This document shows positions 1 through 64,000 of a stretch of DNA of 64,000 nucleotides, in pieces. The stretch comes from Paracoccus ravus (GTDB lineage: Bacteria > Pseudomonadota > Alphaproteobacteria > Rhodobacterales > Rhodobacteraceae): assembly GCF_004522175.1 (NCBI RefSeq), contig NZ_SDEB01000005.1:1-64000 (forward strand). The letters run 5' to 3'. The position numbers were made by a program, and so were the translations under genes. The notes below the pieces were generated by a model, which saw only the letters and a program-made list of their open reading frames with translations, was not told the DNA's origin and did not search any database. Position 1 is the stretch's first letter; every line of letters starts with the position of its first letter.

Positions 1-84
1 TGGCTATGGACTTACAACAACGAGCGCCCCAACATGGGCATCGGCGGCATCACACCCGCCCAGAAACTGAAAATGGCTGCCTGA
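1..84 (+). CDS. IS3-family transposase OrfB, C-terminal fragment
   Basis: The first 27 codons in frame 1 end at TGA 82-84. They contain the YNNERPN...GGITPAQKL motif found at the C-terminus of IS3-family DDE transposases, after the catalytic glutamate. The rest of the gene lies left of the window. Family assignment is secure; which IS it belongs to cannot be told from this fragment. Confidence 0.75.
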   Translation, partial: WLWTYNNERPNMGIGGITPAQKLKMAA

Positions 85-123
85 GGTCTACTTCTGCGCC
101 CCGTTAAAACGGGGAGGATTACC
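1..123 (+). mobile_element. Right end of an IS3-family insertion sequence (partial)
   Basis: The window opens inside an insertion sequence. It contains the last codons of a transposase and the terminal sequence. The end probably lies near 123, because the 3' end of the neighbouring minus-strand gene changes character there. Within the terminal region, 99-114 reads CCCCGTTAAAACGGGG, a perfect 7-bp inverted repeat around AA. The family assignment rests on the transposase tail; the exact terminal base is inferred. Confidence 0.6.
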
Positions 124-2991
124 GACGCACCTGCTTCTCACATCCACATTTACGCCCTTCATTTCACTCTTGTCTTTGGCCATTCGCGCAAGTTTTCGGA
201 ACCCGCTTTTACCTTCGGTGACGAGTGCATTATCTATGTCTCCCTCAAGCGCTGCTTGGATGCTTGCCATGACCTCTTCCTCCGTGTCCTCATCGCGAAT
301 TTCCGATGACACGAAGACGATTAGCTCTGGCTTATTCTGCACCGCACTCGTGACGATGAAATCATAGGTGAGTGAGCCAGACTTCTTCCCATGCTTCGCA
401 GCGTTGTAGAGAACAACATAGAGCGCATCATACACAAGCTGATATGCCCCACCCGAAAGTGTTATCTCTTGCTTGGGTGAATTATCATATAATGGTTGGT
501 AGTCGCCGAAAGCCTCTTGGACCTCAGACATCACAGCATCGAACAGCAGAAGGAGTGGGGCCGATGGAGAGAGGTTGGTCGGTTGTTTGAACCAACTTAC
601 CACAATGCGAAAGCGTTCATCCACGAGATGCCCTAGTTCTCGAACAAAGTTTCGGCCAATTGCCTCGACTGCTCCTGGCAATACTCGCCTCAGGTCTGAA
701 GCGTTGCCCCAAGAGTGACGGCAGTTCCCAACATGGTCCCTGATGCGCTTCAAGTCCAACTCTGCCATCCGCCAGCAATAACTGTAAAGTAATGCATTGA
801 CGCTGGGATAGGACTGAGTGCTGTCAAAGGTATCGATTATGTCAATCATCGCCGCGCGAACAATGTCGGCTCTGTCTTTTCTGAAAATATCAGTATCCAA
901 GAGTCCCTTTGGCTTCTTGCTGGAATGTACTTGCAGATACTCAGCGGCGAGGTGGTCGATTCCCGAAACGTAATTCAGATACCAAGTATCGAAAGCATGT
1001 TTGAAGTCGTCATTCTCGAATAGTTGGGCAAATCTCTGATCCGCTCTCAGTGTCGCAACTGGGCTAGCCATGACACCTTTCAGTGTTCCGTGGCGTATTC
1101 TTCGTCCCAGATAGGATGCTATTCCGAAAATTGTGTTTGCGCAGAACTCCTTATAGGCCTCGCCAATTACGAGTGCCAGTCGGCGCTCCGGGGTGTCTTG
1201 ATGCGGCAGTTCTGCGCTGGCTTCCTTCAGAAGAAGGAGGTTAAACGCTATCGCAACCTTAAGCCGCAAGACGCCACTTATCTCAACGAATAGTCGGTCA
1301 TGGACCCATTCAATGAAGCGACTTGGATCGACATATATACGAGTATCGTCTATCTCGCCGCGAAGTTTTTTGAGTTTGAGGTCGACGCGAAGCGCATTCG
1401 CCCTCTGAGCATAGACGGGCTGGTCTCTGTTCTTTCCATACCACTCGTGTAGTGCAGCTCTGGCCTCAAAGAAGTCGTCAGTTTCTTTGTAGATTCTGAA
1501 AAGTTGACTTAAGAATGTCTCGTCGCACAGTTCATACACGAAGTCAGCTGCTGCTGGCGCGATTCCCTCAAGGAAGTCGAGAAATTTGACCAGATTTCCA
1601 TCAAATCTTGAAAGCAAAATACATTGAAGCAGCCGTCTTAGGACGAATGTGTCTGAATCACGTCGAGACTTCCGTGAAATCAAGCAGGTTACGATGAAAG
1701 ACTTTAGATCGTCCTCCTCCTCCTTAGAAAAGGCCTCAAGGTAGAGCCTATTTCCGATGTTGGCGAGGTCTCTAGTTTTGTTCATCAACTCTAGGAACTC
1801 TTCCGCGGTGGCTTTGGATCGACCCTCTGTCCGCTCAAGAACGTATAGGAAGGCAATGGTGCGGACGAAGGTCCCGACGTGACTTGGATCATAGATGTCG
1901 AGTCGGAGAGGATCTTTACTGTTCGGGACAAGAAGGTCTTGGACGGATTTTATCCTCGAGAAATATCGACTCTTGTATGAAGCGGCATCAAACGAACTCG
2001 CTCTAGCGACATCCGCCGCCATCTCCCTATCGGAGAAGTAGGGGTCGACAGCATTCCGGAACTGAGCGATCTCCTCGTGCTCGATCCACGTGATGCTTCG
2101 CCTGTAGAACATGTAATCGTCCGCGCAGAGAGGCTCGAACTCTGCACGGTGGGCGACGAAGAGACTTCGCCATGTGCTAGAAAGCGTTTCGGTTAGAAGT
2201 TGCGCTGCCGCTTCTTCACGACTTGATGAGAGCTTGAGCTTGACATTCAAATATTGAATGCAGAAGTAAATTACGGCATCTACGAGGGAATACTGAGAGA
2301 AGCTCTGGAGTGTTGAGAGTCGTTCCTCTGATGTCTCGGCAAAAGGGGTGTGGACGAATCGGGCAATGTCCCTTGTGAATTGATTATCCTTACCGCGATC
2401 TTTGATGGCGTGAACGCCCTTTTTAATTGTGAACGTCTCGTAGCTCTCACCCAGCGTGTCCAATAGCAAAACTACGATCAAATTCTTGCGCTCCATCCCG
2501 CTCGTGCGTAGGTGCTCTACGCAAAATGCGTGTGCGTCGCCGGACGTGTCACTGATGGTCGCGACCAGCGATATCCTCCGCAGGAGCGCGAACGAGTATC
2601 CATACTCCTGATAGATCGTCTTCATCAGCTCAGTTGCTGACGTGAGCTCGTCGGCAAGGATGAAATCGTCTATTGCTCTAAGCCCTGAAAGAATCTTGGA
2701 TATGGCTTCATAGTTGCGGGTGACGCGTAGCCGTAGGGCGGTGAGTTCGTTCTCGATGGCTTGGGGCGTAAGGCGGATATACTTTTCGAAGTTCGGCGGC
2801 GCCTTAGGGAATTCCGGCGGGAGGGAAAGATGCGAATATAGCGGGGCTTCCCTCAGAAGGTTTTCGACGGCCCCGCACTCTTGTGCGGTCATCAGCTTTC
2901 GCAGATTATTGTGGGCGGTGATTTGTGACGCATTGTGCGACCGGTCCTGCATCGCACGCAACAGATTCTTGACTTTCGGCCTAAGCAACAC
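88..2991 (-). CDS. Large protein of unknown function with a degenerate GHKL-like end, 3' end replaced by an IS
   Basis: This is a 967-codon reading frame starting at GTG 2991, preceded by an AGGGG-type ribosome site; an alternative ATG is at 2952. I do not recognise the family. Most of the protein looks alpha-helical. Near residues 862-868 it carries NAAKHG, resembling the N-box of histidine-kinase-type (GHKL) ATPases, and near 926-930 a Gly-Lys-Ser-Gly segment resembling the G2 loop. The usual DxGxG box between them is not evident, so ATP binding is uncertain. The last 11 or so codons (GNPPRF to AQK) are read from the IS end at 88-123, so the original C-terminus is lost. The base composition is visibly more AT-rich than the core genes, suggesting transfer. 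A role in mobile-element defence is possible but unproven. Confidence 0.6.
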   Translation of the reverse strand: MLLRPKVKNLLRAMQDRSHNASQITAHNNLRKLMTAQECGAVENLLREAPLYSHLSLPPEFPKAPPNFEKYIRLTPQAIENELTALRLRVTRNYEAISKILSGLRAIDDFILADELTSATELMKTIYQEYGYSFALLRRISLVATISDTSGDAHAFCVEHLRTSGMERKNLIVVLLLDTLGESYETFTIKKGVHAIKDRGKDNQFTRDIARFVHTPFAETSEERLSTLQSFSQYSLVDAVIYFCIQYLNVKLKLSSSREEAAAQLLTETLSSTWRSLFVAHRAEFEPLCADDYMFYRRSITWIEHEEIAQFRNAVDPYFSDREMAADVARASSFDAASYKSRYFSRIKSVQDLLVPNSKDPLRLDIYDPSHVGTFVRTIAFLYVLERTEGRSKATAEEFLELMNKTRDLANIGNRLYLEAFSKEEEDDLKSFIVTCLISRKSRRDSDTFVLRRLLQCILLSRFDGNLVKFLDFLEGIAPAAADFVYELCDETFLSQLFRIYKETDDFFEARAALHEWYGKNRDQPVYAQRANALRVDLKLKKLRGEIDDTRIYVDPSRFIEWVHDRLFVEISGVLRLKVAIAFNLLLLKEASAELPHQDTPERRLALVIGEAYKEFCANTIFGIASYLGRRIRHGTLKGVMASPVATLRADQRFAQLFENDDFKHAFDTWYLNYVSGIDHLAAEYLQVHSSKKPKGLLDTDIFRKDRADIVRAAMIDIIDTFDSTQSYPSVNALLYSYCWRMAELDLKRIRDHVGNCRHSWGNASDLRRVLPGAVEAIGRNFVRELGHLVDERFRIVVSWFKQPTNLSPSAPLLLLFDAVMSEVQEAFGDYQPLYDNSPKQEITLSGGAYQLVYDALYVVLYNAAKHGKKSGSLTYDFIVTSAVQNKPELIVFVSSEIRDEDTEEEVMASIQAALEGDIDNALVTEGKSGFRKLARMAKDKSEMKGVNVDVRSRCVGNPPRFNGAQK

Positions 2992-3000
2992 TAACCCCTA

Positions 3001-3685
3001 TCGAATCTTATGAGCCGGTTTCTCGCAGCCCTTTGTTGCGCTGCAATCTAACGTGACGCACTTTGCGCGTCACTAATGAACCGCATTAGGTTCAGGGCTT
3101 CGCTAACGGGGGTGTTTTCGTCAAGCGGTTTGGCGCACAGATGGTCAGCCGCTGTAGCGGGGCATCTCCTTCTTTGTGCACATAGCTGACGGAGAGGTGG
3201 CCTTCTGCTTTGGATCCCCCGGGTGCATACTTCGTTCCGTGGGGTAATCTGACCTTGCCCCGTGATCCCGATCGCCAGACCGCCGAGATCCACATCCGCA
3301 TCGCGATCATGAACCGCGCCTCGGCCCTCGGCAGGGCCGAGATCGAGGCCGTTGCCTGAAGGTGAACGGGGAAGGGCATCGTTTGCCCGACCGGCCATTT
3401 GTCCAACACCCAGAGGCGCCACCGCGGTGCCGCAAGGGGACAATGTCCTCCCATTTCCGCGCGGCGGACAGTTCTGAGAAGGTGCCCACCTCGCTCTCGC
3501 AGTCGTGGGGATAAGTTCCCGCCGCCGGCACCGACGCGCGCTCGAGCGGGTCACGTGCATTCGGATGATCAGATTATAGCGAACTTCACCCATCCCTGCG
3601 GCGCATATGGGGGGCTGCCTCTCGACGTCACTCAGGCGAAAGCGCCGCCCGACACTTCGTCGCCATACATGTTCAGCTGAAACGC
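3001..3685. other. Gene-poor mosaic stretch
   Basis: I see no convincing intact gene here. Several overlapping short frames exist on both strands but none has a credible start, ribosome site and family motif together. Positions 3053-3073 contain GTGACGC and GCGTCAC as inverted arms around a short spacer. The stretch probably consists of remnants brought together by insertions and deletions at the edge of the Tn7-like element. Confidence 0.5.
3186..3359 (+). pseudogene. C-terminal remnant of an unrecognised protein
   Basis: An open frame without a plausible start runs from just after a TAG at 3183-3185 to TGA 3357-3359. It encodes 57 residues, including a charged helical end with IHIRIAIMNR. 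The composition looks like real coding sequence (strong third-position GC) rather than a shadow frame, but I cannot name the family. It may be the surviving tail of a gene cut by rearrangement. Confidence 0.25.
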
Positions 3686-3850
3686 TTATTCAGCGCCGCC
3701 CCGTCCGCTTTGCAGGCGATCGATCGATGCCAGCCCGATATCAGCGCCGGGAATGCCGTTTTCTTCGATATACTTGGCTTCGGCGGCAAGCGCGGCCTCA
3801 TTCTCACGAAACCATGCGGCTGCCCGCTCCTTGGCGCTTTCTGATGTCAT
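3686..3850 (-). pseudogene. CcdA-like antitoxin fragment
   Basis: A 54-codon minus-strand frame starts at ATG 3850 and ends at TAA 3686-3688. Its core (AAAWFRENEAAL...YIEENGIPGADI) resembles the toxin-binding half of CcdA-family antitoxins, where a Trp-x-x-x-Asn helix is followed by a Glu-x-x-Gly-Pro/Leu-Pro-type turn. The N-terminal ribbon-helix-helix DNA-binding part is missing from the called frame. In-frame codons continue upstream of the ATG, which suggests truncation. No CcdB-like toxin is visible nearby. The family call is inference from motif shape. Confidence 0.35.
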
Positions 3851-4000
3851 GTCAGTGCCCTCGATGCGAGATCCTGCACTGACAACTTTAGCGGGTGCGC
3901 GCGTGCGATGGAAGGTACTGTGGGCTGGGTGCTGCAGCAGGTGAACAGGGCATCGAGATGCTTGGCTGGCGGAGCCCGGGGGTTGACCAACGCGACCAAG
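3851..4000. other. Spacer with no clear gene
   Basis: Between the CcdA-like fragment and the nuclease-XRE gene there is no supported gene. A CAACTTTAGCG sequence around 3886-3896 partly resembles the core of the repeats at the right-hand element end (11836-11933), but one weak match is not enough to call a site. Confidence 0.3.
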
Positions 4001-5125
4001 TCACACCTTGCGTCGTGGAGAGGGCCGCTTGCGGGAAGTGCGTGACTTGGGGCCGTCCAACTCGTCAAGCGTTCGAGGCGGTGCAGGCGGAAAGAGGCTA
4101 TGAAGCCGGTCAGTGACCTCCAGCACATCACAGATCGCCAGCAGACTCGCGAGGGTAACCTCGCCCGAGGTTTCAAAACGCCGAATGGCCGACAACGGCA
4201 CCCCGCTGCGTTCCGCCAGGTCCTGCTGCGATAGATTGAAACCGAGCCGTCGCGCCCGCGCGCTTGTGGCCAGTTCGATTGCCGTCAGGGGCTCCTTCCG
4301 GAGCGGCCATTCCGGCTCAACCATCGTCAGGGCGCCAGCCCCATGCTCATCATCCTCGAACAGCGCGAAATTGACATTCATCATGTGAGCATCGGCCCGC
4401 AGAGCGACCAACTCATCCATCGAATCTCGCCACGATCCTGCAACGATCAGCAGCATTGCCGGAAACTGACGCGCTGATAATCCCAACCGCCCGAGCACGT
4501 CCATCAAGTAGCGGCGATGCAGTTTCTGACGCGATTGCTTGATCTGGATTGCCATGACGACCTGGCTCCCAACCATTACCAGGAGGTCTGCGCCACCATC
4601 CCCCGAGGAGCCTGCATCCTCGATCCTGGCATTCGCCCCGAAGCCAAGCACTTCAATGTTTTTTTGAAGATAGGAATGTACCGATCGTACGAAACGTTCC
4701 GCCTGCCAGAAACGCTCGTGCGCGGCGAGCCCACGACCGCCAGACTCCTGCTTCGCAGCTTCAAGCGCAGCCTTGAGTTCGTCGCGGTTGATTTGGCCAG
4801 AAATAAACCTCGGCTGCATGCGTCTGGCTAAGCCACTGTCAATGCGCCAAATTTGGGCGAACAAAAGCAGGCTCACCATACTCACAGGCGAAACTTCCGT
4901 CACATCCGTTTCCGGGAAGTGCGCTGCGTACCAACGTTCTGCCGCGAGAGGGTTTCGTAGGCTTGCCACCTGAACGCCGCGCAATCGCGCGACTTCACGC
5001 AGCAGGTCGTCGGGATTCTCGAAACCGTAGCCCGAGCAGTTCCGCATCGCAATGCGGAGGGCTTTGGCAAATGTGAGCCAATCGGTTTTGGAGGCAATCT
5101 CGCGAAGGGAGGCGTCTGAAATCAT
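4001..5125 (-). CDS. Nuclease-like protein fused to a C-terminal XRE DNA-binding domain
   Basis: The 374-aa product has three parts. Residues 1-150 are of unknown fold. Residues about 150-260 carry a PD-(D/E)xK-like pattern: Gly-Gly-Ala-Asp180 in a strand, then Ile-Gln194-Ile-Lys196 in the next strand, as in Mrr-like or restriction-type nucleases. Residues about 286-345 are an XRE/Cro-type helix-turn-helix (LSQQDLAERSGVPLSAIRRFE), followed by a basic tail. The gene is divergent from tnsA, and the 77-bp gap holds a palindrome at 5171-5185. Autoregulation and control of the transposition genes is therefore a reasonable inference. Whether the nuclease domain is active, and whether the gene is cargo or part of the transposon machinery, is unknown. 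Confidence 0.7.
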   Translation of the reverse strand: MISDASLREIASKTDWLTFAKALRIAMRNCSGYGFENPDDLLREVARLRGVQVASLRNPLAAERWYAAHFPETDVTEVSPVSMVSLLLFAQIWRIDSGLARRMQPRFISGQINRDELKAALEAAKQESGGRGLAAHERFWQAERFVRSVHSYLQKNIEVLGFGANARIEDAGSSGDGGADLLVMVGSQVVMAIQIKQSRQKLHRRYLMDVLGRLGLSARQFPAMLLIVAGSWRDSMDELVALRADAHMMNVNFALFEDDEHGAGALTMVEPEWPLRKEPLTAIELATSARARRLGFNLSQQDLAERSGVPLSAIRRFETSGEVTLASLLAICDVLEVTDRLHSLFPPAPPRTLDELDGPKSRTSRKRPSPRRKV

Positions 5126-5170
5126 GCGGTGAGCATAGCAACAAACGGCTCAGAGAGTCGGGCGATCTGT

Positions 5171-5185
5171 GTTAGTATCGCTAAC
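5171..5185. promoter_or_regulatory. Operator-like palindrome between the XRE gene and tnsA
   Basis: GTTAG and CTAAC form a perfect 5-bp inverted repeat around TATCG, in the divergent intergenic region, 17 bp before the tnsA start. This is the size and position expected for an XRE dimer site. Binding by the neighbouring XRE-domain protein is inferred from context only. Confidence 0.45.
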
Positions 5186-5202
5186 GGAAAGGGTGGCGCA
5201 AA

Positions 5203-5922
5203 ATGCGCATCGACAGCAAGGCAGAGCCGGTGGCCCGGCGCATCCATAAGCGCGGCATGAAGAAGAAGGCGCATTGGGTTGCGCCTCCTAAATGCAAGGG
5301 GCTGATCCAGACCGAGAGCCGGCTGGAGGCGAGTGCCGCCATCGCCATCGGTCTCGATCCAAGGGTCACATCCTTCCGCCCCCAGCCCGCGAGTTTCGAC
5401 CTCGCCACCGGTCGAAAATATCGCTCTGCCAAAGCCCTTTCGGAGGCGACCAGCGGTAAAGGGCGATGCTACACGCCCGATTTCGAGGTCAAGCTGGGCA
5501 GGGCCATCGTCTATGTCGAAGTGAAGCACTCCGCCCTGATCAGGAAGTACCCCGACACGCTCCTGCTCCCACGGATGTTCGCAGGCTTCGGCTGGAAACT
5601 CATCCTGGTCGATGAAAACCTGCTCTGCGATACCTTCGTGCAGAATACGCGGCTGATATGGCCATGGTACGGTCACGCTGTCGCCGACCAGACCGTCCAG
5701 GCGCTTCAGGAGGAGTGCCGAGAGCCGCGGAGCTTCGCGTCTCTCACCGAGGGCGGAAGAACTCAGGCGGACATCCTTTCCCTGCTCGCCAGCGGCCATT
5801 TGGCAACCGATCTTGCCGGTGCGCGATTGAACTCGAGATCCCTCATCATCACAGCCGCCGGCGTTGCAACGGATCTGATGCGCCTGCCCTTCCCGATCAC
5901 TGCGGAGAAGCCCCATGCTTGA
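5203..5922 (+). CDS. tnsA: TnsA-like transposon endonuclease
   Basis: TnsA makes the 5'-strand cuts that let Tn7-like elements move by cut-and-paste together with TnsB. The 239-aa protein shows the TnsA nuclease core: Glu38 in TESRLEA, Asp93 in YTPDF and Glu106-x-Lys108 in YVEVKH, matching the E...D...(E/Q)xK restriction-type active site. It is slightly shorter than Tn7 TnsA (273 aa). The start is the ATG at 5203 after a GGGTGG stretch. The 3' end overlaps tnsB by 8 bases. The second half (after about 115) corresponds to the DNA- and TnsC-binding region but is not diagnostic. Confidence 0.85.
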   Translation: MRIDSKAEPVARRIHKRGMKKKAHWVAPPKCKGLIQTESRLEASAAIAIGLDPRVTSFRPQPASFDLATGRKYRSAKALSEATSGKGRCYTPDFEVKLGRAIVYVEVKHSALIRKYPDTLLLPRMFAGFGWKLILVDENLLCDTFVQNTRLIWPWYGHAVADQTVQALQEECREPRSFASLTEGGRTQADILSLLASGHLATDLAGARLNSRSLIITAAGVATDLMRLPFPITAEKPHA

Positions 5923-7855
5923 TTTTGACGGAACTTCCCAAGCACCGATGGCCTTCGTCGCGCGCAAGGGTGCCCACGTCCTTCTGCGCTGTGGCGATGG
6001 AGCGGAGGTCGAGGTCGAGTACGATCGATACCGCGAGATGATCGCCAATGGCCAAGCCCTTCGGCCAGGTGACGACGGGAACTCTCCCCCGATCCATGAC
6101 GAGCATGCTCGCAACTACCAAGCAATGATCCAGCATGCGATCACCCGCGACAAGCAACTTCGCCGCAGCGGTAGAAGTGCAAAGGAAGCGCATCGGGTCC
6201 TCAGCGAAGAATTGAGATCTCATCCAGTTTTTGCAGCCTATGCGCCGGCCATGTTCAGCCTCCGGACACTGCAAAACTGGAAGACGAAACTTGCCCGCGA
6301 GGGCAAGGCGGCGCTCACGCCCAAATTTGCCGAACGTGGCAATCGGGGCGCCCGATACGACGAGCTTTACAGGAAGACTGTCTTCGATGTCCTTGAGCGA
6401 AACTACTTGCAGAATGACAGGCTGGCGATCTGGAATATCGTGCCCCAGGTAAGACGAAAATACGAGGTGGCCTGCAAGGCAGAAGGCCGGGAACCCGGCA
6501 ATTGCGATCGACGCTGTCTCGAAGCGGTCATTGCGACGATCCGTGCCGATGACGTCGTCTCGGCAAGGCACGATTCGCAGACCAGCAAGAAGTTCCTCCT
6601 GCAATCCCAGTTCTATCACCGCGTCCATGCGCCGCTGGACCTTGTCGAAATCGACTGCACGAAGGGCGATATCCATCTCGCCGATGCGAAGGGAAATTGT
6701 GTCGGCAGGCCTTTCATCTGTGCAGCGGTATGTGCGGCGACCGGATTTCCTTGGATCCGCGCCTCACTCGACGCACCGAACGAGACCCTTGTCATCCAGA
6801 CGATCAGGGATGTGATGACAATGCGCGGCTGCGAATACTTTGATTTTCACGAAATACCACCAGAGAATCGCATTGAAGCATTCGGCACGCCGAAGGTCAT
6901 TTCTACCGATCAGGGAAGTGAAAACAGCGGCAGCAATCTCAACGTCGTCGTTGAGAACGCCCATATCGAATTTGCCAAGAACATACCCGGATGCCCGGAG
7001 AAGAAGCCCTTCGTCGAGCGGTTTTTCCGGGAGTTGAACCGATTCCTGCAGACCCTCCCTGGATCCAGCCACTCAAAGGATCTGCCCAACCGGCAGCGAA
7101 CCGCCAAGGGCATGAAGGAGGCCACGCTCACGCTGGACGAGTTGCAGAAGATGCTCGTCCTCTGGGTCTATAACAGCTACATCCACAAGATCCGGCGACT
7201 GATCCATTCCCCTCTTCGGCAGGCCGAATCGCCAGCTGCAAGCTGGAATCGGCTGGCCAGGGAGGTGACGTATCCCAGTTCACCGCGCGACCTTGACGCG
7301 ATCTTCATGATCGAGTCCAGAAATCGAAAGGTGCATTCCTACGGTATCGCAGTCGGCGGCATCCATTATCACTCCTCGGAGTTACGTGACCTCATCGGCC
7401 AGCACGGCATCGGGACCAACGTCACGATCCTCCATGACCCCACGAATTCCGGCCACATCATGGTCAAGGACCCTTTGACCGGACAGTACTTCGCGGTTCC
7501 AGCAAAGGCCGATGAGGCTACCGGTGTCAGCTTGGAGGAAGGCAAGGCGCGCCGCAAAGCCGATCCTGCCGCGAAAGAGAAAGATCGCCAGGCACGTGAG
7601 TATGCCGCTGATCTCGCGGACAATGGCCAGAACATGGCCAAAGCCCGCGGCAAGGCCAAACCTTCCCGGGCTCTCAAGGACATCCGCAAAGCCGAGCAAC
7701 GCCGGCAGCGGCACAAGGAAATCAACGCGACCCGGAATTCGGGGCAGGATTCATCCAAGACTTCCGCGATCGACAAGGCGAACCGATCTACCCCGAGACT
7801 GCCGATCCGCCTGCAGAGCAGCCTGCCGGAGATCGACAAGGTCCATCAGGAGTAG
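5915..7855 (+). CDS. tnsB: TnsB-like DDE transposase
   Basis: TnsB binds the transposon ends, cuts the 3' strands and joins them to the target. The 646-aa protein has N-terminal helical DNA-binding regions (about 60-220) and a retroviral-integrase-type core. Its catalytic acids are visible as Asp247 (VEIDCT), Asp332 (STDQGSEN) and Glu368 (PFVERFF). A beta-barrel region and a long Lys/Arg-rich tail (about 520-646) follow; in Tn7 the TnsB tail contacts TnsC. It is translated from an ATG inside the end of tnsA, implying coupled translation. Confidence 0.9.
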   Translation: MLDFDGTSQAPMAFVARKGAHVLLRCGDGAEVEVEYDRYREMIANGQALRPGDDGNSPPIHDEHARNYQAMIQHAITRDKQLRRSGRSAKEAHRVLSEELRSHPVFAAYAPAMFSLRTLQNWKTKLAREGKAALTPKFAERGNRGARYDELYRKTVFDVLERNYLQNDRLAIWNIVPQVRRKYEVACKAEGREPGNCDRRCLEAVIATIRADDVVSARHDSQTSKKFLLQSQFYHRVHAPLDLVEIDCTKGDIHLADAKGNCVGRPFICAAVCAATGFPWIRASLDAPNETLVIQTIRDVMTMRGCEYFDFHEIPPENRIEAFGTPKVISTDQGSENSGSNLNVVVENAHIEFAKNIPGCPEKKPFVERFFRELNRFLQTLPGSSHSKDLPNRQRTAKGMKEATLTLDELQKMLVLWVYNSYIHKIRRLIHSPLRQAESPAASWNRLAREVTYPSSPRDLDAIFMIESRNRKVHSYGIAVGGIHYHSSELRDLIGQHGIGTNVTILHDPTNSGHIMVKDPLTGQYFAVPAKADEATGVSLEEGKARRKADPAAKEKDRQAREYAADLADNGQNMAKARGKAKPSRALKDIRKAEQRRQRHKEINATRNSGQDSSKTSAIDKANRSTPRLPIRLQSSLPEIDKVHQE

Positions 7856-7858
7856 AAA

Positions 7859-8818
7859 ATGAAGACTGCGAACCCCACCCCGCTCATCCGCCATGGCGCA
7901 TTTTGCGACGCGGAACAGAGTATCCGGGCGCATCTCGCCACGTGCCCTCCCGGGCAAGGCAGCATCATCCCCTTGCTGGGCCCGACGCGCGTCGGCAAGT
8001 CCGAGCTTATTCACCGCCTGATCGAGACGTCGCCACAAGGAAAATCTCTGGCGCCGCAGAGGACGTTCGCCCGAGTCGATGTGCCCGCATCTGTCACTGC
8101 GCGGGGGCTCTATGCCGCCATCCTCTCTGCCCTCGGCTACAAGAGCGGTTTCTCGGAGCGGACGAACGACCTTCGCGACAGGCTGTTTCGCGTGATCGAC
8201 AGCTTTGGCATCGAGGTCATCGCACTCGATGAATGCAGCCGCATCGTCGAAAAGGCATCGAAGCTTGGCATCGGCGCCGCCGCGGACTTGTTCAGGTCCA
8301 TCGCCGATGGAACCGGGGCTTCGCTGATCCTGTCCGGGCTTCCGAAGTTTCAGGCCGCCATCGATCATAATGAGCAACTGCGTGACCGGGCCACCAGCAC
8401 CGTGCTGTTCAAGCCCTATGACTGGCAGAACGACGATGATCGAGACGCGTTCGTGGGCACCGTACAGGTGGTGCTGAACAATCTCGAAACTTCCGGCATC
8501 CGGGTAGACCTCGATGTCGAGGACTTCGTCCGTCGTCTGTACGGCGCCTCGGGCGGGAGGATCCCGGTCATCACCAGGCTTGTGGGCGCCAGCCTGGCCG
8601 ACACCCCGTCAGCGATCCGCCTTGCCGATCTGCGCCGTGGTGCCGCGGCGATGCAACAATCGGGAATTCGGGTCTCATCCTTCTTCGAGTCCAATGAGCC
8701 GGACGAGACAGATCTCGTCCGATCCTACGCAATCGTCATGCACGAGGCAGGTCTGAATTTCGAGCTGTCGACGGATGTCGGGTTGAAGGCCTATTGGGAC
8801 ATGGAGATGTCGTCGTGA
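7859..8818 (+). CDS. tnsC: TnsC/TniB-like AAA+ transposition regulator
   Basis: TnsC is an ATPase that links the target-site protein to the transposase and forms filaments on DNA in studied Tn7-like systems. The 319-aa product has a Walker A motif at 41-48 (GPTRVGKS) and Walker B at about 121-126 (IALDEC), followed by sensor-like segments. It is much shorter than Tn7 TnsC (555 aa) and nearer in size to TniB proteins. It starts 3 bases after the tnsB stop, with an AGGAG site inside the end of tnsB. Confidence 0.85.
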   Translation: MKTANPTPLIRHGAFCDAEQSIRAHLATCPPGQGSIIPLLGPTRVGKSELIHRLIETSPQGKSLAPQRTFARVDVPASVTARGLYAAILSALGYKSGFSERTNDLRDRLFRVIDSFGIEVIALDECSRIVEKASKLGIGAAADLFRSIADGTGASLILSGLPKFQAAIDHNEQLRDRATSTVLFKPYDWQNDDDRDAFVGTVQVVLNNLETSGIRVDLDVEDFVRRLYGASGGRIPVITRLVGASLADTPSAIRLADLRRGAAAMQQSGIRVSSFFESNEPDETDLVRSYAIVMHEAGLNFELSTDVGLKAYWDMEMSS

Positions 8819-10602
8819 AGCTGGTGACCACGCCCCTGCCCGAAGAGAGCCTGGACGGCTTCCTGCGCCGCCACGCTGAAGCCGAGTTCCGGGATGAAGT
8901 CGGGGATCTGCTGCGCGGCGTCGGCTTCGACTTTGGCCGGCCCCTGATTGAGCGCGCCTCTGAACTCGAGCAACTGCTAGACCTGCCCGCCGGAACACTC
9001 GATCCCATGCTGCCAAGGGCATCTTCAAAAATCCCCGGGCTGACATGGGGCTTCCAGCGGCGGCATTCGGCCCCGGTCTGTCCCGAATGCCTTGCCAGCG
9101 GAAATCCCCGCCACCAGGCATGGCAGCATTGCTTCGCCACCGCCTGTCCCGAGCATGCGCTGGTTCTCGTGGATTTCTGCCCGATCTGCGCCGAGACGAT
9201 GCAGCCCGGTCATGGCGGCCACGCAACCTGCCGCTGTGGGCACTATCTGACCCACTGCAGGCGCGAAGCCGCCAGTGACTGGGAGGTCGCGGTTTCCGCG
9301 TTGATCGCAGGGCAGATGCATCCGAGCCGGGGCAGCCTGCCGCCCTCGCTCACCTTCCAAACGCCGTCCGATATCAGTTCCTTCCTGCTCTTCCTCATCG
9401 CAAGCCAGACCGCACCCGTCACCGGGAAACATGGCAAGATCGTCCTGCCGAAGACTGTCGAGCAGGCCCGCGGCCAACTGCGCAGCATCGAGCCTCTGCT
9501 AAGCAACTGGCCCGAGGCATTTGAGCAGGATGTCTCCTTGCGCCTGCGACAGAGTGATCAGGAAAAAGCCTCGGCCCCTGCACGGCTGGGCAAGTGGTAT
9601 CAGCGCTTCATGCGCTTCCGGCATCCGGCCTACCGGGTGTTCCATCAAGCCTTCGAGCAGGTCGTTCGCCAGGAATTCGACGGCAGGTATTTTGGTGCTC
9701 CCCAAGCCTCGCGCTCCGTGGACAGGCGCTGGATCAGCGCTGCCGAGGCAGGGCGGCGGATCGGTATCAGGGCCGGACGCATCGTCGAGGCAGTCGCGGC
9801 AGGGGCCATCGCAGGCAGAACCTTCACGAGTGGCTTCGGACACCGCCACACGACCATCGATCTGGAAACCGTCGAGTCCATCATCACCAACCGCCAGCGC
9901 TTCATCGACAAGACCCACGCACGGGATTTCCTCGGCATTTCGCGCAAACAATACGATCTGCTTGCCGAGGCCGACATATTTGCCGCGAGCCTACCGAAGG
10001 AGCTGCCGCCGCTGGTCGATGGGCCACATGACTTCGATGCGCTCGAGGCCATGGTGGCTGGCATCGCGAAGAACGCGACCCCCGTCCCCGGAAAGACGAT
10101 CGCGCTGCAAGACCTCAACCTGCGCTACACGACCGATCGGTCGGGTCTCACCTCCGTCTTTCAGGCCATCGCCGAGGGCGCCCTTCCCCCGTGCCCTCAC
10201 AGCATCTCCGGCGCATTCGGCAAGTTCCGGTTCCCGCTCGAGGAAGTTCAGATGCTGCTGGGCAAGGCCAGACGCGGCACCGGGCTGACCGTTCAAGAAC
10301 TTGCACGGCAGACCGGCTGGAAGGAGCAATGTATTTCGGGTTGGTGCCAGCAGGGTCTGATCGAGCACGAGACCACAGAACATGCTGGCGGGCTGAAGCG
10401 CGTGATCAATACCGCCGCACTTGCCCGCTTCCAGATGGCCTACGTCCCGGTATCCGTCCTCGCGCAGCAGGCCGACACATCATCGCGCAGTATGCTAAAG
10501 AAGCTCGCGGGAAAGGAGATCCAGACGACGGGCGCAACTCAGGATGGAACCGCCTGGCGCGGCCATCTGGTCGCGATGCCCGATCTGGCGAAACTCATCT
10601 AA
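8815..10602 (+). CDS. tniQ: TniQ/TnsD-like target-selection protein
   Basis: TniQ-family proteins choose the insertion site. The frame opens at ATG 8794, but GTG 8815 overlaps the tnsC stop as GTGA, has a GGAGA site just upstream and gives the usual short lead into the LPEESLDGFLRR motif, so I use it (595 aa). A zinc-binding block with CPEC, CPEH, CPIC and CRCGH motifs lies at about residues 89-143. The C-terminal 300 residues contain at least three small helix-turn-helix-like segments, two of them MerR/excisionase-like (for example AEAGRRIGI...GRIVEAV and TVQELARQTGW). This suggests sequence-specific recognition of an attachment site, as in TnsD, rather than the short TniQ of CRISPR-guided elements. 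Confidence 0.8.
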   Translation: MKLVTTPLPEESLDGFLRRHAEAEFRDEVGDLLRGVGFDFGRPLIERASELEQLLDLPAGTLDPMLPRASSKIPGLTWGFQRRHSAPVCPECLASGNPRHQAWQHCFATACPEHALVLVDFCPICAETMQPGHGGHATCRCGHYLTHCRREAASDWEVAVSALIAGQMHPSRGSLPPSLTFQTPSDISSFLLFLIASQTAPVTGKHGKIVLPKTVEQARGQLRSIEPLLSNWPEAFEQDVSLRLRQSDQEKASAPARLGKWYQRFMRFRHPAYRVFHQAFEQVVRQEFDGRYFGAPQASRSVDRRWISAAEAGRRIGIRAGRIVEAVAAGAIAGRTFTSGFGHRHTTIDLETVESIITNRQRFIDKTHARDFLGISRKQYDLLAEADIFAASLPKELPPLVDGPHDFDALEAMVAGIAKNATPVPGKTIALQDLNLRYTTDRSGLTSVFQAIAEGALPPCPHSISGAFGKFRFPLEEVQMLLGKARRGTGLTVQELARQTGWKEQCISGWCQQGLIEHETTEHAGGLKRVINTAALARFQMAYVPVSVLAQQADTSSRSMLKKLAGKEIQTTGATQDGTAWRGHLVAMPDLAKLI

Positions 10603-10621
10603 AAGCATTGAAATTAGATAG

Positions 10622-10771
10622 TTAGACGTCGTCGCCGTCGCCGCTCATTCTCATGAACTCCTCCAGCATCTCGCGACGGTGACGATTTTCCCGAGACAGG
10701 CCGACTAGAAGACGCGCGAGCGGCCAACAGCAAAGCACCGTTACGGTGATCGCGGCGAGGATGTTGAGCAT
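10622..10771 (-). CDS. Small single-pass membrane protein, unknown function
   Basis: A 49-aa product starts at ATG 10771 with a good GGGGAG ribosome site at 10776-10783. Residues about 2-24 form one hydrophobic membrane segment, followed by a charged cytoplasmic-type tail ending in a run of Asp and Gly. It is encoded opposite to tniQ and divergent from the antitoxin-like gene at 10805. The frame could open further upstream (60 codons), but the internal start has the better ribosome site. No family recognised. Confidence 0.5.
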   Translation of the reverse strand: MLNILAAITVTVLCCWPLARLLVGLSRENRHRREMLEEFMRMSGDGDDV

Positions 10772-10804
10772 GGCGACTCCCCTTGTGCTGTGCCAGTATA
10801 GCAC

Positions 10805-11059
10805 ATGACCCTGTCAGACGCAGCTGATCGCTCCATCACGCATCGCCGCGAGCTCATAGCCAAGCTCGGCGAAATGCTCCCGGGCTTGGAACTTGTCTTG
10901 ATGGCGTATGAGGAATACGACCCATGGGTGATCCTCGACATCTTGCTCGCGCCCGACAGCGCCTTGGGTGGACGAACATTGCTCGAAGCAATTCAAGAGG
11001 GCGATGAGCGAGCCATTGCCCGGCATATCGCCCAAGCGAGGGGCGACGGGTTCGCTTAA
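10805..11059 (+). pseudogene. Antitoxin-like small protein, copy 1 (C-terminus lost by frameshift)
   Basis: This 84-codon frame is a close copy of the first part of the gene at 11342 (shared ITHRRELIAKLGEMLPGL and LLAPDSALGG). The LLAPDSALGGRTLLEAI...GD segment resembles the toxin-binding end of MbcA/ParS-type antitoxins, a motif-level inference. After its stop at 11057-11059, another frame at about 11070-11160 encodes a tail (KIGILGGM...EDPEPAGSDPASP) matching the C-terminus of copy 2. The gene was therefore once longer and has been frameshifted near 11055. No clear ribosome site precedes the ATG. Confidence 0.5.
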
Positions 11060-11159
11060 GCAGCCAGGGAACGCCACGCAAAATCGGGATTCTGGGCGGC
11101 ATGCATTCCTGCCGATCCAGGCCGGAGGATCCGGAACCCGCAGGCTCCGACCCAGCTAG

Positions 11160-11310
11160 TCCGATCCACTTACGCCCGACGTCAGCGGCACACGGCAAAG
11201 CGGGTATTCAACAGGTTGCGAGAGGACCAAGGCTTCACCGGCGGCTACATGATCATCAAGGGCTATGTCCGGGAGCGAAAACAACGCAGCCAGAAGTGCG
11301 TTCAGCGTGG
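11160..11310 (+). pseudogene. IS21-family IstA transposase remnant
   Basis: A frame of about 45 codons reads TYARRQRHTAKRVFNRLRED followed by GFTGGYMIIKGYVRE, the conserved N-terminal helix-turn-helix and GFxGGYxxxKxYVRE motif of IS21 IstA. Nothing of the catalytic domain or of IstB is present. The remnant runs in frame into the antitoxin-like gene copy 2, so the long open frame starting at 11216 is an accidental fusion. Confidence 0.7.
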
Positions 11311-11341
11311 CGACTCGCCTTGCCCTGTGAGACTATGGCAC

Positions 11342-11800
11342 ATGACCCAGTCAAAAGCCGCTGATAGCTCCATCACACATCGCCGCGAGCTCATAGCAAA
11401 GCTTGGCGAGATGCTTCCGGGCCTCGACCTTGTTTTGATAGCGCATGAAGACGACGATCCATGGGTGATCCTGAATATCCTGCTCGCCCCCGACAGCGCG
11501 CTGGGTGGGCGATCATTGTTCCAAGCGATCCAAGAGGGCGATGCCAGAGCCATTGCCCGCCATGTTGCCGAAGCGAAAGGGTACGGGCCCGAGACCAAAC
11601 CGAAAACTGCGCGGGTCAAATTCGGAATTCTGGCCGGAATCGTGCCGCCGCCGCCCACCGCGTTTTTCGAGGACCTTGATCCCGCAGATTTTGCCCAACC
11701 TAGTCCGGATCGTTCAATCCCAGACCCCAACTCAAAAATTGCTGCAAAAGCAAAGTCGTCAGTTCGACCGCGGGCGAAGAAATCAACTGAGCAAAACTAA
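11342..11800 (+). CDS. Antitoxin-like small protein, copy 2 (full length)
   Basis: The 152-aa product starts at ATG 11342, the position equivalent to the copy-1 start at 10805. Residues about 10-80 share the duplicated domain, including WVILNILLAPDSALGG, which resembles the C-terminal domain of MbcA/ParS-type antitoxins but without their helix-turn-helix. A Pro/Asp-rich segment (GILAGIVPPPP...FFEDLDPADF) and a Lys/Arg-rich tail follow. No toxin gene is adjacent. It lies just inside the right-hand repeats and so is probably cargo of the Tn7-like element. The function is inferred from weak similarity. Confidence 0.5.
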   Translation: MTQSKAADSSITHRRELIAKLGEMLPGLDLVLIAHEDDDPWVILNILLAPDSALGGRSLFQAIQEGDARAIARHVAEAKGYGPETKPKTARVKFGILAGIVPPPPTAFFEDLDPADFAQPSPDRSIPDPNSKIAAKAKSSVRPRAKKSTEQN

Positions 11801-11835
11801 GTTATTGATAATTAACATATAAATTGCGGTCATAG

Positions 11836-11933
11836 ACGCGCAACTTTATGCGCTAAGTCCGCGCAACTTTATGTGCGAAGTAGGGTGGCTAAGTCATTGA
11901 TTTTACGTAAACGACGCGCAACTTTACGCGCTA
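11836..11933 (+). repeat. Three end repeats, candidate TnsB-binding sites
   Basis: Three near-identical repeats share the core CGCGCAACTTTA followed by a GC-rich flank: 11836-11855 (ACGCGCAACTTTATGCGCTA), 11860-11878 and 11914-11933. Cores are spaced 23 and 55 bp apart and all point the same way. GCGC on both sides gives each a partly palindromic outline. Spaced repeats at element ends are what TnsB binds in Tn7. Identity as TnsB sites is inferred from location and pattern. Confidence 0.65.
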
Positions 11934-11941
11934 CCCTTCAG

Positions 11942-12802
11942 TTCCGCCGCAACAATTATATCGAGAAGGCGGAACTGCCCTCGCGCCTTGGCTTCGAGGC
12001 CTCGGGCCGGGTGACGGCACTTGGCGAAGGGGTCGGCGGTTTCCAGATCGGCGACAGGGTCTGCGTCGTACCCGGCGCGCCGCTCGGGGCCCATGGCACC
12101 TGCGCGGACTGGGTCAATGTTCCGGCCTCGCGCGTCCTGCCTTGCCCGGCAGGGCTTAACGACGCAGAGGCCGCCGCGCTCTGGATGTCCTATGTCACGC
12201 CCTACGGCGCGCTGATCGAGATCTGCCGGATCCGCGCAGGCCAGCATGTGCTGATCACCGCGGCAAACAGCACTGTGGGACTGGCCGCGATCCAGATTGC
12301 CCGCGCGGTCGGAGCTTTCCCGATCGCGACCGTCCTCAGCGAAAGCCTGCGCCAGCCGGTGCTGGAAGCCGGGGCCGGGGCGGTGATCGTGATGGAAAGT
12401 GAAGATCTGGCCCAAGGCCTCGCCTGGGCTTCTCCGGTTGGCATCGACGCGGCCTTCGATGCAGTCGGCGGCCCTCAGGTCGCACAGATCGCCGAAGCGA
12501 TGCGCCCGCGTGGAAGCATCGTCATTCATGGCGCGCTGAGCCCGGAGCCGACGCCTTTCCCGCTGAAGCTCGCCCTGCGCAAGAACCTGTCCCTGCGCGG
12601 CTATTACTACACCGAGGTGACCGACGACCCGGAGGCCCTGAGCCGGGCGCAGGACTTCCTCAACAAGGCCATCACCGCAGGTCATGTGGTCCCGAAAATC
12701 GATCGCAGCTTCGGTCTGGAGAATATCGCCGAGGCCCATGCCTATCTGGAAAGCGGGCGACATTTTGGGAAAGTCGTGGTCCTAACGCAGCCAGGAAAAT
12801 GA
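11942..12802 (+). pseudogene. Zinc-type alcohol dehydrogenase/quinone oxidoreductase family gene, 5' end lost
   Basis: The frame encodes most of an MDR-superfamily NAD(P)H oxidoreductase. It enters at FRRNNYIE, which normally lies about 50 residues into these proteins. It continues through the GFEASG and GDRV region, the cofactor-binding strand (HVLITAANSTVGLAAIQIARAVGA) and the usual C-terminal GRHFGKVVV. The expected N-terminal catalytic-domain strands are missing because the Tn7-like element end at about 11938 abuts the gene. A start codon in the transposon end (11873) could still give a product, but it would lack the normal N-terminus. Confidence 0.75.
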
Positions 12803-12900
12803 TTGCTTTCCCTGCACCGCCGCCGAGGGGCTGAGGTCGCCGTTTGAATAGCCCCATATTTTGTGGACGCCTTCTTCGCTAATTTTGAGGCAAGGAGGCC

Positions 12901-13168
12901 ATGATGGGCACGGGCAATTTCACTGACGACTTCAAGCGCGATGCTGTCGTGCAGATCACGGAACGGGGCTACCCGGCGAAGGATGTTTCGGAGCGGCTCG
13001 GCGTCAGCACGCACGCGCTCTATGCCTGGAAGCGCAAGTTCGCGAAGGCGATGTCGGGTGACACGGAGAAGGATGCCGAGATCCGTCGGCTGAAGGTGAG
13101 CTGGCGCGGGTGTCGGAGGAGCGCGACATCCTAAAAAAGGCCATCGCGTATTTCGCCAGGGATGCAAA
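12901..13168 (+). pseudogene. IS3-family OrfA, frameshifted
   Basis: OrfA carries the N-terminal helix-turn-helix (GYPAKDVSERLGVSTHALYAWKRKF) that binds IS ends. The frame breaks near 13095, where one base appears to be missing. The normal continuation (ELARVSEERDILKKAIAYFARDAK) is still readable in another frame up to TGA 13168-13170. The A6G run at about 13132-13139 is the usual site for programmed -1 frameshifting into OrfB. Confidence 0.7.
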
Positions 13169-14081
13169 GTGAGATACGCGTTCGTGGCCGAGCATCGAGG
13201 TCAGTTTTCGGTGCGGGCGATGTGCCGCTGCCTGCGTATCCAGCCGAGCGGGTTCTACGCGTGGCTGAAGACACCGCTGAGCCAGCCGGCGCAGGAAGAC
13301 AGGCGCCAGACCGAGCTACTGCGTAAGGCTTGGGCGGAGAGCGGCAAGGTCTATGGCTACCGCAAGCTGCATGACGATCTGGTCGAACAGGGCTAAATCA
13401 TCTGTCCGAACCGCGTTTCCCGGCTGGCGCAGCTTGCGGGGATCAAGGCACAGATCGGCTACAAGCGCCGCCCCGGCAGCTATGGCGGCAAGCCGTCGGT
13501 CGTGGTCGACATCGAGCCGGTGAACGCCACCGGTTCGAGAGAACCGGCGAGGGCTCGACCGGCAGTTTGATGTCGAGGTTCCGGACAAGGCTTGGGTAAC
13601 CGACATCACCTACATCCGGACGCAAGAGGGGTTCGCTTCCCTCGCGGTGGTCATCGACCTGTATTCCCGGCGCGTGGTCGGCTGGTCGATGCAAAGCAGG
13701 CAGACGACAGATGTCGTTTTGCAGGCGCTGCTCATGGCTGTGTGGCGGCGAAAGCCGAAGAACAAGGTGCTGATCCACTCGGATCAGGGCAGTCAGTTCA
13801 CCAGGATGGATTGGGCTGCGTTCCTGCGCGCCAACAATCTGGAGCATTCCATGAGCCGCCGTGGCAACTGCCATGACAACGCCGTTGCCGAGAGCTTCTT
13901 CAACCTGCTCAAGCGCGAGCGGATCAGGCGCAGGACTTACCGGAACCGCGAAGACGCAAGGCGGGACGTGTTCGATAACATCGAGATGTTCTACAACCCG
14001 AAGCGCAAGCATGCGAGGAACGGGATGCTGTCGCCTGTCGAGTTCGAGCGGCAGCAGATGATGAGACGTGAAGGCGTCTAA
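13169..14081 (+). pseudogene. IS3-family OrfB transposase, interrupted
   Basis: OrfB is the DDE catalytic subunit. The N-terminal part (RYAFVAEHRGQFSVRAMCRCL) is intact until a TAA at about 13394-13396. After that the frame resumes and then hits an insertion of roughly 45 bp at about 13511-13552. The C-terminal half is intact and shows the catalytic pattern: IDLYSRRVVGW, the HSDQGSQF aspartate and the NAVAESFFNLLKRE glutamate. This copy cannot make a full transposase. Confidence 0.75.
13511..13552. repeat. Small palindromic insertion within orfB
   Basis: Compared with the usual IS3-group OrfB sequence, about 40-45 extra bases separate the GTCGAC at 13505-13510 from the CTCGACCGGCAGTTTGATG segment at about 13553. 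The insert contains a perfect hairpin at 13530-13547 (CCGGTTC-GAGA-GAACCGG) and an outer GAGCC/GGCTC pair. Its nature is unknown; it behaves like a miniature palindromic repeat. Confidence 0.4.
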
Positions 14082-14099
14082 GAAACTCGAGGCTATTCA

Positions 14100-14510
14100 C
14101 TGGGCCTGCGTAAAACGTGACTTCTTCATCGGAACGCCATCCTTCATCCTGCCGTTCGTAGCAGATGGAAGAGGCGATCCGCAGCAAACCACAGATCGGC
14201 TCGCCCACATGCGAAATTCGATGCGCCTCAATAAACCGCCGACCGTCGGTCGAGCTCCGCCATCGCAAGGCGATCACGTCATGCCACCGGTTAAAGTGGC
14301 GAGATCGACGCGCTCGCCTGACGAAGAATTTCGTGCGCCCGACGCAACTCCCGGCTCTCCCCGTCCAGCGCCTTCACCTTCTCGGCCATTTCGGTTGGGA
14401 TGCCCGCGCTTGCCGCTGTCGCCCTCCGCCTTCCTGGCTCCCTCGTTCAGGTCAGGGGCGCACAGCCGATCTTCGCGGAAATCGACCTCACTGCCTGCCA
14501 CCGCGATCCG
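14100..14510 (-). pseudogene. Second IS3-family remnant (OrfA end and start of OrfB)
   Basis: On the minus strand, broken frames read RWQAVRSISAKIGCAP, then IPTEMAEKVKAL, then EILRQAS (OrfA). These are followed by FIEAHRISHVGEPICGLLRIA (start of OrfB). Stops and frame changes make it non-functional. It ends exactly at the right end of the IS3 element at 12845-14099, so that element probably inserted into it. The remaining OrfB is absent. Confidence 0.65.
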
Positions 14511-14940
14511 CGTTGACCTTGGTCAACGGGGACCGGCCGCTATGCGCGGTCACGAACGTCAGGGAAAACTTGTTCTCGCGGATCGGCAGTGTCTCACGCG
14601 GCGCCATCCACCGGGTGATATTCAAAATTCCCCTGGATCACTCGCCTCTGGGAAATTTGAATCAGAAGCCAGCCAGAGCGCGAATCCCGCGCGTGCTCGG
14701 GCGTGACTCAGGATTGACCACTTTTCTGGAGGCAGGCCAGATCAAGTGCGAGATTTGTGCAAAAACACCATTTCTCGACAATCTTGCCACATCGGCAAAA
14801 GATTAATTTGCACGGGCAAAGATTAACGCTTGGATTTCGCGCGGACGGGTAGTTTTCTTCTTCGTAGCTGGCGCGAATTGCCGCCTGGCATTCTGGATCG
14901 CCCGGTCGACGGATCGGCGCATTGCCCTCTGGAGAAGAAA
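14511..14940. other. Intergenic leader region before the outer-membrane protein gene
   Basis: I see no gene in this 430-bp stretch. It contains a short direct repeat (GCAAAAGATTAA and GCAAAGATTAA, about 14793-14827) in an AT-richer patch. It probably holds the promoter and a long leader for the gene at 14941, but no clear -35/-10 pair stands out. Confidence 0.35.
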
Positions 14941-15657
14941 ATGAGCATGAAGAAGATCACTGTAATGGCGACCTCCCTCACTCTCGGGGCGAGTGCCGCC
15001 GCCTATGCTGGTGGTTACACGCCGCCTGTGACAGAGCCCATCATAGCCCCCGTCATCGAAGAGCCGATCGCCGATTGGTCCGGCGGCTATTTCGGCGGTA
15101 CGCTGGGCTATGCATTTGGCGGATCGGATGAGGTCGGCATCAGCGACAGCACGGACACGCTCCTGGGCAATATCGGCGAAGTCGAGGTCAATGGTGCCAA
15201 TATCGGCCTGCGGGTCGGTTATCGCTGGCAGCGCGACAAATGGACCTTTGGACCGGAGCTTGGCTATGAATTCGCCGATATCCGGGATGAGACCAGCGCG
15301 GATATCGTCGTCGACGGCGATTCCGTGAACATTGGCGCGGATGCCAAGGTCGAGAATATCCTGGCCCTGCGCTTCAAGACCGGCTACATCGTCCGCCCCG
15401 ACACCATGGTCTATGGTATCGCCGGCTGGGCGCGGGCGAGCGTCGATTACGAGATCTACGACACGGATGTCAGCTATGACGCCGATGGCTACATCGTCGG
15501 TCTGGGCGTGGAACGGATGATCAACGACCGGATGTCCGTCACAGGCGAATGGGAATATGCCGATTTCGGCAAGGAAACTCTCGAGGCCGAGGGCCTGAGC
15601 ACCCGGGCCACGATGGATTATCACAACTTCAAGATCGGTGTGAACTACAAGTTCTGA
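14941..15657 (+). CDS. Outer-membrane beta-barrel protein (OmpA/Omp25-like porin family)
   Basis: The 238-aa product begins with a Sec signal peptide (MSMKKITVMATSLTLGASAAAYAGG; cleavage probably after AYA). It continues with alternating amphipathic strands, a WSGGYFGGTLGYAFGG opening typical of the Brucella Omp25/Omp31-like family and a terminal Phe (NYKF) recognised by the BAM machinery. The ATG at 14941 has GGAGAAG just before it; the frame is open further upstream without a ribosome site. Likely a single-gene unit ended by the terminator at 15679-15702. Transport or adhesion role unknown. Confidence 0.75.
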   Translation: MSMKKITVMATSLTLGASAAAYAGGYTPPVTEPIIAPVIEEPIADWSGGYFGGTLGYAFGGSDEVGISDSTDTLLGNIGEVEVNGANIGLRVGYRWQRDKWTFGPELGYEFADIRDETSADIVVDGDSVNIGADAKVENILALRFKTGYIVRPDTMVYGIAGWARASVDYEIYDTDVSYDADGYIVGLGVERMINDRMSVTGEWEYADFGKETLEAEGLSTRATMDYHNFKIGVNYKF

Positions 15658-15666
15658 TCGGTCTGA

Positions 15667-16371
15667 TCACCGCAAGCCGGGGCGCCATTGGCGCCCCTTT
15701 TTCGTGTTCCAACCGGACGCATCCCCCCGGATCGGCAAGGCATGGATCTGTCGGCCGCAAGCCAGCGCCAGCCCCTCGGGCACCAGCCGCCGCAATGCCG
15801 GGTCGTCATAGGGCAAGCCGCCGGTGTAGGCCCCGAAGGCGGGAAGGATAAGGTGCTGATCTCCGACAAGAAATGTTCGTTTCCTTTCACCTGCAAGGCG
15901 TAGAACGGGATGGAAATGGCCCGATATGTCCGGACCATCGCCCGAAACCGCCTCATGTCGCAGCAGGACAGCGCCGAGGTGAAACACCGCCTCGGCCTCA
16001 CCCGGATGCCCCTCCGGGCAGGACGGGTCATGGTTGCCGCAAAGCCAGAGCCAGTCCCGCCCATGGGCCAATCGGCCAAGGGCGTGACGGATGATCGGAT
16101 CCGCCTGGCGGCCCGCAAGATCGTCGTCGAACCCGTCGCCCAGGCTGACGATTCGCAAGGGATCAAGCGCGGCGACCTCCTGGCCCAGCCGATCCAGCGT
16201 GGCGATGCTTTCATAGGGCGGCAGCAAGGGACCGCCGCGCCGCGCCATGCGCTCGGACTTGCCCAGATGCAGATCGGCGACCAGCAGCCAGCGGCCTTCG
16301 GGCCACCACAGCGCGCCCGAAACCCGTGCCTCAAGGCGCAGGCCGTGAAAATCAAAGCGCCAGCCAGTCAT
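15667..16371 (-). CDS. pdeM: Ligase-associated DNA damage response endonuclease PdeM
   Basis: This 234-aa calcineurin-like phosphoesterase is known for its association with an ATP-dependent DNA ligase in alphaproteobacterial and other genomes. Metal-binding motifs are visible: VADLHLGK (about 31-38), LGDGFDD, CGNHD (about 110-114) and GHFHP. The start overlaps the end of the helicase gene by 4 bases (ATGA type), making it the last gene of the four-gene repair operon. Its final codons form the terminator stem of the convergent gene. Confidence 0.85.
   Translation of the reverse strand: MTGWRFDFHGLRLEARVSGALWWPEGRWLLVADLHLGKSERMARRGGPLLPPYESIATLDRLGQEVAALDPLRIVSLGDGFDDDLAGRQADPIIRHALGRLAHGRDWLWLCGNHDPSCPEGHPGEAEAVFHLGAVLLRHEAVSGDGPDISGHFHPVLRLAGERKRTFLVGDQHLILPAFGAYTGGLPYDDPALRRLVPEGLALACGRQIHALPIRGDASGWNTKKGRQWRPGLR
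15679..15702 (+). terminator. Intrinsic terminator after the outer-membrane protein gene
   Basis: GGGGCGCC-ATT-GGCGCCCC is a perfect 8-bp stem followed by five T. It lies inside the last codons of the convergent gene pdeM. Confidence 0.85.
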
Positions 16372-18767
16372 GCAATCTCCATCAATCCTGCCGCACGCAT
16401 CAGGGTTTCGGCCTCGATCCGGGCCAGCCTTTCGCGACCCTCGCCCCGGATCGGGACCTTGCCGACCTCGATCAGCAGCGGCGCGGCGAGGGGCGAGACC
16501 CGCTCAAGCATGAGGTGTTCGCGACGTGGGGAACGCGCGAGCATTTCCTCGATCCGGCCGAAATCGACAAGGCCGCGCCCGGCTTCCTCGGCGGTCACCC
16601 GCAGCATGAGGTGATCGGGGTCGTATTTCCTGAGCGTATCGTAAAGAATATCGCTGGAAAACGTCGCCTGCCGCCCCGATTTCCGCAGCCCCGGCATGTT
16701 ACGCTGGATCAGGCCCGCCACGATCGCGACATTGCGGAAGGTCCGCTTCATCACCGCATTCCCGGCCAGCCAATCCCCCAGACCTGCGCGCAGTCTTGCC
16801 GTCTCGAGCAGCGGCGCGGGATCGAGCAGCGGATCCATCGACCAGATGAGCAGCGCGTAATCGGTTGAAAGAAAGCCCAAGGGGCCAAGCCCCTCCTGCT
16901 CCATTTCGCGGGTCAGAAGCAGTCCGAGGGTCTGCAAGGCATTGCGCCCGGCAAAGCCGTAAAGCGCGAAATGCCACAATCCCGCATAGGGAAAGCTTTC
17001 CGACAATAGCAGCCCCGGCTCGGGCAGTCGCGAGATCTGGCTTTGCAGGGACAACCAGTCGCGGGTCTGGACCGGCAGGCTTGCATGTCGCGCCGGATCC
17101 CCGATCAGCGCCAGAACGCGATGGGCAAGCTGGGTCGACATGGCCAGCTTAACGCCGGAATAGACCGCGATCTTGGGCTGGGCATTGGGCTGGGGCGAGA
17201 CCTCGATCACCATCTCGCGCATCGCATCCATCCTGACCACCCGACCGCCGATCAGGAAACTGTCGCCCGGCGAGAGGCTGGCCGCAAACGCCTCTTCGAC
17301 CTCGCCCAGAGGTGCGCCGCCGCGGCCACGCAGCCTGACACGGACCATCTCGGCCTCGGTGATCGTGCCGATATTCATCCGCAGCAGCCGGGCGGCGCGT
17401 GGGTCGCGCAATTGCCACAGCCCGTCGCGCAGCATCAGCCGCTGCCAGCGGTCATAGGCCCGCAGCGCGTAGCCTCCGGTCGCCGCGAAATCGAGGCAGG
17501 CATCGAAATCCGCGCGGGCGAGCCCGCGATAAGGCCCCGCACTCGTGAACTCGGAGTAGAGACTGTCGGCGTCGAACGGCCCGGCACAGGCGGTCAAAAG
17601 GATATGCTGGCACAGCACGTCCAAAGGCCCCGGCCCGCGCGGCTCGCCGTCCAGGTCGCGCGCCCGCACGGCCTCAAGCGCGGCCACGCATTCGATCTGC
17701 TCGAACCGGTTCGCCGGCACGATCCGCGCCTTTGACGGCGCATTGTAGCGATGATTGGCGCGACCGATGCGCTGGACGAGCCGTTTCACGTTCTTGGGCG
17801 CGCCAACCTGAATGACAAGGTCGACCGCGCCCCAATCGATCCCCAGATCAAGGCTGCCGGTGGCGACGACCGCGCGTAACTCGCCCGCGGCCATCGCCGC
17901 CTCGACCCGTGCGCGGCTTTCACGGGCCAGACTGCCATGGTGGAGGCCGATCGGCAGGTTCTCGTCATTCTCGGCCCAGAGCGCCTGAAAGAACAATTCG
18001 GCCTGCGCGCGGGTGTTGATGAAAATGATCGTGGTGCGGGCCTGCCGGACCGCGTTCAGGACTTCGGGGATCGCGTAATGCCCCCCTCCCCCGGCCCAGG
18101 GCGCGGGCCGCGCCGTCGGCAGCATGGCGATATCGGGATCGGGGCCGGGATCGGCGAGGATGACCTCGACCGGGGCCTCTCCGGCCATGAAACGCGCCAG
18201 CGATGCGGGATCCTCGACGGTGGCCGAGAGTCCCGTCACCCGCAGCCCGGGGGAAAGCCTGCGCAGCCGCGCCAGGCACAGCATCAGCTGATCACCGCGC
18301 TTGCTTTCGGCCAGCGCGTGAAGTTCATCCAGCACCACCCGCCGCAGCCCGCCAAATATCTTGGGCGCTTCGGGATAGGACAGCATCAGGGCAAGGCTTT
18401 CCGGCGTCGTGAGCAGGATCTCGGGCGGATCGGTCCTCTGGCGGCGTCGCTGCGTCTGGCCGGTATCCCCGGTTCGGTCCTCGATCCGGATCGACAGACC
18501 AAGATCCGCGACGGGACGGGCCAGATTGCGGCCGATATCCGCCGTCAGCGCCTTGAGCGGCGAGACATAGAGCGTATGCACCGAGCCCCTTGTCGTGGCC
18601 TGGCGCAGTTCCACCAGCGAGGGCAGGAAACCGGCCAATGTCTTGCCCCCGCCCGTGGGCGCTATGAGCAGCCGATCCCCTTCGGCTGCCAGCAGGGCCA
18701 ATTGATGCGGATGCGGTTCCCAGCCTTGCCGGGAAAACCAGTCCTGAAATGCGGCCGGAAGCGTCAC
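16368..18767 (-). CDS. Ligase-associated DEXH-box helicase (Lhr-like)
   Basis: The 799-aa superfamily 2 helicase has Walker A APTGGGKT (about 34-42), a DELH box (VVLDELHALAES, about 145), motif III SAT (LSATVED) and motif VI QRIGRANH (about 330). A long C-terminal Lhr-type region follows. It probably unwinds or remodels damaged DNA for the neighbouring ligase and nucleases. Start and stop overlap with the flanking genes by 4 bases each, showing a translationally coupled operon. Confidence 0.85.
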   Translation of the reverse strand: MTLPAAFQDWFSRQGWEPHPHQLALLAAEGDRLLIAPTGGGKTLAGFLPSLVELRQATTRGSVHTLYVSPLKALTADIGRNLARPVADLGLSIRIEDRTGDTGQTQRRRQRTDPPEILLTTPESLALMLSYPEAPKIFGGLRRVVLDELHALAESKRGDQLMLCLARLRRLSPGLRVTGLSATVEDPASLARFMAGEAPVEVILADPGPDPDIAMLPTARPAPWAGGGGHYAIPEVLNAVRQARTTIIFINTRAQAELFFQALWAENDENLPIGLHHGSLARESRARVEAAMAAGELRAVVATGSLDLGIDWGAVDLVIQVGAPKNVKRLVQRIGRANHRYNAPSKARIVPANRFEQIECVAALEAVRARDLDGEPRGPGPLDVLCQHILLTACAGPFDADSLYSEFTSAGPYRGLARADFDACLDFAATGGYALRAYDRWQRLMLRDGLWQLRDPRAARLLRMNIGTITEAEMVRVRLRGRGGAPLGEVEEAFAASLSPGDSFLIGGRVVRMDAMREMVIEVSPQPNAQPKIAVYSGVKLAMSTQLAHRVLALIGDPARHASLPVQTRDWLSLQSQISRLPEPGLLLSESFPYAGLWHFALYGFAGRNALQTLGLLLTREMEQEGLGPLGFLSTDYALLIWSMDPLLDPAPLLETARLRAGLGDWLAGNAVMKRTFRNVAIVAGLIQRNMPGLRKSGRQATFSSDILYDTLRKYDPDHLMLRVTAEEAGRGLVDFGRIEEMLARSPRREHLMLERVSPLAAPLLIEVGKVPIRGEGRERLARIEAETLMRAAGLMEIA

Positions 18768-20308
18768 AGCATCGCCTCCAGCGTGGCAAGGTGGTCGGCC
18801 TCGGCGGCGGGCTTGTCCCAGCGGATGCGACTGATGCGCGGAAACCGCATCGCCACGCCGGATTTATGGCGGGTCGAACGGTTCAGACCTTCAAAGGCGA
18901 CCTCGACCACCAATTTTGGCGAAAGCTGGCGCACCGGGCCGAAACGCTCGGTTGTGTTGGCGCGGACAAAGCGGTCCAGCTCGCGCAGTTCCGCATCGGT
19001 GAAGCCGAAATAGGCCTTGCCGACGGGAACCAGTTCCGCGCCATGCCACAGGCCAAAGGTGAAGTCCGAGTGGAAACCCGACCGCTTGCCATGCCCGCGC
19101 TGCGCATAAAGCAGCACCGCATCGACGACCATCGGGTCGCGCTTCCACTTGAACCAGGGACCGCGCGGCCGACCGGCCAGATAGGGGCTGTCGCGGCGCT
19201 TGATCATGACGCCCTCGATCACCGTGGCGGGCGGATCGGCGCGCAGCGCGGCAAGCTCGTCCCAGGTCGTGAAATCGAGCAATGGCGAGACGTCTATCCT
19301 TGCGCCCAGATCGAGGTTTTCCAGCAGGTTCCGCCGGATATGCAGCGCTTCGGGCCGCAGATCCCGCCCCTCCCACAGCAGGACATCGTAAAGCCGCAGG
19401 CCTGCGGGATGGCTGGCCAGCAGCGCCTTGCCCACCGCCTTGCGGTTCAACCGCTTTTGCAGATCGCCGAATGGCGCGATCTCGGCATCGCGGCGGACCA
19501 GCAGTTCGCCGTCCAGCGTGCCTTCGAAATCCATCGCCTCGATCACATCGGGAAAGGCATCGGAAATATCCTCGCCGGTGCGCGAATAGAGCCGCCGCAC
19601 GCCCCCCTCACTCGCCGCCTGAACGCGGATGCCGTCCCATTTCCATTCCGCGAAATAATCCTGTGGAGAAAGCGCGGCCAGTTCCTGCGGATCCGTCGCC
19701 GTGGAAAGCATCACGGGACGAAAGGGCGCAAGGGCGGCGGAATCGGGTCTCGCGCCGCCCGCGATCCAGCCGAACAAGGGACCGTAAGGCGGGGCGAGCC
19801 CGTGCCAGATCTCTTCGATCTCGGTGACCGACGGACCGCCCATCCCGGCAAGCGCCATCCGCGCCATGCGCGCCGAGACCCCCACCCGCAGGTTTCCGGT
19901 CGCAAGCTTGAGAAAGGCCAGACGCTCGGACGGGCCGAGCCGGTCGAGCATGGCCGCGATCACTCCGGGCAAGGCCGCCTTGCCCGTGCCCTGCAAGAGG
20001 GCGACGGCCGTGGACAAAGGCGGATCGTCCTGCGCCCCTTCGGGCCAGATCAGCGCGATCGTTTCAGCCAGATCGCCCACGAAATCATAGCTCAACGCCA
20101 GAAGCTGGCTGTCCACCCGCTCTGCCGCCAAGCCGCGCAGCAGGCTGGGGGTGACGGTGCGCAATTGCAGGTCTCCGGTCAGCGCCGCGAGCGCCCAGCC
20201 CCGGTCGGGATCGGGGATCCGCTCCAGATAATGCTGCAAAAGCTGCAATTTCGCGTTGCGCGCAGGGGTGAAGGCCAGCCGTTCGAGCAATGCGGCAAAG
20301 GCTTTCAT
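18764..20308 (-). CDS. Ligase-associated (cisplatin damage response) ATP-dependent DNA ligase
   Basis: The 514-aa enzyme seals DNA nicks using ATP. The nucleotidyl-lysine motif is EWKWDGIRVQ, around residue 225. Later motifs include EGVMIKRRDSPY (motif IV, about 400) and WFKWKRDP (motif V). The N-terminal 200 residues match the DNA-binding domain of this group. It is distinct from the essential NAD-dependent LigA and from LigD. Coupled by 4-base overlaps to the exonuclease gene before it and the helicase gene after it. Confidence 0.9.
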   Translation of the reverse strand: MKAFAALLERLAFTPARNAKLQLLQHYLERIPDPDRGWALAALTGDLQLRTVTPSLLRGLAAERVDSQLLALSYDFVGDLAETIALIWPEGAQDDPPLSTAVALLQGTGKAALPGVIAAMLDRLGPSERLAFLKLATGNLRVGVSARMARMALAGMGGPSVTEIEEIWHGLAPPYGPLFGWIAGGARPDSAALAPFRPVMLSTATDPQELAALSPQDYFAEWKWDGIRVQAASEGGVRRLYSRTGEDISDAFPDVIEAMDFEGTLDGELLVRRDAEIAPFGDLQKRLNRKAVGKALLASHPAGLRLYDVLLWEGRDLRPEALHIRRNLLENLDLGARIDVSPLLDFTTWDELAALRADPPATVIEGVMIKRRDSPYLAGRPRGPWFKWKRDPMVVDAVLLYAQRGHGKRSGFHSDFTFGLWHGAELVPVGKAYFGFTDAELRELDRFVRANTTERFGPVRQLSPKLVVEVAFEGLNRSTRHKSGVAMRFPRISRIRWDKPAAEADHLATLEAML

Positions 20309-21294
20309 TCCGCCTCGTCCTCATAGCCCACCAGCCGCAAGGGCCGGGCGGGGATCTGGGCCATTTCGCACCAGCGCATGACGCCGTCTTCCGCGCCATG
20401 CGTCACCCAGACCTCAGCGGGCGCGAGCTCGCTCAGCGTGGCGGTCAGGGACGGCCAGTCGACATGATCGCTGATGATCAAGGGCAGTTCCACGCCGCGT
20501 TGACGCGCCCGCGCCCGCACCGCCATCCAGCCCGAGGCAAAGCCGATGACGGGGTCGCGGAACCGCTGCACCCAAAGGCTCGCGAATGCCGAAGGCGGGG
20601 CCAGAACCAACTGGGCGGGCACCTGATCCGCCGTCGCGGGGATCAACTCTCCCAGCGCCACGCCCTGCGCGATGTAATAGTCGCAGATCGCCTGCAACCC
20701 GCCATGGATCGCGATGGGCGCGTCATAGCCCGCCTGCCGCATCAGCGCGAGCACATGCTGCGCCTTGCCAAGCGCATAGGCCCCGATCAGATGCGGTCGA
20801 TCGGGAAACTCGTCCATGCTCGCGATCAGCTTGGCGATCTGACTGGCCGGATCGGGAAAACGAAACACCGGCAGGCCAAAGGTCGCTTCGGTGACGAAGA
20901 CGTCGCAGTCCACGGGCTCGAACGGGGCGCAGCTTGGGTTTGGGGCGCGCGCGTAATCCCCCGACACGACGATGCGGCAATCCCCCGCCGTGACCGAGAT
21001 CTGCGACGAGCCCAGCACATGGCCCGCCGGATGGAAATCGACCTCGACGCCGCCGATACGCTGCGGCCCTGCGGCGATCTGCGTGGCGGCGGCGAAATCG
21101 GGGCCCATCCGTAGCCGCATGATGTCCAGCGTCTCGGCCGTGGCCATGACAGCGCCATGACCGGAGCGGGCATGATCGCTATGGGCATGGGTGATCAGGG
21201 CGCGTTCGACCGGGCGCAGCGGGTCGATGTGAAACCCGCCCTCGGGGCAGTAGAGGCCGGCTTCGGTCGGGCACAGGAGGGATTGCGCGCGCAT
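20305..21294 (-). CDS. Ligase-associated DNA damage response exonuclease (metallo-beta-lactamase fold)
   Basis: The 329-aa product belongs to the beta-CASP/SNM1-like MBL nucleases. It has the HxHxDH metal site (THAHSDH, about 36-42), a GHVLGS turn with the second metal histidine, and the later metal Asp in VSGDYA. It is the first gene of the repair operon. The preceding 30 bp to the Lrp-type gene hold no clear promoter or SOS box that I can identify. Confidence 0.85.
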   Translation of the reverse strand: MRAQSLLCPTEAGLYCPEGGFHIDPLRPVERALITHAHSDHARSGHGAVMATAETLDIMRLRMGPDFAAATQIAAGPQRIGGVEVDFHPAGHVLGSSQISVTAGDCRIVVSGDYARAPNPSCAPFEPVDCDVFVTEATFGLPVFRFPDPASQIAKLIASMDEFPDRPHLIGAYALGKAQHVLALMRQAGYDAPIAIHGGLQAICDYYIAQGVALGELIPATADQVPAQLVLAPPSAFASLWVQRFRDPVIGFASGWMAVRARARQRGVELPLIISDHVDWPSLTATLSELAPAEVWVTHGAEDGVMRWCEMAQIPARPLRLVGYEDEAE

Positions 21295-21324
21295 CTTTCC
21301 AAGGTCCAGAGCATGTCATGCAAA

Positions 21325-21801
21325 TCAACCAGGCGCGACCAGCGGCCGCCCCTCGAAGATCGGTTCCATCGAGAAAACGCCCGTCACGCGCTCGAGGTCC
21401 ATGCCAATGATCAGACGTTTGTAAAGCGCGTCATAGCCGGCCATGCCCTGCGTCACGGCCTTGGCCATGTAATCCCATTCGCCGCCGATGCGATGGAATT
21501 CGATGATCTCGGGCTGGGCCTCGATCCGGGCGCGGAAACGTCTGGCCCAGGAATCGTCGTGATGCCGCGTGCGGATCATGATGAAGACGGTCAGGTCCAG
21601 GCCCAAGGCGGCCCCATCGACGACCGCGCGCCTGCCCTTCAGGATACCGGCCTCGGTCAACCGGCTCATGCGCCGCCAGCAGGCATTCTGCGACAACCCT
21701 ACGCGATCGGCCAGATCGCGCTGCGACAGATCGGCATCCTGCTGCAGAAGCGCCAATAGCTTGTTGTCAATTTCATCAAAATTCTGGGACTTGCTGCGCA
21801 T
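21325..21801 (-). CDS. Lrp/AsnC-family transcriptional regulator
   Basis: The 158-aa product has an N-terminal helix-turn-helix (LSQRDLADRVGLSQNACWRRMSRL) and a C-terminal RAM/ligand-binding domain ending in the usual VFSMEPIFEGR. I chose ATG 21801 because it starts the normal DEIDNKLLALL helix soon after. The open frame continues to 21831. It is divergent from the aminotransferase gene, which it probably controls, with a palindrome at 21833-21845 between them. Confidence 0.8.
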   Translation of the reverse strand: MRSKSQNFDEIDNKLLALLQQDADLSQRDLADRVGLSQNACWRRMSRLTEAGILKGRRAVVDGAALGLDLTVFIMIRTRHHDDSWARRFRARIEAQPEIIEFHRIGGEWDYMAKAVTQGMAGYDALYKRLIIGMDLERVTGVFSMEPIFEGRPLVAPG

Positions 21802-21832
21802 CTGACAACCATTTCTTGGAAAACCCTGCAAA

Positions 21833-21845
21833 AAGCAAAATGCTT
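21833..21845. promoter_or_regulatory. Palindrome in the Lrp/aminotransferase intergenic region
   Basis: AAGCA-AAA-TGCTT is a perfect 5-bp inverted repeat in AT-rich sequence, 31 bp upstream of the regulator start and 47 bp before the aminotransferase start. It is a plausible Lrp-family binding site; this is inferred from position and symmetry. Confidence 0.35.
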
Positions 21846-21892
21846 ATAGCAGGAACAAGGATCAAGATGGCGTGAGATCACGAGAACGAACC

Positions 21893-23296
21893 ATGCCGCC
21901 ATTCCAAAGCTTTATCGAACGTCTGGGCAACGACCCGCTGAACACCATCCATCAGCATCTGATCGGTCGCGATGCCGTCATCCGGGGGCCGTTCGGGCCG
22001 CGTCCGCTGATCTATGCGGATTACATTGCCTCGGGCCGGGCGCTGCGTCCGCTCGAGGACTGGGTGATCGAGAATGTCCTGCCCTGGTATGCAAACAGCC
22101 ATACCGAGGCCAGTCATTGCGGCGGCATGATGACCCGGATGCGCCGCGCCGCGCGGGCCGAGATCGCCCGACTGACGAAGGCAGGGCCGGAACATGCCGT
22201 GATCTTTACCGGTTCGGGGGCGACGCAGGGCATCAACAGGCTGGTCCATCTGCTCGACGCTGGGCCGGGCATCACCGTGCTGATCGGACCCTATGAGCAT
22301 CATTCCAATATCCTGCCCTGGCGCGAAAGCGGCGCGCAGGTCATCGCCCTGCCCGAAGCCCCGTCAGGCGGGCCGGATCTGACGGCCCTGCGGGCGGCGC
22401 TGGCAGAGGCACAGGGACCGGTCATCGGCGCATTTTCTGCTGCTTCCAACGTGACCGGGATCCTGACCGACGTGGCGTTGGTGACCGCGATCCTCAAGCA
22501 GGCAGGCGCGCGCGCGGTCTGGGACTATGCGGGCGGCGCGCCCTACCTGCCGATTGACATGGGGCTGGGGATGGATGCCATCGTCGCCTCGCCGCACAAG
22601 TTCATCGGCGGACCCGGCGCGTCTGGCGTCTTGATCCTGCGCCGCGAGGCGGTCGTGGCGCAGCGGCCCAGCCTGCCCGGCGGAGGCACGGTGCGTTTCG
22701 TCTCGCCCCTCGGGCAAGATTACGCAACATCACTCGAGGCGCGGGAAGAGGGTGGCACACCGAATGTCGTCGGAGACATCCGCGCCGCGCTGGTCTTTCT
22801 GACCAAGGAGGCGGCAGGACAGTCCGGAATCGAGGCCAGACATGCGCAATGGCTGCGGCTGGGTCTGGACCGGCTGGGGGACCATCCCCGGATCGAGTTG
22901 CTGGGAAATCCCGATGCCCCCCGCCTGCCCTTTTTCAGCTTCCGCATCCGCGACGGACAAGGCGGTTTCATCCATCAGCAGCTCGCCACCCGGATGCTTT
23001 CGGATCTGCACGGAGTTCAGGCGCGCGGCGGCTGCGCCTGTGCCGGGCCCTATGTTCACGATCTGCTGGGGCTGGACGCTGCGGCCTCCGATCGGATGCG
23101 CGCGGCGATCCTCGCCGGAGACGAACATGAAAAGCCGGGCTTCGTGCGGCTGAACCTGTGCTGGGCCGCACCGCGCTCCGAGATCGAGGCCATTCTCGCA
23201 GCCGTGATCAGCCTCGCGGATCACGGGCCAGATCATCTTGCACAATATTCCTGCGACCGCGCGACCGCGATCTTTACGCCCGTGGCGGCGGAATAG
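21893..23296 (+). CDS. Class V aminotransferase (cysteine desulfurase-like PLP enzyme)
   Basis: The 467-aa enzyme has the fold-type I PLP pattern: TGSGATQGINRL phosphate loop, HHSN, the Asp in WDYAGGAPYLPIDM and the Schiff-base lysine in SPHKFIGG (about residue 236). A cysteine lies in the GGCACAGPY loop near the C-terminus, where desulfurases carry their catalytic Cys. The substrate is unknown; Lrp control would fit amino-acid metabolism. The ATG at 21893 is preferred over 21872 because it gives the usual short N-terminus. Its last 23 bp overlap the convergent gene at 23274. Confidence 0.75.
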   Translation: MPPFQSFIERLGNDPLNTIHQHLIGRDAVIRGPFGPRPLIYADYIASGRALRPLEDWVIENVLPWYANSHTEASHCGGMMTRMRRAARAEIARLTKAGPEHAVIFTGSGATQGINRLVHLLDAGPGITVLIGPYEHHSNILPWRESGAQVIALPEAPSGGPDLTALRAALAEAQGPVIGAFSAASNVTGILTDVALVTAILKQAGARAVWDYAGGAPYLPIDMGLGMDAIVASPHKFIGGPGASGVLILRREAVVAQRPSLPGGGTVRFVSPLGQDYATSLEAREEGGTPNVVGDIRAALVFLTKEAAGQSGIEARHAQWLRLGLDRLGDHPRIELLGNPDAPRLPFFSFRIRDGQGGFIHQQLATRMLSDLHGVQARGGCACAGPYVHDLLGLDAAASDRMRAAILAGDEHEKPGFVRLNLCWAAPRSEIEAILAAVISLADHGPDHLAQYSCDRATAIFTPVAAE

Positions 23297-23978
23297 CGCG
23301 CTCTTTCGCAAGATATTCGCGCAGCAAGGCGACGCGGCGCGGCCGGAAACTGGTCGCGCCACGCTCCATGAGCCGGATCCGCGGCACATGAAAGACGCGG
23401 AAATCGTCGCGCAGGCGGCAATGCGCGAGCAGCATCACGCTCTGGTCGCTGTAGCTTAGCCCCAGCGGCCAGATCTCGCGCCGGCTGTGGTGGTCCCGAA
23501 GATCAAGATACTCGATCACCAGACTATGCTCCTCCCACAAAGACTGGCGCAACAGGGTCATGTCCACCCCCGGCACGGGGCGCGTCGCCCCCACGGGCCG
23601 GAACAGGCGCATCGTCGCATGCATGGCGTGGCGTCCCTGCGACTCGGGCAAGGTCGCGATGATGCGGGCCATCGCGTCTTCGCCCGCGCGGCTCAGAACC
23701 TCGTCCCCCAGCCCGCGCAGGCCCGAGACCGCAAGAAGCAATGCCTCGATCTCGAGCCGAGAAAAGCTTTGCGGCGGCAAGGCCGGATCCTCGGTCAGCG
23801 CATAGCCCACGCCCGCCTCGCCGTCGATCAGCGCACCGCCCGCGCGCAGGGTCGCGATGTCACGGTAAAGCTGGCGCAGGGAAACGCCGGTCTCTTGCGC
23901 CAGCCGCGCAGCCGTCACCGGCGCAGGCAGGCGGCGCAGGGCATCCATCAGTCGCATCAGCCGGTCGGTGCGGGACAT
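23274..23978 (-). CDS. YafY-type WYL-domain transcriptional regulator
   Basis: The 234-aa product has an N-terminal winged helix (APVTAARLAQETGVSLRQLYRDIATL) followed by a WYL-type effector domain (EHSLVIEYLDLRDHHSRREIWPLGLSYSDQSVMLLAHCRLRDDFRVFHVPRI split over about 140-200). Such regulators are often divergent from the gene they control, here the glutathione S-transferase-like gene starting 60 bp away. The ligand is unknown. Confidence 0.8.
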   Translation of the reverse strand: MSRTDRLMRLMDALRRLPAPVTAARLAQETGVSLRQLYRDIATLRAGGALIDGEAGVGYALTEDPALPPQSFSRLEIEALLLAVSGLRGLGDEVLSRAGEDAMARIIATLPESQGRHAMHATMRLFRPVGATRPVPGVDMTLLRQSLWEEHSLVIEYLDLRDHHSRREIWPLGLSYSDQSVMLLAHCRLRDDFRVFHVPRIRLMERGATSFRPRRVALLREYLAKERAIPPPRA

Positions 23979-24038
23979 GCTGCCACCTTTTGTCAGCAGG
24001 CTCGGCGCATCCTGACCTTATCGCAACAGGAGGCCAAG

Positions 24039-24632
24039 ATGCTAACCCTATACCATGCGCCGCAGAGCCGCTCGGATGTCATCGTCGAACTGATCGAGGA
24101 AATGGGCATTCGCGACAAGGTCACGATCCGGCAGGTGACGATCCCGCGTCAGGATGGCTCGGGCGGGCGCGATCCCGCCAATCCGCATCCCGAGGGCAAG
24201 GTTCCCTATCTGGTGAATGGCGAGGACCATGTCCGCGAGCGCGGCGCGATCATCACCTATCTGACCGACATGTTCCCCGAGGCCGGCCTTGCCCCGCTGC
24301 CCGGAGATCCCAGGCGCGGGGCCTATCTGGCCTGGCTCTTCTGGTATCAGGGCGTGCTTGAGCCAGTCGCAATCTTTCAGTTCGCGGAGTTGGAGCATCC
24401 CGTCCTGACCGCGACCTTCCGCGATTACGACACCGCACTCGCCGAATTGGACGAGGTCCTGCGCCGCCAGCCCTGGCTGCTTGGCGATCGGTTTTCGGCG
24501 GCAGATCTGCTGATCGCGGGGCCTTTCAACTTCTTCAAGGATCAGATGCGCTCGACCCCGGCCATCGCGGAATGGGTGCAGCGGGTCTATTCGCGCCCGG
24601 CCATCGCCCGCGCAGCCGAGGCGGTCGCCTGA
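24039..24632 (+). CDS. Glutathione S-transferase family protein
   Basis: The 197-aa protein has the thioredoxin-like N-domain (LTLYHAPQSRSD, VPYLVNG, then ERGAIITYL) and the helical C-domain (PWLLGDRFSAADLLI). It probably conjugates glutathione to an electrophile or acts as a thiol reductase. The ATG at 24039 has an ACAGGAGG ribosome site; the much longer open frame upstream is the shadow of the divergent regulator. Its 3' end overlaps the convergent transporter gene by 46 bp. Confidence 0.8.
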   Translation: MLTLYHAPQSRSDVIVELIEEMGIRDKVTIRQVTIPRQDGSGGRDPANPHPEGKVPYLVNGEDHVRERGAIITYLTDMFPEAGLAPLPGDPRRGAYLAWLFWYQGVLEPVAIFQFAELEHPVLTATFRDYDTALAELDEVLRRQPWLLGDRFSAADLLIAGPFNFFKDQMRSTPAIAEWVQRVYSRPAIARAAEAVA

Positions 24633-25507
24633 GGGCCTTCGACCGGCAACCTGGCCAGTTGCACCATGAGGATGCCCGCCGCGACGATCAGCGCCCCGAT
24701 CACGTCCGAGACACCAAAGCGCTCGCCCAGCATCGCCGCGGCAATGACCACGCCAAAGATCGGCGAGAGGAAATGGAAGGTCGCGGCCCGCACCGCGCCA
24801 ACGCGACCGACCAGCAGGAACCAGATCCATGTCGCGCCGATCCCCGGCGCAAGGACGGTGTAAAGAAACGCCCACAGCAAGCGTGCATCCCACTGGATCG
24901 GTCGGCCCCATTCCATGAGAGCCGCGGGAATAGCCAGCGTGACGGCCCCCACCGCCATCTGCGCCGCGACAATGGTCATCATGTTGCGACTGCCGCCGAC
25001 GCCCCGCGCGGCAAGGGTCGCAGCCGCCAGGGCGACGACCGCCACAAGGCACATCATCATGCCCGGCACATTCAGGCCATGTTGCAGCCGGATCCCCATG
25101 ATCAGGCAGACGCCGATCACCCCCAGCACCAGTCCCGCCACCGCCATGGGGCGCAGCCTTTCGCGGAAGAAAAGCCATCCGAGGAATGCCACCGCCAGCG
25201 GCATCATCGAGGCGATGATCGCAGCGGCCGAGGCCTCGACCTGTTGCATCGCGATCCAGTTCAGCCCCAGATACAAGGCGTTCTGGCAGATGCCAAAGAT
25301 GATGACGGTTTTCCACTCGTTCCGGCTGAGCCGCAGGCTTTGGCCCATGGCCAGCGCCATCGGGACGGCAATCACCGCAGAAAGGGCAAACCGCAGCACC
25401 AGCGCGGTCAGCGGCGGCGCGGCCATGACGATGATCCGGGTGGTGGTGAAGGCCGAGGACCAGAACAGGGCGAATCCCACCCCCATGGCAATGGCCCGCA
25501 AATCCAT
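24587..25507 (-). CDS. EamA-family (DMT) transporter
   Basis: The 306-aa inner-membrane protein has ten predicted membrane helices in two EamA repeats, typical of drug/metabolite exporters. The start ATG 25507 (MDLRAIAMGVGFALFWSSAF) places the first helix immediately. The open frame to 25564 adds a Pro/Gly-rich lead unlikely to be translated. Substrate unknown. It ends convergent with the GST gene. Confidence 0.75.
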   Translation of the reverse strand: MDLRAIAMGVGFALFWSSAFTTTRIIVMAAPPLTALVLRFALSAVIAVPMALAMGQSLRLSRNEWKTVIIFGICQNALYLGLNWIAMQQVEASAAAIIASMMPLAVAFLGWLFFRERLRPMAVAGLVLGVIGVCLIMGIRLQHGLNVPGMMMCLVAVVALAAATLAARGVGGSRNMMTIVAAQMAVGAVTLAIPAALMEWGRPIQWDARLLWAFLYTVLAPGIGATWIWFLLVGRVGAVRAATFHFLSPIFGVVIAAAMLGERFGVSDVIGALIVAAGILMVQLARLPVEGPQATASAARAMAGRE

Positions 25508-25593
25508 GTCCGCCCCCGCGTCAAGCTGCCCCGGACTGGCTACCATACGAGGGGGTATGTGCAAGTCAATTCCTTGGCAGGTCCCCGGACATG

Positions 25594-25623
25594 AAAAAGG
25601 GGCCGCGCAAGCTGCACGACCCC
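25594..25623 (-). terminator. Intrinsic terminator after the HU gene
   Basis: Read on the minus strand, GGGGTCGTGC and GCGCGGCCCC form a 10-bp stem (two G-U pairs) around a 5-base loop, followed by five T. It lies 22 bp after the HU-like stop codon. Confidence 0.8.
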
Positions 25624-25644
25624 CTCAGCGGATCAGTCCTGAAA

Positions 25645-25944
25645 TCAGGCGTTGACGCTGTCTTTCAGCGCTTTCGCGATGGTGATCTTGACCACCTTGT
25701 CGGCGGGCTTGGTCATCATTTCCTGGGTCTGCGGATTGCGGACCTGACGCTCGGGGCGGGCGCGGCAAGCGACTTTGCCGATGCCCGGCAGGGTCAGAGC
25801 GCCGCCCTCGGCGACGGTCTTGGCGACGACGGCCGAAAGCGCGTCCAGCGCAGCGGTGGCAGTTTTCTTGTCGCTGCCCATTTCTTCGGCCAGCGTGGCA
25901 ACCAGCTGGGTCTTGGTCATCGGTTTCGAAGCGGCCTGAGCCAT
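25645..25944 (-). CDS. HU-family nucleoid DNA-binding protein
   Basis: The 99-aa product matches HU/IHF in size and pattern: an N-terminal helical dimerisation part (TKTQLVATLAEEMGSDKKTATAALDAL) and a beta-arm region around ARPERQVRNPQTQEMM that inserts into the DNA minor groove. It helps compact and bend DNA. It has a short N-terminal Ala-rich extension. A strong AGGAGA ribosome site precedes the ATG, and a 7-bp palindrome sits in its leader at 25962-25977. Confidence 0.9.
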   Translation of the reverse strand: MAQAASKPMTKTQLVATLAEEMGSDKKTATAALDALSAVVAKTVAEGGALTLPGIGKVACRARPERQVRNPQTQEMMTKPADKVVKITIAKALKDSVNA

Positions 25945-25961
25945 AGTCTGTCTCCTCGTTG

Positions 25962-25977
25962 TTTCCCGTTCGGGAAA
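25962..25977. promoter_or_regulatory. Perfect palindrome in the HU leader
   Basis: TTTCCCG-TT-CGGGAAA is a perfect 7-bp inverted repeat lying 18 bp upstream of the HU start codon. It could be a repressor site (possibly HU autoregulation) or a stem in the leader RNA. Function unproven. Confidence 0.4.
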
Positions 25978-26098
25978 TTTTCGAACGCCACCTTGGCGGC
26001 ATGATTTCCGCTACACAAGCTTTTTGACGTGGGTGCAAGCCAATTTTGGCCATTTATCCCCAGCAAACGCAGCGAAACGGACCGGCGTCCACCCGGAA

Positions 26099-27583
26099 TT
26101 ACAGGAAGGCGGTCTCGTTGAACGAGCGCAACTTCCGCGAGTGTATCCGATCGAGCGGAGTTGCCCGAAGCTTCTCCATCGCCCGAATTCCGATCAGCAG
26201 ATGGTTGGCGACCTGCGTCCGGTAGAAATCCGTGGCCATCCCCGGTAGCTTCAACTCACCATGCAGCGGCTTGTCCGAGACGCAAAGCAGCGTGCCGTAG
26301 GGAACCCGGAAGCGGAAGCCGTTCGCCGCGATGGTGGCGCTTTCCATGTCGAGCGCAACGGCGCGCGACTGCGACAGGCGCTGCACCGGGCCGGACTGGT
26401 CGCGAAGCTCCCAGTTGCGGTTGTCGATCGTGGCGACGGTGCCCGTCCGCATGATGCGTTTCAGCTCATAACCATCCAGCTGCGTGACCTCGGCCACGGC
26501 CTCTTGCAGGGCCACCTGTACCTCGGCCAGAGCCGGGATCGGGACCCAGATCGGCAGGTCGTCGTCCAGAACGTGATCTTCGCGCAGATAGGCATGTGCC
26601 AGCACGAAATCGCCAAGCGACTGGCTGTTCCTGAGGCCAGCGCAATGGCCGACCATCAGCCAGGCATGCGGCCGCAGCACCGCGATATGGTCCGTGGCCG
26701 TCTTGGCGTTCGACGGCCCCACCCCGATATTCACCAGCGTAATCCCGTCGCCATCGGGGCGCTTCAGGTGATAGGCGGGCATCTGCGGCGTCTTGGCCCC
26801 GGTGACCAGCAGATCCTCGGGGCGTTCGAGGATCTGGTTCCCCGGCGCGACGAACTCGGTATAGCCGGAATCCGGGTCGCCGAGGGCGCGGCGGGCAAAG
26901 GCCTCGAACTCGTCCACATAGAACTGGTAGTTCGTAAACAGCACGAAATTCTGGAAATGCTCGGGCAAGGTCGCGGTGTAATGCGAGAGCCGCGCCAGCG
27001 AGTAATCCACCCTTTGCGCGGTGAAGGGCGCAAGCGGCTGGCTGCCATCCGGGTTCGGCCCCGAAGTGCCGTTCACGATGTCATCGTTCATCGTGTTCAG
27101 GTCCGGCACGTCAAAGACATCGCGCAGCGAAAAGGCCAGCACACCTTCCTGCGGCACGTTCAGGTCGCTTTGCGTCGCCACCGCGAAATGCACCGGCATC
27201 GGCGTGTCACTGTCGCCCACCGCGATTTCGACGCCGTGGTTTTTCATCAAGAGTCCGATCTGCTCGGTCAGGTAGCCGCGGAACAGATCGGGCCGCGTCA
27301 CCGTCGTCGCATAGCTGCCCGGCAGCGCGACATGGCCGAAGGAAAGCCGCGAATCCACCTTGGCATGGCTTGTCACGATCATCCGCAATTCGGGATAAAA
27401 GGCGCGATAGCGCGCCTTGGGCGGATCGCCTTTCAGCGTCGAAAGAAAGCGGTCGAGCAAGAAATGCGAGGCCCGCTCGTATAGCTCGATCAGCTTCTCG
27501 ACAGCTTCTGCCGCATCGCTGAAATAGGCTTTTCCGGCGGGTTCCGGCGTCTCGAGAGGCAATAGCCGGCGGTCGGTCATCAT
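26099..27583 (-). CDS. amn: AMP nucleosidase
   Basis: Amn hydrolyses AMP to adenine and ribose 5-phosphate, controlling adenylate pools. The 494-aa enzyme has the N-terminal regulatory domain and a C-terminal nucleoside-phosphorylase-like domain with [39 protein letters not shown] and [16 protein letters not shown]. It is close to the usual family length (about 480-490). The start is one of two adjacent ATGs (27583 or 27580) behind AGGAG; the long frame beyond is a shadow of the gene at 27680. Confidence 0.9.
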
Positions 27584-27679
27584 GCGCGCTGCTCCTGTTT
27601 TAAGAAACTCTGGCATTGCGACCGGGGACTGGCAAGCGCCGTCGGGCCGCCCTATCTGGCACCCAAAGGAGTATTTCCG

Positions 27680-28666
27680 ATGCAATTTTCGATACTGGAT
27701 CTGGCGGTTGTCGCAGAGGGCTCCGATGCCCGTAAGGCTATCGCCAATTCCGTCGCGCTGGCGCAGGCCGCCGAGGGCTGGGGTTATCACCGGTTCTGGC
27801 TGGCCGAGCATCACAATATGCCGGGGATCGCCAGCGCCGCGACTGCGGTGCTGATCAACCATGTCGCCGCCCAGACCAAGACAATCCGCGTCGGCGCGGG
27901 CGGCGTGATGCTGCCGAACCACGCGCCGCTGGCGATCGCCGAGCAATTCGGGACGCTTGCGACCATCCATGGCGACCGCATCGATCTTGGCCTTGGCCGC
28001 GCCCCCGGCGGGGACGGCGCGGTCATGCACGCGCTTCGCCGCAGCATGTCGCGCAACGAGGATTTCCCGAATGATGTGATCGAGCTTCTGCGCTATTTCG
28101 GCCCGGCCCAGCCCGGCGCGACGGTCGCGGCCCATCCGGGGCAGGACACCAATGTCCCGGTCTGGATCCTCGGCTCGTCGCTTTACGGCGCGAGCTTGGC
28201 CGCGGCACTTGGCCTGCCCTATGCCTTTGCCAGCCATTTCGCGCCCGGCGATCTGGATCAGGCCGTGCCGCTTTACCGCGAGCGCTTTCAGGAAACGCCC
28301 TTTGGCAGCCGCCCGCGCTTCATGCTGGCAGTGAATGTCATCGCCGCCGAGACCGATGCCGAGGCGCAGCGCCTGCGCACGAGCCAGATGATCAGCTTTG
28401 CCCGGCTGCGCACCGGGCATCCCGGCCTCCTGCCCCCGCCGGTCGATGACATCCACGCGGCGGTTCCGGCCGCTATTTTGCCCGGCGTCGAGCATGCCCT
28501 GTCGGTCAGCGCGGTGGGCGCACCCCAGACGGTGGCGGCGAGACTCGAGGACCTGATCGCCCGCTACCGCCCGGATGAATTGATCCTTGTCGGCAATATC
28601 TATGACCAGAAGGCGCGGCACCGTTCCTTCGAACTCGCCGCCGAGATCCTGCGGGCGCGCGGATGA
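27680..28666 (+). CDS. LLM-class flavin-dependent oxidoreductase
   Basis: The 328-aa product is a bacterial luciferase-like monooxygenase of the single-component MsnO8 type. It starts with FSILDLAVV and carries [27 protein letters not shown] and [10 protein letters not shown], all typical of this subgroup. It probably uses reduced FMN to oxidise an unknown small molecule. An AAAGGAG site precedes the ATG. It overlaps the next gene by 4 bases, forming a pair. Divergent from amn. Confidence 0.85.
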
Positions 28667-29514
28667 GGGCGCTGGTCCTTGGTCATGGCTATAGCGCGGG
28701 ATTCCTGACCCCGCTTCTGTTGGCTGAAGGCTGGGAGGTCACGGGCACGACCCGTGCCCATCCCGAGCGTGTTGCGCAGAGCGGCGCGCGCCCGATGCTT
28801 TGGCCCGGCCATGAGGCAACCATCAGAGAAGAGATTGCCCGCGCCGATGCCATCCTGATTTCGGCCGGGCCGGGACAGGGCCACGACCCCGCCCTGGCGG
28901 ATTTCGCCGAGGACATCGCCCAGGCCAAGCCGCTTTGGCTGGGCTATCTTTCGACGACCGGGGTCTATGGCGACCATGCGGGCGGCTGGGTGGATGAGGA
29001 AACGCCCCTGACGCCCTCGACCAAGCGCGGCCATGAGCGCGTCGCGGCTGAAACCGCATGGCAGGCCTTGGCCCACGCGCATGACCTGCCGCTGCATATC
29101 TTCCGTCTGGCCGGGATCTATGGGCCGGGGCGCGGGCCTTTCGCCAAGGTACGTTCTGGCACGGCGCGGCGCATCGTGAAGCCCGGTCAGGTCTTTTCGC
29201 GCATTCATACCGAGGATATCGCACAGGTCCTACTGGCCTCGATCAAGGCCCCGCGCCTTGGCGCGATCTACAACCTATGCGACGACGACCCTGCCCCGCC
29301 CGAGGCGGTCATCGCCCATGCCGCAGAGCTACTGGGCCTGCCTCTCCCGCCGGAGGAAGACTTCGCCACGGCCGAAATGACGCCGATGGCGCGATCGTTC
29401 TACGCGGAAAACAAGCGGGTCTCGAACGCACTGATCAAGCGCGAGCTTGGCATCAGTCTGCGCTATCCCGATTACCGCAGCGGCTTGGCGGCGCTGCTCG
29501 CCGCCGAGGCCTAG
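28663..29514 (+). CDS. NAD(P)-dependent SDR/epimerase-like protein (YeeZ type)
   Basis: The 283-aa product has a Rossmann start ([19 protein letters not shown]), the [13 protein letters not shown] catalytic region, [10 protein letters not shown] and the [10 protein letters not shown] motif typical of extended short-chain proteins related to YeeZ. The reaction is unknown. It is coupled to the LLM oxidoreductase gene by an ATGA overlap and ends with a 4-base convergent overlap with the SH3-domain gene. Confidence 0.75.
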
Positions 29515-30266
29515 CGCGCGAGCGTGCAGCAGCCGGTCAGCATCCGCGAGGGCGTCTCCGCGCCGTCGAGAATGACCGAGATCGCAAGGCCATAAGCCCG
29601 GTCCGACATGCCGTCCCAGCATTGCGCGGGGCGGACAAAGCCAGTGAGGCGACCCTTGTCATCACCCGCGATCAGTCCTCGGGTCGGCTCGCCCTCGATG
29701 CCGCGATCCATGACGCGGCGCAGTTCAAGCTGGCGATCCTCGTGATCCGGCTCGGAAAAGACCACGCCGGATTTCGCCGCCTTGAGCGACCAGAAGGGTT
29801 CGGTCCCGGCGCAGCTCAGACTTTGCGGCAGGGCTTCGGTCTGCCAGACGCCGGTCTCGGGCTTGAGGAAGCGCAAGGCGACCCAGCCGCTTTTCTCGCC
29901 GACATTGACCTTGCCCCATTTCCCTTCGGGATCGCGGGCGATCAGCTCGACCCCGGTCGCGGTGGCGGGCAGGGTCGCGATGACCTTGGCCTGTCCGTCC
30001 GGGCGCTCGCGCACATTCAGCGTGTCCCAGGTCTCGACGACAGTGACATCATAGAGATTGGGCAGGTATTCCGGCGGTTTGGCCGCGGCGGGCGCAGGCG
30101 CGGGGGCCGCGGCGGCGGGCTCGGCTGGCTTTGCCTCGACGGCCGCCTCCGGAGCCTTGGGCTGTTCTGCCGCGTTCGGGGCCGGTTGTGCTGGCGCGGA
30201 GGGGTCTTGCGCCAAGGCCGAAAGCGGTGCGCTCAGGGCAAGCCCGGTCAACAGGATTCGCAGCAT
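29511..30266 (-). CDS. Exported SH3-domain protein with COG3650-like C-terminus
   Basis: The product (251 aa from ATG 30266) has a signal peptide (MLRILLTGLALSAPLSALAQ), an Ala/Pro/Glu-rich linker (about 20-65), a bacterial SH3 domain (DTLNVRERPDGQAKVIATLP...GWVALRFLK) and a C-terminal domain with paired cysteines (SLSCAGTEPFWSL, PAQCWDGMSD, LTGCCTL). It is likely periplasmic and may bind peptidoglycan through SH3. A GTG at 30278 overlaps the dxs stop and is an alternative start; ATG 30266 has a GAGG site. Confidence 0.7.
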   Translation of the reverse strand: MLRILLTGLALSAPLSALAQDPSAPAQPAPNAAEQPKAPEAAVEAKPAEPAAAAPAPAPAAAKPPEYLPNLYDVTVVETWDTLNVRERPDGQAKVIATLPATATGVELIARDPEGKWGKVNVGEKSGWVALRFLKPETGVWQTEALPQSLSCAGTEPFWSLKAAKSGVVFSEPDHEDRQLELRRVMDRGIEGEPTRGLIAGDDKGRLTGFVRPAQCWDGMSDRAYGLAISVILDGAETPSRMLTGCCTLAR

Positions 30267-30274
30267 CTTCAACC

Positions 30275-32200
30275 TCACGCGCGTTTCGCCACGGCCACGT
30301 TCAGAACCTCCAGCACCTTGGCCTTGATGTCGGGGGCGGACATGCGCGCCTCGCGATACATGGCCTCGGGGCTTGCATGGTCGATGAACGTATCGGGAAG
30401 CACCATCTGGCGGAAGCGCAGCCCTTTGTCGAACACGCCCTCATCGGCAAGAAGTTGCGCGACAAGGCTGCCGAAACCGCCGACTGCGCCCTCTTCGATG
30501 GTGATCAGCGCCTCATGCGTGCGGGCAAGGCGCAGGATAAGATCGCGGTCGAGGGGCTTGGCAAAGCGGGCATCGACCACGGTCGGCTGCACGCCAAGGG
30601 CCAGAAGTTCCTCGCGCGCACGCATGACCTCGGCCAGGCGCGTGCCAAAGGACAGGATCGCGACGCGCTTGCCCTCGGCGATGACACGGCCCTTGCCGAT
30701 CTCCAGCGGCTCGCCGCGTTCCGGCATCTCGACGCCCATGCCCTCGCCGCGCGGGTAGCGGAAGGCGATCGGGCCCGCATCGTGGGCGGCGGCGGTGGCG
30801 ACCATATGCACGAGTTCCGCCTCATCGGCAGCGGCCATGACGACCATGCCGGGCAGGTTCGCGAGGAAGGCGATGTCATAGGCTCCGGCATGGGTCGCGC
30901 CATCGGCACCGACCAGCCCGGCGCGGTCGATGGCGAAGCGCACCGGCAGGCGCTGGATCGCCACGTCATGCACGACCTGATCGTAGCCGCGCTGCAGGAA
31001 GGTCGAGTAGAGCGCGCAGAAGGGTTTCATCCCCCCCGCCGCAAGGCCCGCCGCATAGGTCACGGCATGCTGCTCGGCGATGCCCACGTCGAAGCAGCGG
31101 CGCGGGAAGCGCTCGGCGAAAAGGTTCAGGCCGGTGCCGTCCGGCATGGCGGCGGTCACCGCCACGATCTTGTCGTCGCGCGACGCCTGATCCAGCAGCG
31201 CGCGGGCAAAGACCGAGGTATAGCTCGGCGCATTTGACTTGGCCTTGGCCTGCGTGCCGGTCGCCACGTCGAATTTCGCCGTGGCATGGCCCTTGTCCGA
31301 GGCGCGCTCGGCCGGGGCATAGCCCTTGCCCTTCTTGGTCACTGCATGGATCAGCACCGGGCCGGTCGCGCGTTCGCGCAGCGTGCGCAGAAGCGGCAGA
31401 AGCTGGCTCAGGTCATGGCCATCGACCGGGCCGACATAGGAAAAGCCCAGCTCCTCGAAAAGCGTGCCGCCGATGGTCATGCCCTTGAGCATCTCCTTGG
31501 CGCGGCGCGCGCCCTCTTGCAGGGTCGGCGGCAGGAAGCCCACCGCGCCCTTGGCCATGGCCTTGAGGTCCTGCAGCGGGCGCTCGGCGTAAAGCCGGGT
31601 CAGGTAGCGCGACAGCGCCCCGGTCGGCGGCGCAATGGACATTTCATTGTCGTTCAGCACGACGAACAGCCGCTTGCCCAGATCGCCCGCATTGTTCAGC
31701 GCCTCGAAGGCCATGCCAGCGGTCATCGCGCCGTCGCCGATCACCGCGATCGCATCGCCCGGATCGCCGCCAAGTTCGCGCGCCATGGCAAAGCCCAAAG
31801 CCGCGCTGATCGAGGTCGAGCTATGCCCCGCCCCGAACGGGTCATAGGGGCTTTCCGAACGCTTGGTAAAACCGGAAAGCCCGCCCTCGGTGCGCAGGGT
31901 GCGGATGCGGTCGCGGCGTCCGGTCAGGATCTTATGCGGATAGCATTGATGGCCGACATCCCAGATGATCTTGTCGCGCGGGGTTTCAAAGACCGCATGC
32001 AGCGCCACTGTCAGTTCGACGACGCCCAGACCCGCGCCCAGATGGCCGCCCGTGCAAGAGACAGCCGAGATCGTCTCGGCGCGCAGTTCGTCGGCAAGCT
32101 GGATCAGCTCGCGGTCGGTCAGAGCCTTCAGGTCCGAGGGCAGGCTGACACGGTCAAGCACCGGCGTCGCGGGGCGGTCGGGGTGATCGGTCTGGCTCAT
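30275..32200 (-). CDS. dxs: 1-deoxy-D-xylulose-5-phosphate synthase
   Basis: Dxs condenses pyruvate and glyceraldehyde 3-phosphate to DXP, the first step of the MEP isoprenoid pathway. The 641-aa enzyme has [33 protein letters not shown] and [10 protein letters not shown] (thiamine diphosphate binding), [12 protein letters not shown] and RYPRGEG. The ATG at 32200 starts the usual N-terminus; the frame to 32386 is unsupported. It lies 22 bp after ispA, giving prenyl diphosphate synthesis in one operon. Confidence 0.95.
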
Positions 32201-32222
32201 GGCTGACCCTTTCGTCGGAAAT

Positions 32223-33086
32223 TCAGGCGTCGCGTTCGATGATAAACCGCGCAAGCGCGCGCAGGTTTCCGGCATTTTCGCCATAGGGTTCAAGGGCGGA
32301 CTCGGCGGCACGGACCAGTTTTCGGGCCTTGTCCTGCGCACCATCCAGCCCCAGCAGCGACACGAAGGTGGCCTTGTTCGCGGCACCGTCCTTGTTCAGG
32401 CGCTTTCCGGTCTGATCTTCGCTGCCGGTCACGTCAAGGATATCGTCCTGAATCTGGAAGGCCAGACCGATATTGCGGGCATATTCGGTCAGAGGGGCGG
32501 CGTCCTCACCAGCCATGAGCGCCCCGGCCGTGGCCGAGAAGACGATCAGCGCGCCGGTCTTGGCCCCTTGCAGGCGCTTGATCGCCACGAGGTCGAGCGG
32601 CTGAACGGCGTTCTCGGCGGCGATGTCGAGGGCCTGTCCCCAGACCATGCCCCGCGCGCCGACCGCCTCGGCGAATGCGCGGATCAGACTGATGCGGGTC
32701 TCGGGGCCGCCGATCTGCGCCTCGGTCAGAAGGCCGAAGGCCAGCGTTTGCAGCGCGTCCCCGGCAAGGATCGCGGTCGCCTCGGACCATTGGATATGAC
32801 AGGTCGGCAGGCCCCGGCGCAAATCGTCGTCATCCATGGATGGCAGATCGTCATGGACGAGGCTATAGGCGTGCAGCGCCTCGACCGCCGCCGCGACCGG
32901 CAGCGCATCGCGGTCGGACAGGCCGAAGAGCCGCGCCGATTCCATGACCAGAAACGCCCGCAGCCGTTTGCCACCGATGCAGGCATAGCGCATCGCGTCG
33001 GTCAGTTCGCCCGGCGGCAGGTTGGCCATGGCCTCGTCGAGCGCGGTCTGGACCTGCGCCTTCACATCCTCAAGTCGGGCTTGCAT
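32223..33086 (-). CDS. ispA: Farnesyl (geranyl) diphosphate synthase
   Basis: IspA builds GPP and FPP from IPP and DMAPP. The 287-aa product has the first Asp-rich motif ([16 protein letters not shown], about 82-97) and the second (FQIQDDILD, about 222-230), plus the [10 protein letters not shown] substrate motif. The length fits bacterial short-chain synthases. The ATG overlaps the xseB stop by one base, a common xseB-ispA arrangement. Confidence 0.95.
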
Positions 33087-33322
33087 CACAGCCCCTCGAC
33101 GGGAACCGTGCCCACCGGCTGACCATTGGCCGCGAGGGTGATCTTCTCGACCCGCTCCTCGGCGGCGCGCAGCACCTTGTCGCAATGCGCGCGCAGAAGC
33201 GCACCGCGTTCGTAAAGCTTGATCGATTCCTCGAGCGAGGCCTCGCCATGCTCGAGCTTGCCGACGGTCGCCTCCAGCTCGCGCATCGCCTCTTCGAAGG
33301 ACATGTTTTCGATCTCGGTCAT
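33086..33322 (-). CDS. xseB: Exodeoxyribonuclease VII small subunit
   Basis: The 78-aa protein is the small helical partner of XseA, which degrades single-stranded DNA. The FEEAMRELEATVGKLEHGEASLEESIKLYERG pattern, read over residues 9-40, is diagnostic. It overlaps the deacetylase-like gene by 4 bases and ispA by one base. xseA is not in the window. Confidence 0.9.
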   Translation of the reverse strand: MTEIENMSFEEAMRELEATVGKLEHGEASLEESIKLYERGALLRAHCDKVLRAAEERVEKITLAANGQPVGTVPVEGL

Positions 33323-34236
33323 GGCGACGTCTCCCTCAGAACCTGGACATGGGCGCGCGCCGAGCGGCCCAGAGCCGCAAGATCATAACCACCTTCGAGC
33401 ACCGATACCACAGGGGCCGAACATGCGAGCGCCGCGTCGCAGATCATCCGCGTAATCGCCGCGAAATCGGTGTCATCCCATAGAAGCGAGGCCAGCGGAT
33501 CATCGGCATGGGCGTCGAACCCCGCCGAGACGAGGACGAGTTGCGGCTGGAACGCGCTCATCCGGGCGCAAATCTCCTGCCATGCCGCCCGCGCGACAGT
33601 CCCATCCGAGCCCGCCTGCAGGGGCACGTTCAGGATCTGGCCATGCGCGCCGCGCTCAGTTGCCCCGCCGGTGCCGGGATAGAGCGGGTATTGATGGGTC
33701 GAGGCGAAAAAGGCGCGCGGCTCGTTCCAGAGCAGGTCCTGCGTGCCATTGCCGTGATGGACATCGAAATCAAGGACCGCGACCCGGTCGAGCCCGTGAT
33801 GATCCAAGGCCCGCTGCGCGCCAATGGCGATCGAGTTGAAGATGCAGAACCCCATCGCCCGCGCGCGCTCGGCGTGATGGCCGGGGGGGCGCATGGCAAC
33901 AAATGCGCTGCCCGCCTCGCCCGCGAGCACCGCATCCACCGCCGCGCAGACGCCGCCGACGGCATGGGATGCGGCTTCGAGACTGCCCGGCGACAGGTAG
34001 GTGTCGGCATCGAGCATGGTCCAGCCCTCGCTCGGCAGCTTGCGCCGCACCATCGAGAGATAGGCCGGTGGATGGCAACGCAGGATATCCTCATCCGTGG
34101 CGTCGGGGGCCTCGCACCGATCCAGCTCGAGTCCGGCCAACGCGTCGATCACGGCGTCAAGCCGTGCCACGCGTTCCGGATGGCTGGGTGGCGTAACATG
34201 CCGAAAACCCGACGGATGTGTATAAAGAAGCGTCAT
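33319..34236 (-). CDS. Histone deacetylase-family protein
   Basis: The 305-aa arginase/deacetylase-fold enzyme carries the HDAC motifs: PPGHHAE (catalytic His pair, about 123-128), DFDVHHGNGTQ (zinc Asp and His, about 160-170), SAGFDAH (zinc Asp, about 246) and LEGGYD. Bacterial members deacetylate polyamines or other acetyl-amides; the substrate here is unknown. ATG 34236 gives the usual TLLYTHPSGFRH start. Confidence 0.85.
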   Translation of the reverse strand: MTLLYTHPSGFRHVTPPSHPERVARLDAVIDALAGLELDRCEAPDATDEDILRCHPPAYLSMVRRKLPSEGWTMLDADTYLSPGSLEAASHAVGGVCAAVDAVLAGEAGSAFVAMRPPGHHAERARAMGFCIFNSIAIGAQRALDHHGLDRVAVLDFDVHHGNGTQDLLWNEPRAFFASTHQYPLYPGTGGATERGAHGQILNVPLQAGSDGTVARAAWQEICARMSAFQPQLVLVSAGFDAHADDPLASLLWDDTDFAAITRMICDAALACSAPVVSVLEGGYDLAALGRSARAHVQVLRETSP

Positions 34237-34425
34237 GCCAAAACGATTAGAAGGCACTTCCCGACCGGGCAAGTGATAGTTCCGCGACCTGCCGAAATGG
34301 ACGGGTCGGGCTTCGGGGATTGCCTATCCCTGACGCATCACCCGCGCAGGATGTGCGGGGCCGGGGGATGCCCGGCCGCCGGATCCGGCGCGCCGGACGC
34401 GCGCGCAGGATCGGATGGAGAGGCT
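34237..34425. other. Intergenic region between mtaB and the deacetylase gene
   Basis: No gene is seen. On the minus strand, GGCCGGG-CATCC-CCCGGCC (about 34358-34376) forms a 7-bp stem that may end mtaB transcription, although no T-run follows. The promoter for the deacetylase-xseB-ispA-dxs operon probably lies here, but none is clear. Confidence 0.35.
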
Positions 34426-35691
34426 TCAGGCCACCAGGCGTTGGCCGTCATGCCCGAGAATGGCCACCTCGATCAGCGAGCCCTCGGGCATGTCGCGGTC
34501 GAAGGCGACCTCGGTGAAATGCTCGGTCCGGGCGAGGCGCGGGCCTTCGGTCAGAACCAGGCGGGTCTGCCCGACCTGCGCCTCAAGATGCGAGACCAGC
34601 GCGGCGTCGCCCTTGGCGCGCAGTCGGGCGGCGCGGTCCTTGATCGCGGGACCGGCGACGCGCGGCATGCGCGCGGCGGGCGTGCCCTTGCGCGCCGAAT
34701 AGGGGAAGACATGCAGGAAGGTCAGGCCGCAATCATCGACCAGCTTCAGGCTGTTCTCGAACATCTCCTCGGTCTCGGTCGGGAAACCGGCGATGATATC
34801 GGCGCCGAAGACGATGCCGGGACGCAGCTTGCGGGCATCCTCGCAGAAGCGGATGGCGTCGTCGCGCAGGTGGCGGCGCTTCATCCGTTTCAGGATCATG
34901 TCGTCGCCCGCTTGCAGCGACAGGTGCAGATGCGGCATCAGCCGCGGCTCGCTGGCGATGGCGAGCATCAGGTTCTCATCGGCCTCGATCGAATCGATCG
35001 AGCTGATGCGCAGGCGCGGCAGGTCGGGCACCAGCCGCAGGATGCGCATGACCAGATCGCCAAGCTTGGGCTGGCCCGGCAGGTCCGCGCCCCATGAGGT
35101 CAGGTCGACCCCGGTCAGCACCACCTCGTTGAAGCCGCGATCGCGCAGGCGCTTGATCTGGTCCACGACCACGCCCGCCGGGACCGAGCGCGAATTGCCC
35201 CGGCCGTAAGGGATGATGCAGAAGGTGCAGCGGTGGTCGCAGCCGTTCTGGACCTGCACATAGGCGCGGTGGCGGCCGAAGCCGTCGATCAGGTGGCCGG
35301 CGGTCTCCTTGACGGACATGATGTCATCGACCTGCACCTTTTCGGTCTCGCCGATCAGGTCGGGGGCCTGAATGCTGGCCCATGTCTGGGGCTGCATCTT
35401 TTCATGGTTGCCGATGACGCGTGTGACCTCGGCCATGGCGGCGAAGGTCTCGGGCTCGGTCTGGGCCGCGCAGCCGGTGACGATGACCGGCGCGCCCGGA
35501 TTCTCGCGCGAGAGGCGGCGGATTTCCTGACGCGCCTTGCGCACGGCCTCGGCGGTCACCGCGCAGGTATTCACGATCACGGCGCCTTTCAGCCCCGCGG
35601 ATTCGGCCATTTCGCGCATGGCCTCGGTTTCATAGGCATTGAGACGGCAACCCAGCGTCGCAAAGACCGGGGCCTGAGACTGATCGGTCAT
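34426..35691 (-). CDS. mtaB: tRNA t6A37 C2-methylthiotransferase MtaB
   Basis: MtaB is a radical-SAM enzyme that turns t6A into ms2t6A at tRNA position 37. The 421-aa protein has an N-terminal UPF0004 domain (TLGCRLNAYETEAM, cysteines at about 15, 42 and 74), the radical-SAM cluster motif CDHRCTFC (about 152-159) and a C-terminal TRAM-like part. It starts inside the end of dapF (ATGA overlap), a common pairing in this order. Confidence 0.9.
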   Translation of the reverse strand: MTDQSQAPVFATLGCRLNAYETEAMREMAESAGLKGAVIVNTCAVTAEAVRKARQEIRRLSRENPGAPVIVTGCAAQTEPETFAAMAEVTRVIGNHEKMQPQTWASIQAPDLIGETEKVQVDDIMSVKETAGHLIDGFGRHRAYVQVQNGCDHRCTFCIIPYGRGNSRSVPAGVVVDQIKRLRDRGFNEVVLTGVDLTSWGADLPGQPKLGDLVMRILRLVPDLPRLRISSIDSIEADENLMLAIASEPRLMPHLHLSLQAGDDMILKRMKRRHLRDDAIRFCEDARKLRPGIVFGADIIAGFPTETEEMFENSLKLVDDCGLTFLHVFPYSARKGTPAARMPRVAGPAIKDRAARLRAKGDAALVSHLEAQVGQTRLVLTEGPRLARTEHFTEVAFDRDMPEGSLIEVAILGHDGQRLVA

Positions 35692-36524
35692 GAGCGCCAG
35701 ACCCCGTCAAAGACATGCGCGGTCGGGCCGGTCATCCAGACCCCGTCCTCGCGCCAGTCGATTTCCAAGATGCCGCCGGGGACATTGACCTTGACCTTGC
35801 GGTTCGTCAGGCCGCGCCGTGCCGCCGCGACGACCGAAGCGCAGGAGCAGGAACCCGAGGCCAAGGTGATGCCGGTCCCGCGCTCCCAGATGCGCAGGAT
35901 GATCTCGTCCGGCGAGACGATCTGCACCACTTCGATATTGGCTCGCTCGGGATATAGCGGATGATGCTCGTGGATCGGGCCGAAATTCTCGAGATGAACC
36001 GCCGCCACATCCTCGACGAAGAAAGTCATATGCGGGTTGCCCATGCCGGTCGCGACCGGGTCGCCCGCGATCGGCAGATGCAACGTATCGATATCTTCGG
36101 CCAACGGGATCCGGGCCCAGTCCAGCACCGGCTGCCCCATATTCACGCGGGTCAGACCATTGCCGGCTTCCTCGGCGATCAGCACGGCGTGATCGGTCGC
36201 AAGCCGCAAATCCCGCGCCCCCGATTCGTCCAGAAGATAGCGCGCAACGCAGCGCGTGGCATTGCCGCAGGCCGCCGAAACCGAGCCGTCGCTATTGTAA
36301 AAGACCAGCCGCGCATCGGCATCCTTTGCGGGCAGGATCACGGCCAATTGGTCGAAACCAATACCGAAATGCCGATCCGCCATCGCCGCGATCACATCGC
36401 GATCGGGCTCGGCGCCGGTCTGGCGACCGTCGATGACGACGAAATCATTGCCGAGCCCATGCATTTTCATGAAGGGCAAAGCGGCGCGGGGGGTAAACTG
36501 CGGCTGCTGATCCATGCCGGTCAC
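35688..36524 (-). CDS. dapF: Diaminopimelate epimerase
   Basis: DapF converts LL- to meso-diaminopimelate for lysine and peptidoglycan. The 278-aa enzyme has MHGLGNDFVVID, the first catalytic cysteine in AACGNATRC and the second in ASGSCSCASVV. An extra Cys two residues before the second catalytic Cys replaces the usual Gly. A start at 36515 is also possible. It is the first gene of a dapF-mtaB pair. Confidence 0.93.
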   Translation of the reverse strand: MTGMDQQPQFTPRAALPFMKMHGLGNDFVVIDGRQTGAEPDRDVIAAMADRHFGIGFDQLAVILPAKDADARLVFYNSDGSVSAACGNATRCVARYLLDESGARDLRLATDHAVLIAEEAGNGLTRVNMGQPVLDWARIPLAEDIDTLHLPIAGDPVATGMGNPHMTFFVEDVAAVHLENFGPIHEHHPLYPERANIEVVQIVSPDEIILRIWERGTGITLASGSCSCASVVAAARRGLTNRKVKVNVPGGILEIDWREDGVWMTGPTAHVFDGVWRS

Positions 36525-36569
36525 ATACGCTTGGCGGGAAGAATTTTCCAGAGGCCGTGATTTTTTCGC

Positions 36570-36598
36570 TTGACCCCATCAGCCACCGACACTAGTTA
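36570..36598 (+). promoter_or_regulatory. Sigma-70-type promoter for the tRNA-Lys pair
   Basis: TTGACC at 36570-36575 and TAGTTA at 36593-36598 are separated by 17 bp and end 15 bp before the first tRNA, the spacing expected of a stable-RNA promoter. Confidence 0.65.
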
Positions 36599-36613
36599 GC
36601 CGCCCTGTGCAGT

Positions 36614-36689
36614 GGGCCCGTAGCTCAGTTGGTAGAGCAACTGACTTTTAATCAGTGGGTCACAGGTTCGAATCCTGTCGGGCTCACCA
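36614..36689 (+). tRNA. tRNA-Lys (anticodon TTT), copy 1
   Basis: The 76-nt gene folds as a full cloverleaf: acceptor GGGCCCG/CGGGCTC, D arm with GTAGCTCAGTTGGTAGAGC, anticodon loop CTTTTAA between CTGAC-type arms, T loop GGTTCGAATCC and an encoded CCA at 36687-36689. Confidence 0.97.
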
Positions 36690-36698
36690 TCACATACC

Positions 36699-36729
36699 AA
36701 AGGCTTGGGCCGCGATGCCCGAGCCTTTT
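36699..36729 (+). terminator. Hairpin between the two tRNA-Lys genes
   Basis: AAAGGCTTGGGC and GCCCGAGCCTTT form a 12-bp stem with one internal mismatch around CGCGAT, followed by TTG. It may end transcription of, or act in processing after, the first tRNA. Confidence 0.6.
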
Positions 36730-36743
36730 GTGTCTTCATACGT

Positions 36744-36819
36744 GGGCCCGTAGCTCAGTTGGTAGAGCAACTGACTTTTAATCAGTGGGTCACAGGTTCG
36801 AATCCTGTCGGGCTCACCA
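36744..36819 (+). tRNA. tRNA-Lys (anticodon TTT), copy 2
   Basis: It is identical to the tRNA at 36614 over all 76 nt, including the encoded CCA, and lies 54 bp downstream on the same strand. The preceding few bases (GT before GGGCCCG) are also shared, suggesting a recent tandem duplication or conversion. Confidence 0.97.
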
Positions 36820-36932
36820 TTCTTTCCTGAAAATCCGTTCGCGCGACCGGCTGGCTGCCCAATTTACAGAGCCGGGCCGGAAACCCTTATCCCTTGCCGG
36901 GGTTCACTTGCTGGTAAGCAAGCGGGAACGGC

Positions 36933-38330
36933 ATGGCTGCAACTCTCTTCTGGATCTGCCGGGATTTCCGGATCCGTGACAATCCATCCCTTTGTGCCGC
37001 TGCAAACGAGGGGCCCGTGCTGCCGGTCTTTGTCATCGACCGGGCATTGATGGCTCAGGGCGCGGCCAGCCGATGGCGGCTTGCCCGCGCCCTGAAGGCC
37101 TTTGACGCCGAATTGCGATACAGATTGGGCCAAGGCGTCCTCGTGCTGCGCGGCGAGCCCGAAGAGGTTCTGCCCGCCCTTGCCGCGCGACAAGCCGCAC
37201 GGACGATCCACGCCAGCGACTGGCCCTGCCCCGCGATGCGGCAAGCCCAGGATCGCCTGAGCAGCCGGCTGGACGGCGTGGCATTGCATCTGCATCCGGG
37301 CCATCTGCTGATCCATCCGGCCGCCCTGCGCAGTACCACGGGCGGGACATATCGGGTCTATAGCGCATTCGCCCGATCCCTGCGCAATATCGGGCCGGAT
37401 CGCCCCTGCCCCGCGCCGACCCTGCTGACCCTCGCAAGCGACAGGCCCGCCGGAGAGGATGTCCAGACCCTCGACCTCGCGCCGGACCTCTATTCGGGCG
37501 AGGCAGTTCTTGAACGCCATGCCCTGCCCGCAGGAGAGACTGCGGCCTGGCAGGCCTTGGGGGATTTCATCGACCGGCTGGCAGGCTACCAAGCCGGACG
37601 GGACCGCATCGACCGTCATGCGACCTCTTGCCTTTCCGAAGCGCTTGCCCTGGGCGAGATCAGCCCCCGCAGCATCTGGGCCGCCATTCAACAATCCCAT
37701 GCGCATTCCGGTGACGCGCAGAAATTCCTATCCGAACTGATCTGGCGGGAATTTGCCTGGCATTTGCTGATCTCGTTTCCCGCGATGGCCCAGCGCCCCT
37801 GGCGCGAGGAATGGGCTGCATTTCCCTGGCGCAACCGGGATCCCGCCTTCGAGGCCTGGCGGCAGGCCCGCACCGGCATTCCCCTTGTCGATGCCGGGCT
37901 GCGCGAAATGCGTGTGACGGGACGGATGCATAATCGCGCCCGGATGGTCTGCGCAAGCTATCTGACCAAGCATCTGCTGATCGACTGGCGGCAGGGGCTC
38001 GCGCATTTTGCGGACAGCCTGACCGACTGGGACCCGGCGGCCAATGCGATGAACTGGCAATGGGTCGCCGGATGCGGCCCGGATGCCGCGCCTTTTTTCC
38101 GTATCTTCAATCCCTTGACGCAGGCAAAGCGTTTCGACCCCGAGGCGCGCTACCAGCGACGCTGGCTTTTGGGCCATCTCGGAAGCGACAGCGACGCGGC
38201 GCGCGATTACTTCGACACCCTGCCTTCGGACTGGATCGTGCCGCAATGCTATGACGCGAAGGAGGCGGCCGAGGATCTGGCCTCGGGCCGCCGCGCCGCC
38301 CTTGCGGCCTATGAAGGGATGCGGGTCTAG
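36933..38330 (+). CDS. phrB: Deoxyribodipyrimidine photolyase (DNA photolyase)
   Basis: Photolyase uses blue light and FAD to split UV-induced pyrimidine dimers. The 465-aa protein has an N-terminal antenna domain (FWICRDFRIRDNPSL) and the C-terminal FAD domain with SELIWREFAWHLL, TGRMHNRARMVCASYLTKHLLIDWR, DSLTDWDPAANAMNWQWVAG and FRIFNPLTQ. A CTTGCT-GGTA-AGCAAG hairpin (36907-36922) lies just before the ribosome site. Confidence 0.93.
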   Translation: MAATLFWICRDFRIRDNPSLCAAANEGPVLPVFVIDRALMAQGAASRWRLARALKAFDAELRYRLGQGVLVLRGEPEEVLPALAARQAARTIHASDWPCPAMRQAQDRLSSRLDGVALHLHPGHLLIHPAALRSTTGGTYRVYSAFARSLRNIGPDRPCPAPTLLTLASDRPAGEDVQTLDLAPDLYSGEAVLERHALPAGETAAWQALGDFIDRLAGYQAGRDRIDRHATSCLSEALALGEISPRSIWAAIQQSHAHSGDAQKFLSELIWREFAWHLLISFPAMAQRPWREEWAAFPWRNRDPAFEAWRQARTGIPLVDAGLREMRVTGRMHNRARMVCASYLTKHLLIDWRQGLAHFADSLTDWDPAANAMNWQWVAGCGPDAAPFFRIFNPLTQAKRFDPEARYQRRWLLGHLGSDSDAARDYFDTLPSDWIVPQCYDAKEAAEDLASGRRAALAAYEGMRV

Positions 38331-38397
38331 GAACGTCTCGGCGGCCAGTCGCGTTCGAAAGGGCGGAAGACGCATGACCCATTTCAAGGAGTCCTTC

Positions 38398-38976
38398 ATG
38401 TCCGACCTGCTAGTCATTGCCTTCGACGACGAGGCGACCGGTTTCGAATTGCGCAGCGAACTCGTCAAACTGCAAAAGGAATATCTGATCCAGCTCGAGG
38501 ATGCCGTCGTTATCACCCGGCCCGCGGCCGAGGATATCCAACTGCATCAGGCGGTGAACCTGACCGCCGCCGGTGCTTTGGGCGGCGGCTTCTGGGGCAC
38601 ACTGGTCGGGCTGATCTTCCTGAACCCGCTGATCGGCGCCGCAGTTGGGGCGGCCTCTGGGGCGATCGCGGGCCGGTTCACCGATATCGGCATCAATGAC
38701 GATTTCATGCGCGAGCTTGGCCAGTCGATCCCGCCGGGCGGTTCGGCAGTCTGCGTCCTGCTGCGCAAGATGACCGCGGACAAGGTTCTGGCGCGTCTCG
38801 AAAGTTTCAAGCTGCGCGGGCGGGTGCTGCAAACCTCGCTGCCCGACGATCAGGAGGAGAAGCTGCGCGAGGCCTTTGCCGGGGGCAAGCTGGGCAGCGC
38901 GCTTGGCATTCCAGCTGCAGATCCGGCGCCTCGACCGGCCGCCCCCACCGCGACGGAAGGCCCCGAACAGATCTAG
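38398..38976 (+). CDS. DUF1269-type membrane protein
   Basis: The 192-aa protein begins with a soluble alpha/beta part (LLVIAFDDEATGFELRSELVKLQ), then a Gly/Ala-rich double membrane hairpin (about 63-102), a conserved DDFMRELGQSIPPGGSAVCVLL stretch and a Pro-rich tail. This matches DUF1269 proteins, whose function is unknown. I use ATG 38398 because AAGGAG lies 7 bases before it; ATG 38374 is upstream in frame. Confidence 0.75.
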   Translation: MSDLLVIAFDDEATGFELRSELVKLQKEYLIQLEDAVVITRPAAEDIQLHQAVNLTAAGALGGGFWGTLVGLIFLNPLIGAAVGAASGAIAGRFTDIGINDDFMRELGQSIPPGGSAVCVLLRKMTADKVLARLESFKLRGRVLQTSLPDDQEEKLREAFAGGKLGSALGIPAADPAPRPAAPTATEGPEQI

Positions 38977-39021
38977 CCACAGCGCTTGACGCATGGATTT
39001 GGGCATGAGAGGACGCCTTTC

Positions 39022-39780
39022 ATGCCCCGGTCCAGCGACAGCCTTGCAGGAAACCCTAAGCGCGCCGCTGGAAACGCCCGGCGCGGTGGCCCCCTGCGTC
39101 GGCTTGGCCTCTGGCTATGGGCATGGGCGCGATGGCTTGGCCTGCGCTTCCTTGCCTTGATGTTCGTGCTGGTTTTCGTGTTCTCCTTCGTCAATCCCCC
39201 GACAAGCTGGACGATCCTGACGGGCACGCGCGCGTTTCCGGGCACGGCGCGGGAATGGACAAGCCTGTCCGAGATTTCACCGAATATGGTGCGGGCGGTG
39301 GTCGCCGCCGAGGACGCAAATTTCTGCAAGCATTGGGGTTTCGACATGATCGAGATCCGCCGCGCGATTGCCTCGGGATCAAGCCGGGGGGCCTCGACGA
39401 TCTCCCAGCAGACCGCGAAGAACGTGTTCCTCTGGCAGGGCCGAAGCTGGCCGCGCAAATTGCTGGAAACGACCTATACCCCGATGATCGAGGCGCTGTG
39501 GTCCAAGCGGCGCATCGTCGAGGTCTATCTGAACCTCGCCGAATTCGGCCCCGGCGTGTTCGGCATCCATGCCGCCGCCAAATATCACTTTGGCACCACG
39601 CCGGACAAGCTCGGCACAAGGCAAGCGGCGGCGCTGGCCGCTATCCTTCCCGCCCCCAAGACACGCAAGCCGCAGACCGGCTCTGCCCGCACGCGGGCAA
39701 TCGCCGCGGGCGCGGCCACGATCCGCGCGGATGGGCGCGATTCCTGCCTGCGGCTGGCGCGGCCGGGCCAAGCTGGTTGA
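39022..39780 (+). CDS. mtgA: Monofunctional peptidoglycan glycosyltransferase
   Basis: MtgA polymerises lipid II into glycan strands. The 252-aa protein has one N-terminal membrane anchor (about 35-57) and the GT51 domain with AAEDANFCKHWGFD (catalytic Glu), GASTISQQTAKNVFLW, KRRIVEVYLNLAEFG and the AAALAAILPAP end motif. ATG 39022 has an AGAGGA site; a TTG start at 38986 is also open. Confidence 0.9.
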   Translation: MPRSSDSLAGNPKRAAGNARRGGPLRRLGLWLWAWARWLGLRFLALMFVLVFVFSFVNPPTSWTILTGTRAFPGTAREWTSLSEISPNMVRAVVAAEDANFCKHWGFDMIEIRRAIASGSSRGASTISQQTAKNVFLWQGRSWPRKLLETTYTPMIEALWSKRRIVEVYLNLAEFGPGVFGIHAAAKYHFGTTPDKLGTRQAAALAAILPAPKTRKPQTGSARTRAIAAGAATIRADGRDSCLRLARPGQAG

Positions 39781-39843
39781 AACCGTGAAATTCCAAGCGT
39801 ATCACACAAGCAGTCCGCGAATTTCCCCCGGTGTTTCCCCCAG

Positions 39844-40533
39844 ATGAATACGTCCTCTCCGAATTCCACCATCAGGCTTTACCACATCTCGCTCTCGCCC
39901 TATTGCCGCAAGGTGCGTCTGGTGCTGGCCGAGAAACGGATCGAGGTCGAGCTTGTCGAGGATCGCTATTGGGAGCCCGGCTCCGAGATCATGCGCCGCA
40001 ACCCGGCGGGCAAGCTGCCGGTGCTGCGCATGGATGGCCGCCTGCTCGCCGAAAGTCAGGCGATCTGCGAATATCTCGACGAGCGCTATCCGACGCCCGC
40101 GCTGCTGCCCTCTTCGGCGGCCGACCGCTACGAGGTGCGTAGGCTCTGCTCATGGTTCGACGACAAGTTCGCCAATGAATGCACCCGCCCGGTGATGAAT
40201 GAGCGGGTCTGGAAGAAGGTCATGCGGCTCGGCTATCCGGATTCCCGCACCGTCAAGGCTGGCCTTTCGGCGATCCGCTACCATATGGACTACATGAAGA
40301 GCCTGCTCGAACATCGCCGCTGGCTGGCTGGCGACGTGATGACGCTGGCAGATTTCGCCGCCGCCGCGCATCTGTCCTGCCTCGACTATATCTCGGACGT
40401 GGATTGGACCCATTCCGCCGAGGTGCAGGAATGGTACGCCAAGATCAAATCCCGCCCGGCTTTCCGAAGCCTTCTGGCGGATCATCTGCCGGGGGTTCAC
40501 CCGGCACCGCATTATGCCCTCTTGGATTTCTGA
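39844..40533 (+). CDS. Glutathione S-transferase family protein (FzlA-like)
   Basis: The 229-aa protein has the thioredoxin-like [14 protein letters not shown] start, [23 protein letters not shown] and an all-helical C-domain ending [14 protein letters not shown]. The C-terminal LLADHLPG...HYALLDF stretch resembles FzlA, a GST-fold protein that binds FtsZ in alphaproteobacteria; that link is from memory of the family. It overlaps queG by 20 bases. Enzymatic role unproven. Confidence 0.7.
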
Positions 40534-41557
40534 CCCCGTAGAAATTCGTTCCCGGCTTGAGGAACAATCACGGGCCGAGGGTTTCTCGGCCCTTGGCATT
40601 TCTGCGCCTGACGCCAACCCCGAACTGCCCGAGCGGCTGGCGGAATTCCTTGCGCAAGAACGCCATGGCCAGATGGAATGGATGGCCGAGCGCACGCATT
40701 GGCGCGCTGCCCCCGACGCGCTTTGGCCCGAGGCGCGCTCGGTCATTATGCTGGCCGAGCTTTACACGCCCGAGCATGACCCGATCGAGGTGCTGAAATA
40801 TCCCGACCGCGGCGCGGTCAGCGTCTATGCACAGGGCAAGGATTACCACGATCTGGTCAAGAAGCGGCTGAAACGTTTGGGCGGTTGGCTGGTGAGCCAG
40901 ACCGGCTGCGAGATCAAGGTTTTCGTCGATACCGCCCCGGTGATGGAAAAGCCCTTGGCGCAGGCGGCGGGTCTGGGCTGGCAGGGCAAGCATACGAACC
41001 TGCTGTCGCGTCAGCTTGGCAGTTGGTTCTTCCTCGGCGCGATCTTCACAACGCTCGACCTGCCAAAGGACGCGCCCGAGCGGACCAATTGCGGCTCGTG
41101 CCGGGCATGTCTGGACGCCTGCCCGACCGGGGCCTTCCCCGCGCCCTACCAACTGGATGCGCGGCGCTGCATTTCTTACCTGACGATCGAGCATAAAGGC
41201 CCGGTCGATCCGGAACTGCGCCCGCTCATGGGCAACCGGATCTATGGCTGCGACGATTGTCTGGCCGCCTGCCCTTGGAACAAATTTGCCCAAGCCGCGA
41301 CCGAGCTGCGCTATCACGGACCGCATGGCGCGCCGGCTTTGGCCGAGTTGGCCGGTATGGACGATGCTGCGTTCCGCGCCCGCTTCTCGGGCAGTCCGAT
41401 CAAGCGGATCGGGCGCGACAGGATGGTGCGCAACTCTCTTTACGCCATCGGCAATTCGGGGCTTGCACATCTGCGCCCGGTGGCCGAAGCCTTGCTGAAC
41501 GATCCCGATCCGACTGTTGCCGACGCAGCCCAATGGGCCTGCCAAAAGTTGTCATGA
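40514..41557 (+). CDS. queG: Epoxyqueuosine reductase
   Basis: QueG reduces epoxyqueuosine to queuosine at the tRNA wobble base using cobalamin and two 4Fe-4S clusters. The 347-aa product has the cluster motifs [16 protein letters not shown] (about 194-209) and [14 protein letters not shown] (about 244-257), and [22 protein letters not shown]. It starts within the preceding GST-like gene and ends with an ATGA overlap into the transporter gene. Confidence 0.93.
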
Positions 41558-42498
41558 TCCATCACACGCCTGAAAGTCCGCTGCGCGGCATCCTTCTGAA
41601 ATGCATCAGCGTGGTGGTCTTCACCATCATGGCCTCGCTGATCAAGGCGACCTCGGAGGCGGGCTTGGGCGTCCCGCCCGGCCAACAGATCTTCTTCCGC
41701 TCGCTTTTCGCCATTCCGGTGATCCTGATCTGGCTGATCTGGCGGCGCGAACTCAGCGTCGGGCTAAAGACCTTTCGCCCGATGGGGCATTTCTATCGCG
41801 GCGTCGTCGGGACCATGGCGATGGGCATGGGTTTCTGGGCACTATCGCTACTGCCCTTCCCCGAGGTCACGGCCATCGGCTATGCCGCGCCGCTGATGAC
41901 GGTAATTTTTGCCGCGATGTTTCTGGGCGAAGAGGTCCGGCTGTTTCGCCTGAGCATGGTGGTGATGGGCCTCTTGGGCGTGGTCATCGTCTTGTCGCCG
42001 CGTCTGACTGCAGGGGCGGAACTGGATCCCGGGCAGCAACTCGGCGCGGTCGTTACGCTGACCGGGGCTGCCTGCACCGCCATGGCGATGATCTTTGTGC
42101 GCAAGCTCGTGCAGGAAGAACGCACCTCGGCCATCGTCTTCTGGTTCTCGGTGACCTCGACGCTGCTGAGCCTGCTTACCCTGCCCTTTGGCTGGGTCAT
42201 GCCCTCGCCCGGCACGCTCGCTCTGCTGATCACCATCGGGCTATTGGGTGGGCTTGGGCAAATCCTGCTGACCTCGGCCTATCGCTATGCCGATGCCTCG
42301 CTGGTCGCGCCTTTCGAATATGCCTCGATGCTGCTGGCGCTGCTGATCGGCTGGTTCGTCTTTGACGAGGCCCCGACCATGGTGATGCTGGCCGGGGCTG
42401 CGCTGGTGATCACGGCGGGGATCCTGATCATCTGGCGCGAACGCCAGCTTGGCCTCGAGCGGAACCGGCAGCGCAAGGCGATGACGCCGCAGGGCTGA
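41554..42498 (+). CDS. EamA-family (DMT) transporter
   Basis: The 314-aa inner-membrane protein has about ten helices in two EamA repeats (for example [22 protein letters not shown] and [22 protein letters not shown]). ATG 41554 overlaps the queG stop as ATGA, so translation is probably coupled. The longer open frame beginning at 41257 is a shadow of queG. Substrate unknown. Confidence 0.8.
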
Positions 42499-42504
42499 GC
42501 CCGG

Positions 42505-43899
42505 CTACGGTTTGCCGCCGAATCCGAAGGCCACGTAATCCCGCAGATAGGCGCGCTTCGCCGCGCCCCGCAGTTTCTGATCGTCAAGGAAATCCGGAAA
42601 CCGCTCGGGCGCGGGCGGATCGACGGGGCCGTTCACCCCGGCCGAGCTGGCGAGCCAGGGCAGATCGCGGGCCAGTTCCTCTTCGCGCAGAACCATGTCG
42701 GGCGCGCCAAATCGGGAAAATCCGGCCAGCAATTCGGACTGGCTCGCCCAGCCGGGATGGACCGGCAGCGAGGTCTGGCCATTCAGGTTGCGACGCAGGA
42801 AATCCAGGAAGGCGTCGAATAGCTCGACCCTGCGCGTGTCCGTCAGGTCTGCAAGTTCGGGATCGGGCGGCAGGGCGACGCGATGGATCTCGCGCAGGGT
42901 TTGCCGCAATTCCGGGTTCGATTGTTTCAGCATCGTCTCAAAGGCGCGCCATGCCCGGTAAAGCGGATGACGTAGAACGGTGAAGCTGCGGTGACCGGCA
43001 TGGTCGCGCTTCCATTGCCGCAACTCATTCTGGTTCACGTCAGATCGCGCCGCACCGAATCCCCGCAGCCAGGCGCTCACGCGCTCGGTCGGGCCGCCGC
43101 GCATGGGCATGAAAATCAGCCCCCTGCCCGCCTCGCAAATCTGGAACGATGGGACGGCAGGACCCCGGCGGGGTTCGAAATTCGGGATCTTGCGCAGCAT
43201 GAACGGATCAAGCCGGGCAAGAGATGCCTCCATCTCGGCGAAATTCGTCACCTTGTCGGAGAGTTCGCGCGGGTTTTGCGGCACCTGATCGCTCGCGGGT
43301 TCGACCCGTTCCAGATCGGTGCGGCCCAGCCAATGCAGAAGCCCCGTCATCACCCCCACGTCGCGAAGATCCTCGTAACCGAGCCAGAAAGCCGATTGCC
43401 CGCTGACCTGCAAACGGTGCTGCACCTTGAGATGGAATTCCTCGACCTCGGAGGTGACCTGCCGGAATTCCTCGACATCGAAATGCGTGGCGGCGGGGAT
43501 CGGGGTCTCGGTCTCGTTCAGCTTCCACTGGTTGGTGGCCCGCGCCAATGCGGTCGAAACGAAGCTTTCCACCGGATTGCGCGTCAGGACGATCTTGGCG
43601 CAGGACCGGTCATCCATGATCGCGTCAAAGACCCGCGGATCGTGATCGTGGAAATAGCGAAACCCCGGCAGATGGTTGGGTTTGTCAAAGATCGCGCGCA
43701 GCAGGACCATCGGATCGGCATCACGCTCGGCCTTGCTGACGCCCTTCAACTCGTCCTTGTCGGGCCAGCCCATCATGTAGGGGTTGAAGGCCTCGCCGAA
43801 ACAGGTGACGCGTTTGAGCCCGTTCAGCGTGGCTTCGAGCAGGTTCGAGCCCGTCCGCATCTCGGCAAAGATCACGAAGCGCGAAAACCCTGGCTGCAT
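42505..43899 (-). CDS. Sulfotransferase (NodH/LPS-sulfotransferase-like)
   Basis: The 464-aa protein begins with a PAPS-binding pattern (FVIFAEMRTGSNLLEATLN, where RTGSN supplies the 5'-phosphosulfate loop) and later has IVLTRNPVESFVSTALA (the 3'-phosphate binding Arg and Ser region). A second C-terminal half (about 260-464) with SFTVLRHPLYRAWRAFE looks like another sulfotransferase-type fragment. It is the last gene of the polysaccharide operon, overlapping the GT14 gene. It probably adds sulfate to the glycan made there. Confidence 0.75.
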   Translation of the reverse strand: MQPGFSRFVIFAEMRTGSNLLEATLNGLKRVTCFGEAFNPYMMGWPDKDELKGVSKAERDADPMVLLRAIFDKPNHLPGFRYFHDHDPRVFDAIMDDRSCAKIVLTRNPVESFVSTALARATNQWKLNETETPIPAATHFDVEEFRQVTSEVEEFHLKVQHRLQVSGQSAFWLGYEDLRDVGVMTGLLHWLGRTDLERVEPASDQVPQNPRELSDKVTNFAEMEASLARLDPFMLRKIPNFEPRRGPAVPSFQICEAGRGLIFMPMRGGPTERVSAWLRGFGAARSDVNQNELRQWKRDHAGHRSFTVLRHPLYRAWRAFETMLKQSNPELRQTLREIHRVALPPDPELADLTDTRRVELFDAFLDFLRRNLNGQTSLPVHPGWASQSELLAGFSRFGAPDMVLREEELARDLPWLASSAGVNGPVDPPAPERFPDFLDDQKLRGAAKRAYLRDYVAFGFGGKP

Positions 43900-45620
43900 C
43901 AGATCCGGTCCCTTGTCATCGCGGCGTCGGCCGCAGGAAAATCGCCCATGAGTTGCGGTTTCAGCCCGGCATTGCGCAGGCGCTGCAAGAACCGCCCCAT
44001 GCCGGCAATCTCGCGCATCTGCGGCAGGTTTGCAGCCGCTTCCGGATCACCCCCGAGTTCGCGCAGGACATTGCGCAGGATGCCCGCAGGTCTTGCGCAG
44101 AAATCGCCCAGATCCCAGATCCCCGTCCGCGCCTTGAGCCAGACCGAGTTCAGGACCTCGATCTGGGCCAGTTCGATCCTTTGCAGTCGTGCGGCGGCCC
44201 TGCGGATATCGTCAAAGGGCATCCCGGAATGCAAGAGCGGCACCGCCCAGGCCCCGGTGATCACAAGGATGCGGGCATTCGGGTCTGTCGCCATGAACCA
44301 GTTCAGGCTTTGCGCGTCGCGCGGGCTGAACTGCATCACCTGCATCCGGCCCGAGATGCGGATCAGGTTCGAGATGAAGCCGCGTGGATCGAGATCGCGC
44401 AGGGCGGCACTGTCCGAGAGCCCGCCGGGTCCGATCTCGCCCCGGCCGAGGAACTCGACCCGCTCGGCTGCCATGACATGGCCATGCACATCCGCATCTA
44501 TCCGCTCCGAAAGCCAGCTTTCGAAATCGGGGAACAGGTCCGAAAATCCCTGCATCACCACATAAGGCCCCGAGGTCTTGCCGTTTTCCTTGTCCCGGAG
44601 CGGGAAGCGGCTCTGCATGTAGAGCCCGGGCCGACCCAGCCTTCTGCGTGCCACCGCTTGGGAAAAGATGCGTTCGACCCGCTCGGGCTGGGGCTCGGCG
44701 GGCGAAGGCTCGCCCTGCAGCGGGCGCGGGAAATGCGACAAGAGCGCGGATGCCTCGGGCCAGATCTTGCGCGCCACGAAGCAGCGCGATTCCTCGAGCA
44801 ACTGCCGGTGGTCATTGTAGAATACATAGGGCTTGCCCTGTTCGTCGAACTTGGCAAGCGTTAGGGAGCGGCTTTCGATCCGGGTCGAATGGCGCCGCAC
44901 AAGGGTCTGGAAATAGCTCTCGTCGGGGATCCAGACATGATTGAAATACCGGTCGAACTCGTCGCGGCGGTGATCGGTCAGGATGCTGTTCAGGGTAGGC
45001 CGGGTCAGACACCACCATTGCGAGCCCAGATGGGGAACCAGCCCATCCGGAATGCGCCGGGACAGGTTCCAGCGCCGCTGGAGATCGACCAGCCGGTCGA
45101 ACAGCTTCTTGTTGCGGCGAAAGCCGATCGGAAAGCGCAGGGTAAAGCGCTCCTCGTTCAGCCCGCCCATGGTCCAACCCACATCCTCGGCCGTGACGCT
45201 CTCGATGAAATCCCGGTTGGGATGCTGTGCCAAAAAAGCCAGCAGATCCGCCACGGGCCGCAAGGGCAGGCATGTCCCAGAGACGACCATGACATGGGTC
45301 ACGTCCTCGAACCGGTCCAGCATCAGTTCGGCCGCGTCCAGCGTCGCCCGGACCAGGCTGAACCGGCCCCATTCGCAGGCCTGACGCCGTGAAAAGACGA
45401 TGTCGCCATGCGCGGCCAGATCGCTGCGCATGGTCGCCACCTCATCGGCATGGACCTTGGCGTCGATATGGACGACAAGCGCCGCCCCGCCCCTCGCCCA
45501 GATCTCGGCCATGCGCGTCGCGAGCGGCAAGGCGGTATGACACAGCATGATGATGCCAAGGCGGGGGCCGCCGGCCTGTTGCTGCGGGCTGGCCGCAATC
45601 TCGAACGGGCGCTGGTTCAT
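43899..45620 (-). CDS. GT14-type (core-2/I-branching) beta-glycosyltransferase with C-terminal DUF5928
   Basis: The 573-aa product has a GT14-like N-domain (about 20-265): GIIMLCHTALPLATRMAEIW, VVHIDAKVHADEV, VSGTCLPLRPVADLLAFL, GSQWWCLTRPTLNSIL and FNHVWIPDESYFQTLV. GT14 enzymes transfer GlcNAc or xylose. The remaining 300 residues match the extension seen in rhodobacterial members, called DUF5928 from memory. ATG 45620 overlaps the end of the GT2 gene by 4 bases; the frame to 45695 is not needed. Confidence 0.75.
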   Translation of the reverse strand: MNQRPFEIAASPQQQAGGPRLGIIMLCHTALPLATRMAEIWARGGAALVVHIDAKVHADEVATMRSDLAAHGDIVFSRRQACEWGRFSLVRATLDAAELMLDRFEDVTHVMVVSGTCLPLRPVADLLAFLAQHPNRDFIESVTAEDVGWTMGGLNEERFTLRFPIGFRRNKKLFDRLVDLQRRWNLSRRIPDGLVPHLGSQWWCLTRPTLNSILTDHRRDEFDRYFNHVWIPDESYFQTLVRRHSTRIESRSLTLAKFDEQGKPYVFYNDHRQLLEESRCFVARKIWPEASALLSHFPRPLQGEPSPAEPQPERVERIFSQAVARRRLGRPGLYMQSRFPLRDKENGKTSGPYVVMQGFSDLFPDFESWLSERIDADVHGHVMAAERVEFLGRGEIGPGGLSDSAALRDLDPRGFISNLIRISGRMQVMQFSPRDAQSLNWFMATDPNARILVITGAWAVPLLHSGMPFDDIRRAAARLQRIELAQIEVLNSVWLKARTGIWDLGDFCARPAGILRNVLRELGGDPEAAANLPQMREIAGMGRFLQRLRNAGLKPQLMGDFPAADAAMTRDRI

Positions 45621-46648
45621 GCCCAATTCCCCTTCGAGATCAGCCCGAGATCCTCGAGTTGGCGCCAGCCCTCGTAGCGGCGCGATTCCGGGCACCAGAA
45701 ATCCTGCGCCTGGTTCAAACCCGAATGATAGGCCATGTATTCCTGACTGTCCGCATAATGCTGGCGACGCTCCAGTTCCTCGGCGGATTTGCCGACGAAG
45801 GTCGAAAGAAACTTGGCATGTAGCAGACAGCCCGAAGCCTTTTCGCCGCCATCCTCATCATAGACGACATTCAGCGATCGCGGCAGTAGCATATGCGTCG
45901 AACTGGCATAGGCATAGCCGCGCTCCCAGCGCACCAGCGGGATCTTGTTCAGCGCCGGGCTCTTTTCAGGCTCGTCCCGGAAAAACACGCGGCTTCTCGG
46001 TCCGCCCTGAATCCACAGATTGGTATATTCCGCATTCTTGCGGATCGTGTAATTCGCCGGGTCGAACCAGGCCGCGATCTGGAACGGATCCTGCCCCTCG
46101 CGATAGGATTGCTCGTCCAGCCCTCCCTTGGGATACATGTCGAGCAGCATCGCGGAAAAAGATTTGATCGCCGAGGCATCCAGCCAATCCGTCAGCGCCC
46201 TGAGCGGGCGGGTATCGTGATGCGGATAGACCAGGAACTCGTCGGGATCGACGGTCAGGCACCAATGCCCGCGCCCATAGCGGAACAGCAGCCAGTTCAG
46301 CCAATCCATGCCGAAGCGCGAATCCTTGTAACTGGCATTCGTCGTCCAAAGCGAGACATCTGGCTCTTGGGCCAGATATTCGGCACCGCCATCGGTCGAG
46401 CCATTGTCGACGATCAGGAAATGCTGGACACCTTTCTGGCGATAGTAATCCAGAAAATAGGGCAGCCGGACCTTTTCGTTCCGCATCGACATGAACAGCA
46501 GGATGTCCCGGCCGCGAATGCGTTTCGTACGGTCAGAGATCGGCCTGAGCCGATGGCGACGCCGGATCGCCCGCGCCAGAAGCCATTGTCGGCGGGCGCG
46601 AAGGCGGAACTTTCTGCGAAACGTCCTGAAAATTCGCGACACGGTCAT
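45617..46648 (-). CDS. Glycosyltransferase family 2 protein (DUF4422/GT92-like type)
   Basis: The 343-aa protein has a basic N-terminus and a GT-A domain with SMRNEKVRLPYFLDYYRQKGVQ, FLIVDNGSTDGG, and the metal-binding region HWCLTVDPDEFLVYP. This MRNE...LPYFLDYYR type is frequent in rhodobacterial capsule and exopolysaccharide loci. Sugar specificity is unknown. Spaced 6 bp after the GT4 gene. Confidence 0.8.
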   Translation of the reverse strand: MTVSRIFRTFRRKFRLRARRQWLLARAIRRRHRLRPISDRTKRIRGRDILLFMSMRNEKVRLPYFLDYYRQKGVQHFLIVDNGSTDGGAEYLAQEPDVSLWTTNASYKDSRFGMDWLNWLLFRYGRGHWCLTVDPDEFLVYPHHDTRPLRALTDWLDASAIKSFSAMLLDMYPKGGLDEQSYREGQDPFQIAAWFDPANYTIRKNAEYTNLWIQGGPRSRVFFRDEPEKSPALNKIPLVRWERGYAYASSTHMLLPRSLNVVYDEDGGEKASGCLLHAKFLSTFVGKSAEELERRQHYADSQEYMAYHSGLNQAQDFWCPESRRYEGWRQLEDLGLISKGNWA

Positions 46649-46654
46649 TCTTCG

Positions 46655-47923
46655 CTATTTTCGAGTGGCATATCCCGGCAGCTGGCGGGCACGCAATCCT
46701 TCGATCACGCAACCGCGCACAAGATCGAAATGTGATTGCCATTGGGGCACAGTCAGCGGCGAAAGCCGCAGCGGCAGCGCGCCTGCAAGCAACGACACCG
46801 AGCCCGCCCAGGCCCGGTGATCGTCGGCAGAGAGGTAGCGCGCATAATCGCCCAAAATCTCGCGTGCGACGGGCAATGGGCTGCAGATCACAGGTACGCC
46901 ACGTGCTGCCGCTTCGGTCAGCGGCAGGCCGAATCCCTCGGCACGGCTGGGCATCAGCAAGGCATGGCAACGATCAAGCAGCGCCGCGACTGCAGCGTCG
47001 TCGAGCCCGGAAAGCTCGCGCACCGCGCCATTCGGTGCAAGGCGGTCTAGGCGGGCGAATGTCTCGTGGTTCTCCCAGCCCCGGCGGCCGATGATGAAAA
47101 GGCGTGGCAGACGGGCAGCGGGAAGCCTTCGGGCCAGTTCTTCCCATGCATCGAGCAGCAGCGCATGATTCTTGCGGGGTTCGATCGTTCCCAGTGTCAC
47201 GAAGAAGGGCCGCGACAGGTCCAGCCCCTCTGGCAGCCCTGAGGGATCGGGCGGCACGAGCCGCGTTCCGATGGGCGCTGTCGTCACGGCGGCCGTCTCG
47301 GCAAGATGCAATGCCTTGCGCCAGCGGATGAGATCGGCGCGGCTCGCCTCTGAAATGCTGAGCAGCCCGTCAGCCTGCGAGACCGAGCCCGCGAAGCGTT
47401 CGCGAAATCTTTCGGACTGGCCCTTGCGCGTGAATTCCGGGTGGTCCAGCGGGATCGTGTCATGGATCATCAGAACACGCAGCAAGGGATCAAGCCTTGC
47501 CCAGAGCCGCTTGTCCAGATTGCTATGGCCGACATTCAGATAGGCGAGGTCCGGACCCATTCGCCGAAGGGCTTCGTCGGCGATCCCCCGCCCGGTCCGG
47601 TCGCTCGTCAAGAGCGCCATCTCTCGAAGAAGCGGCTCTGCACGCATCGCGGCGCTGGTTCTGCCACGCCAGCGGTCGAGCATCGCCGCCTTGGGCAGAT
47701 CGGCCATATCGCCGTCCAGCCATTGCCGGATCCTGTCACCTGCATGGGCCGGAAGCAGCAATTGTGCCCGTCGGGCGCGGGCCAGCAAAAGATGGGGGGT
47801 CGCGGTAACGGAAAGATGAGCCAGCCATTCCGCCTCGACTCGGTCGATTCCGGTGGCTGGCCCTCGTCCCAGGCGCGAGATCAGGCGCGATACATCCAGC
47901 AGGAACGCCGGTTCAGCGCTCAT
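46655..47923 (-). CDS. Glycosyltransferase family 1/4 protein
   Basis: The 422-aa GT-B enzyme has an N-terminal acceptor domain starting LLDVSRLISRLGRGPATGIDRVE, the donor-domain signature FVTLGTIEPRKNHALLLDAW, and the E-x7-E-type motif PSRAEGFGLPLTEAAARGVPVI. It probably uses a UDP- or GDP-sugar. It overlaps the 3' end of galE by 11 bases. Confidence 0.85.
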   Translation of the reverse strand: MSAEPAFLLDVSRLISRLGRGPATGIDRVEAEWLAHLSVTATPHLLLARARRAQLLLPAHAGDRIRQWLDGDMADLPKAAMLDRWRGRTSAAMRAEPLLREMALLTSDRTGRGIADEALRRMGPDLAYLNVGHSNLDKRLWARLDPLLRVLMIHDTIPLDHPEFTRKGQSERFRERFAGSVSQADGLLSISEASRADLIRWRKALHLAETAAVTTAPIGTRLVPPDPSGLPEGLDLSRPFFVTLGTIEPRKNHALLLDAWEELARRLPAARLPRLFIIGRRGWENHETFARLDRLAPNGAVRELSGLDDAAVAALLDRCHALLMPSRAEGFGLPLTEAAARGVPVICSPLPVAREILGDYARYLSADDHRAWAGSVSLLAGALPLRLSPLTVPQWQSHFDLVRGCVIEGLRARQLPGYATRK

Positions 47924-48911
47924 ATCCGCCGTTCTGGTGCCAGCGCCAGGCGTCCGCGATCATCTGCGGCAGCGTCGAGCGCGCGGGGGTCCAGCCCAGG
48001 ACCGAGATCGCCTTTTCGCTGCCCGAGACCAGCTTGACGGCGTCGCCTCCTCGACGGGGCCCCTCGATCATCGGAACCGGGCGATTGGTGACATGACGCG
48101 AGTGATCGATGACCTCACGCACCGAGAAACCGTTCCCGGTCCCCAGGCAGAACACCTCCTGGGTGCCGTCCGGAACCTGTCCGCCCAGCAGATGCTTGAG
48201 GCCCAGCACATGCGCATCGACCAAATCCATGACATGGACATAATCGCGGATGCATGTCCCGTCCGCCGTCGGATAGTCGGTGCCATGGATGGTCAGCGCG
48301 TCCCGCTTGCCGTCGATCGCGTCGAGGATCAGCGGAATGAGATGGGTCTCGGGCTGATGAAACTCGCCCACTTCGCCCTCGGGATCGGCACCCGCCACGT
48401 TGAAATAACGGAAAATCACCGAGCGCAGCCCGTCCGAGGCGCCGAAATCACGCAGCATGTCCTCGATCGCGCGCTTGCTCGCGCCATAGGCGTTCAAGGG
48501 CGTCTGCGCCGTCCCTTCGTCCAGCACGACCCCATCATGATCGCCATAGGTCGCGCAGGTCGAGGAAAAGACGAAGTTGCGAATGCCTGCGGCCAGCGCC
48601 GCCTCGATCAGGTTGAGCGAGGCCGAGACATTCCCGCGCCAGTATTTTCCCGGCTCGCGCATCGCCTCACCCACCTGGCTCAGCGCCGCGAAATGCATCA
48701 CCGCAACCGGCTTGTGACGGGACAGCACCTCGTCGAGCCGCGCGCGATCCATCAGATCGCCCTGCTCAAAGGGCCCGAATCTGACGGCATCCTGCCAGCC
48801 GGTGCAGAGATTGTCATAAGTGACCGGGATGAACCCGGCATTGCGCAGCGCCTTGCAGGCATGCGAGCCGATATAGCCCGCGCCGCCCGTCACCAGAACC
48901 GTTTGAGACAT
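47913..48911 (-). CDS. galE: UDP-glucose 4-epimerase
   Basis: GalE interconverts UDP-glucose and UDP-galactose with bound NAD. The 332-aa product has the Rossmann start VLVTGGAGYIGSHACKAL, the FSSTCATYGDHDG serine region with YGASKRAIEDML (YxxxK), and the GTDYPTADGTCIRDYVHVMDL motif diagnostic for GalE. It starts directly after the galU stop with no gap. Confidence 0.93.
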   Translation of the reverse strand: MSQTVLVTGGAGYIGSHACKALRNAGFIPVTYDNLCTGWQDAVRFGPFEQGDLMDRARLDEVLSRHKPVAVMHFAALSQVGEAMREPGKYWRGNVSASLNLIEAALAAGIRNFVFSSTCATYGDHDGVVLDEGTAQTPLNAYGASKRAIEDMLRDFGASDGLRSVIFRYFNVAGADPEGEVGEFHQPETHLIPLILDAIDGKRDALTIHGTDYPTADGTCIRDYVHVMDLVDAHVLGLKHLLGGQVPDGTQEVFCLGTGNGFSVREVIDHSRHVTNRPVPMIEGPRRGGDAVKLVSGSEKAISVLGWTPARSTLPQMIADAWRWHQNGGYER

Positions 48912-49802
48912 TTATTCGGCGGCCTTCCGGATCGACATCACATCGGCCAGATATTCGCCGAACTCATCCTTGAGTTCTTCGCGCGCGAGGCCGAAGGCGA
49001 CCGTTGCTTGCAGGAAACCCGCCTTGGAGCCACAATCGAACCGCTGGCCGCGGAAGCGCAGGCCAAAGACATCGCGGCCTTCCTCGATCTCATCCGCGAT
49101 CGCATCGGTTAACTGGATCTCGCCGCCCGCACCCTGTTTGAGCTTGTTGAGGTTTTCCATCACGCTCGGGGCAAGGATGTAGCGCCCGATCACCGCGAGG
49201 TTCGAGGGCGGGTTCTCCTTGGGCTTCTCGACCATGCCGCGGGCGCGGACGATCGCGCCCATATCCTCGGCCACGTCGAGCACGCCATAGGATTTGGTCT
49301 TTTCCATCGGGACTTCCATCGTGGCAACCATGGTGCCCCCGGTTTCCTGATAGGCCTCGATCATCTGCTGCAGGCATGGCGGCTCGCCCATGATCACGTC
49401 ATCGGTCAGGATTACCGCAACCGCTTCGTCATGAACCAGGCGCCGCGCGCACCAGACCGCGTGGCCCAACCCAAGCGCCTTGTGCTGTCGGACATAAGCA
49501 ATTGCTCCGGAATCCATATTGGTCGAGCGCAGCAATTCCAGCAGATCAATCTTGCCGGATTTCTTCAGACTGGATTCCAATTCATGCGAATGATCGAAAT
49601 AATCCTCGAGCGCACCCTTGCCGCGCGAGGTGACAAAGATGAATTCCTCGATCCCTGCGGCGCGCGCCTCGTCAATGGCATATTGAATCAGGGGACGGTC
49701 AACCAAGGTCATGATCTCCTTGGGAACGCTTTTGGTCGCCGGCAAAAAGCGGGTTCCCAATCCTGCGACGGGGAAGATTGCCTTTGTTACTTTGCGACTC
49801 AT
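48912..49802 (-). CDS. galU: UTP-glucose-1-phosphate uridylyltransferase
   Basis: GalU makes UDP-glucose, the precursor for GalE and the glycosyltransferases downstream. The 296-aa enzyme has the pyrophosphorylase signature FPVAGLGTRFLPATKSVPKEI, the VDRPLIQYAIDEA helix and VEKPKENPPSNLAVIGRYIL. ATG 49802 has an AGGAGA site, and a promoter lies at 49839-49867; the frame to 49898 runs through that promoter. First gene of the six-gene glycan operon. Confidence 0.93.
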   Translation of the reverse strand: MSRKVTKAIFPVAGLGTRFLPATKSVPKEIMTLVDRPLIQYAIDEARAAGIEEFIFVTSRGKGALEDYFDHSHELESSLKKSGKIDLLELLRSTNMDSGAIAYVRQHKALGLGHAVWCARRLVHDEAVAVILTDDVIMGEPPCLQQMIEAYQETGGTMVATMEVPMEKTKSYGVLDVAEDMGAIVRARGMVEKPKENPPSNLAVIGRYILAPSVMENLNKLKQGAGGEIQLTDAIADEIEEGRDVFGLRFRGQRFDCGSKAGFLQATVAFGLAREELKDEFGEYLADVMSIRKAAE

Positions 49803-49838
49803 GGATCTGGTCTCCTGATTTCTGCCCGGTCCGGCAAC

Positions 49839-49867
49839 ATTATCGCCCTTTGTCGACGGTTGCACAA
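49839..49867 (-). promoter_or_regulatory. Sigma-70-type promoter for galU and the glycan operon
   Basis: On the minus strand, TTGTGC (49867-49862) and GATAAT (49844-49839) are separated by 17 bp and lie about 37 bp before the galU start codon. Confidence 0.55.
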
Positions 49868-49949
49868 CAACACCCAATAACGCGGAGCAGTTAGACATGT
49901 TTCCGATAAAATCTTCTGTGGCAAGAAGAACCGGCAGTTTTCCGCACAG

Positions 49950-51161
49950 TCAACGCTGCAATGCAGCAAAATGTACATATTCCCGTTCCGCACGCTGCTC
50001 CCGTGACAAGAGCATGACCGTCGGATCGCCCGGAAGCGAGCTGCCCCATACCCCGCCGACCTGCTCCCACCAGCCCTCGGGCCGCAGGACCCGACGATGC
50101 GGCAGAAAGCTTGGCGAAAAGAGGATAATCGCGACCGGTTGACCGTCGGCCACGGCCCGCGCCGCCCTTTCCCGAAGCCGAGCGGCTTGCCAGTGCCAAC
50201 CAGACAGGAACAAGGCAGACGCGCGGCGCGACGAAATCGGCAAAAGCGGCGGCGGCTCGTCCCTGTCCCATATCGGCACGGGGGGCGGGCCGGCGGACCG
50301 GGCCTCGTTCATTCCCTGCTCAAGGCTCGCAAGGATGGGCGCGACACGAAACGGATCCAGCCGTCCGGCAACCATTTGCCGCAAAAGGCGCTTGCGCTGC
50401 GCATCGGCCAGCCAAGCGACCGATCCGCCATGCCTTGCCGCGAAAAAACAGGTCGAGCGACCGATGGCGCGCAGATCATGAGGAACGCCGACCGCAGCGC
50501 GCGACGCGCCGGGCGCCAGGCCATGAACCACCTCGGCTGCGGGGACCACCGCCGTCAGCCCGTCCGGCCGATGACGCGCCAGGCGCATATTCACGTCGCT
50601 TTCGTCCAGGTGATAGGCAAATGCCGGGTCGAATCCCCCGATCTCGACAAGGGACGACCTTCGGAAGGCGCAATTCGTGCCAAGCGTGCTGACCGGATTG
50701 CCACGCTCGGGGGGCAGCAGCCGCGTTTCGGTCAGCTCGATCGGATAGCAGCGGCCTGAAGGCGTGATCCGCTCGGCGCGGACCTGCCAGGAAAGGCCAT
50801 CTGGACCCCGCGTGAAGCCAGTGGCCGCGACAACCCGCAGGTCGACAAAAGGCGCGCAAAGCGCCCTCACCCAGCCCGGTCCGGCCACCGCATCGTCGTC
50901 GATGAAAAGCACGATCTCGCCCGCCGCCCGAGCCAGTCCCGCATTGCGGGCCGCCGAGATGTTCGGCAGGTCGAAGCTGACTCGCTTGAGGTCAAGATCA
51001 GGGCGGGTGCCGACAGCATCTGGATCCGCGACCAGCACCACCTCGAAACACGGATGGTCCTGCCGTGTCAGGGCCGCAAGGCAGCGGCTCAGCTCAAGCG
51101 GCCGGTGGCGCGAGACGATGACGACCGAAGCCGACAGCGCCTCGGCCCCGCCATTCATCAC
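49950..51161 (-). CDS. Glycosyltransferase family 2 protein
   Basis: The 403-aa protein has a GT-A fold with SVVIVSRHRPLELSRCLAAL, NISAARNAGLARAAGEIVLFIDDDAV (metal-binding DDD) and GTNCAFRRSSLVEIGGFD. A C-terminal extension of about 150 residues is Arg-rich and not recognised. It starts inside the end of kdsB by 4 bases, so it follows kdsB in one operon. Probably a surface-glycan or LPS enzyme. Confidence 0.8.
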   Translation of the reverse strand: MMNGGAEALSASVVIVSRHRPLELSRCLAALTRQDHPCFEVVLVADPDAVGTRPDLDLKRVSFDLPNISAARNAGLARAAGEIVLFIDDDAVAGPGWVRALCAPFVDLRVVAATGFTRGPDGLSWQVRAERITPSGRCYPIELTETRLLPPERGNPVSTLGTNCAFRRSSLVEIGGFDPAFAYHLDESDVNMRLARHRPDGLTAVVPAAEVVHGLAPGASRAAVGVPHDLRAIGRSTCFFAARHGGSVAWLADAQRKRLLRQMVAGRLDPFRVAPILASLEQGMNEARSAGPPPVPIWDRDEPPPLLPISSRRASALFLSGWHWQAARLRERAARAVADGQPVAIILFSPSFLPHRRVLRPEGWWEQVGGVWGSSLPGDPTVMLLSREQRAEREYVHFAALQR

Positions 51162-51958
51162 GCAATGCCCATGCGCTGCATCATTGCCTCGAGTTTGGGG
51201 ACGTCAGAGGGGTTGTTGAGCTCCCAGAACTCACGGCCCCGCGCCTCGACTTCGACGCAGAGCACCTTTCGGCCACGTTCGAGAAAACGAAGCTGTTCGA
51301 GCCCTTCGAGGGATTCCAGCCGGCCTTCGTCCCAGGTCGCATAAGCGGCCAGCGCTTCGGGACGATAGGCATAAACCCCGACATGGTGAAAGACCGGCGT
51401 CGGGTCGCTTGGGCCGAACTCGGCGGCAGCGAAAGGTATCACTTCCTTTGAGAAGTAAAGCCCGCGCCGGTCATGGCCGAAAACTGCCGTCGTCCCGCCG
51501 ACACGCCCCGCCACGCGATCGGCGATCAGTTCCGAGCGCATCGCGCCAGAGCAACGCAGCACGGGGGTCGCGACATCGGCCCCGGCATCCTCGCGCAGAC
51601 CGCGGACCAGCTCTTCGACAAACCATGCCGGCGTGAGGGGAGCGTCGCCCTGAAGGTTCACGACGAGTTCGGGGCAGATGCCCAGATTGGCGACCGCCTC
51701 GGCGCAGCGCTCGGTGCCGTTGCGCGCGGTGGTCGAGGTCATGGCGACCTCGGCCCCGAAGGCCTCGGCATGGTCGCGGATGCGGGCATCGTCGGTCGCG
51801 ACAATGACGCGGTCCACCCCAGCGACCTCGCGGGCCGCCTGCCAGCTGCGCCGGATCAGACTGAGCCCTTCGCCGGTCGCACCGCGCAATTCGACGAGCG
51901 GCTTGCCGGGATAGCGGGTCGAGGCGTGACGCGCCGGGATGACGATGACGACAGACAT
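51158..51958 (-). CDS. kdsB: 3-deoxy-manno-octulosonate cytidylyltransferase
   Basis: KdsB activates Kdo as CMP-Kdo for LPS inner core or capsule. The 266-aa product has the nucleotide-binding IPARHASTRYPGKPLV motif, VATDDARI, NGTERCAEA and LVVNLQGDAPL. It is close to the family length (about 250). It lies 21 bp after cysQ. Confidence 0.85.
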   Translation of the reverse strand: MSVVIVIPARHASTRYPGKPLVELRGATGEGLSLIRRSWQAAREVAGVDRVIVATDDARIRDHAEAFGAEVAMTSTTARNGTERCAEAVANLGICPELVVNLQGDAPLTPAWFVEELVRGLREDAGADVATPVLRCSGAMRSELIADRVAGRVGGTTAVFGHDRRGLYFSKEVIPFAAAEFGPSDPTPVFHHVGVYAYRPEALAAYATWDEGRLESLEGLEQLRFLERGRKVLCVEVEARGREFWELNNPSDVPKLEAMMQRMGIA

Positions 51959-51979
51959 TCTCAGTTCAGCCTTTATGTT

Positions 51980-52777
51980 TCAGTTCTTGACCAGCAGCAC
52001 GCCCGGCGCGAAGGCGATGAAAAAGGGATTCTCAAAGCCCGGCTTGCCGTATGTCAGCGCGGAATGGTCGTCAAATCGCACCACCTCGCCGCCCGCACCG
52101 CGCAACACCGCGTCCCCGGCGGCCGTGTCCCATTCCATCGTCCGGCCGAGCCGCGGATAGAGATCCGCCTCACCCGTGGCAACGAGACAGAATTTCAGCG
52201 ACGATCCCGCCGAGGTCATGTCTCGCACGGCATAACGGTTGATATAGTCATCGGTGGCCGCGTCGCGATGGGATTTCGAGGCCACCACCATGAGGCCGCG
52301 ATTATCAGGCATGGAGTTGACGCCGATGGCATGGACTTCGCCCGGCTTTTCGCCAAACGGACCCTTCTCCTCGACCGCACCGCCATTTGCCGTGGTATAG
52401 AACAGCCTGCCCTTGGCTGGAGCATAGACCACGCCAAGCTTGGGCACGCCATCGACCACATAGGCAATGTTGACCGTGAAATCCCCGCGCCGCTGCACGA
52501 ATTCCTTTGTGCCATCGAGCGGATCGACGATCAGAAAGGTCGAAAGACTTTGGCCATGGGTGGCGGCCTGTTCCTCGGTCACCAGCGGAATATCGGGAAA
52601 GGCCGCGCGCAACCCCTCCGAGATCAGCGCATCCGCAGCCTCGTCGGCCTCGGTCACCGGCGAGGCGTCGGATTTCGCCCGGACCTCGAAATCCTCGGCG
52701 TCATAGATGCGCATGATCTCGTCCCCCGCCTTCAGGGCGAGGCGACGCATCTCGGTAATCATTTGATGAAACGGCAT
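51980..52777 (-). CDS. cysQ: 3'(2'),5'-bisphosphate nucleotidase CysQ
   Basis: CysQ hydrolyses PAP to AMP, clearing the by-product of PAPS-dependent sulfation. The 265-aa inositol-monophosphatase-fold enzyme shows the metal sites in SPVTEADEAAD, LVTEEQA, IVDPLDGTKEF and the final WDTAAGDAVLRGAGG. ATG 52777 is preceded by an AAGGGA site; the frame beyond overlaps the divergent promoter. Its presence near a sulfotransferase gene is consistent with a sulfated glycan. Confidence 0.9.
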   Translation of the reverse strand: MPFHQMITEMRRLALKAGDEIMRIYDAEDFEVRAKSDASPVTEADEAADALISEGLRAAFPDIPLVTEEQAATHGQSLSTFLIVDPLDGTKEFVQRRGDFTVNIAYVVDGVPKLGVVYAPAKGRLFYTTANGGAVEEKGPFGEKPGEVHAIGVNSMPDNRGLMVVASKSHRDAATDDYINRYAVRDMTSAGSSLKFCLVATGEADLYPRLGRTMEWDTAAGDAVLRGAGGEVVRFDDHSALTYGKPGFENPFFIAFAPGVLLVKN

Positions 52778-52810
52778 TGGCTTTCCCTTTGTGCAGGGTG
52801 TGCAGAACGA

Positions 52811-52839
52811 TTGAAGGCGATACCCGGTTTTCTTATGAT
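52811..52839 (+). promoter_or_regulatory. Sigma-70-type promoter for the ABC permease gene
   Basis: TTGAAG at 52811-52816 and TATGAT at 52834-52839 with exactly 17 bp between them, 57 bp before the permease start codon. Confidence 0.6.
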
Positions 52840-52896
52840 GCCACAGAAATCGCGGGGCAAGCGCCGCAACCTCATGTTCCCGTATCAGAGGCAAAG

Positions 52897-53718
52897 ATGT
52901 TCGTACAGCGTCGCAACCGCAACATGCTTGAGGCCGCATTCACGACCTTTGCGCTGATCTACCATGTCACGGTCAACAATCTGCGCAAGCAAGAGCGCAA
53001 TCCGATCATCGGGCTGGTGATGACCGTTTTGCGCGGCGTCACGATGATTGCGGGCTTCTACCTTTTCTATGCCATTCTGGGCATTCGCGGCTCGCCCATC
53101 CGTGGCGATTTCGTGCTTTATATCATGTCCGGCATCTTCATGTTCCAGACCCATACGACGGCGATCGGCGCGGTCGCGGGGGCCGGCAGTCCCATCAACA
53201 ACATGACAAAGCACGATCCGCTGAACACCGCGGTGCTGATGTCGGCGGCCGCGCTTGCCGCGCTGTATCGGCAGACGATCGCGGCCTTTACCATCCTGGC
53301 GATCTATCACTATTTCATCGAGCCGGTTCACATTGAAAAGCCGATTGCCTGCTACGGGCTGCTGTTGCTTTCCTGGTTCAGCGGCTGCTGCATCGGCCTG
53401 CTGTTTCTGTCGCTGCGAGTCTGGTGGCCGCAAGGCGGATTGGTCGCGACGAATGTCTATCAGCGCCTGAACTTGGTCTTTTCGGGCAAAATGTTCGTGG
53501 CCAATACCCTGTCCACAGCAATGCTGCATACGTTCTCGTGGAACCCATTGTTTCACATCATAGATCAGACACGTGGCGTAGCCTTTATCAACTATTCGCC
53601 GCGCAATTCCTCGCTGACCTATCCGCTTTACTGCATGGCAGCGCTTTTGATGATCGGCCTGATGGCCGAGTTCGTGACGCGGAAATCCATTTCGGTCAGT
53701 TCGCTGGCCGGGCGCTGA
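52897..53718 (+). CDS. ABC-2-type transport permease (polysaccharide export-like)
   Basis: The 273-aa inner-membrane protein has about six helices and the layout of KpsM/Wzm-like permeases, including a cytoplasmic N-terminus (NLRKQERNPIIGLVMTVLRGV) and a conserved WNPLFHIIDQTRG segment before the last helices. ATG 52897 has AGAGG 6 bases upstream. No ATP-binding partner gene is in the window, so it must pair with one elsewhere. Context next to glycan genes suggests export of capsular or O-antigen polysaccharide. Confidence 0.75.
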   Translation: MFVQRRNRNMLEAAFTTFALIYHVTVNNLRKQERNPIIGLVMTVLRGVTMIAGFYLFYAILGIRGSPIRGDFVLYIMSGIFMFQTHTTAIGAVAGAGSPINNMTKHDPLNTAVLMSAAALAALYRQTIAAFTILAIYHYFIEPVHIEKPIACYGLLLLSWFSGCCIGLLFLSLRVWWPQGGLVATNVYQRLNLVFSGKMFVANTLSTAMLHTFSWNPLFHIIDQTRGVAFINYSPRNSSLTYPLYCMAALLMIGLMAEFVTRKSISVSSLAGR

Positions 53719-53778
53719 CCTCGGCCTTCGGATAGATAAAATCGCGTCCGATCGGCCCGAATTCAATCTTCTGCGCTG

Positions 53779-53809
53779 CTTGCAGGCGGTTTCGGGCCTT
53801 CCTATATAG
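53779..53809 (+). promoter_or_regulatory. RpoH (sigma-32)-type heat-shock promoter of dnaK
   Basis: CTTG at 53779-53782 and CCTATATAG at 53801-53809, separated by 18 bp, resemble alphaproteobacterial RpoH promoters. About 105 bp lie between it and the dnaK start. Assignment follows from pattern and from the known regulation of dnaK. Confidence 0.55.
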
Positions 53810-53914
53810 CCCCAAGAGTTTGGAGGGCATGTCCTCCGGTCAATCCAGGGATCGGGCTTCGGGTGCCTCTTGAGGACCTGAGACCCATGAAATCGCCGCA
53901 AGAAAGGTTATTGA

Positions 53915-55828
53915 ATGTCTAAAGTCATCGGCATCGACCTCGGAACCACGAATAGCTGCGTCGCCATCATGGACGGCAGCCAGCCGAAGGTCATCGAGAA
54001 TTCGGAAGGCGCACGCACCACGCCGTCCATCGTCGGTTTCACCGATAGCGAACGTCTCGTCGGCCAGCCGGCCAAGCGCCAGGCAGTCACGAACCCGTCG
54101 AATACCGTCTTCGCCGTCAAGCGCCTGATCGGCCGCCGCACCACTGACGCAGAAGTCGAAAAAGACAAGAAACTCGTCCCCTATAACATTGTCGATGGCG
54201 GCAATGGCGACGCATGGGTCGAGGTCCGTGGCGAGAAATACTCGCCGAGCCAAGTTTCCGCCTTCATCCTGCAAAAGATGAAGGAAACCGCCGAATCCTA
54301 TCTGGGCGAGCCGGTCACGCAGGCCGTCATCACGGTTCCGGCCTATTTCAACGACGCCCAGCGTCAGGCGACGAAAGACGCCGGCAAGATCGCGGGCCTC
54401 GAGGTTTTGCGCATCATCAACGAGCCGACCGCCGCCGCACTGGCCTATGGCCTCGACAAGAAAGATTCGAAAACCATCGCCGTCTATGACCTTGGCGGGG
54501 GTACCTTCGACATCACCATTCTGGAAATTGACGACGGCCTCTTCGAAGTGAAATCGACCAACGGGGACACGTTCCTCGGCGGCGAAGACTTCGACATGCG
54601 CATCGTCAACTACCTCGCCGACGAGTTCAAGAAAGAGCACGGCGTCGACCTGACCAAGGACAAGATGGCCCTCCAGCGCCTGAAAGAGGCCGCCGAGAAA
54701 GCCAAGATCGAACTGTCCAGCTCGTCGCAGACCGAGATCAACCAGCCGTTCATCTCGATGGACAAGGACTCGGGCACGCCGCTGCACATGGTCATGAAAC
54801 TGACCCGCGCCAAGCTGGAAAGCCTCGTCGCAGACCTGATCAAGCGCACCATCAAGCCGGTGCAGGACGCGCTGAAGGATGCGGGTCTGTCGAAAGGCGA
54901 TATCGACGAGATCGTTCTCGTCGGCGGCATGACCCGGATGCCGAAAGTCATCGAAGCGGTCAGCGAATATTTCGGCAAAGAGCCCCATAAAGGCGTGAAC
55001 CCGGATGAAGTCGTGGCGCTTGGCGCGGCCATCCAGGCCGGCGTGTTGCAAGGCGACGTCAAGGACGTGGTCCTGCTCGACGTGACGCCCCTGTCGCTGG
55101 GCATCGAGACGCTTGGCGGCGTCTTCACCCGCCTGATCGACCGCAACACCACCATCCCGACCAAGAAGTCGCAGATCTTCTCGACCGCCGAGGACAACCA
55201 GAACGCCGTCACCATCCGCGTCTTCCAGGGTGAGCGCGAAATGGCTGCCGACAACAAGCTGCTCGGCCAGTTCAACCTCGAGGACATCCCGCCGGCCCCG
55301 CGCGGCATGCCGCAGATCGAGGTGACCTTCGACATCGACGCCAACGGCATCGTGTCCGTCAGCGCCAAGGATAAAGGCACCGGCAAAGAGCAGAACATCA
55401 CGATCCAGGCTTCGGGCGGTCTGACCGACGAGGATATCGAGAAGATGGTCCGCGACGCCGAAGCCAATGCCGAGGCCGACAAGCAGCGCAAGGAACTGGT
55501 CGAAGCCCGCAACCAGGCCGAAAGCCTGATCCACTCGACCAAGAAATCGCTGGAAGAGCATGGCGACAAGGTCGACGGCTCGACCGTCGAAGTCATCGAG
55601 CTCGCCATCGGTGCGCTGGAAGATTCGCTCAAGACCGACGATGCCGGCAAGATCAAGGGCGGCATCCAGAACCTGATGGACGCCTCGATGAAGCTCGGCG
55701 AGGCGATCTACAAAGCCAGCCAGACTGAGGGCGGCGAAACCGGTGCGGCCGAGAATGAGCGGGCGCGTGACGATGACGACATCGTTGATGCCGATTTCGA
55801 AGACCTCGGCGAAAACAAGCGTAAGTAA
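53915..55828 (+). CDS. dnaK: Chaperone protein DnaK (Hsp70)
   Basis: DnaK binds unfolded protein segments in an ATP-driven cycle with DnaJ and GrpE. The 637-aa protein has [16 protein letters not shown], the [15 protein letters not shown] and [13 protein letters not shown] motifs, [24 protein letters not shown], the substrate-binding domain and an acidic C-terminal tail. Length fits the family. An AGAAAGG site precedes the ATG. Followed by a hairpin terminator and then dnaJ. Confidence 0.98.
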
Positions 55829-55846
55829 GCGCATGTAACCCCAACG

Positions 55847-55884
55847 GCCGGCCCGCAGCGCAAGAATCGCGCGGGCCGGCTTTC
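55847..55884 (+). terminator. Hairpin between dnaK and dnaJ
   Basis: GCCGGCCCGC (55847-55856) and GCGGGCCGGC (55871-55880) form a perfect 10-bp stem around a 14-base loop, followed by TTTCT. It may partly end transcription and keep dnaJ expression below that of dnaK. Confidence 0.75.
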
Positions 55885-55911
55885 TCTTGAAGGACCCCGG
55901 ACGCGATCGAC

Positions 55912-57072
55912 ATGGCGAAACGTGACTATTACGAAGTGCTGGGCGTGACTCGGGGCGCCTCGGCCGACGAGATCAAAAAAGCCTATCGCACCAAGGCAAA
56001 ACAGCTTCACCCCGACCGGAACAAGGACTGCAAGGTCTCGGAGGAATCGTTCAAGGAAGTGAACGAGGCCTATGACTGCCTGAAGGACGACCAGAAAAAA
56101 GCCGCCTATGACCGTTTCGGCCATGCCGCCTTTGAAAATGGCGGCGGCGGTTTCTCGCGTGGCGGCAATGGCCAAGGCGATTTCGGCTCGGCTTTTGCCG
56201 ATGTCTTCGAGGATCTCTTTGGCGACATGATGGGTCGCCGCGGCGGCAATGGCGGCGGGCGCTCGCGGGCGAGCCGCGGCCAAGATCTGCGCTACAACCT
56301 GCGCGTCACGCTGGAAGACGCTTTTACCGGCGCGCAGAAGACCATCAACGTGCCCGGCTCGGTCGCTTGCGGCTCGTGCAAGGGCACCGGCGCCGAAGGC
56401 GCGGTCGAGCCGACCACCTGTCCGACCTGCTCGGGCATGGGTCAGGTCCGCGCGAGCCAGGGCTTCTTCACCGTCGAGCGCACCTGTCCGACCTGTAACG
56501 GTCAGGGCCAGATCGTCAAGAATCCCTGCAAGGAATGCCGCGGCGCGGGCCGGATCGAGAAAGAGCGCACGCTCTCGGTCAATATTCCGGCAGGCGTCGA
56601 GACCGGGACCCGCATTCGCCTTGCCGGCGAGGGCGAGGCCGGGATGCGCGGTGGCCCCTCGGGCGATCTCTATATCTTCATCGAGGTCAAGGACCACGCG
56701 ATCTTCATCCGCGACGGGCGCATGCTCGCCTGTCAGGTTCCGGTCAGCATGGTCACGGCCTCGCTGGGCGGAGAGATCGAGGTTCCGACCATCGATGGCG
56801 GGCGGTCGCGCGTCAAAGTGCCGCCGGGCACGCAATCGGGCAAGCAGTTGCGCCTGCGTGGCAAGGGCATGCCGCCCTTGCGCCACGGGCCGGGGATGAA
56901 TGGCGAAGCCGGAGATATGCTGATTGAACTCGCGGTCGAAACGCCGGTCAACCTGACTGCCCGTCAACGGGACATCCTGCGCGAATTCGAGGCGATTCAA
57001 GCCGATAACAGCCCCCAGACCCAAGGCTTCTTCCAGAAGATCAAGGGCTTTTGGGACGAGATGAAGGGCTGA
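55912..57072 (+). CDS. dnaJ: Chaperone protein DnaJ
   Basis: DnaJ delivers substrates to DnaK and stimulates its ATPase. The 386-aa protein has the J domain with the HPD motif (QLHPDRN, about 31-37), a Gly-rich linker (about 75-125), four CxxCxGxG zinc repeats ([36 protein letters not shown], about 155-215) and the C-terminal substrate domains. AAGGA lies upstream. Confidence 0.97.
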
Positions 57073-57083
57073 GAATGACAGCG

Positions 57084-57108
57084 ACGGGCCGGATTAACGG
57101 CCCGTTTA
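57084..57108 (+). terminator. Hairpin after dnaJ
   Basis: ACGGGCC and GGCCCGT form a 7-bp perfect stem around an 8-base loop, with TTA after it. It lies 11 bp after the dnaJ stop. Confidence 0.6.
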
Positions 57109-57132
57109 CCGCCAGGATGGCAGATTGCGGGC

Positions 57133-57915
57133 ATGAGCCCGAATCGCGCCTTTCACGAAGCCCCCTTGCCGCTTTTCACCGCGGCAGAGCCCCTGCATGC
57201 CGATGACGAGGCAGGACTGGCCGCGATTCCCGCAGGTCGGCTGCCCAGCTATCTGTCCGACCATCGCAAAAGGCTGCGCGAGCGCTTCATTCAGGGCGGG
57301 CCCGAGGCCATGCCCGATTACGAATTGCTCGAACTTGTCCTGTTTCGCGCGATCCCCCGGCAGGATGTGAAACCCTTGGCCCGGCTTCTGATCACGCATT
57401 TCGGCGATTTCAACCGCGTGCTTTCAGCCCCCATCCAACGACTCGGCAAGGTCCAAGGGGTCGGCCCCGCCGTCATCCAGGAACTCAAGATCGTCGCCGC
57501 GGCGGCGCAGCGTCTCGCCCGCTCGCGGGTGATGCACCGCCCCGTGCTGACCAGTTGGGACGCGCTGCTCGACTATTGTCACACGGCCATGGCGCATCGC
57601 GAGATCGAGCAGTTCCGCGTCCTCTATCTCGACCGCAAGAATGTGCTGATCGCGGATGAAGAGCAGGCGCGGGGAACGGTGGACCATGTCCCGGTCTATC
57701 CCCGCGAGATCATGCGCCGGGCCCTGGAACTGTCGGCCAGCGCACTGATCCTTGTCCACAACCATCCCTCGGGGGATCCGACGCCGTCACAGGCCGATAT
57801 TTCGATGACCGGACGGATCGCTGCCGCGGCCGAGGTCATGGGAATCACTATTCACGACCATCTCATCATCGGAAAGTCGCGCGAACTGAGTTTTCGCGCC
57901 GAGGGGCTTTTGTGA
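57133..57915 (+). CDS. radC: RadC-family JAB/MPN-domain protein
   Basis: The 260-aa protein has N-terminal helix-hairpin-helix-like segments (QDVKPLARLLITHFGDFNRVLSAP, KVQGVGPAVIQELKI) and the metalloprotease-like motif HNHPSGDPTPSQAD (about 214-227). The role of RadC is debated: older links to repair are doubtful. It stands alone after the dnaKJ pair. The N-terminal 40 residues are longer and more Pro/Ala-rich than usual. Confidence 0.85.
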   Translation: MSPNRAFHEAPLPLFTAAEPLHADDEAGLAAIPAGRLPSYLSDHRKRLRERFIQGGPEAMPDYELLELVLFRAIPRQDVKPLARLLITHFGDFNRVLSAPIQRLGKVQGVGPAVIQELKIVAAAAQRLARSRVMHRPVLTSWDALLDYCHTAMAHREIEQFRVLYLDRKNVLIADEEQARGTVDHVPVYPREIMRRALELSASALILVHNHPSGDPTPSQADISMTGRIAAAAEVMGITIHDHLIIGKSRELSFRAEGLL

Positions 57916-58088
57916 GCCCGGCCACGCGCCCGAGCGTCGCGAAACGTCCTGACCCGCAGCGAAAATCCCACACATTGGCCGGGTTGCGACAAGGGGGCTT
58001 CCCCCCCGCGCTAGACTGACAAAAAATTGACCGCTACAAACCCGCGAGGGAGGGGGAAGTGACGATCACGGCCCCACTCTGTCGTATC

Positions 58089-58104
58089 GCCCCTTTTTCG
58101 GGGC
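58089..58104 (+). promoter_or_regulatory. Leader hairpin before petA
   Basis: GCCCC and GGGGC pair around TTTTTC, ending 6 bp before the GGAG-type ribosome site of petA. A second hairpin-forming stretch (GGGGG-CTT-CCCCC, 57993-58005) lies upstream. I could not place a convincing promoter between radC and petA. Confidence 0.3.
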
Positions 58105-58123
58105 AAGAATGGAGATCAGACCC

Positions 58124-60029
<1,906 letters not shown>

Positions 60030-60041
60030 GGAGAGGCAACA

Positions 60042-61394
60042 ATGACCCTGAGAAACCCGTCGCTCACGGCTGTTGCGCTGACCCTTGCCTTGGCAGGGGG
60101 CGCCGTGGCGCAGGACGCATCGACCGCGCCCGGCACCAGCGCGCCGGCCGGATCAAGCTATCACAGCGGCACGGCGACCGACACGGCAGCCGGCATCCCG
60201 GCCCCCGCCGCGCCGTCCCCCGCTGGGGCTGCGGTCACCGCGACCCCGGCCCCCGAGCCTGCCACGGAACCGGCACCGGCACCGCAGGCAGCGCCTGAGG
60301 CCCCCGTTGCCGAGACCGCAGCACCGGCGGCTGCGGTCGAAGCCGAAGCCCCTGCCGCAACGACCGAAGCACCGGTCCCGGCGACCGAGCCGCCCGCAGC
60401 AGAGGCCGAGGCCCCTGCTGCGGCATCCGAGCCGATGACCGCCGAAACGGAGGCAACCGCCCCGGCACAGCCCGCTCCGGAGGTGCCTGCCGAGGCTGCG
60501 TCTGCCGCGGAGCAACCCGCTCCGGCCTCTGAAGCCGCGCCCGCGGAAGCCCCGGCTGCGGCCGAACCGGCCCCTGCCGAGTCCGGCGAGGCCGCAGCGG
60601 CGGAGGAAAGCAGCGCCGAGGCCGCGCATGACCCGGCCGCTGGCGCACATGAAGAGGCTGCGGCGGGTCATGCCGCGCCGCATATCGAGGATATTTCCTT
60701 CAGCTTCGAGGGGCCGTTTGGCAGCTATGACCAGTTCCAGCTGCAACGCGGCCTGCAGGTCTATACCGAGGTCTGCTCGGCCTGTCACGGTTTGCGCTAT
60801 GTGCCGCTTCGCACATTGGGCGATGCCGGCGGTCCGGGCCTGCCCGAGGATCAGGTTCGCGCCTATGCCGCGGGACTGGACATCACCGATGCCGAAACCG
60901 GCGAAGATCGGCCCCGTGCGCCGACCGACCATTTCCCCACCGTTTCGGGCGAGGGCATGGGACCGGACCTCTCGCTGATGGCCAAGGCCCGGGCGGGCTT
61001 TCATGGCCCCTACGGCACCGGCATCTCGCAGCTTTTCCGCGGCATAGGCGGGCCGGAATATATCCACGCCCTTCTGGCCGGCTATGACGGAGAAACCAAG
61101 GAGGAGGCAGGCAGCACCTTCTATCACAATGCCGCCTTTGCCTCGGGCTGGATCAAGATGCCCCCGCCCCTGAGCGACGGACAAGTCACCTACGAGGACG
61201 GGACTGAGGCGACGGTCGATCAGATGGCGCGCGATGTCTCCGCCTTCCTGATGTGGACCGCAGAGCCCAAGATGATGGACCGCAAGCAGGTGGGCATGGT
61301 CTCGGTGCTGTTCCTGATCGTTCTGGCCTCGCTGCTCTATCTGACGAACAAGAAACTGTGGTGGCCCATCAAGCACGGGCGCAAGCCCGACTGA
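60042..61394 (+). CDS. petC: Cytochrome c1 of the bc1 complex
   Basis: The 450-aa subunit passes electrons to soluble or membrane cytochrome c. It has a signal peptide ([17 protein letters not shown]), an Ala/Pro/Glu-rich acidic stretch of about 180 residues (about 20-200) characteristic of Paracoccus, the CSACHG haem site (about 245-250), the axial Met region and a C-terminal membrane anchor (about 415-435). It is 12 bp after petB. Confidence 0.96.
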
Positions 61395-61414
61395 TCTGCC
61401 GCAAATGCCTTTGA

Positions 61415-61440
61415 GACGCGCCCTTCGGGGCGCGTCCTTC
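61415..61440 (+). terminator. Terminator after petC
   Basis: GACGCGCCC-TTCG-GGGCGCGTC is a perfect 9-bp stem with a tetraloop, 20 bp after the petC stop, followed by a weak T-rich stretch. Confidence 0.75.
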
Positions 61441-61506
61441 ATTTCCGCCGCTGGACAAATCCGGCGGCCCCGGGCCAGATAGCGGGCCAGACCAGGGGAA
61501 ACGGCG

Positions 61507-62382
61507 ATGACGATCTATAATCTCGGCTCGATCAACATTGACCATGTCTACCGGCTTGCCGAACTGCCGCGTTCGGGCGAGACGATCCATTCCCTGGCGC
61601 TGTCGCATGGGCTGGGCGGAAAGGGCGCCAATCAATCGGTCGCGGCGGCCCGTGCCGGGGCCCGCGTGGTCCATCTGGGCGCGATGGGCCCGGGCGATGA
61701 CTGGGTGATCGCGCGGCTGCAGGATGCGGGGGTAGATACGACCGGGATCGCCAGGCTGCCCGACACCGCCACCGGCCACGCCATTATCCTGGTCGACGAA
61801 ACGGGCGAGAACTCGATCATCCTGCATGGCGGGGCGAACCGCGCGCTGAATGCCGAGACACTGGTCCGCGATCTGACCGGGATCGGGCCGGGCGACATTC
61901 TTCTCATGCAGAATGAAACCAATCTTCAGGCCGAAGTCGCGGCCCAGGCCCGCGAGGCAGGCGCGACGGTGATCTATTCCGCGGCGCCGTTCGAGATCAC
62001 GGCGCTGCGCGAAGTGCTGCCGCATGTCTCGATCCTCGCGATGAACGAAGGCGAAGCCGCACGGACCTTCGCCGCGCTGGGGGACACGCTTCCGGTTCAG
62101 GGGCTGCTGGTCACGCGGGGCGCGGAGGGCGCGGAATATCGTGATCTGCTGCGCGGCGAGACGTATCGCCAGCCGGCCTTTCCCGTCACCGCATTGGATA
62201 CGACCGGGGCAGGAGACTGTTTCGCCGGTTGGTTCGCCGCCGGCCTCGCCCGGGGCGAGGACGTTTCGACGGCACTGCGCCATGCCGCGGCGGCGAGCGC
62301 CCTGCAGGTCAGCAAGCACGGCGCCGGTGACGCCATGCCCGAGCGCGCCGAGGTCCTTCGATTTCTGGGCGAGCAGCCATGA
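61507..62382 (+). CDS. PfkB/ribokinase-family carbohydrate kinase
   Basis: The 291-aa protein starts with the ribokinase pattern TIYNLGSINIDHVYRLAELPRSGETI, has GGKGANQSVAAARAG (substrate lid) and the C-terminal ATP/anion-hole motif DTTGAGDCFAGWFAAGLA. It probably phosphorylates ribose or a related sugar. GGGGAAAC precedes the ATG. No ribose transport genes are adjacent, so the substrate is open. Confidence 0.85.
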   Translation: MTIYNLGSINIDHVYRLAELPRSGETIHSLALSHGLGGKGANQSVAAARAGARVVHLGAMGPGDDWVIARLQDAGVDTTGIARLPDTATGHAIILVDETGENSIILHGGANRALNAETLVRDLTGIGPGDILLMQNETNLQAEVAAQAREAGATVIYSAAPFEITALREVLPHVSILAMNEGEAARTFAALGDTLPVQGLLVTRGAEGAEYRDLLRGETYRQPAFPVTALDTTGAGDCFAGWFAAGLARGEDVSTALRHAAAASALQVSKHGAGDAMPERAEVLRFLGEQP

Positions 62383-62422
62383 CCGCTTGCCGCCCCTGCT
62401 CCTCATTCCTATCTGAAAGCGC

Positions 62423-63220
62423 ATGAAACTTTCATTCCTGAACCGCCCACCCCGCGTCGCCGTTATCCGCCTACAGGGGGTCATCGGCGCAGGCGCGCGT
62501 GGCGCGAGCCTGTCGGATGCCGCTTTGGCCGCGCTGTTCGAACGCGCCTTCAAGCGCCGCAAGCCCGCCGCCGTCGCGCTGGTCATCAACTCGCCGGGCG
62601 GCTCTCCGGTGCAATCCAGCCTCATCGGCGCGCGGATCCGCCGCCTTGCCGAGGAACAGAAAGTCCCGGTTCACGCCTTTGTCGAGGATGTCGCCGCCTC
62701 AGGCGGCTATTGGCTGGCCTCGAGCGCGGATTTCATCTGGGCGGATGACAGTTCGGTCCTGGGATCGATCGGCGTGATTTCGGCCGGATTCGGGTTTGCC
62801 GAACTCATTGCCCGGCACGGCATCGAGCGCCGCGTCCATACGGCCGGACAGTCGAAATCCATGCTCGACCCATTCCGCCCCGAAAAGCCCGAGGATGTCG
62901 AACGTCTGAACCGGTTGCTGCTGCCGATCCACGCGGCCTTCAAAGAGCAGGTCCTGGCCCGCCGAAAGGACCGGCTGGCCGAAGGGCGCGACCTCTTCAA
63001 CGGCGAGATCTGGACCGGCCGCGAGGCGGTGGAACTGGGCCTGGCCGACGGCATCGCACATCTCGTGCCCAAGATGCGCGAGCTTTACGGCAGCAAGGTC
63101 CGCTTCCTGACTTATGGCCAGCGCAAGCCCCTGCTGCAGCGCTTTGGCCTATCCGCCGAGGATGCGATCGGCATGATCGAAGAGCGCGCGGCATTCGCGC
63201 AATTTCAGGCGAGGGGCTGA
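62423..63220 (+). CDS. S49-family signal-peptide-peptidase-like protease (SppA/SohB type)
   Basis: The 265-aa serine protease has AVIRLQGVIGAG, the ALVINSPGGSPVQSSLIGARI segment, the nucleophile Ser in VEDVAASGGYWLASSAD and the general-base Lys in HTAGQSKSMLDPF. It is shorter than E. coli SppA (618 aa) and nearer to single-domain SppA/SohB forms. No clear signal peptide is seen; it probably acts at the inner membrane. First gene of an overlapping set with the small membrane protein. Confidence 0.85.
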   Translation: MKLSFLNRPPRVAVIRLQGVIGAGARGASLSDAALAALFERAFKRRKPAAVALVINSPGGSPVQSSLIGARIRRLAEEQKVPVHAFVEDVAASGGYWLASSADFIWADDSSVLGSIGVISAGFGFAELIARHGIERRVHTAGQSKSMLDPFRPEKPEDVERLNRLLLPIHAAFKEQVLARRKDRLAEGRDLFNGEIWTGREAVELGLADGIAHLVPKMRELYGSKVRFLTYGQRKPLLQRFGLSAEDAIGMIEERAAFAQFQARG

Positions 63221-63330
63221 TGATCAAAACGGTTCTTCTTTGCCTGCTCATCATCATCGCGCTGGCACTGGCCGCCGGCCCGGGGGTGCGCCGAATCATC
63301 GCCCGCCTGTTGGGCATCCCGCGCCGATGA
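63220..63330 (+). CDS. Very small membrane protein
   Basis: A 36-codon gene starts at ATG 63220, overlapping the peptidase stop (TGATG), and ends overlapping the next start (ATGA). It encodes one hydrophobic helix (about 4-21, rich in Leu and Ile) and a basic end (RRIIARLLGIPRR). Both overlaps argue that it is translated as part of the operon. Function unknown. Confidence 0.6.
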   Translation: MIKTVLLCLLIIIALALAAGPGVRRIIARLLGIPRR

Positions 63331-64000
63331 CGGCTTTGGTCACCGGGGCATCCCACCGGATCGGGCGCGCGCTCGCGCTCGAACTGGCCAAAGAGGGGCA
63401 TGACGTCGCCATTCACTATCACGTCTCCGAGGGTGCCGCCGAGGACACGGCCTCTGCCGCGCGGGCGCTCGGGGTGCGTGCCGAAACCTTTCGCGCCGAT
63501 CTTCTGGACCTCGACCAGGTCGAGGGCTTGATCCCGCGGATCGGCGAAGAGATGGGTCCGCTGACCGTTCTGGTGAATAATGCATCGATCTTTGAACCGG
63601 ATACGATCCGCGACGCCACCCGCGAAAGCTGGGACCGCCATATCGGTTCCAATCTGCGTGCGCCGCTGATCCTGATCCAGGCCTTTGCGGCGCAACTGCT
63701 GCCCGGGATGCGGGGACAGGTCATCAATCTGATCGACCAAAGGGTCCGAAAGCCCACCCCGCAATTCATGACCTATTCGCTGGCCAAGGCCGGATTATGG
63801 TGGCTGACCCGGACCACGGCCCAGGCTCTGGCCCCCGCCATCCGCGTCAACGCGATCGGACCCGGCCCGACCTTGCAAGGCAGCCGCCAGACGCCGGGTG
63901 ATTTCGCCCGGCAGCAGGCCTCGACCTTGCTCGAGAATGGCGCATCGCCCCAGGACATCCGCGCGGCGCTGAGCTATCTTCTGCGGGCCGAGTCGGTCAC
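63327..64000 (+). CDS. SDR-family oxidoreductase, pteridine-reductase-like (partial)
   Basis: The first 224 codons of a short-chain dehydrogenase are present. It has the cofactor loop TALVTGASHRIGRALALELA, NNASIFEP, and the catalytic YSLAK (Tyr-x-x-x-Lys, about residue 150). The usual catalytic Ser strand reads INLIDQRVRK, with Asp in place of Ser. This is also seen in pteridine reductase 1, so a dihydropteridine-reducing role (FolM/PTR1-like) is likely. The gene runs off the right edge. Confidence 0.75.
   Translation, partial: MTALVTGASHRIGRALALELAKEGHDVAIHYHVSEGAAEDTASAARALGVRAETFRADLLDLDQVEGLIPRIGEEMGPLTVLVNNASIFEPDTIRDATRESWDRHIGSNLRAPLILIQAFAAQLLPGMRGQVINLIDQRVRKPTPQFMTYSLAKAGLWWLTRTTAQALAPAIRVNAIGPGPTLQGSRQTPGDFARQQASTLLENGASPQDIRAALSYLLRAESV

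What the first reader, a model, noticed from the sequence alone, without database searches (positions are those of the whole stretch)
5203..10602. Tn7-like transposition module in a Paracoccus-type genome
tnsA, tnsB, tnsC and a tniQ/tnsD-like gene are all intact, closely packed or overlapping, with catalytic residues preserved (TnsA E38/D93/K108, TnsB D247/D332/E368, TnsC Walker A and B). TnsC is short like TniB, yet TnsA is present, so the element sits between classical Tn7 and Tn5053-type elements. It may represent a poorly described branch.
Basis: partly seen in the sequence, partly recalled or inferred. Interest (0 to 1): 0.75.

Follow-up and report, generated by a model that had tools for sequence, protein, structure and literature searches.

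The report
Transposon family homing beside gyrase gene
The genes are the transposition machinery of a Tn7-like jumping element whose relatives insert at the same spot, directly after the stop codon of the essential DNA gyrase B gene, a landing site I did not find described for this kind of element.

Summary
In detail: tnsA, tnsB, tnsC and tniQ are intact and overlapping or adjacent, with the named catalytic residues present. They belong to a Tn7-like family seen here in 24 further genomes, all Rhodobacterales by record title. The 21 TnsB rows that could be used form one clade (100/100) apart from the references. In 22 of these 24 genomes an element end starts exactly 5 bp past the gyrB stop, in one at 4 bp; in one the contig ends there. 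Eleven readable gyrB genes of other genomes lack it. Nine of 12 located distal ends repeat the same 5 bp. In the window's genome the gyrB-side end is on another contig and the distal end is at window 11940; in the nearest relative gyrB runs straight into the window's right flank. The window copy lacks a matching duplication and its outermost triplet is changed. TniQ looks like a TnsD-type selector with extra DNA-binding modules. 'Between Tn7 and Tn5053' is not supported: TnsA with a short TnsC is common. Some elements at the site carry no transposase genes.

The parts
5203..5922 (+). tnsA, heteromeric transposase endonuclease subunit
   Evidence: ORF; E38/D93/K108 conserved 22 of 22; weak NCBIfam TnsA-like hit
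5915..7855 (+). tnsB, DDE transposase
   Evidence: Mu-transpos_C; D247/D332/E368 conserved 20 of 20; nearest solved chain Tn6677 TnsB E 1.3e-38 with alignment A1
7859..8818 (+). tnsC / TniB-type AAA+ ATPase, 319 aa
   Evidence: TniB 9e-15; Walker A and B conserved 20 of 20
8794..10602 (+). tniQ/tnsD-type target selector, 602 aa: TniQ core (about residues 7-297) plus winged-helix modules (about 307-368 and 493-602, MerR-like)
   Evidence: TniQ Pfam; AlphaFold2 model pLDDT 87, pTM 0.58; structural matches (the module matches are Z 5-7, weak by the tool's own note)
4001..5125 (-). gene transcribed away from tnsA: nuclease-like N-terminal part (motif read by eye, not a tool result) plus HTH_3; homologues found in 12 of 24 relatives, with a ParB_N domain instead in two
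   Evidence: HTH_3 6e-8; tblastn; ParB_N in L089 and L104
88..2991 (-). cargo: large protein similar to PADLOC candidate defence protein PDC-M60A
   Evidence: E 1.4e-19, residues 484-940
10763..11050 (+). cargo: first copy of an 82% identical direct repeat (288 nt)
11300..11587 (+). cargo: second copy of the repeat, inside ORF 11216-11800; partial matches in L093 and L096
11835..11855 (+). TnsB-type binding site, distal end, site 1
11858..11878 (+). TnsB-type binding site, distal end, site 2 (23 bp spacing)
11913..11933 (+). TnsB-type binding site, distal end, terminal site (55 bp spacing)
11917..11940 (-). distal terminal inverted repeat; last element base 11940; reads TGAAGGG inwards, where most relatives have TGTAGG
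11941..12802 (+). flank: 5'-truncated zinc-type alcohol dehydrogenase/quinone oxidoreductase gene abutting the element end
   Evidence: Pfam; comparison with L047
12845..14099 (+). flank: IS3-family insertion sequence
   Evidence: inverted repeat I1, 77%; transposase hit
14773..30117 (+). sequence that directly follows gyrB in near relative G006: the old right flank of the attachment site
   Evidence: blastn

Best explanation
The genes are the core of a cut-and-paste Tn7-like transposon of a Rhodobacterales family that homes to attgyrB. Proposed mechanism: TniQ (a TnsD-type selector) binds the conserved 3' coding end of gyrB through its C-terminal winged-helix modules and loads TnsC. TnsC brings TnsA+TnsB, bound to repeat arrays at the two ends. 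TnsA and TnsB cut the element free and join it into a 5-bp stagger directly after the gyrB stop codon, with the tnsA side facing gyrB. Shown by sequence: gene set and catalytic residues, end arrays, the fixed position after gyrB, 5-bp duplications in relatives, the same island position in the window's genome. Inferred: that TniQ is what reads gyrB, and every biochemical step. In this genome the gyrB-side end (contig C78) and the window's distal end most likely bound one element of at least 15.8 kb plus an assembly gap. Its distal flank was later rearranged, so whether it can still move is open.
For: gyrB identity: NCBIfam gyrB models above cut-off and parE models below it, own and G489 genes. 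Position: of 24 carriers, 21 have TGTAGG and 1 TGTACG exactly 5 bp past the stop, 1 has TGTAGG at 4 bp, 1 contig ends there; own genome 5 bp. For 17 of 24, equal contig lengths put gyrB on the tns contig, upstream of tnsA on the same strand. Controls: 0 of 11 readable gyrB genes of other genomes; family scan 30 of 394 genomes, with no hit of the reversed pattern, all 30 in gyrB. TSD: 9 of 12 located distal ends match exactly; G489 is a 25,138 bp element, TSD TCGCC, 22 of 26 terminal match. Same element in the window: C78 sites 19 bp apart as at gyrB-side ends of L088, L092, L095 and L097; window distal sites 23 and 55 bp apart as in L087, L104 and G489 (23, 55-56); G006 has gyrB joined to window 14773 onward. 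TniQ: core Z 15.5 to a solved TniQ (6lnd), Z 12.0 to a TnsD in complex with TnsC and DNA (8v32).
Against: The window copy has no matching duplication (TTGTT at gyrB, GTTCC at the distal end), its outermost triplet is TGA instead of TGT, and it abuts a truncated dehydrogenase gene, so its right side may not be an original insertion junction. The two ends lie on different contigs; the gap was not closed. For 7 of 24 carriers gyrB is on a different contig from tnsB. Decayed relative G204 has no gyrB within the 32 kb fetched. The distal ends were picked from all CCTACA-like words by the TnsB-like sequence beside them, not blindly. L106 matches in 4 of 5 bases and L099 is ambiguous. 5 of the 30 gyrB-adjacent ends show no TnsB-like site even at 3 mismatches. 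The winged-helix matches are weak (Z 5-7). No experiment ties TniQ to gyrB.
Confidence: 0.85

Rival explanations
1. Nested or tandem insertion: the gyrB-side end on C78 belongs to one element and the window's tns genes and distal end to a second one that jumped into a dehydrogenase gene (TSD GTTCC) inside older cargo; the missing ends lie in the assembly gap.
For: The distal end abuts the dehydrogenase reading frame at ...TTCA|GTTCC, and the 5' part of that gene is not beside it. Tandem elements at the site are seen in relatives (G489, L103, L105). The two flanking 5-mers differ.
Against: Only one gyrB-type end and one distal-type end were found in the whole assembly; the pattern allowed 3 mismatches, so a more diverged end would be missed. 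No separate 5' fragment of the gene next to an element end was found, although the query was short and weak.
Confidence: 0.25
2. A Tn5053/Tn402-type element (TniA-TniB-TniQ) that gained a tnsA, as the first reader's 'in between' placement implies.
For: TnsC is TniB-like and short.
Against: TnsB lies outside the supported group that holds the Tn5053/Tn402 rows. Insertion is at gyrB with 5-bp TSD. TnsA with a short TnsC is common elsewhere.
Confidence: 0.04
3. A CRISPR-associated transposon remnant or relative whose gyrB site was chosen by a guide RNA, not by TniQ.
For: Nearest solved TnsB, TnsC and TniQ chains are type I-F3; I-F3 elements with a parE-targeting TniQ exist (PMC11406308, passages).
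Against: TniQ carries a long extension with modelled DNA-binding modules, as a TnsD does. The distance to the gene is nearly constant over diverse members. PADLOC on 7 window and 9 relative proteins showed no Cas effector, only Cas-associated or weak type IV helicase models; not all cargo was scanned.
Confidence: 0.04

Closest known systems
Tn7 (glmS-homing, TnsABCDE)
   Same: TnsA+TnsB+AAA+ TnsC+TnsD-type selector; homes just downstream of a conserved gene; repeated TnsB sites and 5-bp TSD (review passages); tnsA side faces the target gene (Tn7 orientation recalled)
   Different: Target is gyrB; insertion directly after the stop codon, whereas Tn7 inserts farther downstream (recalled); TnsC is 317-329 aa, not over 500; TnsB clade apart from the one Tn7-type reference, L150
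Tn7017-type I-F3 elements with a parE-targeting TniQ (PMC11406308, passages seen)
   Same: Targets the neighbourhood of a type II topoisomerase B-subunit gene (parE is a gyrB paralogue) with a TniQ protein; I-F3 proteins are the nearest solved relatives
Tn6677 / PseCAST (I-F3 CAST)
   Same: Nearest solved TnsB (E 1.3e-38) and TnsC; I-F3 TniQ chains are the best TniQ hits; TnsC about 320 aa
   Different: Separate TnsB clade; TniQ here is 602 aa, with an extension beyond the core; the TnsA profile found no solved chain at E 0.1
Tn6022 type (comM, TnsF, as described in PMC10293859 passages); L146 is a plasmid TnsABC-TniQ element with a further gene
   Same: TnsA, TnsB, short TnsC, TniQ in one operon
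   Different: L146 is separate in the TnsB tree; different target. That L146 is a Tn6022 relative is my guess from gene order
Tn5053/Tn402 (TniABQ)
   Same: Short TniB-like ATPase
   Different: No TnsA annotated in L141 or L143; different TnsB clade; plasmid resolution sites as target (PMC11406308)

Membership tests
Tn7-like elements (broad use: TnsB+TnsC plus TnsA and/or TniQ, PMC11406308) | TnsB and TnsC with TnsA and/or TniQ | tested here: met
   same order in 16 of 24 relatives, the others lacking a near-full-length copy of at least one gene
Tn7-like elements (broad use) | 5-bp target site duplication | tested here: met
   in relatives: 9 of 12 located distal ends exact, L106 4 of 5, L099 ambiguous; the window copy itself fails
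Tn7-like elements (broad use) | arrays of TnsB sites at both ends, TGT/ACA termini | tested here: met
   (arrays in those members where the motif scan found them); window distal terminus is TGA
Tn7 sensu stricto | insertion downstream of glmS | tested here: not met
   inserted after gyrB
Tn7 sensu stricto | TnsE | not tested
   no TnsE model searched
Tn5053/Tn402 | TniA (TnsB) inside the Tn5053 clade, no TnsA | tested here: not met
   tree; TnsA present
Tn6022 | insertion in comM | tested here: not met
   at gyrB
Tn6022 | TnsF | not tested
   no TnsF search made
CRISPR-associated transposons | cas genes and a guide array in the element | tested here: inconclusive
   PADLOC on 7 window and 9 relative proteins: no Cas effector, but a CAS-associated DEDDh model and a weak type IV RecD model; cargo not fully scanned, own element has an assembly gap
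parE-targeting I-F3 branch (Tn7017) | insertion next to parE | tested here: not met
   target gene is gyrB: NCBIfam gyrB models above, parE models below cut-off
parE-targeting I-F3 branch (Tn7017) | TniQ homologous to the Tn7017 selector | not testable with these tools
   no Tn7017 sequence at hand

The most novel reading that the evidence does not exclude
attgyrB is a previously undescribed Tn7-like homing hub of Rhodobacterales: one TnsABC-TniQ family reads the gyrB 3' end and also moves, in trans, satellite elements that keep only the matching ends and cargo (4-14 kb) at the same base, often stacked in tandem; the gene divergent from tnsA (nuclease-like with HTH or ParB parts) is a second regulator or target selector.
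Probability: 0.3. Interest if true: 0.72.

Novelty: new variant of a known kind. Interest (0 to 1): 0.6.

Why it matters
Homing sites named in the review passages that I saw (PMC11406308) are few: glmS, parE, comM, yhiN and tRNA genes. A gyrB-reading selector with an exact and very short offset would add a new, structurally modelled target reader for a gene present in nearly all bacteria. It could serve for site-specific insertion in alphaproteobacteria, and it explains a recurrent island position: 30 of 394 family genomes carry the end there. Paralogous targets (gyrB here, parE in some CASTs) make it possible to ask how selectors switch targets.

Tried and rejected
Close relatives of TnsB were sought first in genome contigs with the single protein (none confirmed), in 125 genomes of the genus (besides own, only 23-33% homologues), in plasmids (listed rows 24-28%) and in viral contigs (none confirmed). 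A family sample (4 of 394, own included, at E 1e-25) and the alignment scan (30 loci, 24 of them counted as family) succeeded; a class sample found own only (1 of 385 at E 1e-30). TnsA and TniQ against plasmids gave no match and two weak matches. The far end of G489 came from a direct match to the gyrB tail and reading of the flank; a TSD search confirmed it. The same TSD search gave no convincing pair for G323 and G204; its window for G323 stopped short of gyrB, and G323 was resolved later as L102; G204 stays unresolved. Left out of the TnsB tree: L092, L099, L105 and L108 (TnsB broken or short) and L147 (short). L140 is annotated 'Tn7 TnsB' but groups with Tn402, so the only Tn7-type reference is L150, on a long branch. 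In the structure comparison, only residues 7-297 and 302-368 of TniQ were well covered.

Literature: searches for gyrB with Tn7-like, TniQ, TnsD, tnsB, Roseobacter or genomic island terms, for Rhodobacterales and for the parE selector listed no paper whose title or abstract start describes a gyrB attachment site. These were listings, partly capped; passages only were seen of PMC10293859, PMC8649781 and PMC11406308, where a word search for 'gyr' found nothing.
Full report
WHAT IS THERE. The four genes are at the stated coordinates and intact: TnsA 239 aa, TnsB 646 aa, TnsC 319 aa, TniQ 602 aa. Pfam finds Mu-transpos_C, TniB and TniQ; TnsA has no Pfam hit and only a weak NCBIfam one.

THE ENDS. 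Three copies of a 21-nt repeat lie at 11835-11933. In the genome, exact matches to a 14-nt core of it occur there and once on C78, where a second, near-exact copy follows; a looser scan (2 mismatches) gives 22 scattered hits, no more than its reversed control, and only these two places hold grouped copies. The sequence beside the C78 copies is the 3' end of gyrB. A 24-nt end pattern with up to 3 mismatches finds only these two ends in the genome (the window's at exactly 3 mismatches), and its reversed control finds none. The near relative G006 has gyrB followed, about 30 bp later, by sequence matching window 14773 onward; in five more of the seven genus genomes fetched, window sequence from 15.1-15.8 kb onward starts within about 2 kb of gyrB, and in the seventh (G008) the nearest match is window 23730. 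Both ends therefore flank one island at the gyrB/porin junction. The window starts at base 1 of its contig; read by eye, its first 84 bases encode what looks like the tail of an IS3-type transposase (translation), so a repeated IS probably caused the break (inference).

THE FAMILY. TnsB relatives were found in 3 other genomes among 394 of the family and, with a 3-row alignment, in 24 records with Rhodobacterales titles (loci L086-L109; L110-L115 are weaker and fall outside the family in the tree). All four genes are near full length and in the same order in 16 of 24; the rest lack a near-full-length copy of at least one gene. In a 55-row tree the 21 family rows are one side of a branch with 100/100 support; the deep order among Tn7, CAST, Tn5053 and this family is unresolved. 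Two subclades exist; all nine rows of the window's subclade have the nuclease-like gene divergent from tnsA, and it also occurs, more diverged, in L096 and L101 of the other.

THE ATTACHMENT SITE. gyrB was located in all 24 carriers. The sequence after its stop codon reads NNNNN-TGTAGG in 21, NNNNN-TGTACG in 1, NNNN-TGTAGG in 1, and in 1 the contig ends after the five bases. The five bases differ between most genomes while the gyrB end is conserved. Control gyrB genes from 11 readable other genomes lack the end; two more could not be parsed. At the distal end the same five bases recur in 9 of 12 located ends (L087, L089, L091, L093, L102-L105, L107); L106 matches in 4 of 5, L099 is an ambiguous tandem junction, and the window does not match. 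These ends were picked from all CCTACA-like words by the TnsB-like sequence beside them, not blindly. Elements measured between gyrB and that distal end are about 15.6 to 30 kb (7, L106 with its imperfect TSD included, plus L089 at 25,138 bp); further ends inside them were not excluded. Site spacing: gyrB-side pairs are 19 bp apart in L088, L092, L095, L097 and C78 and 18 in L109; distal sites are 23 and 55-56 bp apart in the window, L087, L104 and G489, while the inner distal pair is 21 bp apart in L099, L102, L103, L106 and L107; the motif scan found no array in the other loci.

AN INDEPENDENT SCAN. A pattern for 'gyrB end, five bases, TGTAGG' hits 30 of 394 family genomes, own and G323 included; the reversed control columns show none. 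G489 is missed because its gyrB ends differently. All 30 are gyrB; 25 of 30 have at least one TnsB-like site at up to 3 mismatches next to the end, 5 have none. For 19 of these 30, chosen without own, G323 and 9 others (mostly at contig ends), the downstream stretch was fetched (4.4 to 20 kb): tns genes were seen in 1 of 19, and only partly (G429). Three of the 19 are closed elements without tns genes: G331 4.35 kb (GCTTT), G134 6.3 kb (CGGGG), G174 14.1 kb (CGGTT); G447 at 8.6 kb matches in 4 of 5 bases. The others may be decayed or longer than the stretch. Tandem stacking is seen in G489, L103 and L105 and probably L099.

HOW IT WORKS. The TniQ model (21 sequences, pLDDT 87, pTM 0.58) has a core that matches solved TniQ proteins (6lnd Z 15.5) and a TnsD in complex with TnsC and DNA (8v32 Z 12.0), followed by winged helices that resemble MerR-type regulators at about 307-368 (Z up to 7.2) and 493-602 (Z about 5); the tool warns that Z under 8 may mean only a common arrangement. 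[quoted passage not shown] The simplest reading is that TniQ reads the gyrB 3' coding end and TnsC sets the offset. That step, and activity of any copy, are inferred.

THE WINDOW COPY. Genes look active; the distal terminus reads TGAAGGG and the flank is a dehydrogenase gene missing its first codons. Either the right flank was rearranged after insertion (an adjacent deletion would start exactly at an element end; recalled from other transposons), or this copy is nested in older cargo. One element is favoured because only one pair of ends was found in the assembly.

CARGO. Window 88-2991 resembles the candidate defence protein PDC-M60A. The C78 side carries a sulfatase and a Crp-type regulator, cargo if the single-element reading holds. 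The G489 element carries an Argonaute-type gene (pAgo, E 5e-129) and genes with hits to candidate defence models such as MkoA and PDC-M26A.

AGAINST THE READING. TSD and TGT fail in the window itself; the island is not closed; 7 of 24 carriers have gyrB on another contig; decayed G204 has no gyrB in 32 kb; literature coverage is partial (open-licence papers only, no supplements).

Noticed in passing
L187 (G331), L198 (G134), L202 (G174), L196 (G447): Transposase-less elements with family-type ends at the same gyrB site, 4.35, 6.3, 14.1 and 8.6 kb; TSD exact in three, 4 of 5 in the last. Possible satellites or deletion derivatives.
   Followed up: partly
window 4001-5125; L089:7345-9150; L104:7309-9144: Conserved gene divergent from tnsA: shared N-terminal part, C-terminal HTH_3 in the window, ParB_N in two relatives, neither in the four shorter ones tested.
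   Followed up: partly
L057:4114-4536 (= L089) and L090, L102, L106 downstream of tniQ: A small accessory ORF of about 140 aa follows tniQ in four members; the one tested has no Pfam hit.
   Followed up: no
L089:11942-12879: tnsC of Tropicimonas sp. IMCC34011 is split over two frames; broken gene, sequencing error or frameshift not decided.
   Followed up: no
window 10763-11050 and 11300-11587: Repeated 288-nt segment (82%) coding for small proteins; partial matches also in family loci L093 and L096.
   Followed up: no
window 53461-53613 (-) and 14170-14272 (-): Rfam hits just above gathering score: Ruegeria Cis2_sRNA, and an ALIL pseudoknot beside the IS3 element.
   Followed up: no
L140 (OW849366.1): A plasmid gene annotated 'Tn7 TnsB' groups with the Tn402 TniA row in the tree; likely misannotation.
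   Followed up: yes
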